A DNA stretch of 64,000 nt from Sclerodactyla briareus (taxonomy: Eukaryota; Echinodermata; Holothuroidea; Dendrochirotida; Sclerodactylidae): contig JAODTK010000577.1 in NCBI GenBank assembly GCA_026419785.1, positions 174,501-238,500 of the forward strand, written 5' to 3'. The notes under the pieces are model-generated. The model had not been told where the DNA came from and ran no database searches. It saw only the letters and a list, made by a program, of their open reading frames with translations. Shown here piece by piece: positions 1 through 64,000 of the stretch (the stretch's first letter is position 1; every line of letters begins with the position of its first letter). The translations under genes and the position numbers were made by a program.

Positions 1-2199
1 ACTATCAGCGCAGAGCATTGTAGAGATGTATGCCAGAGATCACAGGGGCCTCCCCACCGTTCAATTGATTCAACACAGGGAATGCAGCACCATCCAGCTG
101 GATTTACAAGCCCCGAGTAAATCAGTGTGAGGTTGTAGTTCCGACGCTTTTTCACTCACAGAGACAGTCCACTTTTGACTGGTTATGAGTTAGTATGCCT
201 TTCACCGTCCTAGAGCCGATTCCCCCTTCATATAGAGGCTGTGTTTTCACTTGAGTCTAAGCATGGGACTTTGTTTGTTGGCATAGGACGTTTTCTCTTG
301 CTTTTCTAGGACGCCCCAGGATGTATTATCCGATTCCTTGAGGATGTGTGGTAGGAGGTCCGACAAAGTTCTGCTCGTAGTCCAAATAACATTCAGCTCT
401 CGAGCGGAGATAACCAAGTTTGCCAGCATACATCTGACAACATCATAATATAGTTGAGCTAAAGTCAGACTTCCAATTAGCCTGATGTAGAATTACGCCG
501 AATTTAAAAGTGAGCTGAAGAGTAATCGCACCTGACCTTTGATCAGTTGTGGAGAACTGGGTACCTCTCGGAGCCCTGCAGTTCATGAACATATCACTTC
601 TCATCTATGATAGTGCGCCATCAATGGAATACCGAGTTGGTCTTATTCGCATCTTAAAAACCACGGAAACAGGAATCAAGCCTACTTCAATCGTCGAGTC
701 TATCGTAGAGTAGTATGGCTCAGTGTTGGCTTACCACCCGCGAGATAGAGGTAGAGGTTCGAACCTGGTCGGGTACTTGCGCCCTCCAGTCGAGTGCTCA
801 GCATAGGGATCGGAGTAGAAGTAGAGGACGAACCTGGGGAAGGAAAAACACTGTACCACCCAAAGGCATTGCCTTGAAAGATACAAAGATTCAATGATTC
901 AAAGCTGACGGGCCTCAAAGGAAGAGATCCTATAAAGAGTCGAGTAACCTGCTGCCGTCTTTGCTGGGCCGACTCCACGAGGCCGAAGCAGGAGTCATAA
1001 CCATCTCTGAGAATACTAGAGGGGGGGGGGGCATGGAAATCGCTTAAGTCACAAGTGGGAACAGCATCGCACACCAGCAAAAGCGACGATATCTTCTAAA
1101 TATTTGGGGGGGCAGGACCCCGATTTTCCAAAAGTTCCTGTATAAAATGCATTGGGTAATTTATAAAATATTCGAAGAGAGAGGGGGGATGATGGATATG
1201 TATCCTGACCCCAAGACTGTGTGGTTGGTTAACCATCAGCGTATACTCTCGTTGATTGCTGGTACCTACCAAAACAGGAGAAAAAGGTGATAGGCCACAG
1301 CAAGAGCCACCTGCTGCGCACGCTGCCCATCGCCACGACTGGGCCAACAGTATGCAGGATGGTGTAGCCCATATAATAATCCCGTCAAAACCCTAGCTGC
1401 GCTCTCGGTAGGTTTACTTCCACACCGATGCATGCCTACCAGGCATCCTCAATAAGCTAGACATGTTCCGAAGTTCGATGGGTGGAACCTTGCATGAAAT
1501 AAATGAGAGAGGTGTAACAATTACCTCCGCTAGCTACTAACTCGGAAAGTGGAAAATGATGAAAAAACGTGTGCCCGATGTATATGATCAGGACTCGTTC
1601 ATGTTCCAATGATATGGGCTCGACAGAAAAGAATAGTTCATTTCGCGGCCATCCGAGGTCACTCGAATTGATGTAATGTTCCGTCGCATTTGAACACGAA
1701 GTGAATGTGTTTTTTGGGCCAGGCCATGGAGACCCTTTTGATATCAAATAAGATTGAAATCGTCACCCAATATGATCGAATGTGGGAATATACATGTCGG
1801 CAGTTTACCCGCACTAGATGGTCCTTGGTGTCTTCAGTTCAAGGCTGATAAAAAAATATAAACACCATTGTCCAAATACCATTTTAGCAAATTTCATGTT
1901 AATTATTTGCGCGATTAGCATTTGTCGGGGGTTTGGATTTATGCAAGCCCGCTCGCATCACTTCACTCGGCGCTAAAAAAAATCAGTCGGACAGTCGGAG
2001 ATGGATTTGAGGACCAGTTTCAGGACCAGATTTTTTACGACTATCAACGCCAAGGATTGGGGTTCCCATGTTAAAACATATGCAACTAGGTACAGCAACA
2101 AACATTGACACATCACTGTTTGCAATTATTGCAGTCAATAGTGCTCTGTGAACATAGCTAGCACTTGTCTGCGCTTCCTGACAGCCACGTTCGAAAACA
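1..2199. other. Unrecognised non-coding DNA
   Basis: Short open frames occur on both strands, but none resembles a known protein and none shows a convincing exon structure. The stretch contains an 11-G run at 1021-1031 and the tRNA-like motif listed separately. Nothing else is recognised. Confidence 0.5.
707..775 (+). repeat. tRNA-like promoter remnant (possible SINE head)
   Basis: An A-box-like stretch (TGGCTCAGTGTTGG, from 716) is followed about 40 bases later by a B-box-like GGTTCGAACC (from 756). This is the internal RNA polymerase III promoter layout of tRNAs and tRNA-derived SINEs. A similar but weaker piece follows (GAGGACGAACCTGG, near 823). The T-stem does not pair well, so this is not a functional tRNA. 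A chance match remains possible. Confidence 0.22.
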
Positions 2200-2440
2200 G
2201 ATCCGATATTGGGTACTGAAGTTCACAACCAGCCTAAGCCGATAATCAAATTCTTCAATTACTCGACCCGTTGATACTGATACTTGCAAGGGGTAATTCC
2301 CTCCGAAAACTCTCTGTCAATCTCCTGTCTAGGGTAAGTATCCTCGCAATATAGGTCGGTTTACCCGTCGCCCGTGGACGTAATTTACTCCGCATAGCCC
2401 GGGAGAATGCAATTGATTTGTTTGTTCAATCAGATAGATT
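2200..2440 (+). repeat. Dispersed repeat, copy 1 (partner at 16155-16375)
   Basis: Several blocks match 16155-16375 in the same order and orientation: an ATTGGG(GG)TA block, GGTAATTCC, CGCAATA, GTCGCC followed by GGACGT, and CATAGCCC followed by GAGAATG. The copies are diverged with many indels. The family is unknown, and no terminal repeats or coding potential were found. Confidence 0.55.
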
Positions 2441-3380
2441 GCTAACTATTTAATTCTGAATTTATCAGAGGACAGATGAAACTTCCGTTTGATCGATATT
2501 AGTCTATACTGATTAACTTGAATAGGAAATGTATACTTCAGGTGAAGAGTTAAATATATTACACCAATGAAGATAGAACGTACTGTTATGAGAGCTGTTG
2601 TATTATTTTATCCGGAAGTGCCCGAATTCCCAGGAAACACAACCTTAAACTTGCTCATAATAAACTATTTATTACAATTTAGCTCCTGTATATGAGCGCA
2701 GCGTTCGCGATGTTTGCAAAACTTTCATGAAACTCCGAACAGATTTTGACAGATTTTGACGAAGTTTGCTCGATCATTTTGCGCCTATGACGAAATCTGC
2801 TAGAGAAGCGAGGAAGATATATCGCGAAATATGCAAGCGTGTATTCGTCGTGTATCTCGCAGAATGTTCGCAAGAATGTGCTAGAGGTTCGTCTGATATT
2901 CGTTTCGTGCGCATTTAGGTCGCATGTTCCTCGTGAGCGTGGACTGGACATATTTATTTCGACAACGCTACTTCCAAATTTTGCAAAGATTATGGGAAAC
3001 TACGCAAAACTGCACACGAAAGTTTGCGGTCATTGCTTCGCTGAACATTCGGCGATTTCTTTTCTGACATGCTCCTATATGAAGGAATTAATGAGTAACC
3101 ATCAGACCAAGAACCGCCCTGGTTCAACGAGGGGCTTCGATGCGACGTAGCTCTAAATAATTAGATAAGCGGTTTAGAAATCAATTGATTAATAAATTTA
3201 CAGAGATGTGTGTGAGATGTATAAAGAGATCACTTGAAGAAGCTAAACGTAAATAATACCGAGGCCAAATTTCTAAGTAGAAATGATAGAGATCCCTTCT
3301 ACAATATTAACAACTTCAGCTGCCCGATCTCCACCATCAGTTTGGCACGTAGCGTACAAGAAAAGTTTTCGTCTCACAGA
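2441..3380. other. Unrecognised DNA
   Basis: There are two overlapping short frames on opposite strands (2679-2951 and 2839-3150), and no recognisable domain. A local direct duplication AGATTTTGAC/AGATTTTGAC lies near 2740-2760. No other structure was seen. Confidence 0.45.
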
Positions 3381-3401
3381 CCCCCCCCCCCCCCCCCCCC
3401 C
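3381..3401 (+). repeat. Poly-C tract, 21 nt
   Basis: Uninterrupted run of 21 C. It is one of many poly-C/poly-G tracts in the window. The complementary strand could form quadruplex-like structures. Confidence 0.95.
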
Positions 3402-5151
3402 AGATTGAAAGAGGCGGCACTCCCCGGGCACTATGGGCAGTAAGCAACCTCACTAGAACGACAATGACTTTTTGTTTTTAGGGGTCTTCCGCCGCCCATT
3501 AGAGGAACCTTAAATTGGGTGGTTTGGGTTGGAGGTTGCCGCATCTAGAAAACTTGTGGAAGGCACATGCGTGGGAAAATGGTGCATCCTCGGGCATGCA
3601 TCTTGGTTTTTGGAAACATGAAGGGAATCAGCAAGCACAAATCTTGTCTTTTTCCAGATATGTTTCTTTTCAATTTTTTGTCCGAACTTTCCATGTCTCG
3701 AAAACTGGTTTGCGCTTGTCTCTGCGCCTATATAGTGCCATACGTCAATTGGGTAAACTCTGATAGTGATGTACACGATTCCCTGTCTGCAGTCTTCCGT
3801 TGAATAGCTTCTTCATTATTTTTAAAGAGCGGGCTGGCAAAGGCAAGCTGTTTATTAAACATACGATTAGAAGTAGCATATAAAACTCGAGAACATGGGT
3901 ATGTTGAATATTAGGAAAAACCATTGGTGGGGGGTATGAATCGTGTCCCGACCAAAGTCGCCTCGTGGCCATCCCATATGTTCACTGCACTTGTAGATGA
4001 CACGGAGGAAAAGAAAGCATATTTGCCAGAATCTGACGAATTAATTGCGCATGGGCCTACTGTATATACATGTAACCGGCGGGAAAAAACAGAATACCGC
4101 ATGCGCAGCAGCGCTGAATTTTTGGCATTTTGGCCTCCTCAACTTCAAATTTAGGCAATCTGATTAGGAATATGTATTAGGCCTTTGTGTTATGACCGTA
4201 CTGCACCTTGGATCGTAGGATTATTTTCACCAGTCCCGGCGCCCAAAGATTGGGGTTAATTATTTGATATATGTCCCCCCCAACCCAATATTGGGGGGGA
4301 CATGTCCCCCTCGTCCCCCACCCCATCACCTCGTGATCGCCGCCCATGCGCGTTACAAAGCATGCTGAGGAAAGTATCCGGATTTACAGTCTGTATGAAG
4401 CAACCATTACTAGTATTCAATGCGACTGGTGATTCAGGCCTCTTAAAGCTCGTCAGCCATATATTTACACTAACTCTACTTAATTAATACTAATAATAAC
4501 TATATTAATAATACTAATTATTAATAACATTTCTATCACGCTAAAATGTAAATAAATGTATAGGCAAATAAAATTATAGGGAAACTTGTTCAAGTGGAAT
4601 CAAGCATTGTGACAATATAAAAAGTGGTCAGCTTCAATACTGTACATGGGCACAAAAGAGTTCACAATAAAGTCTCCTACGGGCGACGAGAGAAGAAATT
4701 GGAGTGGTAAGGGTAATTGAAGTAGTGTGAGGTAATTTTGAATTTGACGAATGTAGGAATATGTATAACAGGTTACAAAGTGCATTCCAGAAAAATCGAG
4801 ACAATACTGGTTGATTTGCGGCGACTGCTCTGAGAAATACAGATGATGGATTTATTTTATTCTTGGAGACAAAGAAAGTCAATTAGGTTACGATATATTT
4901 TACGGGCAGGAGGCTGTTTGTTGTAAGCCACAGTTGTGCTGAAGTTGAAGTTAACCGCGACGAAAGTGACTCGTAGGCATAATCTTCATAATTTTCAAGA
5001 AATGTGTTAAAGACCAGACCCTGCAGTACTGCAAAAAATACAGTCCTATCGAACAAACAGACGGGCTGTGATAAAACAAAGAGTAGACAGAAGATAAGGC
5101 AGTATAGGAAAAGGGAGTGAATGAAACGTATTGTGAATTTGCTATTGTTTT
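3402..5151. other. Unrecognised AT-rich DNA
   Basis: No gene recognised. A frame of 76 codons on + (3924-4154) overlaps one of 63 on - (3911-4102), and neither resembles a known family. An AT-rich stretch around 4485-4530 is made of TAATAA-like repeats. The 4271-4303 inverted repeat is listed separately. Confidence 0.4.
4271..4303. repeat. Perfect inverted repeat with C7/G7 arms
   Basis: Arms ATGTCCCCCCCAA (4271-4283) and TTGGGGGGGACAT (4291-4303) are perfectly complementary over 13 bp with a 7-nt loop. Further CATGTCCCCC repeats follow directly. Similar GTCCCCC-rich pieces occur near 39371-39408, so this may be the end of a dispersed repeat family. Confidence 0.8.
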
Positions 5152-5426
5152 TGTGTTCGTTTGTTTCTCATAATATTTCATCAGAGACTTTTCAAGGACA
5201 ACCTGATCCTGAAGAGCCACATGTTCAGGGAGATTGGACGATTGAGATCCCTGCAAACTCCTGATTCGCCCTCTTGTTTAGTATCTGCAAAGACCTGGGC
5301 ATTCCAACCAATAAAAAGGACTAGAGCAGAGTACAATCACCACATTGTCCTCCATAACCAGTGTAGTAGATCTGTTCGCGACTCTGGTTCATGTTTTGCG
5401 TCTGTGGGATGTGGAGATGAAAGAAA

Positions 5427-5693
5427 TCAGGATGCGATAGCTAATTCCTGTCCCGTTTCTGAGCCGGCTCTTAATATCCAGAAGATGGGAATTGTATCAT
5501 CTGGGCAGCAGTTTCCGTTCAGTACAAGCACCGGGTACTTACCACCACTGAGAAGAAAGGACAGGAAGGCACTAACATCAAGAACGTACCGACGCGATGG
5601 TCTGCAGTTTGATTTTGTGTCCAACAGACTCCAGCAAGCGGATTTATTTAAAACACGAAAAAAAAACAAAACGCAAACACACAAGACAAACAA
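5427..5693 (-). other. Candidate conserved exon/ORF in the duplicated unit
   Basis: On the minus strand both copies of the unit preserve a frame containing VLNGNCCPDDTIPIFWIL followed by GSETG (copy 2 lies in 8903-9424). Several differences between the copies here fall at synonymous third positions. Just upstream both copies also keep a donor-like GTGGTAAGT or GTGGTGAGT (near 5540-5550 and 9207-9215). If that donor is used, the conserved frame downstream of it would be intronic. I recognise no protein family. The block also folds into the hairpin at 5478-5504, so conservation could reflect RNA structure or simply recent duplication. Confidence 0.22.
5478..5504 (-). repeat. Small hairpin conserved in both unit copies
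   Basis: CCAGAAGAT (5478-5486) pairs with ATCATCTGG (5496-5504) as two short stems separated by one mismatch, around a 9-nt loop. The copy at 9146-9172 keeps both arms and changes only the loop. No function is known. Confidence 0.5.
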
Positions 5694-6112
5694 AACAAAA
5701 ACACTCAGTTTCGCGTGAAGACCTAATCAGTTGGGAGTGTCCGATTATTTCTGGCAACTTCCAACTATCGACCTCACAGTTCACAAAGCAATATCACCTT
5801 GATTGAACTTTGGGTATCGAGCAGTCACTTAGCTTGAGTATAAATTTCCTCAGGAGTCATCTGGTACTCAGAATACTCGGGGTCGTTCTTATCAGGAATC
5901 ACTAATTGAATCACTTTGTTATCTTTTCAACATTGTACTCTCATTTTTACCCTACGAATTACTTCTGGGCATCAAAATAATCCGCCTCAGGAATCGCTCG
6001 ATCTAATGTGACGTGGAGACTGCCAACAAATGGCTCAAGTAGCCGCAACCTGTAAGAAGTACTACCTCGATATACGGGTGCCGTAAGCAGATATATCATA
6101 GCTTCAGTGAGA

Positions 6113-6143
6113 ACTGGAGCGTATTTACTCCGTACGCTCCAGT
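6113..6143. repeat. 11-bp perfect stem, partly conserved in copy 2
   Basis: ACTGGAGCGTA (6113-6123) and TACGCTCCAGT (6133-6143) are perfect inverted repeats with a 9-nt loop. In copy 2 (9770-9800) the structure remains with one arm mismatch (ACTGGATCGTA). Confidence 0.65.
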
Positions 6144-6194
6144 GAGGTGTATTTTCATATTCCAGCCAATCCAATTACTATATATTTTGTACGT

Positions 6195-6210
6195 CCCCCC
6201 CCCCCCCCCC
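6195..6210 (+). repeat. Poly-C tract, 16 nt
   Basis: Run of 16 C inside copy 1 of the duplicated unit. It is absent at the matching place in copy 2, so the tract arose or was lost after duplication. Confidence 0.9.
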
Positions 6211-8665
6211 ACCCAGTATCATCTGTCACATCATCATTTGGAAGTAAGTGCCGACATTGAACGATATAGTCATCGTATATATATTTCGGTTTGTATCAGA
6301 AAACATTCATGAAGTTAGAAAACGTTGAATCTTTGAGCGTATTCGGGAGATTCGGAATGAACTGCCCGGGGAGGTTGTCACTACAACCCCACTCACATAT
6401 TCAAGAGTCGTCTAGACTGCTAGAGAGCAGTAGCATTTTCAAGAGTTGAAAAAATCCCATCTAGGTAAATCCAAATGAGAAACTGCGCGTTTTCTGTCGT
6501 GAAGATGGTATTAGACCGCATAACTATGTATACATGTTGACCTGTTACGTGTAGTGTGGTAGGTGCTTATTCCAAGGTGATAGATCACGTGCCATGCATG
6601 AGGTAACTTTCTAAAACCATATCATAATCATTTTTAGTATGTACTGAGCTGCGTTTTGTCCTTGCTCGGGAAAATGTTCGTGCAATGTAGTTGACAGTTC
6701 GGGTTTTGCAGACCATTTTCACTCGTCTTTTGCACTCCACTGCGCGCTGTTGTTTGGATATCAGTGAGTGGTCCATTACAAAATACCGTATATTTAACGA
6801 ACAAGATTGGGTTTTCCATTTTTGTATAACTATTCAACATAATAGATCCGTTCCTGTTTCTAACATTAATGGAATCGGCAAAAAGGACCCAATTGTAATT
6901 AATTTCATAATTGTTATTCTCTGAATGTTAGACTGATATCCTACCATTACTTTAACCATAATCCAAAGTGGTTTTAACTGAATCCACTGGCTTCGCTCTG
7001 ATAAACAATGGCTCGCTTAGTTCACGCGCAGTCGGATACAGGAATTGTTTATATGGAATCACTCCATAATGTAACATCTGATTCATGGAATAGAAATCCA
7101 TTAAAATAGAGTACCCAACGATACAACCTTGATGGGTTCGGCTACTTGCAGGCCTTCTTACTTTCGATTAGTTATACATCTAAACTGTACATCGCGTGCA
7201 GTACAAATATAATACTGCGTTATGCGTAGTAACGCAATCCTCAAAATATCATTTGGATGTACCATATACAGAGTCAATCTAGAACAGATGACAACTGGTT
7301 TTCTGTATATATTATTCCACCTGCATACCAATCTTCGACTGATGAATAATAGGATTAATATGGCATTCTACATCGCTTGGAAAAGTAGATATATATAATA
7401 TACATGCCAATCACGCATTGCTTCTCGCCTAATCAACCGAACGTATACTGTATATGCACGAAAGTAATCAACGAGACTGCGTTGGGCGTCCAGCCGTCTT
7501 TTTTTCTACTAGCTTGTTACACCCATTTACATGGCAGTGTCGGTTCATTGCACTCTGGACATTTTGAAAATATACATCGTTACCACTGCACATTAATTCA
7601 AATGAATTAGCATAAAAATTGCTCACAGGAGGAAGAGGTTGGAGTTGATCGAGATACTTGGATTAATTAAACAGACAATTGTGAAGCCCTTCAACCATGT
7701 AGAGAATGCTAGAACATCAACAATTACATATTAGTTCTGGATACCGAGCTGATACAATAGAATTTAAGATGCCCAACATTGCAATTTGATGAATATAATT
7801 CGAACTGGAGGAGGATACGAAAAAAACACCGAAGAACATTAGTAAAATTATATTCTGCCAGGGTAGTTGGTTAGCTGTAAACACCGAACAAGCCTAGATA
7901 GATCTTTTTCGCATGTCCTCCATCATTCCTGTATCATACCCAGCATAGATGTGCTGATCCGTTGGTTGTGTAATTTGATTCAGAAATGGTCGTGAAACAG
8001 AATAGAGATGGGATGTGTGTTTTTTTAGGTTTAATTTGCTGAATAACCTAATATCTCTTATACAAGAGACGGGGTTAAAAAAAAAAAAACACGTCTTCAG
8101 AGGTTAACGTGACAATTCAGGCAGATGTGGTTTGTGCTGACTAAAAAGGGTGTATAGAAGACAACATAGTGTCATCTCGTCTATTTTCCGCTAACTTACA
8201 GTGTCCATCACACTCTCACGGAAGATATACTTGACTATGTATAATTCTATTTTAGTAAGCTATTTTAGTATTTAGTGGAAGATGCTGATGAGTACCATAA
8301 TGATAGGAGCGTCACTATGATGGTCAGTATAGCCCATATCTGTTGCCAGGAATTCGCTTACAGTTACTACGAGATAGCGTAATATGACTTCATCTCATAT
8401 AATGGTTAGTAGAGGAAAATACAACTGAGGCATCCCTGATGATTCACGGAAGAGGTGAACGCACCTATTTTCGAAGACGATTGATGACACAGTACTTGGG
8501 CGTGGGTTACGCATGTCGAACTATCAAACATGTAAGAAGAGTTTTCGTCGGGTATTTTAAGCGGTGCGCGCTTATTTTGGCAATAACAGCGTTGAGGGCT
8601 GAGATTGTCTAACACTGGACCACTTCAAGCGAAGCTAACAGTAGACCATACGGGACACAAATTAC

Positions 8666-8808
8666 TGTCTGATAACAATGTTATTAGGTGGAAAAGTCAA
8701 CAATGTTTGGCCCAATAAGGTTCGAATTTGGTGTCGTGCCATACTTATGTATGTGGAGTCATTTTGCTTTTTGTCATTTAGGAATAGGGGATTTGGGAAC
8801 TGTGTACA
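8666..8808. other. Spacer between the two unit copies
   Basis: About 143 bases with no clear match in either copy. No feature seen. Confidence 0.5.
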
Positions 8809-11800
8809 TGTGTTCCTCATAATATTTACATGGCCCAATTGTTCCTGTGTTGAAGGTTAAAGGTTATCTGAGACTATTCAGGGAAAACCTGATAATGAAT
8901 AGTCACTTTTTCGGGGGGGATGATGCAGATGAGATCATGCAACTCCATGGGTTTGCTCTCTTGCTTAGCATTTGCAGAGAGCCTGGGGAAACATTCCAAC
9001 CAAAGTAGAGTAAAATCACACCATTTGTCCATAACCACGTGTAGATCATGTTTGCGACGTGTTTTGCGTCTGTGGGATGTGGAGATGAAAAAATCAGGAT
9101 GTGAAGAGCAAAATGCAGTCCCGTTTCTGAACCGGTTGTTAATATCCAGAAGATAGGAATTGTATCATCTGGGCAGCAGTTTCCGTTCAGAACGATTACA
9201 TGGTACTCACCACCACTGAGTAGACAGGAGGGCACTAACATCAAGAATGAATTGACGTGATGATCTGCAGTTTCATTTTGTGTCCAACAGACTTGGCAAG
9301 TTGATCTATTATTACACACGAAAAAACAAAAACGCAAACACTCAGTTTTGGGTGAAAAGCTAATTAGCTGGGAGAGGCTGATTATTTCTGGCAACTTCCC
9401 GGCTGTCAACTTCGTGGTCAACAAAACAATATCACCGCCACTAAATAGATTTTATTGAAGTTCAGGTATCGAGCAGTCGCTTGGATTGAGTATAAATTTC
9501 CTTCAGGTGTCACTGTTACTCCAGAAGAATACATCGAGGTTCATTTCTATTCAGGATCACTAATTGAATCACTTTGTTATCTTCTCGAAATTGTACTCTC
9601 ATTTCCCCTACAGATTACTTCTTGGCATCAAAATATCCGCCTCAGAAATCGCTAGATCTAGAGTCTGAAGTGGAGACTGCCAACAAATGCTCCAGTAGTC
9701 GCAACCTGTGAGAAGTACTGACCTCGATATACGGTGCCGTAGCCGATATATCAATATGCTTCAGTGTGAACTGGATCGTATTTACTCTGTACGCTCCAGT
9801 GAGGTGAGTCAGAATCCCATTATCCAACCAATCCAGCTAAAACTGCAGACTATATATTTCTTCGTATGTCTACGGTCCAGATCATTTGTCAATCAGCAGC
9901 CAGAAGTAAATCCGACATGAATGATATATTCATAGCTCGTATACATACCGGTTTGTATCAGAAATCATTCATGAAGTCAGAAAACGTTAAAATTCGAGCG
10001 TATACGGAAGATTTGGAATGAACTGCCAAGGAAGAGTGTCACTGCACCCACACTCAACATATTCAAGAGTTGTCTAGACTGCTAGAGAGCAGTAGGATTT
10101 TCAAGAGTTGGAAAACTCACTATCCTTAGGCCATCCCTTCTGAGGATGGCCATTTAGGTAAATTCAAGTGAGAACCAGCGCGTTTCTGTCAGTAAGCTGG
10201 TAATAGACCCGATACCTCTATTAGACATGTTGAATAGTAGTTAGTTGTTTATTACAAGGTGATGATCCGGAGATCAAAGATTACGTGCCATGCATGAGGT
10301 AGAATTCTAAAAACCTGTCATAATTAGCTCGTTAATGAGTATGTGTTGAGCTGCGCTTTTTTCCTTCTTCGGAGAAAAATGTTCGTGCAATGTAGTTGAC
10401 AGTTCGGAATTTCCACAGACATATCACTATTCAGTTATTCAGTACCGTATTCAGTTATTGAACTATTCAGCTATTTAAAAAATAGATTGAGTTTTCCATT
10501 TTGTAAGTTATACAACCAAAATAGATGTTTCTGTTTCTATTTCTATTGAAATCGGCAATATGGACCCAATTGTAATTAATTTCATAATTATTATTCTTAC
10601 ACCAAGAAAGTTAGACTGGTATCCTAATGGCAGTTATTATAACCATGTACACTTGGTTCACTTGTAGTAAGTACAATGCTCGCTGAGTTTACGCGCAGTT
10701 GGATTAAAATAATTATGTAATCCTCCAGCTACAGAATTGTCTAATACGAAATCATTCCATATATAATATCTGACGTCATATTTATGGAAGAATAATGCAA
10801 TTGATCGATACACCTTGATGGGTTCTAGCCATTCGTTTTCCTGCTTACTTTTGGTTATTTATACATCTAAACTGTACATCGCGTGCAGTACAAATATAAT
10901 GCTGCGTTATGCGTGCAACGCAATCTCAAATATATTGGATGTAGGCCTACCTGTATACAGTCATCTGAGAATGTGATGACAACTGGTTCTCTGTATATTA
11001 TTAATAACACCTGAATACCAAATCTTCGGGCTGATAAAATAATAGGATTAATATAGCGCTTCCAAGGACATCGCTTGGTAAAGTAAATATATATATACAC
11101 GCCAATCCGCACTACTCGCTTAATCGACCGAACGTATACTGTATATGCATGGAAGTAATCAACGAGACTGTGTTGCGCGTTCAGCCGTCTTTTTCTAATT
11201 AGCTTGTCACATCCGTTTACATGGCAGTTGTCAGGTTCATTGTGGTCTACTCTAGTGTCAAGTGATACGGCTATGAAGAAAATGTACATCGTTACGACTG
11301 CACATTAATTTAAATGAATAGCATAAAATCGGCTACGGGAAAAGAGGTTGGAGTTGATCGAGATGATTGAACTAATGAAGGACATTGTGAAGCATATTAA
11401 CCATGTAGAGAATGCTAGAACATATCAAACAAATTACATATTAGTTGTGGGATGCCGAGCTGATACAATAGAATTTAAGAGCTATCAACATTGCAATTTA
11501 GTGAATATAATTCGAACTGGAGGATACGAAAAAACACTAGAAAACATCAGATGAAAATCGTGTCATTCTGAAAGAAAGTTAGATTCGGATGGATATGATG
11601 CACCATCGGTGCACACAGGGTAGGTGGTTGGTTGTAAACATCAGACAAGCAGCATAATTTTTTGTTTCGTTTTTGGCGCATGTCTTCATCATTCTCGTTA
11701 TCACACTTAGATTAGGTGTGCTGATCCGTTGGTTATGTAATATCTCTCAGAAGTGGTCGTGGAACAGAATAGAGATGTGATGTGTGGTTTTATGTTTAAC

Positions 11801-12010
11801 TTGCTGAATAAACTAATGTCTCTTATACAAGAGAGACGGTCAATGTGACATTTGAGCATTGTGGTGTTGCCGACGAAGAACCGGCATGTGTAGAGGACAA
11901 CAGTGTCAGTCTCGTCTGTTCCGCTCAAACTCACAATGTCCATCACACCATCACGGAAGATGTACTTGACTGTGTATAATTCTATTCTAGTAGCTATTTT
12001 AGTATTAGTG

Positions 12011-12024
12011 GAAGATACTGATAA
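12011..12024 (+). repeat. Target-site duplication, left (RTE element)
   Basis: GAAGATACTGATAA, repeated exactly at 15054-15067. The empty-site equivalent in unit copy 1 (from about 8279) reads GAAGATGCTGATGA once. Confidence 0.92.
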
Positions 12025-12229
12025 GAACTAGCCAGTGGGGGTACAAGCCAGTACTATCTGCTGCCGGCCCAAGCCCGGATAAATGGGGAGGGTTTGCGGC
12101 AGGAAGGGCATCCGGCTGTAAAAACCGAACCTACTATCATGATGCGGATCACAAGATGACAGACCATACTAGGGCGTCCGGTACTACGGCACCGTAGCCA
12201 AGAGCGGATACGGCTGAAGAAGCAAGCTC

Positions 12230-12860
12230 AACGACGAAGGAAAAGCCGAGAAGAAGATACAGAAAAGACCCTAGTGGTGGCCACCTTGAATGTTGGCTCG
12301 ATGACAGGGCGGAGTATGGAAATTGTGGATATGATGACAAGGAGGAACATAATGTGCTCTGTGTTCAGGAAACGACGTGGAAAGGAGAGAAAGCAAGAGA
12401 GACCGGGATGGATATAAGCTCTTCTACTATGGAGTCGAGACCAAGAAGAATGGCGTGGGCATTGTACTTGACCCAGACTCAAAAGGAATGTACTAGAAGT
12501 GAAGAGAATGTCGGAGAGGATAATCTGGATGAAGGTGGAAGTTGTAAACGTGGTGAGTACATATGCCCCTCAGACGGGATAGGAGATTTGGTGCTACAAC
12601 TTCCTTGAGGGGAAGAAGAAACCATTATGGATCGGGGGAGTGGTGATCTCAACGGACATGTCGGAGAAATTAATAGCAGTGCTACAGAGTGTATGGAAAA
12701 TATGGGGTTGGAGAACGGAATGAGGCAGGCGACAGAATTGTAAACTTTGCAATGACAACAGGAATGGCAGTGCTAATACATATTTCTGTAAACCACTGAC
12801 CCAGAGAATCACCTACATGAGTGGCGACATAACACACAAATTGAACTACATAATGTAATT
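12230..12860 (+). pseudogene. RTE endonuclease domain remnant
   Basis: Target-nicking endonuclease of the RTE ORF, split over at least three frames. Recognisable in order: the N-terminal TLNV motif, CVQET (metal-binding Glu region), SGDLNGHVG (an alteration of the usual GADLNGHVG) and TYMSGD followed by an altered D/N-Y-I motif near 12835. It cannot be translated as one protein. Its place upstream of the reverse transcriptase is the normal RTE order. Confidence 0.8.
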
Positions 12861-13429
12861 GTCGAAAATGTTAGCAGCTCGGTCAGACTGCAAGGTCCTT
12901 CCGGAGAGTGCTAGCAAAGCAGCATAAACCCAGTGGTGTGCAAGACCAAACTACGAGCCCAGAACACTCCGAAGAACAGGGGATAATGAATATCAGATGG
13001 TGGAAGATACAAGAAGAGGCTCCAAGAGGAGAGATTACAAGAAAGCTAAACGAGGAACTGAAAGAGGGAGGAGACTGGATAGACAGTAAGCCAGAACATC
13101 AGGCAAACGGCTAAAGAAATCTTTGGGGAGACAACGGGGGGAAAACAAGGAATGATAGGAGACCTGGTGGTGGAAGAAGGACGTACCGGAGGCCGTCGCA
13201 ACCAAGAGGGAGTGTAAAAGACAGAGAGATCTAAACTGGTCAGAAGAAAATGCCCAAGCTTTCAACCTGTAGCAAACAGGCTGCAACACGATCAGTGGCT
13301 AAAGCAAAGTCAGCAGCTCATAAAGACCGTATGACAGCTTGGAGACTGAAGAGGGGCAAAAAAAAAAAGCACTGCGACTGGCCAAAGCAAGAAATAAGAA
13401 CTCAGCCGACATCTACCAGGCCAAGCTGA

Positions 13430-14570
13430 TAAAAGACAGTGCGGGGACAACATCGACAGATGACGACAGGATAAAAGAGCGATGGGAGGACTACTTTGAA
13501 AATCTCATGAACATTGAATGAAGACACGAGGAGTGTGCCAGTAAGAGGGGAAGAGAATGTACCACCAGTGACCTTGGAGGAAGTGGCAAGGCCCCGAAGA
13601 AAATGAAGAATGGAAAAGCAGTTGGGCCAGATATACACCGGCAGAGGTGGGAGTGTTTTTGGGTGGATTATGAGTAGAGCTGCTGACTCTTTGGTTCAAC
13701 GAGATCGGAACATCAGGAAAAATTCCTGACGACTGGAGAAGTAGTACCCTGATACCCATCTACAAAAACAAGAGAGATATCCAGGAATGTGGAAACTATA
13801 CCGTGGCATAAAACTCACGTCCACATACTTGAAGATCTGGGCGAGAGAATTGATGGCCGGCTGAGAGAAGCAGTGTCAATAAATGACACCATTATGGATT
13901 CATGCCAATAAGGATACAACAGATGCCATGTATGCCTTGAGACTGCTCCGAGGAACAGTACAGAGATGGCCAAAGAGAACTACACACTGCGTTTTCATAG
14001 ACCTGGAGAAAAGGCATGTGACAGGGTACCAAGAGACGAAGTTTGGAATTGCCTAAGATTGAAAGGGGTATCAAAAGGATATATACGGCTGATACAAGAT
14101 ACTATCGGGGATGTTCGAGCTGTGTCAGGTGTACAAGTGGAGTCAGTGAATCCTTCGAGGTGAATGTTGGCGTACACCAAGGTTCGGCTCTCAGCCCATT
14201 CCTATTCGCTATCATCATGGATTGTTTGACAGAGGAGATAGGGAGAGTCACCGTGGACCTGATGTTTGCTGGTGATGTTGTTCTGAGCACAGAGACAAGA
14301 GAAGTTGCCGAGAGAAGACTTGGACAGTGGACAAGTGCACTGGAGCGAAGGGGCATGAAAGTCAAGCAGGCTGAAGCGGAGCTCTTGAATCCTGGGAGCA
14401 AAACAGTGGGTACCATCATCCTGTTACAAACACCAGTCCCAAGAGTTACAGAGTCCAAGTACCTTGGCTCAACAGTGGAAGAAAATGGAGGTTCTAACAG
14501 AGAGGTGGCAAGGAGGATCCAAGCAGGATGGTCTAGTGGAAAGTTACTGGTTGCTGTGCGATAAGAAGGT
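13430..14570 (+). pseudogene. RTE reverse transcriptase remnant with damaged active site
   Basis: The longest open piece is 14043-14564. The N-terminal part shows IPDDWRSSTLIPIYKNK (about 13725) followed by broken frames. GVHQGSALSPFLFAIIMD (about 14170-14223) is the conserved GxxQGxxLSPxLF motif. The catalytic motif, normally Y/F-A-D-D, reads F-A-G-D (TTT GCT GGT GAT, 14265-14276), so one metal-binding aspartate is lost. KYLGS (about 14458) marks the C-terminal side. The opposite-strand frame 14102-14650 is a shadow. Confidence 0.85.
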
Positions 14571-15053
14571 ACCCTCATCAGTGAAGGGACGCTTGTACAA
14601 GCTGATAAGGCCAGCCATGCTATATGGGATGGAAGCAGTGGCAGTGACAAAAACGACAGGAAAGGCTACTGGAAGTAGCTGAAATGAGAATGCTGAGATT
14701 CACGATGGGCCTGACACGGAAGGACAATGTTACAAACAAGGAAATAAGAGAAGCAATGGGAATAGTAGAGCTGAGTGCCAAATTGAGAGAGACACGTATG
14801 AGATGGTTTGGCCACATCAGAAGAAAGAAGGGGACTATGCCGGGAAAAGAGTACAGAGGATGAAGGTGGGAAAGAGAAAACGAGGCAGGCCCAGGAGGCG
14901 CATACATGATCGTTACAATGATGAACATGAATGCACGAACTGGAGGAAGGTGACACACTTACAAGAAAGAATGGAGGAGACGGATCCGCACCGGCGACCT
15001 GTGCTATCTGTGGGAAAAACCCGTAGACTTGGAAGAAGAAAAAGAAGACGAAG

Positions 15054-15067
15054 GAAGATACTGATAA
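15054..15067 (+). repeat. Target-site duplication, right (RTE element)
   Basis: GAAGATACTGATAA, identical to 12011-12024, followed by AAGTACCATCAGG. This continues the alignment with unit copy 1 (GAGTACCATAATG near 8290). Confidence 0.92.
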
Positions 15068-15426
15068 AGTACCATCAGGATGGGAGCGTCTCTATGCAGG
15101 CAGTGTAGCCTATATTTGTTGCCAGGAATTTCGCTTACAGTTACGAGATAGCGTAATATGAGCTCTCATATAGGGTAGTAGAGGACAATACAATTGAGGC
15201 ATCCCGGATGATTACGAAGAGGTGATGAACGCTCTATTTTAGTAGACGATTCATGACACAGTATTTGTGTGGGTAACGCCGTAGAACTATAAAACATGTA
15301 AATGAAGAGTTCGCCTGGGTATTGTCAATAACAGGCGTTGAGGGCGGAGATGCCAAACACTAGACCAATATCTTCGGCGAGAAAAAAAACAGTAGACCAT
15401 ACAGGAAAAAAAAAATAAATTACTAT

Positions 15427-16154
15427 TTTAAAATTGTCTCTTCAGAGGGCAGTATAACAAATTAGTCACATTCGTATGAGTCGGGGTTGCAGCCCCTCAA
15501 ATAACATTTCTGCGAGAATTTCTGGCAATATGCGGAAAGGTGACAAAAATAGGGCAAAAAAGGGGAACAGTCGCCGAAAATTTGAACGATGAATGTCCGA
15601 ATGTTAACTCGATTGTCGCCAAAACGCGATTTGTTTTGTGCGTGACATCGCATGCACTGCGTATTTTTCTAACATAGAACCGCAGACCCAACCTAATATG
15701 CTGGTAAATAAAAATTAGGTAATCAGCAGACAGTATTCGACGAATCAAATCGCAGTGGAGCATGGCCAGAAACTACAATATTCTGGCAGGGAAACTATTT
15801 TTTGGTATAGAAATGGCGGCAACTATATTTCAAAAAAATGCCAGAATTCGTTATGCCGTGTCTAACAATTTTGATCGAATGACCAAAAAAAATGCGCCCA
15901 AAATTTGGGGCTGTATCCGTATTTTTTCTATCCATTAGAGACACATTGGACGTATGAACCTGAAGCAGAAATTCTGCCGCTCCCAAACAAAAAAATCCCG
16001 CAAATGTATCCTACGCTTTCATTTTTCGATTCAAAAATTGGGGCAATACGCCCCAGCATACAGCGTTGAATCAATGGACTTCTCGATAGGCCAATGAACT
16101 ATATTGTACCTGCATGCCACTATTAGCCGTTCTCAATGGAATGTTTGAAGGTTT
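15427..16154. other. Unrecognised DNA
   Basis: AT-rich, with several A-runs and short frames on the minus strand. No domain, repeat partner or RNA gene seen. Confidence 0.45.
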
Positions 16155-16375
16155 ACGGTATTGGGGGTATTCTAAGTGATCAAGCATACTCTAATTATTC
16201 ATCTGTTGATGTCCTGATGCATGCTCGCGAGGTAATTCCACAGAAAGCAATTGAGTGTTTGCCTGATTCGCAATAAGTCTCCGATCAATTTAGGCCGCTT
16301 AACGTCGCCTGCGGACGTGACTACCTCACATAGCCCTAGAGAATGACAACTGATTTGTATTTTTCATTAGACCAG
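16155..16375 (+). repeat. Dispersed repeat, copy 2 (partner at 2200-2440)
   Basis: Collinear but diverged from 2200-2440. Shared blocks include GGTAATTCC, GTCGCC/GGACGT and CATAGCCC/GAGAATG. It ends directly at the poly-C tract. Confidence 0.55.
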
Positions 16376-16394
16376 CCCCCCCCCCCCCCCCCCC
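16376..16394 (+). repeat. Poly-C tract, 19 nt
   Basis: Run of 19 C at the right edge of the dispersed repeat, followed by ACCCCACCCCTCCC. Confidence 0.95.
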
Positions 16395-17009
16395 ACCCCA
16401 CCCCTCCCTCTCATGACAGGTACGGGCAAATTGTCGTTTTCCTCCATCGCTGTGTATGTGATGGGGGGACAAACATTAATAAGGGACCCCCTTGTGTTCT
16501 TCCTTTGTGATTTGCTGTAGATACTGCGTTTGCAGCTCTTCGTTTCCGTCGAATCTATCTGCGTGGGATGAGTGATAAAGTGAAGGATCACAGTGAGAAC
16601 AGGTGATCGGGTAATTCAGGGCTGAATTTTGACCCAGGGCGCTCCGCACTGCGAGGACTAAGTGGACGGCTTGTATCCGAAGGGTAACTAATATCAATAT
16701 TATTCCAATTATTCATCATCACATGGTCCTGTATTTTGTGCAACAATTCAATTTCAGAGCTTTTGGTTATTCTACTGTTTGGTAACTATATAGATCCCGA
16801 TTTTTTATTCCATTTTCATAAAAAACAACACCATGATAAACCTACACTTATACTCTGATCATTAACGTTTTGTCGCGTACGCTGCAATGCTGAGGGGGAA
16901 AAAACAAAACAAAACATCAACAACACAAGTGAGGGGGTTTCAAGGCGAGAAAACTGGCTATCATAATAAAATGAGTAATAATTTTAAAAATTGCTGTTTC
17001 AATGAACTG
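16395..17009. other. Unrecognised DNA
   Basis: No gene or repeat partner recognised. An AAAACAAAACAAAAC run lies near 16900. Confidence 0.4.
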
Positions 17010-17965
17010 TGGCTATATCATATTTTCCATTTTTGCTTGCATGATTTTTCTGCGCCATTGGGTTAGATGTGATTCACCGTCATTTCAAATAATTCAGATA
17101 CTCCTGATTGTATGTAACAATAAACATTTTTTATGTCTTGGCATTCAGACCACAACACCTTCCTCTACTTCAATTTAGTTTCATTTCATATATGAATCCT
17201 TTACATTTACCGGGGTCAGCCATAACTTATTGTAGTCCGATAACATTCAACAACACGAGACTTGTTTCATAAGATTTTGCCAAAAGAAGTAATACAAAAT
17301 GAATAAATGTGAAATGAACTCCAACAATAGGTATTAATTTGCGAAGCGTGTATGACTCTTCACATCAATAAGATGTTTCACAGCCGTAATAGAAGTAAGC
17401 TACTCTACGACATCTGTGTCCCATGTCAAGAGATCTAAGTTGCAGTTCTTATCTCCTAATGATGTCACATTGAATACAGTACAGTAGGGAGGGCACTTTC
17501 AGACTCGCTTAATCAAGCAATCTCTGAAGTGCTTCTCGCCAAGAGAGGGCCTTTGCGATATTCGGCTAGATATGTTCGTACAAGAACGCATATCTTGTAA
17601 AGAAGTATTTGGTTTCGTGCTTTTTCCATGGAAGTATGCACAGCTCCACAGTCAAGTTTTGATGTAGGTATTAGCACTTTCATCTGCCAATGTAGATTTC
17701 TTGACGTAAACTGACCTTCCTACGACAAAAAACATGGATTGGACATTTCATTTAAGATATGCGCAGTAATGCCAGCCGCTTATCAAAGCAAGGTTTGGGT
17801 ACGTAGTCGCGGTCCGTAAGAAAGGAGAATGAATGTCATATTCCGTATGAACGACCCTGATGCCTCAGGGTTAACGACGCTCAAGCTGTCCAAAGACAGA
17901 ACATCTCTGAAAGCTATTGCAGTCATTAATCACTAACTTGTGAAAAATATATGTTGCCGAATCTG
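17010..17965 (+). repeat. Dispersed repeat family B, longest copy
   Basis: The left part (about 17010-17270) matches 18670-18960: TATTTTCCATTTT, GATGTGATT...CGTCATTT, TTTTTTATGTCTT, CTTTACAT...CCGGG. The right part (about 17250-17965) matches 23875-24615: CACGA.ACTTGTT, CTCTGAAGTG followed by GAGAGAGGGCCTTTG, TATGCGCA.TAATGCC and others. The copies are diverged. No coding potential or termini were found, so this may be a non-autonomous transposon or a segmental duplication. Confidence 0.7.
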
Positions 17966-17994
17966 CAGTGCTTATCAGGCACCCCTATGAGTAT

Positions 17995-18120
17995 AGTGGC
18001 GTTGGGCAGAGGGCGGTGAGCGGTATCACAGCAAGAGGTCATGGGTCTCATTCCTTTCCGCACAGACAAACCAGACGTTTTTCGAGGTGCACCTGGATGG
18101 TCGAGTTCGTGGTCTTAGTT
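17995..18120 (+). repeat. Possible tRNA-derived SINE remnant
   Basis: TAGTGGCGTTGGGCAGAGGG (from 17994) is followed by GAGGTCATGGGTCTCATTCC (from 18034), resembling an A-box and a degenerate B-box at tRNA-like spacing. The evidence is weak. Confidence 0.2.
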
Positions 18121-18399
18121 CCTGGAATTAGTAGCATATCCCGGCATGTTTAATAATTAATCCCAAACGCTCTTCTTTCACTTTTCGACGGTATCTAATG
18201 ACCCCTAATTTAAATTCACAATACAAAAGGTCCTATAGAGGGACGATGAAACATTCGAATTAAGTTCAAACTTTTACGGCGACTCATACACAAGGCGTAA
18301 ATCACGAAATCTCGCATATTTAACAGACTAGATAGGGTTCTTCATTTCAGTTCGGCCACCTCCAGTCTCCGCCTATACCATTCCTGATATTTTTTTTCA

Positions 18400-18530
18400 A
18401 TATAAGAGATCAGTTCTGTTTCTAACAAAATTAATGAGGAGTCGGCAATATGGTCAAAAATTGAATTAATTTTATTGTTATATTGACACCCACGAGAGTT
18501 GGATTGGGACTGGTATCCTCAGGGCCTATC
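18400..18530 (+). repeat. Fragment of the ~3.5-kb duplicated unit
   Basis: Matches 6831-6950 and 10507-10630: a GTTTCTA block, TCGGCAA.A followed by GGTC/GGACC, AATTAATTT.AT, then GTTGGATTGG/GTTAGACTG and GGTATCCT. It lies directly before the partial family-B copy at 18670, so fragments of two repeats are adjacent. Confidence 0.6.
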
Positions 18531-18669
18531 CTCACAGACTGTTTAATTCCCCCTCTCCAAGCGGGTGACAGCAAGTAGAATCGAGATTTCTAGAATACTG
18601 TAAAACGTGAACGGTACTGTACTTTCGTTTGTATTTTCGTTCGAGTCAGGAACTAGCAATTTAGAAATT

Positions 18670-18960
18670 TACAAAATAACTGTTTTCAGGCAACTGGTAA
18701 TATTATATTTTCCATTTTGGCTCTGCCATGTTTTTGCTTTGCATGTGTATAGATGTGATTTGCCGTCATTTAAATAAAATCCTACCCTCCTGTCGTTCAT
18801 TACCATTTTTTATGTCTTTGGCATCTCAGATACGACAACTTTCTTTCTTCTTCAATTCGTTCCATCTATATATAATCTTTACATCCACCGGGTCCGCAAT
18901 ACTGAAGACCTTATTGTAGTTACGAGAACTGCCTCATTAGTATTAAAATGATAATTAACT
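18670..18960 (+). repeat. Dispersed repeat family B, partial copy
   Basis: Aligns with 17010-17270 in the same orientation. It stops where the longer copy continues. Confidence 0.65.
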
Positions 18961-20639
18961 TTCAGCAGTCGCCTAGTCGATTTACGAGCAATGTGGTAAA
19001 AATGCCGGCTGCTAGAGGCGTCTCTTAGAAAATCACTGTCATATGCTGTTATATGGCGTCTATATTGTCAAACTCACGCGTAAGTGAAATATAGGTAGAA
19101 GCGGGACATTCAGACATGGATTAGTGGATGTGTGTGTTATTTGATCGTCGAGCTAGAGAGGCCTATACAAAGATAATCGTTTGTGCATTAGTTTTCTCCG
19201 CGTTGTGCAAATGTACAGTTGGATTAAAGTGGTAATTGACGCATAGGAAATTTAGTGTATATGTTGTATGCACAATTGTCACATGAAGTCCCTAACCACT
19301 ATATCCCTTCAATGCGCTTTGCAATGCAATTCACTTGAACTGTAAAACGCTGTATTTTAGGGATCCATTTTTTGCCAAGGAGGAACAACGGAAATGTGAA
19401 TACATTTCATTTTGACTGTAGTCGATTCTAGATTCCCCCCCCCCCGAATAAAAATATATCAATGTCTATAGAGTTAATAACTAAACAAAGCTTCCAAAGC
19501 ACTCAGTTTGTATCATGGGTGTGCACGTGGGTGTGCAAATGGGACACACCACCAAATTTGAAATCGAACGAGAATTGCGTGTTCCGAAGAGCGTTTGAGG
19601 GTAATTAATGTATGAAATACTTCAACATCAGTAGAAAGAATTAGGTTGACTGAGATAATTGCGCTGTGTAGATAATTAATAAACAGTATTGAAAATCCCG
19701 AGAATCACTCCTCTTGGTCTTTCGAAGGAGCTCGCACGTCTTCACCACTAGCCTAACTAGAATCCAGAGAGTGGCGCAAGGTTGGCCAGGTCGGAAAAAC
19801 ATGGTAGATGAGGCGTCGTTGTTCACCCACATCATTGAATAGCCATCGGAATTTCCGCCATTTTCAACTGTCATCGCAACTAAAAAGTAAATTCCCTCTG
19901 TGCGGGAGTGCACGGATGCAAACGTTCAAGGTAAGCCTCCTCCTTTCTTAATGTATGATGATGGGAGCGCAAGGATTAATATTAATTCTAATCAGTGATT
20001 CAGCGATAGAGTTTGTTTCGAAACTGTGACTTTGGAAATGGACATCCGCCGGACATAAATCTACAAACTAAAGTATTTTAAAATCATCGCATCCTATGGA
20101 CCCTACATATTGCCATATGGGCTCAAACGCCATTGTTACCAGGAGGTGTACGATATGGACCAAATATAGCAAGAATGGATTTTGCAGTAATAATCTCCCT
20201 CGATTTGCCTGACTGATATTAGTGATCAAGATATCGATAGAAACATAAATCCGAGGGTGCCGAGTGAAAAATGAGTTCCAGAATAGGTTTGTTAGCGGAG
20301 GAGGAAGCTTCAAAACTCCATCGTTTTTTTACCTTTTTGCATTTGCCTCTTCTGTTATGATGGTCAAGCAGCGCGACCAGCTTTGGTATATGAGAACTGG
20401 TCAGGGCCCAGATAGAAATACGTATACAGTAATATCTTTTCACGAGGGGCGGAGTGGCTGGGAAATACCCCTCACTATACAGCGCTCAACATGGAAAACA
20501 AAGCCCATATTCAATTAATGAAAATGCGAACACAAAAATTGAACAACGTTTGGACTTTAGGACTTTTTGCTCTATCTGCTAGAAGAGGCCCATCATATCA
20601 ATATGTCATGAAAACACTGAAAATAGTATTGAACTATTG

Positions 20640-20641
<2 letters not shown>
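18961..20641. other. Unrecognised DNA
   Basis: Contains an 11-C run at 19435-19445 and short frames on both strands (for example 19641-19913 minus, 20264-20518 plus) without recognisable domains. Confidence 0.4.

Positions 20642-20679
<38 letters not shown>
20642..20679 (+). repeat. Poly-C tract, 38 nt
   Basis: Uninterrupted run of 38 C, the longest homopolymer in the window. The downstream sequence (20730-20830: CAGGGGCG, GGGAGGGGGGT, GGGGAGGGGG) is also G/C-run rich and resembles the G-run-bearing dispersed repeats common in marine invertebrates. Confidence 0.95.
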
Positions 20680-20681
<2 letters not shown>

Positions 20682-22229
20682 AGTAGTATATGTCTGATTC
20701 CTAAATGAATGTAGTCAACGATCCATATAGCAGGGGCGCCAGAGTTTTACGATAGGGGCAGATTGGCATGGATGTCTGACAGGGAGGGGGGTCTAAGGGG
20801 AGGGGGTGTTCCCCCTACCCTTTGCCATTTTTTGTGCCCGAATCCTAAACATGCCGATTTTCATTGCAGTTCGTGGGTGAAGCAGGCCATCGATACACAC
20901 TGCGCGCGACGCAGCGCCAAAAATTTGACACTCCATGGGGCAATTGATCAAATTTTCAGACATTTAGTACAAATCCAGACATCTTTCCACTTTGCCTTGC
21001 CACTCGCATGATTTTCCGCCCTAAAACCGAGGTTTCATTAAGTTCTGGGAATTTTGTTCTTGATTGTTTTCAGCAAAATGGATCCGAATCAGTATCTCTG
21101 GATATAGGACCAAATAGAAAACAAAAAAATGTCAAAAGAACTGAAAATCATGCAATAGAATGGTCAAACGTAACGTACGCCTTCATTCCCCCTTTTGCCG
21201 AAATACCGACAGACCGGTCACTCGTCCAATTACAAACGACGGCGACGGGCCGTCAATCATCTAATTTTTGCCGACGTGTCAGTCTCTGCGACGCTGAAGG
21301 GGTCAATTCAGCTGAAGGCCAAAGTCGAAATATCCGATAATAAAGTCGGCTTCGTGGTTTTTCTTTCTCTTCCACTTTCCATTCCCTATCTTCCCCTCCA
21401 CTCCCTCTTTCTTTTCCTTTCCCTTCCCCTCTTGCTTTCTTTCCCATCTCCTCTTTTCCTTCTCTTCCTCCTCTCCTATTTCCTCGGTCTTTTCTTCCTT
21501 TCTCATTTTGCCGCAGACGAAAAATGGCCGACGGCATGAACTTATTGCTCGATCGGGCCTGGTAAAACATACGCACATTTGCGAACGCATATTACAGCAA
21601 CAATTTGAGTCGATGAGTCTCGATGAGAACGAATAGAAAAAAAGTTGGATAACGTATTTGAACACTCACCCCACCCCCGCGACGACTTGTGCATTAAACT
21701 CATCTGTCGATTTATTCGGGCCCCAAACCATAGGGGGGAAGCCCGCCCTCCCTGCCCCCCTGCGGCTGAATTGTGAGTGCCGGCGGCCGCGGCGAAACGC
21801 AACGGTAATTTTGTCGAATTGAGACGATAACCCTCACTATCCACATACGAAATGGTTCTTGCTCTTACAGGGTACATTATTGTACATACAACACCCTTCA
21901 TAAGATCTTCTCGAGGATCACGAGACTAATTCCAAATTACGTGACGTCACCAAACGTCGCCGTCGATGCTCGCTTAGTTGCTTACAGAGACAACGGCCTC
22001 GTCACCTCGGAAGAGAGAAAAAGTTTTTTTTTTCATATTTAGGTCCAATTATCCAGAGAAAGCTCTTATCATAATTCTTGGATGGAACTGTTTTCTGTTA
22101 AATTTTCAGGTACCAACAGAAATCTGTCCTCGAAACGACCCAAAAAATTATAATAACCATTATATCCCCACTTCGGGGACATGATGTTTTTGGCTTCGCG
22201 TCTCCGCCGCGCCGACTCCGCCGCCGCGT
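20680..22229. other. Unrecognised DNA with pyrimidine tract
   Basis: The frames at 21195-21539 plus and 21303-21665 minus exist only because of the pyrimidine tract at 21358-21510. A CRE-like palindrome GTGACGTCAC lies at 21941-21950. No gene recognised. Confidence 0.45.
21358..21510 (+). repeat. ~150-nt polypyrimidine (CT-rich) tract
   Basis: Almost exclusively C and T on the plus strand, without a regular short period. Such mirror-prone tracts can form triplex (H-DNA) structures. Confidence 0.9.
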
Positions 22230-23020
22230 TTTTTTTTGTTAGCGCATAACTCTCCACCACTTGTCCTTTTGGGCCGAAACTCGCACACATGAACCGCCTG
22301 AGTGAAATCTCTAATGATTTCAAAAGTGGCGTTTCGCCACATGAACGGGTCCCCTAATATGCTATTTTCACGATGGAAGATTTCCCCCATTAGCGCATAC
22401 TCTCGCCAAACAATTGTCCGATGGGGCCGAAACTTGGCACACATGTCAGCCTAGTGAAAATCTCAGATGGGTTCGAAAGTGATGTCGCCGACACTGCAGG
22501 TCAAGCTAATTTATAATTTGTGCAATTTTCAGAAGTTGGTCAGATTTCCACGATACTTGGTCCTTGGGACATGTTTGGGTCCGAGAAAATTTGAAGCCAA
22601 TTTCAAGGTCAAATTAACGCGAGGTACAAACGTTTGTCGTATTTCATGAAACTTAGTAGGTGTGGACATGTTTGGTCCCTCAAAAAAGTGGAGACATTTT
22701 TTGTTCGGGTCATCAAAGGTCAGTCACGCTAATTTACATAATTTGCGCATTTTTTTGAAAGTTTGTTTGATTTCCACGAAAACTTGGTAGGTGGGGACTA
22801 TAATTGGTCCTGAAAGAAGTGAGGGCGTTTCAGGTCAATAGAGGTCAATTAAATTACGCGAATATCGAAAGTTTGTCGGATTTCAACGAACTTGGTAAGG
22901 TGGTTTTTCGTCCGAAAAAGTGGATAACATTTCGGGTCACAGAGTCAAGTCCCTGCTCATTTTGCCCAATTTGCACATTTTTTTCTCGAAAGTTGGTTCG
23001 ATTTCCCACAATCCACATGA
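22230..23020. repeat. Degenerate tandem-repeat block
   Basis: Two units of ~100-150 bp with GCGCATA.CTCTC, TTGTCC and GGGCCGAAACT (from 22237 and 22393) are followed by four or more units of ~110-130 bp. The latter share GAAAGTTTGT, GATTTC.ACGA, ACTTGGTAGGTG and GGTC...GTGG motifs (about 22495-23020). One unit carries AGGTCA-ATAG-AGGTCA (22832-22847) and another GGGTCA-TCAA-AGGTCA (about 22709-22724). These are DR4-spaced nuclear-receptor half-sites. Confidence 0.65.
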
Positions 23021-23874
23021 AAAACTATATACTCTTCCCCGCCACTGATCGCTGAGGTGGGGATATACACGTTGCGGTTTACCCCCGCATATTCTATTTC
23101 TCATGTTATTGACAATTCAATTCCGTTTAGAAATATGCCAGAGTTTTTTGTCTAGGTCTAAGGAGCTCTTTATCGTGGATAATCGTTTCACGTCTTGAAC
23201 CAAATCGGCAAGAGCTTCCTTCCACTTATTCACTTGTCACTGACAATGAGGTTTAACAACTATGCTACCTTAATACTTAGTATGAAGTAAAACATTCCCA
23301 CTGTGGCCCACCCTTGTCCTAGAGACATATATTCCAGTACGTTCGGTAAAAGATTGACACTCGTTGATTGAAGCAGTTCTACCTAAAGTACACTATTTTA
23401 CCGCGCTGATTTCACTCCTGGCCATTCATTGATAGAATCATTTCAATGCATAACGGCACTTAGCCTGTAAACGTGAATAACGCCGAACCATTAAGGCTTC
23501 CCCTGCTTTTGTTTGAGCCAATTCTGTCATAACTGGTTTGAATATGATACTGAAATGAGATGAACCCTCAAACGTGCATTGATTAGACCAAGACACCTAT
23601 GCTGCACCCGACGCGAACCTTCATAGTCGAGTATCCAGGGTCGTAGCCGAAATCAATGAAACGAGGGATGGAATATTCGAAGGTGGCGGGGAAGAGAGTC
23701 GTTGGAGCAGACATATTAATTATACTATGTACTTGTTCTTATTGAAACGGAATATTCTAACGAGAATATTACCGCTTAACAAAAATGTTATAGGAGTTTT
23801 TTGTGTACCCTCCCCGGTATTTAAATGAGTTTACAAGTACACACCATTCCGTGTATCTATTCTGTCTATTCCAT
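23021..23874. other. Unrecognised DNA
   Basis: No gene, RNA or repeat partner recognised. Confidence 0.4.
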
Positions 23875-24615
23875 AAATTGAACACACGACTTGTTCCATA
23901 ATGTCTCTGCACAGAAATACTCACAATGAAAACTATGAAATCAACTCCATTACTCATACATTAGTAAGTTTACTGATTGAACGTTGTATGACCCTTTACA
24001 CACGCAGGATGTTTTCGAAACAGTAATCACCATGGATTGCCATACTCTAAAACCATCCTATGCCTCATGTCAAATTCTCAGGGCGGTAACCTGTTTGCAA
24101 TGATTCCACATTAAATACAACTATAGCAGGGAGGCCATATATTTACAACTTTTCAAGTCGAGCTCATATATATTCCAATCTCTGAAGTGTTACTCGCCGA
24201 GAGAGGGCCTTTGTTGCGGTTTCTGCAACCCTATGCTAGGTTGTATAGAGAATCCAGGTATTTGGGTTTATTGCTTTTTTTCATGACGAATGCACACCTT
24301 CACAGTGCAAGCTCTCATGTGGAGGTTATTATCACTTCCTCTGCAATGTAGTTTCATTTGACATGAACTAACCTTTCTACACAAATGCATGCATGACAAC
24401 TTCAACTAATATATGCGCATAATGCCGCCACTCATCTAAGCCAAGTTTGGTTATGTTAGTAACGGTCAGTGAGAAAAGGAAATAAAGGACATCGTATAAA
24501 AACCGACCCTTTGCTTCAACGGCTCAGTTTGTTCTCAAAGACATGAATCTTCTGCACAACGCTATTTTAGTCATTGATCATTGTTTTCTTTCTGAAAATA
24601 TATTTCCGAAATTGT
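23875..24615 (+). repeat. Dispersed repeat family B, second long copy
   Basis: Collinear with 17250-17965. Clear anchors are AATCTCTGAAGTG (24177 and 17519), GAGAGAGGGCCTTTG (24199 and 17542), ATATGCGCA (24411) and GAAAATATAT near the right end. Confidence 0.7.
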
Positions 24616-25639
24616 TTATCTTCGAAGTTTAGGTTGCGGAGGTACCCCCGTTGGTTGTGGCGTCAGGGATTCAAAAACGTAATGCAAGGATATGTTCATC
24701 GAACTTTGACGATTTAAAAAACAAGAACGCAACACTGCGTAGTGATTTAGATATCCCCTCTTGGACCATAACCTATGACCATGTGCTCTGTAAGGTCTAC
24801 CCATATGCCATTTATGGAAATGGCTACCGGTTTATCAGCCTCTTGACCTCCTGTTGATTTAGATGACCAGAGATCAGACCCCATTTGGACCCTACGGTCT
24901 GTCCTCATGAAAACACCATCCTTGTTCAAAGTATTGATCGATTACTTTTTGTAGACCATACATGACCTTGAACAGCCTCAAACAAATGGATCCTGGCGCT
25001 CCATATGATCACCTACATACATGTCGGATCCCTTACAAGGGTTCACAATGAATTTGTTGTCTGTATAAAAGCAGACCCTCCCCAACCCTCCCCCCATATC
25101 CGACCAGAAGTTGATACTGCGCACAAATCTCAAAATAGTCACAGATGTCATTTGAACATCACACAGGCTTGTACCTCCCTATCTCTACTCAACCAAACCC
25201 CCACCATAAACGCAATGTTTAAGTGACAGACAGATAATCAGCCCTGTTTACAATGACTGTCTTTAATTCAAATCCTCCAGGCCACCCCCCCCCCCTCCCG
25301 ATGGGATAAAACTGTCCTTTTGTCATCTATCCATCAAGGCAGTATATCCGATCTTTGATACATGCTTGCGTTCTTCAGATATCGCGTGAAAACCATCTGT
25401 CCAGCGCATACCCAACACCCAACACACACATACACCCTACACCTACACACACAGAACATATTGCATGAATTTTCCTTTCGGCTTCCCAAGGAATACAAAA
25501 TGAGTCACCGGCATTCTGCCTGCAGTTTTCATCGATGCCAGACAATACGCTTCACGAATATGTCGTGTAAAGTTACTCTCACTGGGGTCGTGTTTGAGAC
25601 ATCGCAAGCATTCCTTGAAACTACGCAGTTCTAATAATT
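24616..25639. other. Unrecognised DNA
   Basis: Contains an 11-C run (25285-25295) and a CA-rich stretch near 25405-25455. The 24740-24960 part has TGACC/GGTC-rich text like the receptor-half-site repeats but shows no clear periodicity. No gene recognised. Confidence 0.4.
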
Positions 25640-25850
25640 TTGGGGAAAAAGTTGGCAGCTTTCATTTATCTCGGCACTTTCGATAGTAAATCTGCCTCAT
25701 GCGAGCCCGGGGTCACAGATTCCTCAGACTGGCTTTATGGGAGTCATGCTTATGGTGTGTTGGGGTCGCGTTATCTGACCAAAGACGCTCACAAATGTGT
25801 TGGTGTAAGTTACTCTGTCGTTGTGTCGTTTCAAAAGACATCAGCATAGC
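25640..25850 (+). mobile_element. LINE fragment (C-terminal part of reverse transcriptase region)
   Basis: The frame AAFIYLGTFDSKSASCEPGV matches the piece FVYLGSFISDSASCGPEVQ of the larger LINE at 25960-28070 (about 27719-27775). It is followed by SRYLTKDA, resembling the family's YLSKRTKL. Hence it is a second, truncated copy of the same family just upstream. Confidence 0.6.
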
Positions 25851-25959
25851 GATGTCTTTGGAACTACTCTTTCCAATCTTTGGAAAAAAAGTGCGGTGAA
25901 TCCCTCTGATAGGGAAATATTCTGGTGGTCCGTTTTGCAGCTGACGGCTGTTAACCCAC

Positions 25960-28070
25960 CGCGGTTACCCACCGAGCAGCACGCCGAATGAAAGTTCGGG
26001 ACAAGGTCCTCGGGATTCCCGAAAAGAATGAAGACCTCGCTGTTTGTGGTCCGTAGTGGTGATTTTTTCTCGTGGTGCCGAGGTGTGGCCCACCCTTCTC
26101 ACCCGGTCGCCCTGCTCCATTCGAGGCAGGCGTTCGGGTTTGGATCCTGGAACATTCTCTCCCTTCATGAGAGGCCCGTTGTCCTGTCTTTGTCAGGGGA
26201 AATTGGTAGGCTGGGTATTGGGGTTCCAGTTCTTCTGAAATTCGCCGGCCGGGTTCGGGCGAGATTACTGTAGGCAGTTACACCTATTACGAGTCTGGCG
26301 AATCCGCATATCGGGGGGTCGATGCTGCTGTGCCAACCACCTTGTACCTTCATATCACAGGTAACACTGACAAAAGACGTGTAATGCGACTGCGAGCTTC
26401 TGAATCGAAGGTTATTATGGGTGATTTAAATGCTCCATTGGTGTCAGTAGGAATGTCAGTAGGAGTCGAGTCTGGTACCTATGATGAAAGCAGTTTCAGG
26501 GCACATGACTTTGCTAGAAGTTGTGATTTTGGAATTGCTTGGCTTGGATCCAACTGCTATACGAATTCGAAAAAATTGAATGATGACAAGCTTGAGCAGT
26601 CGTTTGTAGGGCAAGAAAACAGCGGGCTCATCCTGGAGCGTCCGTCAAGGAGAACCACCCGGAGCATTTTCTAGGGAGACAGTCGAAACAATCGAACGGA
26701 GTCGCCAGGTCAGGCTGAATGTTGAAACTCGACTTTCTAGGGAGAATCGGCACATGACACTGAAGGCATTGAGACTGTGTGACCGAAATCCATTGCTTTT
26801 GTGTGTCCGTGAAGAGACATCTGGCAACGGGTGTAAGGCCGACCCCCCCCCCCCTTCGTCCCCTCCCAGCTTGGAAATTCAGATAGATGGTGTTGCAGCC
26901 CTGGTAGGGAATGGCCTGGAGATAGAGGAATCTCACAAAGCAATGGAACAGTTGAAAGGCGGGCATAGCTCCTGGGGTCTGTGTCATACATCCAGGTATG
27001 CTCTGGGCTAGTGGCCAGGCTGCTCTTGAGTTGTTGCATGGACTCTACTGCTCTCATTGGAGCACTGGTGTCGTCCCAACTGACTGGTAATGGATATTTT
27101 TCGTTCCAATCTGGAAAAGGGGAAAGGGGGAGGGTGGTACTTGGGACCGCGATTCCTTTAGAAGGTTGTACACTCCTTCCAGTGCCTCTCGGTGTCTTTG
27201 CTAGGATGATCATCCTGAACAGGATCCGTTTACAGCTGCCTAAATTACGTTGGCTCTTCGTGTCCTGTCTGAGCGGATGCGGGAACTCGGTGGGGGCTTT
27301 TACCAACAGGTGGTGTGCCAACTCTTCGCGTCACACCAGGATACCCCTTTTGTATTCTGAGAGTGCTGCGAAGTGTGCTGGTGGAGTCTCAGACCTTTTC
27401 CTCGTTGTCACGGGTGTGTTAGGGAGGTGTGCACTGGCAACCAAAACTGTTCAACAGTGTATGGACTGGGTTATGAATAGTAACGACAGCGGGGTCTCAA
27501 TTGGTGGAGTCAGGGCTTCTGACTTGGACTTCGCGGATGATGCCGCATCACTTGCTGAGTTCGTGGATTCTCTGGTAGGTACCCTTCTAACATTAGTCGA
27601 GAGGCAAATCCGTTTGGGCTTCAGATGTCATGGACCGAGACTAAGGCCCGGTCTTTTGGTGGAATCTTGGTCAGTGCTAGGTCCTGTTCAAGTGCGGACG
27701 AGAACGTGGAAGTTTCCATTCGTTTACCTGGGCAGTTTTATTAGTGATTCTGCTTCATGCGGGCCCGAGGTTCAGTGGGGGGCGCCTCAGACTGGCATAT
27801 AGAGTCACGGATAGTGGTGTGTTGCGGTAGCGATATTTGAGCAAACGAACCAAGCTCCGTGATTTGGGCTTCATTGTGCTTCCATTCTCGCTAATATTCA
27901 GTGAGGCCCTGGTCGCTCACTGTTTGGTGAGACGGCGATTGAATTTCCTTTCGACTTATCTCTATCCACTGCCAGGTTCTCAGGAATACGGGGATCGTGA
28001 AAGTTGTCTGATTTGCGATCTTCAACTGCGCTGGGACGGCCTCGTAGCTCCGTAGTGTTGTGTAGCTCCA
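25960..28070 (+). mobile_element. Decayed non-LTR retrotransposon (second LINE family)
   Basis: Pieces in normal LINE order. A GC-rich 5' part covers 26030-26280. An endonuclease motif VIMGDLNA lies at about 26410-26433. Interrupted frames follow, including a 12-C run (26843-26854). The reverse-transcriptase N-terminal side has GYFSF.SGKGE and PLEG..LLPV...FARMILNRIR (about 27090-27235). The catalytic motif DLDFADDA is intact at 27524-27544. YLGSFISDSASCGPEV lies at about 27725. RRRLNF near 27931 may be the C-terminal RRRL motif. It is related to RTE/L2-like elements, but the clade cannot be fixed by eye. The long frame 26981-27802 is only partly true coding frame. Confidence 0.75.
27500..27800 (+). 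pseudogene. Reverse transcriptase core of the second LINE family
   Basis: Best preserved part of the element. GVSIGGVRASDLDFADDA holds both catalytic aspartates (FADD, 27530-27541). The following helix (LAEFVDSLVGTLLTLVE) and the YLGSFISDSASC piece match the thumb-proximal region of such reverse transcriptases. Frames break on both sides, so no functional protein can be made. Confidence 0.75.
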
Positions 28071-30529
28071 TACAGTGAAATAACGTTCGATCAAGCCGAT
28101 AATCCACAATAATTTCCCCACATATATCGTACATTCTTTTTCTTGTCCTAAAAATGATTAAAAATGCACCAAAATATTACATTTTTATAAATTCATCTGA
28201 TAAAGTTCCGACAAATCAGGCTGAAGAAAGGCTGCGAGTTGAACCCATTATGTAATTATGTGAGTCGTTATCTCGATGAGCCATTTGGAGATTACATTGA
28301 AGCCTCTCAGAATAGTCATCTCAATGTTGTGCATGCAGGATGTGGTGTACCAGGTGTACGGGGTCGTGTGTGAAGGCACTGATCAGCACAGACGATCAAC
28401 CTATGTAAAGCCCATCAGCTGCAACTGTTAATAACACGATCGTGATCAATCAGGATATAGGATGCCTCCCAAAGGCGCGCAATATCCATTCCCATGACCA
28501 CTCAGCCAGCTCGACGTTCAAAGCAATTAGAGCACTAATCGTCACATATCATCCGATACTTTTTAACCAATTGTAATGTCATGTATAAACAGTGTGCGTT
28601 GTACGATCTATCCAATATTGACTCCTGCCGTAATAGCATGAGTTATTAAATGCTCCAATTCTACTACCTACTGCTACTTATTACTTAAAAAATAGAGAAA
28701 AATAGGTATTAACCTTTGGTTTCCATATGGTGTCAGAACATCGAATGACAGTTACAGATTAGACATCATTGGCAAAGGAGTTGTTTTCTTCTTCCCATTC
28801 AGCCGTGTGAGGATGAGAGAAGAGATGCCAACAAGACGGCGAGTGCAACAAATGGACGACAGAGCGACTTTCCTACGTCCACTACGAAACCTTGAATCAA
28901 TCCTGACTGTGTGGTACGTACATGTGGTCAAACGTTTATCACCCCACGCGCGTGCGCAGACACAAAGGTGAGGCAGCTCTCAGGAGCATCCATGGTCATC
29001 AATACCTTCGTGTCAAGTTTATGGTAATTAGGGGAACCCCCAGAGGCAATTACCTGCCTTGGCTAACCTTGCTCGTAATGCTGTTAGTTTGTAAAATCGA
29101 TCCCTGTTCATCACTGATAGCTTTGGGTAGTATTCGCATTTCTCGTACGACCCGTACACGCATCTGAGTTTCAGCTACATACGAGAATATCAGTGAAGTG
29201 ATACCATATAGAATGATCATTCAACGTTTCTCCTGTTACACAACATGCTACCCACCAGCCCACAGGATTATTTCGGATGAGAGCGTTGAACTAGTAAAAG
29301 GACAGTATAATAATATTACGTAACGTTCCCCTTTTTTGCTTTCCTAAAATGAAAACAAATATTTTCAAATGTTGAAAACAATATTGTTCACACCTTTTTT
29401 AATTTAAAGGTAGGGTTGGCTCGCCCTTTGCTACGACTGCGAGTCACATTACTACTTTACTGCTTAGGTTGGCATCGTAACATCACAAGATGCATTTCGT
29501 TTTACAATTGGTTTCTCACGTCATAAAAAACACCGATAGGAAAGATATTCTATTCAAATATTGAATACCAACGCAAGGTTCATCAAAATCAGGCGTGGAG
29601 TGGCCGAGATTCGGGCATTCGAAGTGACTCACTCCATATTTCACACTTTGAGGGAACCTTCCTCTAACAACGATGAGTGAAATCATTCAGCCATTTACCC
29701 TAACGTTTCAGATTGTTGGTCACGCCCCTCATGAATAATATTGAGTAATAAATGGTCAGACTGCTGCTGGTGATCTGATTGAATGTTGATCAGAATCAAT
29801 AGTACGATCCGTTGATGTAGCTCAATAAAGACAGACTCTTGAGCCGAGCCCACAAAATAATGTGCATGAGATCTGCACGAAATAAATTAATCCATAAATT
29901 TCCTAAGACCTTTTGCAAGGAACCCAAAGAGGTCAATGGAATACCCGAAATACTCAGGCAATTCGTCTCATATTCTGCGATGACCCAATTTCTGCAAGCA
30001 TTAAGTGCCATCATTTACTATTGTTTATTCGGATGCATGTACTCGAGTAACATTTGGTAAAACGGAAAAAGGAAAGGTTGATGAATGAGGATAGGTATTT
30101 AGAAAAGATCGATGTGGCAATTCGATTCAACGCGACTGAAAGTATCCAAAGCCAAACCAATCACCTATAATACGAAGGCAACTGTATCATTCTAATTACA
30201 TCACGTTGATTGAACCGTTGAGATTTTTAAACACAGAACAGCTTCATAACGTAGATAAACCCAAGGACATGACTTTAGAGTTCAAGCACACGGCACACGC
30301 GTGTTTTATATATAAGCATAAATATATAGCGGGAAAACTTTGTTTCTGAAAGAACTGAAACTAAAATAGCTTGGGCTGAGGAGAGACTTATCCCTCCACC
30401 GCGCCCCAGTCCCTCTCTTCTTGGAGAAATTGTAGCAATTAGCATATCTTAACAAGTTATATACGATTGAACCAAAACCGCTCATAATGGCCTGTCAGGG
30501 ATGGGTTCAGGTTTGTGAACTTTGGTAAA
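28071..30529. other. Unrecognised DNA
   Basis: Only a short duplicated block was seen: TATGGTAATTAGGGGA...GGCAATTACCTGCC at about 29020-29060, repeated near 32046-32082. This block is itself a small inverted repeat (GGTAATT/AATTACC). No gene recognised. Confidence 0.4.
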
Positions 30530-31500
30530 CCCTAGACGGCCGAAACCATGGACTCCCCCGGATGCAGATTGAGCGCCCTCGGGACAAAGCAGTCAATGAT
30601 ACCTTCTTGGTAGAGAATGTAGGTGGAAACAATCACTCTCTCCTCGTACCCGCCTGTCTTGATGTCGCTCAACAGGTCTGTGCAATTATTGTTGGTGGAG
30701 TCAGGGCTTATTGTATTCGATTAGGACCACTACACACTTGCTGTCGTCCTTGTGGGTATCTTATGAAGCCATTCTCTCATCCTTGTGATGTATACCAGTG
30801 GCGTCCTGGTGTTGCACAAGGTGTGACTGATATTGCTGTATCAGAGTCCGCTCTGGATTTATTTAGTTGTGCTAAAAAATAACGGATTCTGTCACGGTCA
30901 CAATGTGTGCAACCGGAGCCGCCTCTGGCACAACAGAATAATTGAGAGTGTTAAAATTGAGTGAGGAGCAGCTAACCAATGCCCTGTTTTAGTCGTGGCA
31001 GTTACACAACATATCGAGTCAGAGAGCTGCCGTCCGTGATCCTGAGACAAGAAAAATCCCTCAAAAGAACGGCATCGACAACAAATGAATATGTCTGTTC
31101 CCCGAGCAAACCCTCATAGTCAAGAGTCTAGGCTCGCTGCGAGAATCGTTAAAACGGAGGGCGAAAAGAAAGAAAAAACAATCGAAAAGTTGAGGCGACA
31201 GAATAACAACGTCAACAACAGGGTGATGTACGGCCGTGTTAGTGAGCTATTTGGATGCCAAGGTGTCACTTTCCAACAAAATGCTTTGGACTATTGTTCA
31301 TACAAATGCGTTCATTGCGTGAACTCCAACTTAATACAGCAAATTATTATGATGAGCTTACTAGTATTTCCAAATCTTGCTAGTAATACTCGACAAATGG
31401 TTTCCAATTTCTTACCTTCCTTTTTCATTATCTTATCAGTACAGCCGAGTACTTCTCCTATGATCGTTGAGTTGATTGTATTATGGAAATAATAGGTGTC
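30530..31500 (+). other. Candidate decayed coding region, unknown
   Basis: Two plus-strand frames (30562-30882, 106 codons; 31085-31492, 135 codons) flank a possible acceptor CCTGTTTTAG (to about 30993). The codons after it read WQLHNISSQRAAVRDPETRK. The second frame has a basic, charged, coiled-coil-like stretch (ARIVKTEGEKKEKTIEKLRR). I recognise no family. It may be a transposon or pseudogene remnant, or chance. Confidence 0.18.
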
Positions 31501-33107
31501 CTTCGGCTTCGTATTCAATACCATGACGACTAATTAACCAAAAGCTAAATTAGAGGGGATCCTAATTCATTTAGATAACTTGACTACATCCGTTATGGGA
31601 AACACATATACACATTTTCACACATTTAAAGTTACCACTGACAACATTCGTCTCCATTTCTACACCACACCTTTACCCTGTTTTTTGGGCACTCCGGAAA
31701 TGTGAGAATTACTTCGCCCCCCCCCCCTCCCAATATATGTAACCTGTTGACTCTTGCTTAATAGCGATAGTTTCATAGAGGTTATTAGGGTTCAGATTCC
31801 ATGTGTTTCCTCCATACTTGTTACCGTGTGTTTCGAGGTGACGTTTGCAAGCGCCAACGTATCAAACACTTAAGACACGTAAACGACTTCTATTACTTAA
31901 GCCAGAATTATGGTCAGGAAACCAGATTATCCTATTTGATTATAGCTACCTCTGATGAGTTGCTGCAGCAGGTTGGCTAGGAATCTTGATCGATCCTCGG
32001 TATCATCACAACAGGTTCATTGCCATTCGTCCCCTGTGTCGAGTTATGGTAATTAGGGGAGCCTCAGCGGCAATTACCTGCCATCGGCATGGACCTTCCT
32101 CATTATTGTCAACTAATCAACTACAATGGATAGGTGAGTAAGGTGAGAACTGAGTGGAATAATTATCTCAGTGCTAGATAATGCGACAACTACTATGAAG
32201 TGTTATGGAAGGTATGATTACACCCGTTAACCATAACTTTTCTCTTTAAAATTCTAAAGTTTGTGGACAATGGTATTATTTCCCGTATTCAGTCTTTTGA
32301 TGCGGTGGGGGTGTGGCGCTACTTTCTCGATTTCGTCTCTCTCACAAGATGAGATCCCTTATGGACTGAATGGATATTGTTATTTATTTCATCGAATCTA
32401 ATCACACCCAAGCCCTGACTTAGCCTCGGAGGGCTGCCAATCGCCAGATTTCAACCGGATCACAAAAAAAGGCGAACGGACTAATGAACAGCACGACTGA
32501 GACATCATGACTGCCTCAGTTGCTATCTGCAGTTAACAATAGCTCTTATTTCTATATGATTTTATACGTGCCTATATGGCGCTTCACTATTGACTGACAG
32601 CAATATTAATGCAATCGGTTGGCAAACAACAGAATTGATTGTTTTACGCCTTCTTATATTTGAAGTGACTGTGGGACTGAGCAGTGTGATGCTATAACAC
32701 ACCTATCCCAACGCATTTTTCATAACTCTGCTATATGCTCTAAAACGTTTAGTTTTAAAGATACCCATGGGCCTATGATTTCATGAATATTTAAATCACT
32801 GGACAAACTACGCAAAGAAAAGAAAAGCAATCACAATTGTTTATCCCCATGAAACCCATTCGACTGCACCTTGGAAATGCATGTTTTGTGCTGTCCTTTG
32901 CAGCGAATGCTTAGTAACACCGAGCAGCTGATACCGTAGCCAAGTACCAGAACTCTTGAATTCCTCTGTCCTCCCTGGCACTCCTCTCCTCACGGCCTTT
33001 AGGTTTTTAGGGGCAAGAAACTCTTCGTTATCGTTGTCCTTTGCCTGTCATCCTCCCACTGAATGAAGCAGAATAGGAAACGAGCTCGAAAACGAGCTAC
33101 CGCAATT
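31501..33107. other. Unrecognised DNA
   Basis: Contains an 11-C run (31717-31727) and the second copy of the GGTAATTAGGGG...GGCAATTACCTGCC block (about 32046-32082). No gene recognised. Confidence 0.4.
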
Positions 33108-33452
33108 GGAACAGGTTGGTTCTAGTTCGAGTGGAGCTGCATGGTTTGGAACTAGACTCTATCATTTTTTACTGCTGACTCCAGGGGTGACTCGGTGTGA
33201 GACAAGGCGAGGTCTTTACTCGTTATTTTTTGGAAGTGAAACAAATGTCTAGCACAACCGAACTGCTTCTTCATTTTTGTGAGGAGACATCAATTTTATA
33301 GCATTACTAAAGAAAAAAAATGAACACAGTGCTACAATCGCTCCAATGATCAACAGAACGATTCTTTATCTATTTCAGATAATTTGTCTTACCTCTGATA
33401 AAGTCGTTCGCGGAAAGACGCTGATGTGATTACACTTTCGTCAGCGATGGTC
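33108..33452 (+). repeat. ~300-bp duplication, copy 1
   Basis: Matches 35708-35990. A 34-base block starting GGAAGTGAAACAAATGTCTA (33231 and 35762) is nearly identical. Further matches are CGCTCCAATGATCAACAGAA, TTTTGTCTTACCTCTGATAAA and TTTTCGTCAGC. Confidence 0.85.
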
Positions 33453-33990
33453 CACACCAAGTTCTTGAAGGTTATTCATGAGCGGTCAAATCAAAGTAAA
33501 GTATTGGTCCATTCGCTGATCACCCAGCTAGACTAAAATTCCATATAAACGGATGTCGTATGCAATGGTGAGACACCATTGAAGCGGATTTTGGATTAAG
33601 TGAGTACCAGCATAACGTCCAAAACTGCACAGAGAAGGGCCCCCCTTTTTTTGCAAACAAAAACCAAAAAACAGGAAGGGGAAAGTACCGCGCTAGATGC
33701 CGCATTACGGCAAGTATATTCCATTGATAGCTTCCTCATAAAGCAATTTAGTAACCCTCTTCATAGGTGCTCGATATTTATGGTATTTGCTCTATTTCAG
33801 TCATAGTTTAATCCTTCTTTAAAAGTCATCATCCTCGCAGCGATTTTACTTCCATATCGTACCCTTCTTTGCATCTAGATATGTTCTTTTCGTTCCAATG
33901 AGTTGCATGTTTGGTACTGTATCTTCAAAAAAGCGAGCACAGCCACTGATTCTAGTGCTCATTATTGAAATATATAAAATTATTTATTCA

Positions 33991-34038
33991 GGCCGCGTAC
34001 CTAGAGATGTCTTGGGGGGGGGGTGGTTAGGTCGGAAC
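33991..34038 (+). repeat. G-run-bearing dispersed repeat (inverted partner at 49395-49443)
   Basis: GGCCGCGTACC, a G10 run and then GGTCGGAAC occur in the same order, reverse complemented, at 49395-49443. The G-run end is like the GCGTA...GGGGG repeats frequent in marine invertebrate genomes. Confidence 0.6.
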
Positions 34039-34729
34039 CAGGAGATGTGGTGCTCTCATGAGTGACCCACCCTTCCGATGGCAAATAGGTATACAGTTGA
34101 TGGGCCCCTAGACCGATGCTGCTGAAATATTCGCCAAATAATATCTGGCAAAAACCTCTACTGAACTGCAAAAATCCAGTTTTTGTGTTAAAAATTATCG
34201 ATCACTTGGGGTCATAGGGTTTGTGACACCCCCCTCCCACGACCCCCCTCCCCAGTCTGTACGCCATTATTCTTATGCTGCAAACGGATCAGTACGTCAT
34301 CTAATCAAGCAACCTACAAATCAACCTCATTTTAATACAAGATAATATGCATATTCAATTTCAGTAAGCCGTCACATTTCACATGTTATATTTTTGCCCA
34401 GTCATTTCCCCACAATCTTCGGATTCACATCTAGAACGCGGTTGCAACCGTCTGGCCATACACGAGTTTTGTCCCGTTTATTACGCTTGAAATTTTTTAC
34501 GAAAAAATCAGTTTACTATCCTGTACAGTACGTAGAAAATCTTCCATGCAGAGTTTGAGATTCAAGACTCGGCTTCATTGTTGTTCTTGTTCTACTTAAG
34601 AGTTTTTTATTTGAAGTTTGTTAAACTCTCGATGATGTTGGAATCCTTCAATCATCAATTCCTTGAAAACTGTAACTACCTGCTGACCGTCAGGCCCAGA
34701 GAATATTCCGATTAGTAACCAGACACTAG

Positions 34730-34774
34730 CCGGATAGCCTGATACCGATATCCTGATACCGGATAGCCTGATTA
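34730..34774 (+). repeat. Short minisatellite, three units
   Basis: CCGGATAGCCTGATA, CCGATATCCTGATA and CCGGATAGCCTGATTA in tandem. Confidence 0.85.
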
Positions 34775-35573
34775 CTTCAATTTCCTCTTTTTACCTCCGG
34801 CGTCTTTCCGAACACAGAAAATTAATCTTGGACCCTGCGGGTTCCTCACACTCTTCGCCTATATCTGTATGTAAAACTAAATTATTATTCTTAGAAAAAA
34901 CGAATGAAGCGACTCATCAAATCGAGGTCCAATTCTGTAATGAATAGCGATGTAAGATGTTGTGAATATGTTTTACACTGGAAAACCAGTGTAGTGCGAC
35001 TGACCAGGAAGCATTATAAAACGTATCCTGAAAAGTACTGAACTCCTGATTAAGTATAGGCCTCCGATCAATATAAAGTACCCTGAGCATGAAAAAGTAC
35101 CCGCCCATCACCCGTGTTCTGTTTCGAGTGAATTCGAGGAGCACGATTAAAGGATTACATATTTAGAAGAAAAAAATCAATACCTAGTTCGATTTATTAC
35201 GAATGGGAATTTTGTCCCATTAAACTAACGTATAGGCCCATGTTAAAAATTGAGACGAAAAAACGTTTAATTAATTAGCTCTTTCTTTAATTAGACCCAC
35301 GCTCGCTTTACATGGGCATGGTTGTGCTTCAAAACGAATAACCAGCAGAAGCGCACCGTGATAAATGTTGCCACTCATCGTTTACTTACTATACTTCTAA
35401 TATATTTCTAATAGAAAATTAGCTTTGGTAAGGCAGTAAGGCAGTATACCAGAAATATCCTAGGGCTGATCGCAAGAACATCACATCTTCACCATTGAAT
35501 GAAATGTTAGTGTAAGGAACGGAGCTGAGAACAACACAGCACAGCCAGTAAACCAGAGTTTCTTATGCGGAAT

Positions 35574-35697
35574 AAATTATATTATATTATATTATATTAT
35601 ATTTATTATATTATATTATATTAATTATATTATATTATATTATATTATATTAATTATATTATATTTATTATATTAATTATATTATATTATATTATAT
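35574..35697 (+). repeat. ATATT pentanucleotide satellite
   Basis: About 124 bases of (ATATT)n with occasional ATTTA and AATTA variants. It directly precedes copy 2 of the 300-bp duplication. Confidence 0.97.
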
Positions 35698-35707
35698 GTA
35701 TATATAA

Positions 35708-35990
35708 TCAGGTTGGTCCTGGTTCGAGTGAGCGGAAGTGAAGACGAGGGTCGTTGTTTTTGGAAGTGAAACAAATGTCTAGCACAACCGAACTGATTCT
35801 CATTTTTGTAAGGACACATCAGTTTTATAGCATTACCATGTGAAAAAATAAACACTGTGCTTAGTTCATTCGCTCCAATGATCAACAGAACGAATATACT
35901 TCTTCGAATATTTTTCGAATATTTTGTCTTACCTCTGATAAAAGTCGTTCCGGGAAGGACACTGATGAAAATGTATTTTCGTCAGCAATC
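35708..35990 (+). repeat. ~300-bp duplication, copy 2
   Basis: See 33108-33452. The copies are ~2.6 kb apart in direct orientation. Copy 2 is shortened near its left end (about 35729-35750). Confidence 0.85.
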
Positions 35991-36660
35991 TTTAAATAAG
36001 TTACAAAAAGTTAAACAAGAGGGCAAACCCTGAGTTGCAGGATCTCATCGGCAAATGTGGAATATTCATTTGTTTATCCTTGCTCCATTTGACAGTTGCA
36101 AATGGACAAAATTTATCAAAATATGTCTGAGAACAGCCATTTTCCCCAAAAAAATTATACATATTCATGGGAATTTCAGTAAATTTCCAGCCTGATTGCT
36201 GGGAAACCCTTTGTTTTGATACTTTGTACCTCCTTCTGAAATTGGAATCATTCGTCCTCCCAATCTCTAAATATACCAAAAACTGAACAGATATTGTTTT
36301 TTTTTTTTTTGTTCAGAAATCTCAAATTTGGCCCAAATATCACCTTTTCGTATTACTTGACATTTGGTAATTTTGGGCTGATTGCTGGGAAAAGTTGTGT
36401 ATTGTGCCTTTTACGATGCTACAAAGTTTGAAATCGTTCAGCAATTGGAATGGGCGGATATCTTGAAAAAAGTGAAAAACCTGGAAATGAGGAATTGCCC
36501 CAAAATTTGTCCTTTTGCCTCCTGAATTCCCGAATTCTGATAGTTTCCGTCTAATTTGAGAGCAATTATGTTCAGTGACTATTCAAGCGTGTGCGAAATT
36601 TCATTTTGTTCAGACACTCCAAAATGGAGATATTTGCGAAAAACCATCAAAAATCTGACG
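35991..36660. repeat. Internally repeated non-coding DNA
   Basis: GCTGATTGCTGGGAAA-type text occurs twice (about 36190 and 36378), each followed ~40 bases later by a TTTGAAATCGTTC/TCTGAAATTGGAATC block. This suggests two diverged units of ~190 bp. A T12 run lies near 36297. Confidence 0.45.
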
Positions 36661-36672
36661 GACACGCAAACG

Positions 36673-36702
36673 ACACACCACACACACACCACACACACAC
36701 CA

Positions 36703-36733
<31 letters not shown>
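36673..36733 (+). repeat. CA microsatellite
   Basis: (CA)n with CCACA interruptions. It creates the false threonine/histidine-rich frames across it. Confidence 0.97.
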
Positions 36734-36848
36734 CGCAACCAAAAACCGGACACTTTCGACCAAGTGCACCTCATTGCCGGAACCCGGCTCCCTGGGTACC
36801 CTCACCAATGGATACCCCTCAGTGAGATAGTACCTAACCACCACCATG

Positions 36849-36877
36849 GTTACCATAGCAACTGTTGCTATGGCAAC
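36849..36877. promoter_or_regulatory. Two adjacent RFX X-box-like sites
   Basis: GTTACCATAGCAAC (36849-36862) and GTTGCTATGGCAAC (36864-36877) each fit the RFX X-box consensus GTHNYYATRRNAAC at every position and are separated by one base. The two also form an imperfect inverted repeat. RFX factors drive ciliary genes, but no such gene is visible nearby. Confidence 0.45.
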
Positions 36878-37249
36878 CAGCAACAGATAAATATAGGTCG
36901 CTGAATGGCCAAAGGGAATACAGTATCTCATATGGGCCCTTCGGACCGATGAGATAATAGAGAGGAAGTATTGTGGTGATAACATCTACAACTGTGCGAG
37001 TGTTTTATTCTGGAATTAGCTATGGGGGTGGGTTTTTTTTTTGTTGCGAGAAATTAGTTGCTGTCAATAACACACAGTGCCTAAGTTAGAAGAGACAAAT
37101 TACCATCGAAAGCAGCGATAACACGAAGATTGTTATTAGCCTGAGCAGAAATAATAAAACAGCACCTTGAACTACACTCAATAACAATAAATTATTCACT
37201 AGCAGCAGCAGCAATACTTGGATCTTGTTCCGTTGTGATCTTTATGCCC

Positions 37250-37365
37250 TACCTATCACAAACTTCTAACTAACCTAAAACCAACCAAAAAAATATCTGA
37301 TAAACTGTTAATATTAACTAAATTTACCATCCTACCGTGATAATGACGGGATTGGGTGTATGTCC
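37250..37365 (+). repeat. Left ~118-bp direct repeat flanking the L1/Tx1-type element
   Basis: Runs from CTATCACAAACTTCTAAC to GGTGTATGTCC and recurs at 48724-48842 with only scattered differences. It ends exactly where the retrotransposon reading frame starts. The simplest reading is a very long target-site duplication. The alternative is insertion into a locally repeated target. Confidence 0.8.
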
Positions 37366-38090
37366 CTTTAGTTGTTAATTCCCTCAATTATGCCTTTGAG
37401 CACAGTTCCCTTTCTGACGAACAAGGGAGGGCCATTATTTCTCTGATCCCTAAGTCTTCAAAGAATTTGAATTCTCTAGATAACTGGAGGCCCATTGCAA
37501 TACTGAATAACGATTATAAGATTGGAGCCAAATGTGTTAGCTAATCGCCTCAAACTGGTTTTGAATAATGCCATCAGTCCGGAGCAATCCGGTTTTCTCA
37601 AGGGCCGTTATATTATTTGGTGAAAGCATCAGACTCGTATTAGACACTATTACCTATTATAAACATAATGATGTTAATGGAGTCTTAATTTTCCTGACTT
37701 TGAAAAAGCTTTTGATTGTTGTTTAGACTGAATTTTGTGTTTCACTCGCTCACTCATTTTGCCTTTGGTCCAGATTTAATTAAGTGGATAATAACGTATT
37801 ACTCAAATTCAACTGCCTGCTCACCTAACAATGGTAATTATTTCTAGATTATTTCCCAATTACTCGGGGAGTTCGCCAAGGCGGTCCTCTCAGCCCTTAT
37901 TGGTCATTTATGTTCTGCAGTTTTTTTTAATTTGGTAAAGTTAAATAAGAATATTATTGGAATTCGCATTCCAAATAGAGAGTTGAAGATTACTCAGTAC
38001 GCGGACGCTATTGTCCTTTTCTGCGATGGTTCTAAGCACTCTATCAACTCAATTTTGAAAGTTATACACAGTTTCGGTGGGGTCTCAGGT
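37366..38090 (+). pseudogene. L1/Tx1-type reverse transcriptase, part 1 (5'-truncated)
   Basis: Starts inside the reverse transcriptase: LNYAFEHSSLSDEQGRAIISL (about 37383), then NWRPIAILNNDYKIGAKC (about 37483), PEQSGFLKGRYI (about 37580), a DFEKAFD-like piece (F-L-T-L-K-K-A-F-D, about 37692-37720) and GVRQGGPLSP (about 37872). The catalytic YADD reads YADA (37998-38009), so one aspartate is lost. SINSILKVIHSFGGVSGLK leads up to the foldback insertion. Frameshifts are frequent. The missing upstream part includes the endonuclease and ORF1. Confidence 0.85.
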
Positions 38091-38324
38091 TTAAAGATGG
38101 ATTGTCGTCTGCTAGCGTCCAGCAAACAAGCGACGGCGAATTTTGCATGACGTCACGGCAAATATCGTAATGTGCAGCACAACTCGGTAAATCGGATATT
38201 AAAAGTATGTGATTCCGATATACCGAGTTGTGCTGCCCACATTTACGGATTAATTGTCGTGACGTCATGCAAAATTCGCCGTCGCTTGTTCGCTGGACGC
38301 TAGCAGACTACAATCCATCTTTAA
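38091..38324. mobile_element. TTAA-flanked 226-bp foldback element (MITE-like)
   Basis: TTAA at 38091-38094 and 38321-38324 flank an almost perfect inverted repeat. The left arm 38095-38195 starts AGATGGATTGT, the right arm is 38215-38320, and the loop is only 19 nt. It has no coding capacity. It interrupts the retrotransposon frame within SGL(K)VN. TTAA duplications point to piggyBac, Kolobok or Sola3-type transposition, and the family cannot be chosen by eye. Each arm contains a perfect CRE palindrome TGACGTCA (38148-38155 and 38260-38267). Confidence 0.92.
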
Positions 38325-38569
38325 GGGTTAACTGTGCCTAAATCTTATATTTTGTTCTTTGGGTTAAATTTTCCGTGAGGGAAATTCCTTTCCATATTTC
38401 CAGTTACCAGTTTCCCATCAACACGGGACCCATCCGCTACTTGTGAATTGTCATTGGAAATAATGCTGACGACTTTTTCCGTCTTAAATACTTGCCTAAA
38501 CTTTCAAGATTGAAAAATATTCTTTGCCTCTGGTCTATGCGTGATTCATTGACATTAGGAAAAATAACC
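38325..38569 (+). pseudogene. L1/Tx1-type reverse transcriptase, part 2
   Basis: Continuation between the two TTAA insertions: KSYILFFGLNFS (about 38336), FPVTSFPINTGPIRYL (about 38396), YLPKLSRLKNILCLWSMRDSLTLGKITL (about 38488-38572). The last piece is the conserved WS.R.LTL.GKI motif of this clade. The frame continues across the 8.7-kb insertion into IKFFAISQL. Confidence 0.85.
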
Positions 38570-38573
38570 TTAA

Positions 38574-38609
38574 AGCGACACTCTCGCCAAAATAGGGGGC
38601 GCGCTTCAT
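38574..38609 (+). repeat. Left terminal inverted repeat plus subterminal motif
   Basis: AGCGACACTCTCGCC followed by GGGGGCGCGCTTCAT. Paired with 47269-47312 on the other strand. Confidence 0.88.
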
Positions 38610-39199
38610 GTTTTCCCAGACCCGTATTCAATTGTTTTAGAGTAGCGCCCTCTCGTCGTGAGCGCTATCCCTATGGCACGTGACTGCCATAGTCACTCAA
38701 CCATAGACATATATACTACGTCTGTGCACTCAACATACACCGTACCGGTGACTATTATTACTATACTCGCCGTGTTTACTGCATGTTCGCTACGCTGTAG
38801 CCACGTAACATACATACTAGTGATGGTATTGACACATAGCCAACGCGGACTGGATCGACGTATATCGCCCGGATACAGTTCGGGCCCAAGGCAAAGTGGC
38901 CTCAATCACTGCTGGAACATGAGTGTTGTGTGAAAATGTATTCATCGAGTCAAAATGGCAGAAATAGACATGCGGCACCTTCAGTGTCTCAATTTTATTC
39001 CTTAAGTTAATGAGAAATTGCCATTCTCCCTTCCGAAAAAGGTGTAACAATCAGTTTTCGGCCATGGTGGATGTACCCGCCAAACTAGAAATTACTGTAA
39101 ATAAACAGAACAATTGCCTCCCAAGGGATTTTTTCACAACATTCTCCAAATTGGCAATTTATGAACCACATTTAGGCTGATATAGGCATTTTATATTTT

Positions 39200-40060
39200 C
39201 AAAAGACACAAAAATGACATTTGTGAGGCATAAAATCCAATGTTACATGCCATGGAGCGTCATTCCTGAAGGAGGGTGGGGGGGGGGGCGACTTTCCCCC
39301 CCCCCCCCAAATTTGAGGATGCTACCTTTGGACTTCATTTTTACACAGTATTTTTTTGGCGGCGAGGTGTATGTCCCCCTCACTTTGCAGTACACGTCCC
39401 CCCCCCCCACTCTGGAAGATGGATTGACGCCTAGGTAGCAACTAGTCAGTTCTCGTGGGCAGATTTGAACTGACAAATATGTCAGTTTTAGCTTGCAATC
39501 AGTTGATCAAGTGACTACTCTGGAGAATGTGACTAATTCAACAGTACATCATCAAAAACCCAATTTCCAATGGAATTGCTATTGCTATTGGTTTGTCACA
39601 TTTGCATTCAGTAAATATGCGAAAATGCTATTTCAGGAAATGAATATGAATGAAAGGACATTTCTTTGCAAAACTGCTCTTATATGTAGGTGACTAGTGT
39701 GACAGGCTCCAATCCAGGAAGAATCCAATCAAGTGTCCCATCAGAATTGGCAATCAGTGCATATCTAGCATGTTTTGCTGTCGGCAGGAACTACATACAA
39801 GTAGACCTTGTAATACAGACATCCCAATGTTAGACAATAGTCAGCAGTGGGAAAGTTGACTACAATGCAGGAAGATTGGACACAAGTGAAACTTGCCTTT
39901 CCTACGGTGCATCCATTGGTCGAAACTGTGTCACCGTCAGGGTGGACACAAGAATTTTATTTTGGGGGAGAAATCCATCGAGATTTTTTTGTTTTTTTGG
40001 GGGGGGGGGGATCGTGACAAAAGTGTTGGGGGGGGGGGACTTAGAAATGTCAGCCCACTT
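39200..40060. repeat. G/C-run-rich segment inside the 8.7-kb element
   Basis: Runs of G11 (39278-39288), C13 (39296-39308), C11 (39398-39408), G12 (39999-40010) and G11 (40028-40038), with GTATGTCCCCC/GTACACGTCCCCC motifs like those near 4271-4310. The first G and C runs can pair as an inverted repeat. The frames here are artefacts of the runs. Confidence 0.7.
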
Positions 40061-40766
40061 AAAACCCAGTTTTTATGAACAAATGTATGCAGGTCTGTTT
40101 CTCAGAATTATTAAACAACAGCACGACAGAAGAAATGCATGATGTTTGATTGAAAAAAAAAAAGGTGAATGAGCCTATATAGGTCCTTCAATCCTACCCC
40201 CACCTCTTTCTTTGAAATTCACACTCTTGCACCCCCTCCCCCCACCACATCCCACTCTATTGAAATTTCTGTGACGGATCATTGCACACTGACCCAACCA
40301 GATTTAAGCCTATGGTCAGCGCGAGATCCTTGAAACAATACTGTAATGTCGAGGAGGGATTCTAGGTTTGTCCCTCGCTCCAAAATGAGTGCCATAGCAT
40401 ATTCACTCATCTCGAGCGATGAGCCAATCTCACAAACCAGTTTAACCCCTGGAATCTGTTATTGACTCCCCCCCCAAAAAAAAAAAGCAAGTTAGCAAGA
40501 ATCCCAACACATACAAAATTAGTTTGAATAGTTTTAGATTTAGCTGAGCCTGAGCCCTAGGGACCAAAATCGGAAACAATCACCACAACCGGAACCAAAA
40601 AAAAAATGGGAGAGCCTTGACTAGCTTGCAGGACTCAACACAATATAGTAACCTACTCATCTGCAATAATGAGTGACAGCGCCAGTTGTACCAGAAGAAA
40701 TACTAAGGTCCCCCAATAGCACATGGTAGAGAGGATGCATGGAGATTGAAGCGGAAAGAGTCCTTC

Positions 40767-40856
40767 GGCAGGATTGCCAACTCGGGATTTGAACTCAAAA
40801 CTCAGAAACAGTAGTTCAGAGCTCTTACGGACTGAGCTAAATCTGATCTCTAAACC
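40767..40856 (-). repeat. tRNA-derived SINE or tRNA pseudogene remnant
   Basis: Read on the minus strand: TTTAGCTCAGTCCGTAAGAGC (A-box, with a perfect GCTC/GAGC D-stem), then GAGTTCAAATCCCGAG (B-box) at tRNA-like spacing. The anticodon and acceptor stems do not form properly, so it is not a functional tRNA. It lies inside the 8.7-kb element. Confidence 0.5.
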
Positions 40857-41039
40857 AGAAAGCCAAAAGGCCCCCTAGCGATTTCTTGACTTTATACAAT
40901 TATTAGCAGACACAAGGACAGATGGGAGAGTGTACCAGATCATTTTTGGAACACATAATGTCTGACAAATTTTCATTTGTTTTACCAAACAATAGGTAAT
41001 AGCGGTTCCTATAATCTTGATAAGATAGCTAAACATAAT

Positions 41040-41700
41040 TTCAAGTTTCAGACGTGACTTCTGGTGACCTCAAAAACAATATGGTCCATGTCCTCATCGT
41101 GGGACACACATACAAGTATGAGCAATCGTCATCCAGATGGGTTTTCACCGATCAGACAACCATTCGGACTTATCATGTTCAAATGAAGTTCTCAGACTGA
41201 CCTCTGACCTGACCCCAAAACCATAGGGTGATGTACTTTTTTCCATGGGGAACACACACTACAAGTATGAGATCCATCCATCAGGGTGGGGTCGAGGTTA
41301 TCGGGTTCACAAGCCGAAAACTTGGGCCACCCAAATTATTGAATTTTCACAAAAATTTCCCTTTTTTTACCAAAATTCACACCCCCCGACCTACACCAAA
41401 AAGGATAGGTTTTATGTATACTCCCCATTAGAAAGCCCCACAACAAATTGAACCGATCCGACCAACCATTCTGGACATATCGCGTTCAGAAGGTTTCTCA
41501 GTCTTTGACCACTGTTACCTCAGATGACCTCGACCTGACCCCAAAAAACAATAGGTTCATGTAATCATTCATGGGAAAACATAAATACAAGTATGGCTTC
41601 ATTGAGCCAGGTGGGGTCGAGTAATTGTGTTCACAAGCCGCCGAGTCACACAACATACACCACACACACACCAATTTGGCAGGACTGCATAGATTCCTCG
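41040..41700 (-). repeat. GGTCA-rich ~310-bp tandem repeat, inverted copy
   Basis: About two units of the family found at 62560-63715, here in reverse orientation. On the minus strand they carry GTGAACACG-like, CTCGACCCCACC, ATGGATGAAGCTCATACTTG-like and AGGTCAGAGGTCA blocks. The last gives a DR1 arrangement near 41197-41212. The right end merges into a CACACAC stretch near 41660. Confidence 0.8.
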
Positions 41701-41778
41701 GACTACGTCGAGGAATAATCAGTCATGGGACACTTGTAAACAAGACACCTGATGGATGAGTTGTCATGTAGGCAGCAT

Positions 41779-41792
41779 GGGGGGGGGGGGGG
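41779..41792 (+). repeat. Poly-G tract, 14 nt
   Basis: Run of 14 G inside the 8.7-kb element. Confidence 0.9.
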
Positions 41793-42240
41793 ATTTTGGC
41801 CAACTTGTTTGGGGGATGGTTAGACTATCCAACGATCACGGTCATCACCTGGCCGGTGGTATGCGTGCTGCAGTTTTCCCTGATGATAGCAGATGCATCA
41901 TCCTGCCAAGGCCATCATTTTGATGGACCGACTCCATAGCTGCTGTCATCTGCAGGTGGGCTCGTGAGTCACGGGTAATGCTGCAATAACAGCATTGATT
42001 CCAGGACACTAAAATATGAAAATAAAAATTGAATGTGATGTTCTGTTGCCAAACAGAATATATTACACCTTCAAACTACTGCAGCAATGCTCATGCATTA
42101 ATATAGCATGAAAAATAGTGAATGAAATAGGAGTTGAATGATATGGAGGATGAGTATGAATCATTAGCCACAGTGTCATTTCAAGACAATCTTGTACGAT
42201 CCCAACCATCAGGAAATTAAACGGTAATAACCAGGTTGAA

Positions 42241-42357
42241 TTCAGAAAACCATGTCATTATAAACGGTTGAATAAACCTCGGGCTGACCTCAGAAAACAT
42301 GTCATTATAAAACAGTTTATAAACCACGGGACTGATCTCAGAAAAACATGTTATTCC
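42241..42357 (+). repeat. Minisatellite, ~50-bp unit, 2.5 copies
   Basis: TCAGAAAA(C)CATGTCATTATAAA is followed by a variable part ending in CGGG(C/A)CTGA; three starts occur at 42242, 42290 and 42338. It lies inside the 8.7-kb element. Confidence 0.85.
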
Positions 42358-45300
42358 CTCTTTGTGACGAATTACAGAATTCAAAGGACTCGGAAAGTAA
42401 GATGGGCCACCTCAACATGTAGATTTCCAGATGCAGCGGTCTCTCAAGTGGAGGATGGAATGGAACTGAGCACTACAGGGGACAGGGGCCATGTTAGTTC
42501 AGTGGAAGTTGCAACTTCCTGGTGTTGAGGAGGAACCTATTGGCAGGGGGAAATGAAAGAAGAGCGGATTGTTAAAATGTTATCAGTCGCAAAATACAAT
42601 CTGTCATAATGTTGTCTTATGACAAGAGTTTCTAGTATGGTATTGTACCTCCAACCATTTCAACAGCACCCCCAATCACCTCCTGCTTTCACCTGAAGCC
42701 ATTCATGAGAATCCAAAAGAACAGCACGGGTTTGTGAATATGCAAACTATGAATACTCACCAAATATAGAAACCCAGCACCCACCCCTTGCTGGTCTTGC
42801 ACAAGCTGAGATTCATGACGGGACACAACTCAGCACTGACAAACCCCTCGCCCTTCTTATTGTCCTAGTGTCAGCTAAAGTTTATTGGCTTCAAGTTTTC
42901 ATCTGTCGACAATAAGTTCTGGCAAAATGAGAACGGCGATGGGGTTGACAGTTCAGAGTTTTGTTGCAAGGAGCTTGGCTTGTGCAAGGGGGGGGTGCAA
43001 GGTTCCTAGATTTGGCGTGGTGTGAATTGAGTGTGTGATTAAGTAGACCTTACTGGAGGTGAAACAATGTGTTCATAAACAGAATAGTCCCGTCATGAAG
43101 AATCCTGCGAAAATGTTAACCCTACTACTCTTCCTGGGTTTGGAATACCTTTGTATACAAAAATACTTCACGTGATGAAGTGAATCTGCCAAACATTATT
43201 CATTCATTGGAGTGAAATTTAAATAAAATACGGTTTTCTAGAAGGATTTATAATGTGGGATCTCTACATGTATACATACATACAGTATAGTACACATAGT
43301 GCCAAAAAATAAAATAAATATCACCATTTTCATCTTACCCCAGCCTACAGATAGGTGGCTATGGTAATCATGCAGAACTAATTCTAATGTCCACAATGTA
43401 TTCAAATGGCTTGAGTACACCACAATGACATTGACAGATCATGGATGAAAAGTGGCACAGTGATTGCCACAAAAAGGGCAATCGGGATGTTAAACCAAAT
43501 AACATAATGCTCAACAATTTTGGTCCATTCATGCTAGGCCTAAGGTTTGAATCAGCTGATCATGAAAGTTTGGTCATATTATCGCTATTATCGCGAACAT
43601 ACAGGGTGATCACAGAGTTGCAGATCCACGCCATAGGACACTTCTCCCCCACATATTCAATTGAAACATCATGGTATAGTTGGTCAGTATCTAGTAGTTA
43701 TCATTGCAATGGTCCATATTTCAGGAAATTTGTGCAAGATCATTTTTGGGGTTCAATTTGGGCCATTTGGTAAAAGTATACAAAAGGCCAACCTCCTTCT
43801 AGAGTTAAAAATCGATGATCAGGACAGTATGCTTATTATTATCGAATGCTAATGCTTCATACAGGGTTTTCGGGATTTGAGGTCAAAAGTCATCCTAGGG
43901 GTCATCAACTCATCATTGCAAATTGCTTCATTAATGTCTATGAGAATACTGCTTCTTATCCTACAGATCGAATTCGATGATCATGAGAATTGACCACTTG
44001 AATGTAATACCATTGACCAATGTTACAGCAGTAATGGGTGTCCTGAAATTCCAGGCTGAGGTCAACCGAGGGGTCACTTTCAGCCATTTGGTTGAATGGT
44101 CAGCGTTTTTAGCTGTGGGATGCACTCAGGTGAAACTTTGTGGGTGGAGAAGCAATGCACTGGCTAGGCTGAGTTTACTTTTTTTTTAGCATAGTGTGAT
44201 CAGATTTTCGTGATCCAATTACTTACCCCATTTTCTATCCACTGCAGTCTCCCCATTGAAATCTCTGTGAGGTGGTTTTGTTTCACATTAAGTGGTACTC
44301 ATTGGAGCTATCCGGGCGCGCCCTGCTTGTAGAGGGCCGGACTGTGTTTACTGTGGGTCTGCAGCAATGAGGGTTGGATTACAGGACATTGGGGCTGAGA
44401 GGGGGTACAGGCATTCTGTGGCAAGATCTGTCATCAACCTTGGTGTTGGCTAGACTTCCCATTGTGGACCCAGTGTGTTTCCACTGGCCACTGCTACAGG
44501 CCTAGAGTTTGCTGGATACACAAGTTTTGTTGGGTACATGTAGCTAATACACAGGCCTAAGAATGAGTTAGTTGGGTAACTTTGTGCTGGGCACTGTGGG
44601 CAATTGGGCAATATTAGGCTAATATGGTAGACATGTTCCAAACAATTCCAAGGTTATGACAGCTGTCAGTGAAGGTCAATTAATGTGAACAAACAATAAA
44701 TGTGGATTGGTGAAGAACATGCAGTGTATTCGCACACAGGAATTTGCCGTTCGCAGCTATCAAGATGTTTGGACTTGCGAATGTTACTCTCACAATATAT
44801 GTCGATGATCATGAAAATTGGTCTTATAATCATTGATCAATGGTCCATGATTTTGAGCTCGAAGGTCACTAGTTTAAAATTCCTGCATTTTGTTGACGGT
44901 CAGACAGCATTTAGCCAGCTTAATACTCCGATGGTCCAATTGACAATACTGTTTACAATGGTACCTGTCCATGCAGGGTCTCCATGAATTTCAAAATCAA
45001 ACTGTCAAAGGTATCTTGTGTTCAAATTCCCCAATCATTCCAACAATCAAGCGACCTTGACTCCACAGAATTGTATAAAAGGGGAAGCACTCGCATATCA
45101 TTGAGTACTGTTGTGTTTATGAATTTGGAGTTCATCTATTTCATTTTTAATGATCTGCAAACTGCAAATTGTACACAATAATTCACACTGCCCTTCTGCA
45201 AATACCGTTGAGCTACTGTACCATTCATTTCCTGGTGTAATAAAACACCATTCACGTAACCCTCCATTTTAATTTGAGCACTGTGTCCGGGCTACTGTAA

Positions 45301-46630
45301 TGTAAACCATGAACCTATTTGCACAAACATTTCTGAAAATCGAATACTCACCGATATTGGCTGCAATTGTTTCTCCTTGTGGCATGTGTCTGCGCTGGTA
45401 AAGGATCGGTTGTGTTCCCACTTCCTGAACGTCATAGTTGGGGAACATTTAGAAAAATGCATACATGGTACAAAGAATCAATTAGCCCTGAGTAGACCTA
45501 TCTAGAATAATGTGTTTCATGAATGGATTCATAGTACATCTTTACTGTAGTTTAGCCTCAATATGGGATGCTTGGTATACTGTAAGTTTTTGTGGGGGCT
45601 CACCAGGATCACCAGGCAGTTGTAATTTTGAAATACAAATTTGTGAAATGATGCAGGCAAATGAGTAAACCCTAATTGATAGGATCCATTGTTTGATCTT
45701 CGAAGTCACAATCACCTCAAGTCCTCAAGTTACCCAAGTGTCTCAAAAGATCCATGGTTTACATTACAATACATAAAAAAGGGGAATACTTTATGCGTGT
45801 AACGTACTGTAGACGGAAGCTGGTGCGTTCGCCCATTCCATTCTCCAAACCTCCTATACGCACAGTTGCATTCTGGATTATTTTGCAATGTTTGCATGTT
45901 TACTAGAAAAGTCTGAGTGCAAATTGTTCGAACTATCATTTTTGCCAAACTTGCCTTCCGTATTAAATAGCCTAATTGCTAGCCTAGTTGATGTATTAAG
46001 AAAACGTTAGACGCGCCGAAAAAACAACCTATGTAGTTAGAAAAAAGCCAAATTGAATCAGAATTGCTGTGATTGTCATGTGAGGTAAGTTTTTGGAAAT
46101 AAACTGTCAGCATTTGGGATCATTACCCAAGTTTTAGAGAATTTTTAGTCCAATTTTATTTCCCATGAGTAAACTTAATGTAGCAAAGTGTGGTTAGCCC
46201 TATGAAATGAATTTCGCATTGCAATGATAGATTGGAACTTGCCTCAGGCATAGGCCTATTTGTAAAACATTTTTCAAAGCATGATTCTACTATTGTGGTA
46301 AACTACTAAGTTCTCATTAGGCTATAGGCTAGTACATTTTCTGTACATATTAGCAACAAAATTGATTCCAAGAGAGGCATGGCTGGGCCCACATATGGTT
46401 TGGATGGGAATGCAGAGCACAAGAACCAGTAGCTAACTTTCTACTTCAGAGATTTTACAGCTAAACTGATGGCTCCTTTTCTGCACCTTGCCTTGAATTG
46501 CATGTTACTGAAAAAGCTTGCTAGGCTTCTCACCATTGAAATGTGTTTTCTAACGTTAGGACTAAGGCAATGGTCGAGCTCCTGTGCTAGGCCTAATAAA
46601 CATGTTGCAAATCAGTTTAGGCTAGTGCCT
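42358..46630. other. Interior of the 8.7-kb element, unrecognised
   Basis: No ORF longer than 110 codons and no transposase motif recognised. The 43480-45180 part has scattered GAGGTCA/GGGGTCA and GATCATGA blocks and may be an old relative of the GGTCA repeats. The 45950-46660 part is rich in TAGGCCTA-type text, unlike the surrounding sequence, and could be captured host DNA. Confidence 0.4.
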
Positions 46631-46639
46631 GGGCTCACC

Positions 46640-47000
46640 TTACTCCTTAGCCTTGTGTGATCCGCAAATAGAGGTTCCGAGAAATCAGCATGCGTATCGC
46701 CCATTCGCCCTTGTCATGATACTCGGCGAAAGGTCCTCCTTCACACTGCCAGTTCGACGTTGCAGCGATTCTCAAGTTATATTTTTCGTTGCATCGGCTT
46801 GTTTCTTGTGGCTGCCGCTTTGTTGCGCTTTTCACGTCTGGTCCTCAGCAACGGCTGCGGCTCCGCCGTAAAACCAGGCGATGTATTCTCTCTCCTTACC
46901 GGACCATCCCCTTCGCTACTGCCTGAGTGCCTTCAGCAAAGCTGCATGCTATGACTGATAATTGTGTGAAACTCACAGTAATAGATACAGCTAGAGCCGA
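46640..47000 (-). other. CpG-richer segment with a possible splice donor
   Basis: Locally GC- and CpG-rich compared with its neighbours. On the minus strand a frame of ~60 codons (46835-46647) ends near GGAGTAAG|GTGAGC (about 46637), a good donor match. This could be a promoter/first exon captured in the element or an unrecognised transposase exon. No domain is recognisable. Confidence 0.2.
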
Positions 47001-47268
47001 TGCTAGGCTACCAGACAGTAAGCGACAACAATATAGCTCCAAGGTGACCAGTGTTGTTCAATAGTAGCTGATGGAGCCACAGACATATACGTCTATGCAT
47101 GGAGCGGAGCCAGTGGTCGTCATCGGGCGAAAAACGTTCGACAACACACCCTGAAAGTTCCGCTATCCCATCGTAACGAATGCATACCAAATTTGGGAGA
47201 GCCTATGCAACGAGGGATTCCCTGTCTGGAGGTTTTGGCCGTCCTACAAAACCTCCCGAAAATTGAAA

Positions 47269-47312
47269 ATAAAGCACGCCCCCAAGTCAACAGTGTTGCC
47301 GCGAGTGTCGCT
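47269..47312 (-). repeat. Right terminal inverted repeat plus subterminal motif
   Basis: On the minus strand AGCGACACTCGCGGC begins at 47312, and GGGGGCGTGCTTTAT at 47283. Confidence 0.88.
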
Positions 47313-48723
47313 TTAATAAAATTCTTTGCTATTTCCCAGTTAGTCTACGTATTCACCGTTCTGCCTAATTCGCCCGATACTTCCATCTCAGACCTAAACA
47401 CGATTTGTGTTCATTTCGTCTGGAATAATAAGCCTGATAAATCAGACGCTTGACATTAATCAACACTAAAATGAATAGAGGGCTAGATATGATTGATGTG
47501 GTTTCATTTGTGGAAGGAAGGCTTGAAAGTAGCTGGGTCAAACGTTATGTTGATAACAGAGTTTCTGATTGGAAGTATTTCTTCGATTTTTATCTCAACT
47601 CCTTTGGTAAGCAGTTCCTTTTCAAGTGCAGCTTTGCGAATGTTACAGTTCAAATGTTGCTAATTCTTTTTGCAGGGAAGTATGTGAGAGATTCATTCAA
47701 CTTATATACTTTAGTAATGAGATTATCTTTAATAACGCCCATATTCTCATTGATGGAAAAAAGAATATATTATAAGAATCTGTTGATAATGATGTTATTT
47801 ACGTGAAGTGTTTTTTCGACACCAATGGGAGTGTTCTCTCCTGCAATACATTCATTCAACACTATTTGGAATCAAGTTCCCCTTCACACTTTATTATGGT
47901 AAATCAAGCAATTCTCGGTTTTGGGAGACGAATTTGACGCACTCTGGCAACAGCCCTTGAGTCTACAGAACTATCACTGTTGTGACCGCAATAATAAAAT
48001 TTCTAGATTGATTTATCATAAGATTATCGGAAAAAAACAGTCGTCCTCCAACTTGCATCCATTACTGGAACTCATGTGCGTTTAACGTGGACCTTGTTCG
48101 GGACAAAATATTTGCTTTACCTCATCTTGCCGTCCGAGAGGCTGCATTCAGGTATTTTCAGATTCGTTTCCTTCATAAATTCTGGGCCGTTAACTCCCGT
48201 CTTTTTAGAATGGGCTATGTTGGTTCACCCACTTGCTCCTTTTGCAATGTGAAGGATGAAACTACTATACTTTGCTCTTCGATTAATCACACATTATGGA
48301 ACTACTGGGAAGAAGTAGTACTCCTTTGCATCAGAAATGAGTACGCTCCTTCAAAAAATGATATATGCTTCGGCTATTTTATTGAGCCCAAGCACCCGAT
48401 AAACTATTTCTCTTGCATTCTGAATATTACATTTTGGTTGTAGAAATAACAACGTTATTCATGACGCTCATGAATTTCATCATAAATTTCATTTCAGTTT
48501 AGATGTGGAATATTTGATCTCTAAAAGAAGCAAGACTTTGTATAAACGTGCCAGGTTCTTCGAGTTGTTCCTGTAGTTGCTTCTTAAAAGTTGGAAGATA
48601 CAGACATATTTATTTATTTATTTCCATTGTTGCCATTCAAAAAGCCTGGGAATGATTACTGCCTTGTTCGTTTACAATCTTGAAATGAAGAAAAATAAAA
48701 TTGTAGAGAATTTTTCTCCATTA
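47313..48723 (+). pseudogene. L1/Tx1-type retrotransposon, part 3 (C-terminal region and 3' end)
   Basis: Continues the frame of 38569: IKFFAISQLVYVFTVLPNSP, then HFVWNNKPDK (about 47417-47444), INTKMNRGLDMIDVVSF (about 47458) and SSWVKRYVDNR..DWKYFFD (about 47530-47590). All are conserved in the C-terminal domain of L1/Tx1-type ORF2. A zinc-knuckle-like CSFCNVKDET with a downstream C and H lies near 48234-48290. Frames shift repeatedly. The 3' end (AAATGAAGAAAAATAAAATTG near 48690) precedes the right 118-bp repeat. Confidence 0.85.
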
Positions 48724-48842
48724 CTGCCTATCACAAACTTCTAACTAACCTTAAACCAATTAAACAATATCTGATAAAGTTGTTAATATTAACTAAACAC
48801 CATCCTACCGGGATTATGACGGGGGGAATTAGGTGTATGTCC
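48724..48842 (+). repeat. Right ~118-bp direct repeat flanking the L1/Tx1-type element
   Basis: Second copy of 37250-37365, in the same orientation, ending GGTGTATGTCC. Differences include TTAAACCAATT for AAAACCAACC and CACCATCCTACCGG for TACCATCCTACCGT. Confidence 0.8.
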
Positions 48843-51530
48843 ATAAATGATGTGACTGATGGTTCACCGCAGACCGTAATTGGTGCCATCGCTTTTCTTG
48901 AACTGATTGGACGAAACTCATTTCTGTCTAGTGGGGCTATTCAGAGGTTTAATTAAGATCTAGGCACTTCACACAATGTGAATGCCAGTTACCATAGGAA
49001 CTCATGATATCCTCTCCGTTGTGTGGCGGACTGCTTTCACTCTACTCCCAATCCGAATTCGCGGGCTGACAGTGAAATGCAGTCTCATCACCGATTTTCC
49101 CTGAGCCATGTTTACACGGACTGACGAATATTCAGAATATTCCGGCATGCTGTCCCTCGGACCATGAGATTATGAAGACAAATGATTGACTCAACCATTA
49201 ATAATTGAGAGATGTTTAGTTTATTATTCTTCCTGCCTCTCTATCATTGATGTATAAAATGAATACCATGCAATCATCATGTCGATTGAGGCATATACAG
49301 GGATTTCTACCTGTAAAACTCATATATGTAAACTAGCTACGAAGTAGTTGATGGTTCGCCATTTACATGGTATATCGTGTGGGGGGTATCTTGAGTTCCG
49401 ACCTCGAACCCCCCCCCCCTGACCAACTCATCGGTACGCGGCCTCCTGACGTGTAATACCGAAGAACTAAACATTTTTTTCTAAAACGTCTGTTAGTTAT
49501 CGGTAACTAAACAGAATCTGCCGAAGCTCGTTTACCCGGGATGACGCCTAACGGATACTTTAGGTCGCGGTAAATTGAATCAGGCATTGCGTTTTCTAAA
49601 CACATACCTCATTATCAGCATCTCAGATTCCAGGCACGATGGCTTGTTGATATATGTGATTGCCTCAGAGACAGAGTACGTTACCAGCCCTAGGGGGTTT
49701 CCATAAGCAGAAATGTTTTTATCAGATCTTCTTTTACAACGTTCCATTAAGCCTTCAACAAGTTCTGGCATTGTGTCCCGCTCATTTCCCCGCAAAACAT
49801 TTACGAGAATATACGGGACTCTATAACAAAATAGTGCAAACTGTTGTCCCCTAGTGTCTCCTAATTTTATTGGTACTCAGTCATATGGAGGGGCAATAGT
49901 TGCTGAAGATGGTATAAATCGACGATCTAAATTCACGATTCACGATTCTTCCAGTGTGTGCTTTCGTTGGTTTTATGAATAGGGACTTAATATTCTACGG
50001 TGTGAAAGCCTCATCTTGCTGTTATGTATTGGATGTTAAACCTGATACCAAAGTAGTACCAGGCAAGGTACCCAGGCTGACTCTTTCTTTAATTTAATTC
50101 TACTCAGACAGCAAGGCAGTTATCATCACAAATTTTAGACATTAGAAAAGGGAATTCAGGTATATTGACCGTCACATGTATAATGTCTTATTCCGTGTCT
50201 CAGTGAAAGTTCTAAATGAGCAAGAACACATAGATACATACACCCACATACACACACGCCAACACAGATGTCTGGATACATTGACTCCATGCACTACCCG
50301 GTGCTATCGGAGGTTAATAATTTCATTTAGTACGGAGATTCGGGTACTAATCAATAACGGCATATATTAAGTGCCGCGAGACATTGATTTTCAGGAAGAA
50401 GTGATTTGTTGGTGAGAAGAGGAGGTGAAAAAACAAAGTCATATAATTAGTGATTGGTGAATTAGGACCGCCCTTGAGTATTCTAGAGTAGAAGGGAACA
50501 ATTCAATAGAAAATAACAGGTCCGCCAAGCGTCGGAGACTTTTCAATGCAACGATTTCAGAAGTAAATCATACGTTACCTATTATATGCTACATTAGTTC
50601 AGTAAGGGAAATGACCAGATCTTCTGCACAAATTATCCGCCCCTTTCCAAAAAGTGTTATGCAAAGCTGACTATAAGAGGCCAGTGGACTATAAATCAAT
50701 CATTCACCCTAGGTAAATATCCAGACGTTCTTTATACCTGTACATGGTTTTGAACGGGTTATCAAGGAACATACGCTTTCTTACAAATATAGGCTCATGT
50801 CGTTATAATATAATATTATAACATAACATAATTATTCAGGCTATGGTCGCATAAAATTTCACCAATATGCACATTCTTAACGTTTTCTGGGGCAAAAGAG
50901 GACCAATTTAAATCGTTCAGATTCAATTTATAAGCTCCGAAATGCCGTTTCCGGCAATCTGAGAGAAACCCATTTTCTTCAGAATTGGATGTACGCTCCG
51001 CGCCAACCATTGATTGTGCTCCGATTAGATACTCATTACCAACGTATCCCGACCCCATATTTCAAAAAGGATGTGCGTTACCGCGGGAGAATCCTACGGA
51101 AAACTCAATTCTGTGTAAGTCAGTGATATTTCTACACTCTTAGATAATACCAAACACTTATCGTTACTCTTCTCTTGATTACACTATAGTGCGTAGGTTC
51201 TCATTCAACACTTGTTTCTCGATAACGCAGTATCGAAAAGAATAACATAACGAAACGTGTGTCTTGCAGTAAACAGCCGCTATAATATACTAACATGAAG
51301 AATAAACGAATTGATCTAATTTCCTCTGAGAGAAACCGGAGATATGTTAGAGGTTCGTGAACGCTCTTAAAAAATAAAGTTGAGTTTGTGAGCAAAAAAT
51401 GAGTTCCACCTGGATGGTTAAAATTAATAATACCCACGAGAGAGTTGGTGCACTCCTTTTCAGCGATAGCTTTATGATGAGTTGTTAGGTTATTGACGGC
51501 GCCCCCTTCTTGGCCATCATCCTAGCTGAA
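48843..51530. other. Unrecognised DNA
   Basis: No gene recognised. Includes the inverted G-run repeat at 49395-49443. Short frames such as 50816-51058 minus have no recognisable domain. Confidence 0.4.
49395..49443 (-). repeat. G-run-bearing dispersed repeat, inverted partner of 33991-34038
   Basis: On the minus strand: GGCCGCGTACC, G11, then GGTCGGAAC. Same block order as 33991-34038. Confidence 0.6.
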
Positions 51531-51534
51531 ACGG

Positions 51535-51788
51535 CACAGGCGTTCTTTGTGGCCAAGTCGGAAGCATCTGCGACATTCCAACTTGCCTTCATGTCTACAG
51601 GTTCTGGTGTGTGCTTCGAGTCCCCGCAGTTGTAGCATCCCCCTTCGTAACTAGGTTGTGATGTGGGGTCCATTCCAGTCGCAGCGTATATGTTACGTTG
51701 TTGGTAGTCTGTATGATGGGGAGACCTGTAGTGATCCCGCCGAGGAGGGTAGTGTCGGCGGGTCTGCCCAGAAGACATCTGATGGACA

Positions 51789-51822
<34 letters not shown>

Positions 51823-52760
51823 GTGATGGTAGCGAGACGATCTATCCCTGGAACGTGCCGAGGATAGGTACCGATATCATCGTTCGATATTGTCTATTGG
51901 TCGATGCTTGTTGGTTCGATTGTCGGCGAGTACATGAGGGGTATTGCGTATACATTCAGGAGGCGCTTCCTTCCCTTCTATTCTAGGTGGACATGTCACC
52001 GTACATCGGTTGCCACACTCGAAGTCGGCGACTTTAAAACGATAGGCTGTTCTCAAGATAACGACAGTCCAATTTCTTAATTAGCTCACTTAGCTGTGCG
52101 TCAAGCCCGTTTGCTAATTTCGGCACTGTCACTTGGAGAGTGGTGACCAGGTCTTCAAACTTGGACAATATATCAGGCAGGTCACTCCCATTCGCAAACG
52201 TCATTCTTCCTAAATGGATATAGGTTCTTGCAGGTTGATCACTCCACATCCTCGCAATTAATCGACGTATATCGTCGAATAGGACGCACACCGTACACAC
52301 TTTATGATTGTGTCCTCGTAGGTCCCATCGTTGAGATCTCTCAAGATCGAGTCTCCAATTACCAAATTAGGGCGCTTCTCTTGTTGGGGTTTCTGGACCA
52401 CACTTGCGTATGACTCTCTTTGGCCATCTAATTTGGGTTGTATTTCTGTGTTGGTGCTCTCTCTTTGATCTAGTTGGAGTTTGAATTCTTCGATCTCTTT
52501 GAGGGCTTTGTTCAATCTATCCGTTGTATCTTGGAGCATTACGTGTAGCTTACGGCAAGATTGACAAATCCAAACTTTGTTTTAGGTGGATGTTTTTTTT
52601 CCAGTCCAGGACACTCCAGGTGATATTCGAGTTGGCAAAACGCACATATCACATCACTATCAGAACCGTCGGTAGGTAATCTGCACTGAGGCGAGCAACT
52701 GGATATGGCTGGATAAACTTGAAAATCAGTGTCCGTGTGTTCTTGAGAGCCTGCCAGCAA
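51535..52760 (-). pseudogene. CR1/L2-like retrotransposon ORF1 remnant (PHD, coiled coil, SGNH esterase, zinc knuckles)
   Basis: Minus-strand domains in order. A PHD-finger Cys/His pattern, DSDVICAFCQLEYHLECPGLE, starts about 52665 and, after a frameshift, ends VWICQSCRKLH (about 52580). A coiled coil follows (LNKALKEIEEFKLQLDQRE, about 52515). RPNLVIGDSILRDL (about 52375) is the GDS block of SGNH esterases. The second esterase block, normally HxGTNDFANGS, is recognisable near 52215-52185 despite one lost and one gained base. A proline-coding poly-C run precedes zinc knuckles: CYNCGDSKHT (about 51637) and, in another frame, CRRCFRLGHKERLC (about 51570-51529). ORF2 is not found downstream. PHD plus esterase ORF1 proteins are known from CR1-type LINEs. 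Confidence 0.75.
51790..51821 (+). repeat. Poly-G tract, 32 nt
   Basis: Run of 32 G, which is poly-C on the coding strand of the ORF1 remnant. It lies between the esterase and zinc-knuckle parts, so it would have encoded polyproline. Confidence 0.95.
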
Positions 52761-52824
52761 GGGAGCGATGGATTAGACATAAACAATAGGCCCAATCCAC
52801 TCCGGCGCGGGTATGCTGCAGGGA

Positions 52825-52968
52825 TGTAGTCGAGGCCGGCACCCCCGAGGCCGAGCCGGCTTCAGCTTCACCTTGTACATGTCGGTATGGTGGCCTCGGA
52901 AAAAAACGAGGCCGAGGCCGGGGACGAGGCCGGCAAAATCGGCCTCGAAGGTTCCGGCCTCGACTACA
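52825..52968. mobile_element. GGCCTCG-rich foldback element
   Basis: TGTAGTCGAGGCCGG (52825-52839) and CCGGCCTCGACTACA (52954-52968) are perfect 15-bp inverted ends of a 144-bp GC-rich segment built of GAGGCCG/CGGCCTC motifs. No clear target-site duplication is visible. It is probably a small non-autonomous element or a recurrent GC-rich repeat. Confidence 0.65.
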
Positions 52969-53539
52969 ACACTGGTAGGATGTACAGTGTATAGGCCCAC
53001 TTTGGATAGGCTACGCAGTCTCCAATATAAGGGATGGTACTGTTTAGGCCTATAAAGAGATTAACCCGTGTCGTATTATATAAGCAACGGTTCTTGAAAG
53101 TCATGTAAATAGGATCCCAAATGATCGGAAATCGTCCACTCCGTGGGTAGAAACGTTAATAAACATGAATAGTTGACGTTAAAGATTCGAAATACTCAAA
53201 ACCTCAGCGAAATCCGAATAAAATTAATTCCGTTCCGAACATTGATTCCTCTTCCATTTGAGCCCCGTAGGCGTTGATTTGGAATGACATAAAGGATGCG
53301 TTTGTATTTTTTTTCACGCAATCTACATTGCAAATGAAACTACCAATACCCTATCATATCAACCACATATGAGCCTACAGTGTATGGTGAGGTAGTAAGA
53401 AATCACATATTCTCCTATGTCTGGAGAGTCGCGTTCTCGTACAAACCTTAAATATCAGACAATGTTCTTCACAACCGGAGGTTCATTGTAGGTGTTAACA
53501 GAAATCTGAAAAAATTCACTCACCATTCCCAAAGAACGA
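52969..53539. other. Unrecognised DNA
   Basis: No gene or repeat recognised. Confidence 0.4.
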
Positions 53540-53680
53540 CTAATTTTCTTCATTCGTTGGGGTTTCCACAGCGGTGATCTTTCTCATGACCCATGGATGT
53601 GATCCCATCACTTGTAGCGCGATGTGTCTCAGTTCAGCTGGATATTGCAAGAACACCTTCATGTTTTCATGTGGTGGAAA
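53540..53680 (-). other. Candidate terminal exon, unknown protein
   Basis: Minus-strand frame of 46 codons ending in TAG at 53540. It starts FPPHENMKVFLQYPAELRHI and continues to ITAVETPTNEEN. Codon use and composition look protein-like. An in-frame TGA lies directly upstream, so it would need the acceptor ATTGAAG|A (about 53681). No family recognised. It may be a pseudogene fragment. Confidence 0.3.
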
Positions 53681-53683
53681 TCT

Positions 53684-53917
53684 TCAATGGAGAGCTACGT
53701 ACATCCAACACGAAAGAATGCTAGCCAAGTAGTTAAATGCGGACATGGATGTATAGGCCATATAGAGAAAAACCATGTTGGATGTCGTTAACAAACCTGC
53801 GTCTGCGACGATACCATCATCTGTGTTTGGATTGCCTAATTCGATGACCCTTTTATCCGCCAGATCTACTACAGAGGTACTGATCCCAACAAAACATTGT
53901 TGTGGATACGGATCCAT
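53684..53917 (-). other. Candidate exon/ORF, unknown protein
   Basis: Frame of 77 codons starting MDPYPQQCFVGISTSVVDLA. A donor-like GCAG|GTTTGT occurs after IVADA (about 53796). Joining that donor to the acceptor before 53680 gives the wrong phase, so the two pieces cannot be combined simply. If unspliced, the C-terminal third is hydrophobic and could be a membrane segment. No family recognised. Confidence 0.22.
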
Positions 53918-54540
53918 CTCGCATTAGGGGTTTTCCAAGGAGCGTAGCCTTTGAGACAGCCATTGATGGTATAACTCCTGGACATTGTCATTTAAAGATC
54001 TCCTTTGTATCATGTTGATTTAACACAAACGTAAGGTTCCGTTACGAGTTAGCTATACCTGCCTATGTGTAACACGATGCTTTAGTACAGCGCATTATGG
54101 ATTGACGTACACATTCAGGCTCTGTTGAACACCCCCAAGCTGAAATTTATTTGATTTTGATTTGAATTATACGGGTACAGGAAGCCAATAAGGTCACCAA
54201 TAATTCCTGGCCGTATAGATAGTGAATAAGCACCGGTGGAAACTCGCCTTCGCTTCGACTATTGCTCAGATGATATTGAGGCAGGTGTAACCAGTCCCAA
54301 CCTGCTCAAGGGTCTGCCATATTAACGTCCCCATTCGCGAAGGACGATCAGTTAACCCCATGATCCGAGCACTTAATCGGTACCTGGACGAGCGCGGATG
54401 CTCAAGGTTCACATGGATTGCTCAAAGCAGACAGATGAAACATATTGTAAATACCCCGCTTCAAATACCAGTAACCACAGAAAGGCCATTGCATTAAAGC
54501 AACACCATTAAGTGCCACCTACAAAACAGCCACCTACAGA
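53918..54540. other. Unrecognised DNA
   Basis: Nothing recognised. Confidence 0.35.
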
Positions 54541-54544
54541 AGAA

Positions 54545-54893
54545 GCGTTCAGTGACTGGATTTCGAACCCGGAATTTTTGCTGTTGCCTCGTGGAGAACG
54601 GAGGGATATTAATAGTTCAATTCTCATAATATAATAACTTATATAATGCAAATGACACTGGGTTATATCAAGTGTGCTCCATGAATACTATCCTGGCCAG
54701 GTCATCGATACAACATGTTGGTCCCACACACACGTAGCTTGAACACTGCAACGAAGTGAGCTCTGACACAGGTTGCATTTCACAGGTACGCAATTAGCAC
54801 CTGGGTGGAGAGAAGCAATCGGGGCAAAGCACCTTGCTCAAGACATAGCTATAAGCTCAACGCCTTAACCGATTGAGCTATCGCGCTTCCAAA
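54545..54893 (-). repeat. tRNA-derived SINE, rearranged
   Basis: Minus strand from 54890: GCGCGATAGCTCAATCGGTTAAGGCGTTGAGC (tRNA head with A-box), then directly TTGAGCAAGGTGCTTTGCCCCGATTGCTTCTC.CCACCCAGGTGC, a central domain I recall as widespread in echinoderm and some vertebrate SINEs. The B-box expected between them is missing. A separate B-box-like GGGTTCGAAATCC occurs about 270 bases further on (54570-54558). This is either a deletion/rearrangement or a second SINE. Confidence 0.65.
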
Positions 54894-56599
54894 TGAATAT
54901 TAGGGTGCGTACGTTACGTGTGCCACCGAGGATTAGAATATTCATTACAAAATATTCCCTATAAAGCTTACAAGTGGTCCTCGTCCAAAACGTTTGCGTA
55001 GAGGTGCGGGAAGCTAGAGCAGAATAGCGGCTATGCTAGCTTCGCGTGCTGGTAAGGGCAGTTTGGGTCGGAGTATGGCGTTATAATCTTCAACGTTAGC
55101 TACTGTGCCTTCGATAGTGATCGGATCAAAATGTGTGGGCCTATTGCGCATGATATTACGAGATTTTAATTCCCGTGGATTTCTGTGAACTTATTATTAG
55201 TAGTAGTAATAATAGTATTAGTAGTAATATTATTAATGATCGACGTCGTAGATTCCGCCTGCTCGAGCTAGAGCTTTGTTTGCAGCGACGAATAAGCTCA
55301 TGAGCTGATTACGTCGCACTTAACGCGCTAACTTTGGCGACTATGACGACAATTTTTCCCCATAGTGGGTTTACTGGAGCGTTACTGACAGAACTGCACT
55401 TTCACACATACGGATATGTACCGACTTCAGTGCGGCGACTGGACTTAGATGGCGATCTTATCTTGTAGACCTTGCAGCTTCTGTGACAGATGTTTTGATT
55501 TTGAATGTAATTTGTGGGGGAGAAGAGGCTGCGACATCGAGAGAATAACGAATTGATTCAATTAGTGATTTTTCCATTAGAGTGGCCTCGAGTATTCTTT
55601 AGAGCACATGGTACCGCCTAAGGAAATTAAAACTCAACATTGAAAACTTTCGCCAATGGATGAGTGGAACAATATATTACCAATCTTATTACCAGCCCCT
55701 TGAAGGCAACACTGCTTTGTACCCTAGTGGTAGTGGGACCGTCAGAATAGTCAGACTCGTAACAGAACAAAAAACACAGAAAAATTGTTCACAGTGGTCA
55801 CCCGTCTATTGGAATGGCGTAGATACCAGTGTTCGATTATATAAACAGCAACACGCCGAGGGCCAGTACATCGCGAACATAGAAGCTCTACACCAACCAG
55901 CTCTCCACATGATAATGATATTATGATATTAATATGGCGTCATGGAACGCCTCCATAGACCCCTGTCGAGTACTGAATTACCGTTAGGTGCTACCCAAAT
56001 CGTTTGAGGTGAGTGGTACTCAAGTGCCTAAGATCTTATCCAATAGTATAATGTCCTTCGATGACCTAATGTTTTGACGATGAAACATGAAGAAACAGTT
56101 GGATTTCACTTAGGAAGCTTCTAGTACGGTATGCGAAAAGTTTGGGAATCGGCCTATGGAGAGAAATCCGGGGGAAATCGGGCTTCCGTGCACGTTTTGT
56201 TGAATAATAATGAGTTCACAAAATTATCATTATTGACTCGCATTATTATTGCATATTTATTACTTTGAGTTGACGTGATGAATCGGTTTGTATAAAAAGA
56301 AGTCGATTCAAAGACATCGGGTAGGATATCTCTATTGCATTAGAAAGTACTCATATTTAGCGCAAAATTAAAATTCAAAGGTAGAACATATATACTGCGA
56401 TGGAAAGGAAATGTCTCAAAGGCACAAATATATCGGATTCATGTAATATTACACGCAAGAACTATGGATGAACACTTCGCAGTGGTATTATAATGAACAA
56501 CAGAAAACAGAAAGAATTGAATGATTCCTCGGCTCACTTAACCTGTGTGAGAACAACTGGAATCATGTCTTCTTGTGATAGCAAATACCTGTACACAAA
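54894..56599. other. Unrecognised DNA
   Basis: Contains a TAG/TAA trinucleotide-rich stretch at about 55192-55236 and an 88-codon plus frame (55660-55926) without a recognisable domain. Confidence 0.4.
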
Positions 56600-56608
56600 T
56601 TTTCTCGA

Positions 56609-57042
56609 ATGCTCCCATTTTTTACTGAAATGGCATCTTTGACTGAAACTAGTAGAATCCTGTGCGTAGCCCCGAAAAACAGTACACCAGATTTCATCCT
56701 TATCGAGCCGAGCATCATTGACCCTCGAAGCTCTATAACTCTTACTTCAGATTATCTTGAACCTAAACTCAAATACAGTGTGGTGCTGGATACATGATTG
56801 TACTCATCATGGAAGCATACAATCCCACTTCAAGCTTACCCATTCGCGCAATGACAAGTAATCGTGTATACAGGTCGGAATTGGTCACATTTCAACCCTT
56901 TGCCAAAAATGGCCTTCTCCTCTATAAGATGATCTTCGACCTGAATTGGTATGCCAAGTACGAGCTCACCCCACCTATTATTGGTCAAGACTACGTGGTC
57001 CTGTTCCAGCTTCATGTATTGTTTGAACTTCCGCACACATAA
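56609..57042 (+). other. Candidate coding remnant, two adjoining frames
   Basis: Frame 1 (56609-56797) contains LCVAPKNSTPDFILIEPSII and ends at TGA. Frame 2 (56794-57042) overlaps it by four bases (ATGA) and contains YKMIFDLNWYAKYELTPPII. Both look codon-like with few rare patterns. A single-base indel could have split one longer frame. No family recognised. The minus-strand frame 56836-57072 is the competing reading. Confidence 0.2.
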
Positions 57043-57550
57043 CACAAAACGCCCTTGGCCTGTACTGGCCACCGAGTCTCGGTACCTTAGCCATCAAGGC
57101 GGTATCGTTATTCTGTGAACACCTACACAGTGGAATCACAAAACGAAATTTAATCAAGAATTCGAATCCCACACACGTACACAGGGTGCTCAAACAGTTG
57201 TCAGTGACAACTCTGAAAATTTAGAGGATCATTCCAACATATGACTTGATTGGCGCTTACAACATGAAATAAGGTGAACAAAGTGACAAGATATCGGCCT
57301 ACATACACTAACTGATTTCGTCACAGAATGAAACTTACCTCGACTTTTAAGTGTAGTGAAATTCAACCACACTATTGAAGTGAGGGTTGATTAATCTGTT
57401 ATGAGCTTTGTCCGAATGAGATATTCTCCTGATCATCTCGTGCGTCTTCTAGAATGTCGTCATTCCACTTCAGTGTGTATACGTACGGACATAGAAGGAG
57501 AACCCGCCCGTGTAGCGTCATTGTCATTAAAGGGGTCGATGCGTGTGGAT

Positions 57551-57568
57551 ATCACACTTTAGTGTGAT
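57551..57568. repeat. Short perfect palindrome
   Basis: ATCACACT-TT-AGTGTGAT, enclosed by a second pair GGGGTC (57532-57537) and GACCCC (57575-57580), giving a two-level hairpin. Confidence 0.6.
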
Positions 57569-57858
57569 CAATATGACCCCCTTCCTTCTTGATTATAAGG
57601 TTTCGCTTAGGTGCAATATTAGCGGATGTGACAACTACATGATTATTTTTCATACTGTCTGGAACAAGCACAGGCATATCATAACTGGGCCGTAAGTTTA
57701 AAATGACACCAAATCATATTTCGAAGTGTTCTCAAATGAGTTTACGGAATCGACATATGTTGAAGGGATGAACGAACCAGTTATTACCTAGTTGAAAGGA
57801 GATGCCAATGTAGTTAGGTAGATGTCCTTATTGAAAATCGTTTTGCCTGGATTGCTTC

Positions 57859-57872
57859 GTAACCATGGTAAC
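57859..57872 (+). promoter_or_regulatory. RFX X-box-like site
   Basis: GTAACCATGGTAAC fits GTHNYYATRRNAAC. A single site without a neighbouring gene may be chance. Confidence 0.25.
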
Positions 57873-60800
57873 GTATAGTAACTAGGGTAATCAGAGCATA
57901 TAATGCTCCAGGATGTTCTAGGATCTTGAATAAAAGCAAGCATAAAAACCTCCGTATTCACTGCTAACGTAGTGGCCATAAACCGGTCGATATTATAAGA
58001 AAGAAGTCTTGCCATAGGAACTTTGTATATATTAGTCTAAAACGTTTTACGTTCAGATGGCATCAGCTCTTACGCGTGTGACGTGAGAATGCAGAATTAC
58101 TACGTATATTATTTTGTGTGGCAATTTTTAAATTACATGGACAGGTTTTGTCCCTTCTTGCTGTCCCTAATGAAAACATTTTGAGATACAAATATAACGT
58201 ACTTTCAGAAGAGGTCTCGCAACAAAGCTTATTTTCAACAGTGCCTGATGGATGCTCTGTGTGAACTAATTAAACTACGGGTTGATTGAAAACGGACGGA
58301 CGGAAAGTTGTTGTTTGTTTTTTCATGGTCATTCTGAAGCTCCCAGCTTACGCGGAATGACATCTTGATCCTCTCGGCACTCCCTCGCTATTTGTCAAAT
58401 CGCCGCCTGAATTTGTAAGCACAATCTCAACCGGAGGAGGAACCAAACTTTTTAGGGAGGCTGAAGGTCGAATTATTGTCATTCAGGCCTACAGTATTAC
58501 AGGTGACATTGGATATATCAACTACACTTCTTTGCCTCCATTTTCCCAATACCGATCGATGCTTCTTCTGCACTATATAGTTTTTCAATCAACGTTTGAC
58601 TGTCTGTTTAACAGAGCGACAGAGCTTGTATCCGCAGATAGCCGAGGCTCTGTTTAGTCTTCGACTCTTGTACTGGCCTGACTGAGAATGAAAGGTATAC
58701 GCAATAGTCCATATTATATGTAGTTGTGGTTTTGAAATAGTACATCATGAGGCGTTGTTGTTTTCTTGGAACCTACTCAGCAAATCGTGCTCGACACAAA
58801 GGCACGATTTTTGCATATTAACTTCCTCCGACTCTCTCTGATTAACTCCGACTAACAGTTGCTTAGCTTGAATTTTCCTGTCACACCATAGAACCATCTT
58901 TTTCTCAGATACCATCCATGGTTCCTGGGGATTTCATGTGGCAGAGCGCGGTTAGTCACGTAAAGACCTCAATAACACGCGAACTGAAGTAGGTGCCAAT
59001 AAGGCGTAATGGAGCACGAATGACGTATTGGACCATCAACGATATATCAGTCGCGTCCATAATGAAAAGCTTCGCAGCTTCGACTGTTATTAATTATTAG
59101 ATTGCTTAAATTGTCTACTGATAACTCGCTCAGCGAGATCTCTTGATCAAACTACGCTGCTGATAACATCTTTCAATCTGATCAGATCTTATTGGGTCAG
59201 TCGGGCATCCGACAACCTAATGGTTTCCTGGACAAATTACTTAATTTGTTGAACATATTCAAGCAAGCAGCCACCTCAATTAAGTAATCAACTCAATCTC
59301 TGATTTCCTCTGTGCGGGAACTCGAATTTCACCACATTTAGTTTGAGTCGAGGAGTACAGTAACTGAGTGCTGATGTACGATCTACTCTAGGTCAATCAC
59401 GAGAACTAAGATGGCAGGCGATAGTAGCTACTGTTATCCGTATAATTGATATTCGTCAAAGCCTCGTTCAAGCCTCGTACTTATTGTTGCGTGATGGTCG
59501 TCGACATGTTGTACAATGTCTGTGGAGCACGTTAGAGGTAATCTGTAAAACGAGCGTTGAACCCACGTCGTCCGAGATGAACTACCGGCTAAGCAAAATA
59601 AATGTCCATTGGGTCATTGACTATTGACCGTCGCCTAACAAAATTACGTAACAATACTCAACTCGATAATCGATGAACATCGATGAAAATACGGTGACAC
59701 TAGATAATCGCTAATTTTCTGTGTATCTTTTAGAACGAATATTCCCTGCAGAATCTCATTCTTCAATCAGGCTGATACAAGGTGCAACCATTGACTGTTT
59801 TTTGTTTTTTCGGGGTAGGGGGCTAGGCAGTCACGGAAACCGTTTTGTGTATGGTAAAAACATGTATGGAGGACGTTCCATACGGTACCGTTCATGATTG
59901 AAATTCCTTATGCTATTGAGGGGTTCTTATATATTTCTACCGATAACCTATTTACACGAGATGTTGAACCAGCTAGGCATCTCGCAATCCGTTTGTTTTA
60001 TGCATTATGTAATATGATGGTCATATACGTCAGTAATGGTGATTAGGGTTTCGATTTTTTTTCCCCGCTACTTCAATTATCTCAATCAATCCAATCTATT
60101 TCTCCAATAAGCGAATTTGACGCTGACCGCATTTGGGCTGATCTACAGTATGATAGCTGCATAAATGGCTCGATCACCGGAACTGAAGTTATGCACAATC
60201 AAGCAACGGATGTTCTCTAGAAGATTGTAAGAAGCCAACCAGAAAAAGCCTTACCGAACACCTAACATTGCTGCAGGTTCGTTGATATTACTTATCTAAG
60301 ACGGTGGGTGAGGCTAAAAGTCAGTGTGATTGACGTGTATATTGCATGTACAGTAACTTATTTACCATTGGTGTCCTTGAAACCCTTCTTTACATCCCTA
60401 TGATGATTATAATTGCGTCAAATCTGCCGGCATCGCTTTCACCTCTTTATCAATATTCGTGTATTACCATGATTTTTTCATATATATTTTCCATATATAT
60501 ATATATACGTGTGTGCATAGAATGCTAAATGTTAACTATCCTGGCAGCTTTAGGGTTCGAATTACCAGGCGCAATATATACCGGCAGTTAGGTATTTAGT
60601 TATTGCGCATCCAAATGATTTCTTCAGGCTCATCACATAGTACGGAACTATATAGGTTTGGCTTGCGTTTAGATTTTTATTTTAGAATCTGCCAAGAAAT
60701 TCAAAATTGTTAAAATTCGCCAAGGCATCGTTGGATATCCTGTTTTGATCGATATTTCATTCCCTCTCAAGTGAGTGACAACTGAATTTACGTTTAATAT

Positions 60801-62298
60801 TTTCATGAGAGACCAGCAACGGGAAGATGAAGGATTCATATTTTTTATCTTCACCCCGACATGCGGCCTTAAATAAATCGACGGACTGAATTTACTGTAC
60901 TGCCATACATAAAAGTGTGCATGTCAGGTATGACCCATTTCTCTCGATGTGAGAACTAACCAATATAAAATGTAATAAACATTTAGGCGAAAGATTTTTT
61001 TCCTAAATGTCAAAGCCATTAAATATTTGTAGGAAAACAGGAAGTGATACATTATGATGAATAACTATAAAAGAACCGAGATGGCAAAGTTGCAATATAG
61101 AATATCCCAAGCGAATTTGCATGACTATATAAATCGTCTCGCAGGTTGTTACGATATGATGGAACAGCGTGTGAAGGTTTCGACTCGTGACTGTTTCCTA
61201 TAGGAACCTCAGTCGAGTGTTAACTTAGGACGATATGAAAAGTGAGTGAGGTGGAAAATGGATAGATAAATAATCAAGTACGTGTAAGCAACTAAGGCTT
61301 AGTTTAGGCATTCATCGTATATGCCGGACAATGGAATGAGGCTAGGGTTCATCCGTCAGAATTGTAACGAATATTCTTGAGCTGACAACTAATGAGCTCG
61401 TGAATAGTAGGATGCAACGCTTTGGGAGTTTGACAATAGACCTCGGCAAGAGTCTGTCACAGATAGCATTTGTTGTTGCGGTAGCTCGACAAGTAGCGTA
61501 GCTGCTCCAGCCCGCATTTACCACCTCAGACTTTGTGAAGTGGATTCCCTGTCTGCGTTTATTATCGAACATTCCTGTTTTGATAGTACGCGTCGGTGCA
61601 TCATTTTTTTGGAAAAAAATATGTAATGAAGATAGACGGTAAGTCTACAGCTGATATCTTATATAATTGCAAGTTGTTGTTTTTTCTCATGTGAACAAGT
61701 TAACCTGAAAGACACTGTGTGGGGTGGCTCTTATGTTCCCTCGTAGTTTGGCCATCTTCGAATCAAATGAACACGATTGTATTAGAATAGAACATTCTAG
61801 CAGAATGATATCGCGTGCAAAACGGAAGTTCATCTGTCCTCTGATAGTTCGTTAAACATCCAATTCTAATTCTTTCTGATTGAACAGACGGATCAATCCT
61901 CGTTCTCTCAGGCTATGTGAGAAGAGATTACGTCCACCGGCGACGGGTAACAAACCGACCTATATTGCCTACGGTATTTACTGTATAAATCGTATTATAG
62001 TAGAGATTGGCAGAAAAAAGAAATGCTTCCAGTGGAAATTACCTTGTGAGTATCAACAGGTCAAGTAGGCTAATTGGAGATACGTTGAATTCGCTTGAGC
62101 TGTACTGTGAAACCCAACGCATTGGGATAATTTGATACATCTGAGGTAACTTGCTACATGTAAATATTTTCAGGTTTACTCAACTGATTTCTTTATATAG
62201 AACATTATTTAAGTTCAGTGAACTTGAAAGGCTCCAGTCAGCACGTTACCTCGGATGTATGAAGTTATCCAAAATGCTTTGCCTTACAATGAGGCTGT

Positions 62299-62372
62299 GA
62301 ACGTCATCACAAAACATAAAAAAAAACAAGAAAAAAAACAAAAAAACGGAACGTCATCACAAAACATAAAAA
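62299..62372 (+). repeat. 50-bp-period duplication with A-rich tail
   Basis: GAACGTCATCACAAAACATAAAAA at 62299 recurs exactly 50 bases later (62349), separated by an A/C-rich stretch. It resembles a small retro-insertion tail with its target duplication, or replication slippage. Confidence 0.7.
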
Positions 62373-62559
62373 CGAACGCTCTTGAGTGTGACTGACAGGG
62401 AGCGCAGATGGTCGTTTTTAGCTGAGTGTGCTAGACTAGTAATTGCAATTTACGTTAAAACAGCGGTACATTCAATTGTTTTTTTATTCCTTGACGAAGT
62501 CAGAGAATCTATGCAGGTCTATGACAGTGTGTGTGTGTATGTGGTAGAACGCGGCTTGT

Positions 62560-63715
62560 GAACACGATGTCTCGACTCCACTTGGATGATGAAGCTCATA
62601 ATTGGTATGTGTGTTCCCCACGATGGCTACATGAAACTATTGTTTTGGAGTCAGGTCAGAGGTCATCTGAGGTCACTAGAGGTCAAAATCTGAAAACCTT
62701 GTGAACATGATAAGTCCGAAATGGTTGGTCTGATCGGGTCGAAATTTGGTGTGTAGCTTTCTTATGGGGAGTATATGGGAAGAATATGGGGAGTATATGG
62801 GAAGAATATGGGGAGTATGGGGACGACAGGACACCCTTCGTTTTTGTATAGGTCGGGAGTGAATTTTGGTCAAAAAAAGAAAATTTGTGTGAAAAAGGCG
62901 GATAATTTGACAAATGTGGGATTTTGTGAACACAAAAGCTCGACCCCACCTGAATGGAATGAAGCTAATATTGGTATGGTGTGTTCCCCATGATGGGTAC
63001 ATGAACCCTATTGTTTGAGGTCACAAGAGGTCAAAGTCTGTTTTTTTTGTGAACACGGATAAGTCAAGAATGGTTGGTTTGATCGGGTTGAATTTAGTGT
63101 GTAGACTTCTTATGGAGAGTACAGGGACTATATGTTTGGTATAGGTTGGTGTGAATTTTTGTTGAAAATATGAAATTTGTGAAAAGTCAATAATTGGGCC
63201 AATTGGGCTATTGTGTGAACACGATTCTAAATCATCCCCAGCTGGATGGATGAAGCTCATACTTGTGTGTTCTCATGATGATACATGATCCCTATGTTTC
63301 TGGGGTCAGGTCAGAAGTCATCTGAGGTCACCAGAGGTCAAAGTCTGAAGAACCTTGTGAGCACGATCGTCCAGAAGGGGTGATCTGATCGGGTTGAAAT
63401 TTGGTGTGTAGCTTTCTTATAGGAGTACAGGAACCCTATCGTTTTTGGTATGGGTAAGGGGTGAACTTTGGTCGGAAAAATTAGACAATTTGTGATAAGT
63501 CAATATTTTGGCCAATGATGCTTGTGAACACGATAACTCGACCCCACCTGATGGATGAAGCTCATACTTGGTATGTGTATTCCCGATTATGAGAATATGA
63601 ACCCTATTGTTTGAGGTCACAAGAGGTCAAAGTCTGAAATTCGTGAAATAGTGTGTGCTATCTATCAAGAGTATAGGCACCCTATTGGTTGTTGGGAAAA
63701 ATGGGAAATTTGTTC
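62560..63715 (+). repeat. GGTCA-rich tandem array, ~310-bp units
   Basis: Four units begin near 62558, 62927, 63210 and 63523 at GTGAACAC. Each unit has GTGAACACG...CTCGACCCCACC..GATG.ATGAAGCT, GTGTGTTCCCCATGATG, AGGTCA repeats, a second GTGAACACGATAAGTCC half, GGTTGAAATTTGGTGTGTAG and TTTGGTATAGGT. The two GTGAACACG halves suggest a dimeric unit of ~155 bp. Unit 1 has AGGTCA sites at 62653, 62660, 62670 and 62680 (DR1, DR4, DR4). The other units each keep one DR4 (63018/63028, 63325/63335, 63614/63624). Confidence 0.88.
62766..62822 (+). repeat. 22-bp minisatellite within unit 1
   Basis: GGGGAGTATATGGGAAGAATAT twice (62766-62787, 62788-62809) plus a partial third. This local expansion is not present in the other units. 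Confidence 0.92.
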
Positions 63716-64000
63716 AGACGTTATGTTTCCCATAATGAGTTGGTACAATCTCCCTCCCATTTGTCGTTGTGTCTGGCTATAGGTTGTTAGAAATAATCAA
63801 GGAATCACTAAGCTTTTTGGCTTCCTGGTTAGATGTGTATATATGTTTGATTAACTCAGATAAAATCAACCCTCTTCGTGCTACAAGTGGTAGATTAGTT
63901 AGGGTAGATAGAATAGGTAATGATGCTCGGCCACATACTGAACTTTGAATTGCAAGAAAAGAAAGCCGCAGAAAAATCATAGGTAGAGCAACCTGGATAT
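63716..64000. other. Unrecognised DNA at window end
   Basis: No repeat unit continues beyond about 63715. A 67-codon minus frame (63777-63980) has no recognisable domain. Confidence 0.4.

Follow-up and report, generated by a model that had tools for sequence, protein, structure and literature searches.

Sola3 transposons use TTAA as their target site, as do piggyBac and Kolobok. For piggyBac, the termini CC[C/T]T are described together with the TTAA target (PMC2872659), and for Kolobok, TTAA is described together with termini of the form 5'-RR...YY-3' (PMC9587614). The ten full-length Xenopus Koloboks (XKol) presented in PMC6004289 have AG ends and are 6.8–13.9 kb in length, with subfamily A1 starting AGCGAT. 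According to Table 5 of that paper they carry about 2.3 kb of coding sequence; the frog transposase has THAP, DDE and H2CH motifs. Two further groups have been described with ends of this type: T2-MITE, presumed non-autonomous Xenopus Koloboks that target TTAA and have AGGRR ends (PMC6004289), and KolobokP from seven animal phyla, with RR/YY ends and, at its termini, long direct repeats of some 450 or 660 bp (PMC9587614).

The element described here lies in a 64,000-nucleotide stretch of Sclerodactyla briareus DNA, the whole of which is referred to as the window. The element proper (positions 38574–47312, + strand) comprises 8,739 bp in which no coding capacity was found and is flanked by TTAA target-site copies at 38570–38573 and 47313–47316. 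The terminal inverted repeats (TIRs), at 38574–38590 on the + strand and 47296–47312 on the − strand, each start AGCGACACTC. Reading inwards from each TTAA, the two ends agree at 13 of their first 15 bp (termini AGCGACACT...), and an inverted-repeat search returned 21-nt arms at 38570–38590 and 47296–47316 with 90% complementarity. When 15 bp inside each of the 271 TTAA sites of the window were compared for pairs 200–15,000 bp apart, only two pairs reached 13 of 15, this element and a small palindromic element at 38091–38324, and no such pair was found in five Markov-shuffled windows. Both ends also contain a subterminal GGGGGCGYGCTTYAT, within the motifs GGGGGCGCGCTTCAT (38595–38609, + strand) and GGGGGCGTGCTTTAT (47269–47283, − strand). 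The flanking TTAA, the 13 of 15 matching terminal positions and the common subterminal sequence, all reported in an earlier note on this DNA, were confirmed in the window.

The element interrupts a dead LINE. The 5' side of the LINE (37734–38569, + strand) holds the palindromic insertion and includes, at 37734–38099, a match to RVT_1 (E 9.9e-6, under Pfam's cut-off, in a translation with X at stops); from its motif, we take this LINE to be L1/Tx1-like. Its frame resumes at 47317–47453 on the + strand (IKFFAISQLVYVFTVLPNSPD...WNNKPDK), and with the element and one of the TTAA copies taken out, the frame ...RDSLTLGKITL|IKFFAISQLVYVFTVLPNSPD... is unbroken over the join. The joined 70-residue peptide, with the join at residues 28/29, was searched against the genome, and a site was regarded as empty if a single match began no later than residue 20 and ended no earlier than residue 40. 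Among the 67 matches listed, two were the two halves in the window, and 50 of the 65 others span the join uninterrupted. One of these, C2670:51119-51328, covers all 70 residues at 51% identity with no stop. The restoration of the LINE frame on excision, as claimed earlier, is borne out, and the uninterrupted LINE relatives represent paralogous empty sites. The 8.7-kb insertion is genuinely a mobile DNA element.

Copies of the element are present at 18 or more loci in the 319-Mb genome. Genome searches with the left end gave 11 matches and those with the right end 14, the window being included in each; a 1-kb interior query gave 41, among which 15 loci have long stretches. All 17 regions fetched around ends show homology to the element, two of them in short stretches only, and 13 copies could be chained in the same order, between 2,379 and 7,827 of 8,750 positions being aligned. 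At 18 ends of other copies (nine left and nine right) inspected by eye, TTAA is intact at 13, changed by one base at four and lost at one, and AG stands next to TTAA at 15. The subterminal motif is readily recognized, though with changes, at 16 of these ends (eight on each side); it is partial at the left end of C1353, a copy with TTAA on both sides, and absent from the right end of C2314. At the left end of C3011, TTAA is intact but is separated from the TIR by extra bases. The earlier note had named an assembly break between 38600 and 47300, or termini derived from two unrelated short elements, as ways in which its proposal could fail. The former is contradicted by the colinear copies on other contigs, and the latter by the fact that both termini belong to one family.

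The copies differ in completeness. Homology is lost past element position 4348 in C22 and past 2932 in C2821, and C3011 and C2972 are without the middle right part of the element; these missing large parts are read as deletions or insertions. In C2821 the left end is repeated 452 bp apart with identical bases ahead of both copies, which looks like a local tandem duplication. Shorter gaps in the longer copies are common to several of them, whereas most of the length of their unaligned parts of more than 1.5 kb is matched by no other piece or by one; an additional common interior in the longer copies was rejected on this ground. The 14-bp terminus, with one mismatch allowed, occurs at 59 genome sites as compared with 92 for the reversed control and is thus not enriched, a point against the reading favored below. 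No BLAST match to the end of the element was found for one exact 14-mer, in C2142. At C884 the first 24 bases resemble the left end and are followed by a high-copy repeat, other listed copies of which mostly start around query position 25. This locus is therefore read as a disrupted family end carrying an insertion and was rejected as a second family with the same terminus.

Several interior features are also family features. A block of repeated units rich in GGTCA/TGACC (41168–41667, + strand), which contains a direct repeat (41191–41316 and 41519–41640), lies within the alignments to other copies and is therefore part of the ancestral element. A 48-bp tandem repeat of 2.4 copies (42242–42355, + strand) is likewise within these alignments. 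Part of an inverted-repeat region (42760–43015, + strand), namely 42908–43015, has further matches to short stretches at other places in the genome and probably represents an older insertion that the family has carried with it. The GGTCA-like and minisatellite stretches, the ends and the interior recur in the same order in other copies. The earlier description of a TTAA/TIR element without a recognizable transposase thus stands, but its suggestion of a cargo-bearing or composite element does not.

With TTAA on both sides, AG...CT ends and short imperfect TIRs, the element resembles the XKol elements as described in PMC6004289, and it starts AGCGAC where frog subfamily A1 starts AGCGAT. Its length had been thought unusual in that autonomous copies are usually a few kb, but it falls well inside the range of the full-length frog Koloboks, 6,763–13,907 bp in Table 5 of the same paper. 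Unlike in XKol, neither a transposase gene nor an autonomous partner was found by the searches presented below. The TTAA target and initial AG are also seen in T2-MITE, whose AGGRR ends differ from the AGCGA of this family (PMC6004289). MITEs are, moreover, short and numerous, whereas this family is about 9 kb in length and was found at a minimum of 18 loci. KolobokP has similar Kolobok-type ends, but its long terminal direct repeats (PMC9587614) have no counterpart here: in a self-BLAST of the element, the sole direct repeat is internal (129 columns, within 41191–41640), and none joins the ends.

No transposase was recognized in the element. The longest open reading frame of the family consensus, 190 residues, is just over the 95th percentile of shuffled sequences (175; mean 135, maximum 244), and the consensus open span with frame shifts allowed shows no excess over shuffles. 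Pfam searches gave no match in six frames of the window copy, for which the RVT_1 match (E 9.9e-6) recovered in the neighboring decayed LINE is a control of the X-at-stop method, and none in 8 of the 24 consensus reading frames except one below threshold (SPAR, E 0.052). Three large stretches of other copies that did not align likewise yielded no coding capacity. A hidden transposase, sought through reading-frame lists, a piecewise consensus, the frame-switching span, Pfam searches of translations with X at stops, and tblastn with a PF20700 fragment from this genome, was rejected because nothing significant emerged, and Rfam (36000–50000) and ARAGORN (bacterial code) returned nothing. On the Pfam and open-span results, the element does not qualify as an autonomous Kolobok with a DDD/E transposase of its own. 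Among the best-scoring candidates in the genome, PF13843 is represented by three decayed pieces of piggyBac transposase, PF20700, which we take to be a Kolobok-like transposase, by four pieces at two places, and THAP (PF05485) by three places. By their listed coordinates, none of these is near the 59 terminus-like sites or on the contigs of the 18 loci. Neither these best-scoring candidates nor the use of the PF20700 fragment as a protein query revealed an autonomous relative with the ends of the element.

The repeated colinear copies at other sites, the defined ends, the TTAA and the insertion into the LINE together indicate that the unit moved as a whole. We consider it probable that it belongs to an old, low-copy and large non-autonomous cut-and-paste family of the Kolobok kind, apparently dead, that was mobilized in trans. 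A Kolobok-type DDD/E transposase supplied in trans would bind the short bipartite ends, consisting of the TIR and the subterminal sequence, cut the element out and join it into TTAA. The transposase gene would already have been gone from the copy that amplified, and closely related sources would have given rise to most of the family in a single burst. The copy tree is nearly star-like, with internal branches of 0.002–0.016 and tips of 0.05–0.16, although one well supported clade of four copies (0.999) means that the spread was not a perfect star. The source of transposase may later have been lost or have decayed past recognition, while the copies drifted, gaining nested insertions, deletions and tandem duplications. 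The copies are 87–193 substitutions per kb (about 9–19%) from the consensus. In MAFFT alignments of 14 copies, for columns with at least 60% agreement and with 1 of 15 windows excluded because it had fewer than six rows, substitutions number about 119 per kb against 24 indels, and transversions stay frequent; an odd mutation spectrum in the BLAST alignments was, by this comparison, largely an alignment effect. A further reading is unlikely: that a family already without protein-coding sequence when it amplified kept the length of an autonomous Kolobok (about 9 kb) while non-coding DNA took the place of its interior, and that either this length or an RNA or structural feature of the interior mattered for its spread.

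A family that was once autonomous, with an interior transposase gene, perhaps containing introns, that has decayed past recognition by Pfam, is unlikely. Its length is that of the full-length frog Koloboks with their coding sequence (PMC6004289, Table 5). The marginal excess of the longest consensus reading frame is consistent with such a gene, as is the failure of the Pfam method to detect a LINE-like insert, from which it follows that decayed proteins can escape it. If PF20700 is Kolobok-like, its pieces at two places indicate that such transposases existed in this genome. Against these points stand the Pfam results for the window copy, the consensus and the unaligned stretches, the lack of excess in the frame-switching span, and a tblastn comparison in which the PF20700 fragment from this genome had no significant match to 68 other sequences (best E 0.86) or to the consensus (0.96).

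Since no autonomous relative with these ends was found, the superfamily call rests on the target site and terminal bases. A TTAA duplication is seen in the window copy, with its paralogous empty sites, and in the C1353 copy, and AG...CT in the window agrees with 5'-RR...YY-3' as given in PMC9587614. TTAA and AG...CT termini fit Kolobok and not piggyBac. It is distinctly improbable that this is instead a non-autonomous piggyBac or Sola3 element. Both superfamilies use TTAA, short TIRs are a further likeness to piggyBac, decayed piggyBac transposase is present in the genome, and the target site and terminal bases might equally occur in Sola3 or in an unknown TTAA transposon; the ends, however, start AG and lack the piggyBac CC[C/T]T (motif from PMC2872659). 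We give hardly any credence to a cargo-bearing or composite origin, from two unrelated short TTAA elements or from a captured host segment that moved once, even though 42908–43015 also occurs alone elsewhere. In other copies the two ends are found together with the interior, in the same order, which also rejects two complete elements bracketing unrelated DNA, and no obvious source locus is present among the 41 interior matches, the long ones being family loci or C2125, C2629 and C264 (ends not fetched) and the rest short repeat matches.

No new mechanism is called for. What had appeared to be a puzzling carrier without a transposase belongs, as a single copy, to a small transposon family that is apparently dead, and the repeats noted earlier are part of that family's own interior. 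Being long, non-coding and low in copy number, such a family is easily overlooked, and annotators now gain its ends, its length and its likely superfamily.

The element occupies positions 38574–47312 within a dead LINE, with TTAA at 38570–38573 and 47313–47316 and 8,739 bp enclosed. The first 15 bases inside the two TTAA sequences are identical at 13 positions, a level of agreement that, with 271 TTAA sites in the window, is reached by just two pairs, the element being one, and by none in five Markov-shuffled windows. When the flanks are joined over a single TTAA, the LINE frame is uninterrupted and runs from RDSLTLGKITL directly into IKFFAISQLVYVFTVLPNSPD (as given, without one I). The genome was searched for empty sites with the correctly joined 70-residue LINE peptide, in which the join lies between residues 28 and 29. 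Two of the 67 matches listed are the window's own halves, and 50 of the remaining 65 span the join in a single match (starting no later than residue 20 and ending no earlier than residue 40); that at C2670:51119–51328 (C numbers denote contigs of this genome, C573 being that of the window) contains all 70 residues and is free of stops. These uninterrupted LINE relatives are a paralogous empty site for the element. The flanking TTAA, the similar termini and the restored reading frame claimed in the earlier note are all borne out. The upstream flank gave a reverse transcriptase match (RVT_1, E 9.9e-6) under Pfam's cut-off, and Pfam found no match in three frames of the downstream LINE flank.

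The genome search with the element ends and the comparison of interiors that had been proposed were both carried out, in the 319-Mb genome. The left-end and right-end queries returned at least 11 and at least 14 rows, respectively, window included, and a 1-kb interior query at least 41 rows, with long stretches at 15 loci (C573, C2125, C1839, C3011, C2966 (twice), C2651, C3161, C2972, C2314, C22, C2629, C1468, C1353, and C264). With three loci known from their ends (C2821, C2187, and C1321), the family comprises at least 18 loci, all of these counts being lower bounds. Each of the 17 fetched pieces aligned to the element contains homologous DNA, two of them (L025 and L029) short stretches alone. 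Thirteen copies chain in the order of the window, with 2,379 to 7,827 of 8,750 positions aligned, an extent bounded by the fetched pieces and contig ends; large parts are absent from those in C22, C2821, C3011, and C2972. Copies with both ends include those in C1353 (8.6 kb, TTAA at each side), C3011 (6.0 kb), C2972 (4.8 kb), and C1468, which has insertions and measures 12.6 kb. Where another copy contains a long segment with no equivalent in the window copy, that segment is not widespread in the family. At most a few of the other 16 pieces match the outermost flanks, the exceptions lying beside the copies in C3161 (up to five pieces) and C2821 (up to four).

Several loci have irregular ends. 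In C2821 the left end occurs twice, 452 bp apart (1516 and 1968 of piece L028), with an identical 12 bases preceding each, an arrangement suggestive of a local tandem duplication that took in flank and end together. The copies in C2314 (L027) and C1839 (L035) each possess a pair of right ends pointing the same way, with spacings of about 2.1 and 2.4 kb, which resembles a duplication of that end; C2972 also has two right ends, about 7 kb apart. A right-end match at G000:C2187:179688 (82% across roughly 86 bases) lies 45 kb from a left end of matching orientation at 224644; the two may be remnants of separate broken copies or the limits of a single, very large one. At G000:C884:116461–116761 (L040), 24 bases resembling the family left end are followed directly by a high-copy repeat, for which the best 40 of 366 first-look candidates were scored.

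The SINE-like, GGTCA, and minisatellite repeats, previously regarded as cargo, do not bear out that description: 41168–41667 and 42242–42355 both lie inside alignments to other copies and were therefore already part of the element when its spread began. At the internal repeats, no tRNA or RNA family was identified by ARAGORN or Rfam. The segment 42908–43015 belongs to an inverted repeat and is itself found alone elsewhere in the genome; it probably represents an earlier insertion that the family has carried along.

Published accounts describe Kolobok as inserting at TTAA with 5'-RR...YY-3' ends, unlike piggyBac (PMC9587614), whose termini are given as CC[C/T]T (PMC2872659), and report AG ends and lengths of 6,763–13,907 bp for ten full-length Xenopus Koloboks, subfamily A1 starting with AGCGAT (PMC6004289). 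The ends of the element are AGCGACACTC...GAGTGTCGCT, in contrast to those of piggyBac, and by eye 18 printed copy ends have an intact TTAA in 13 cases and AG next in 15. Because the TTAA target, AG-type ends, and length agree with published Koloboks, the element, judged by its sequence, fits this superfamily, of which it would be a member without its own transposase; it resembles the Xenopus elements in these three respects, but no transposase gene was found here.

Across the copies and the surrounding DNA, no open stretch exceeds 217 amino acids, and the one of that length lies within a private insertion carrying a motif that we take to be LINE-like. The longest ORF of a piecewise consensus is 190 amino acids, as compared with a mean of 135, a 95th percentile of 175, and a maximum of 244 in shuffles. 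Its frame-switching open span is not above shuffles, being reached by 47, 122, 159, and 73 of 200 at minimum pieces of 40, 50, 60, and 80 amino acids. In agreement with the earlier statement that no transposase is visible, six frames of the window copy (X at stops) gave no Pfam match at E 0.05. The consensus and the other copies were covered by selected ORFs and three large unaligned stretches: eight of 24 listed consensus ORFs and two copy ORFs gave no match beyond one sub-threshold hit, and the stretches, in C22, C2821, and C1468, none at E 0.01. As a positive control for the X-at-stops scan, the decayed LINE was detected on one side. One of the three stretches contains the LINE-like motif, which Pfam overlooked, so this approach does miss some decayed proteins.

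Among the matches listed, PF20700, presumably representing Kolobok-like transposases, occurs in the genome at two places in four pieces (that in C2515 with an open 157-residue stretch), piggyBac transposase as three decayed pieces, and THAP at three places. By listed coordinates, none is near the 59 terminus-like sites, and inspection of 3 kb around the C2515 piece revealed no convincing pair of terminal repeats. The family terminus is not enriched (59 sites versus 92 for a reversed control); its exact sequence occurs 11 times, nine of them in this family.

The median K2P distance between copies is 0.19 (86 comparable pairs in anchored alignments), and divergence from the consensus is 87–193 substitutions per kb. 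The copy tree is nearly a star, with internal branches of 0.002–0.016, tips of 0.05–0.16, and a single well supported clade of four (C3161, C2821, C2966a, and C2972); the short tip of the window copy (0.05) may be an effect of anchoring on the window. The tree and the divergence from the consensus suggest to us that the family spread mainly in a single burst and then decayed. Between the decayed copies transversions are common, in MAFFT alignments too; pairwise BLAST alignments overstate transversions and indel numbers relative to MAFFT.

The same LINE contains a near-perfect palindrome of 226 bp (38091–38324) with two flanking TTAA and AG...CT ends. It is a MITE of a high-copy family (best 40 of 586 first-look candidates scored), so TTAA/AG-type movement was common in this genome. 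Among 43 rows listed, including the window's own two arms, identity is 91–97% in 38 and the match starts at TTAA in 39; from these best-scoring rows, its movement looks more recent than that of the 8.7-kb family. A literature search recognized no description of the latter, and since repeat libraries were outside its reach, absence from print is not established. Non-autonomous TTAA elements with Kolobok-type ends are already known as a kind, and the sole uncommon trait of this family is its large non-coding interior.
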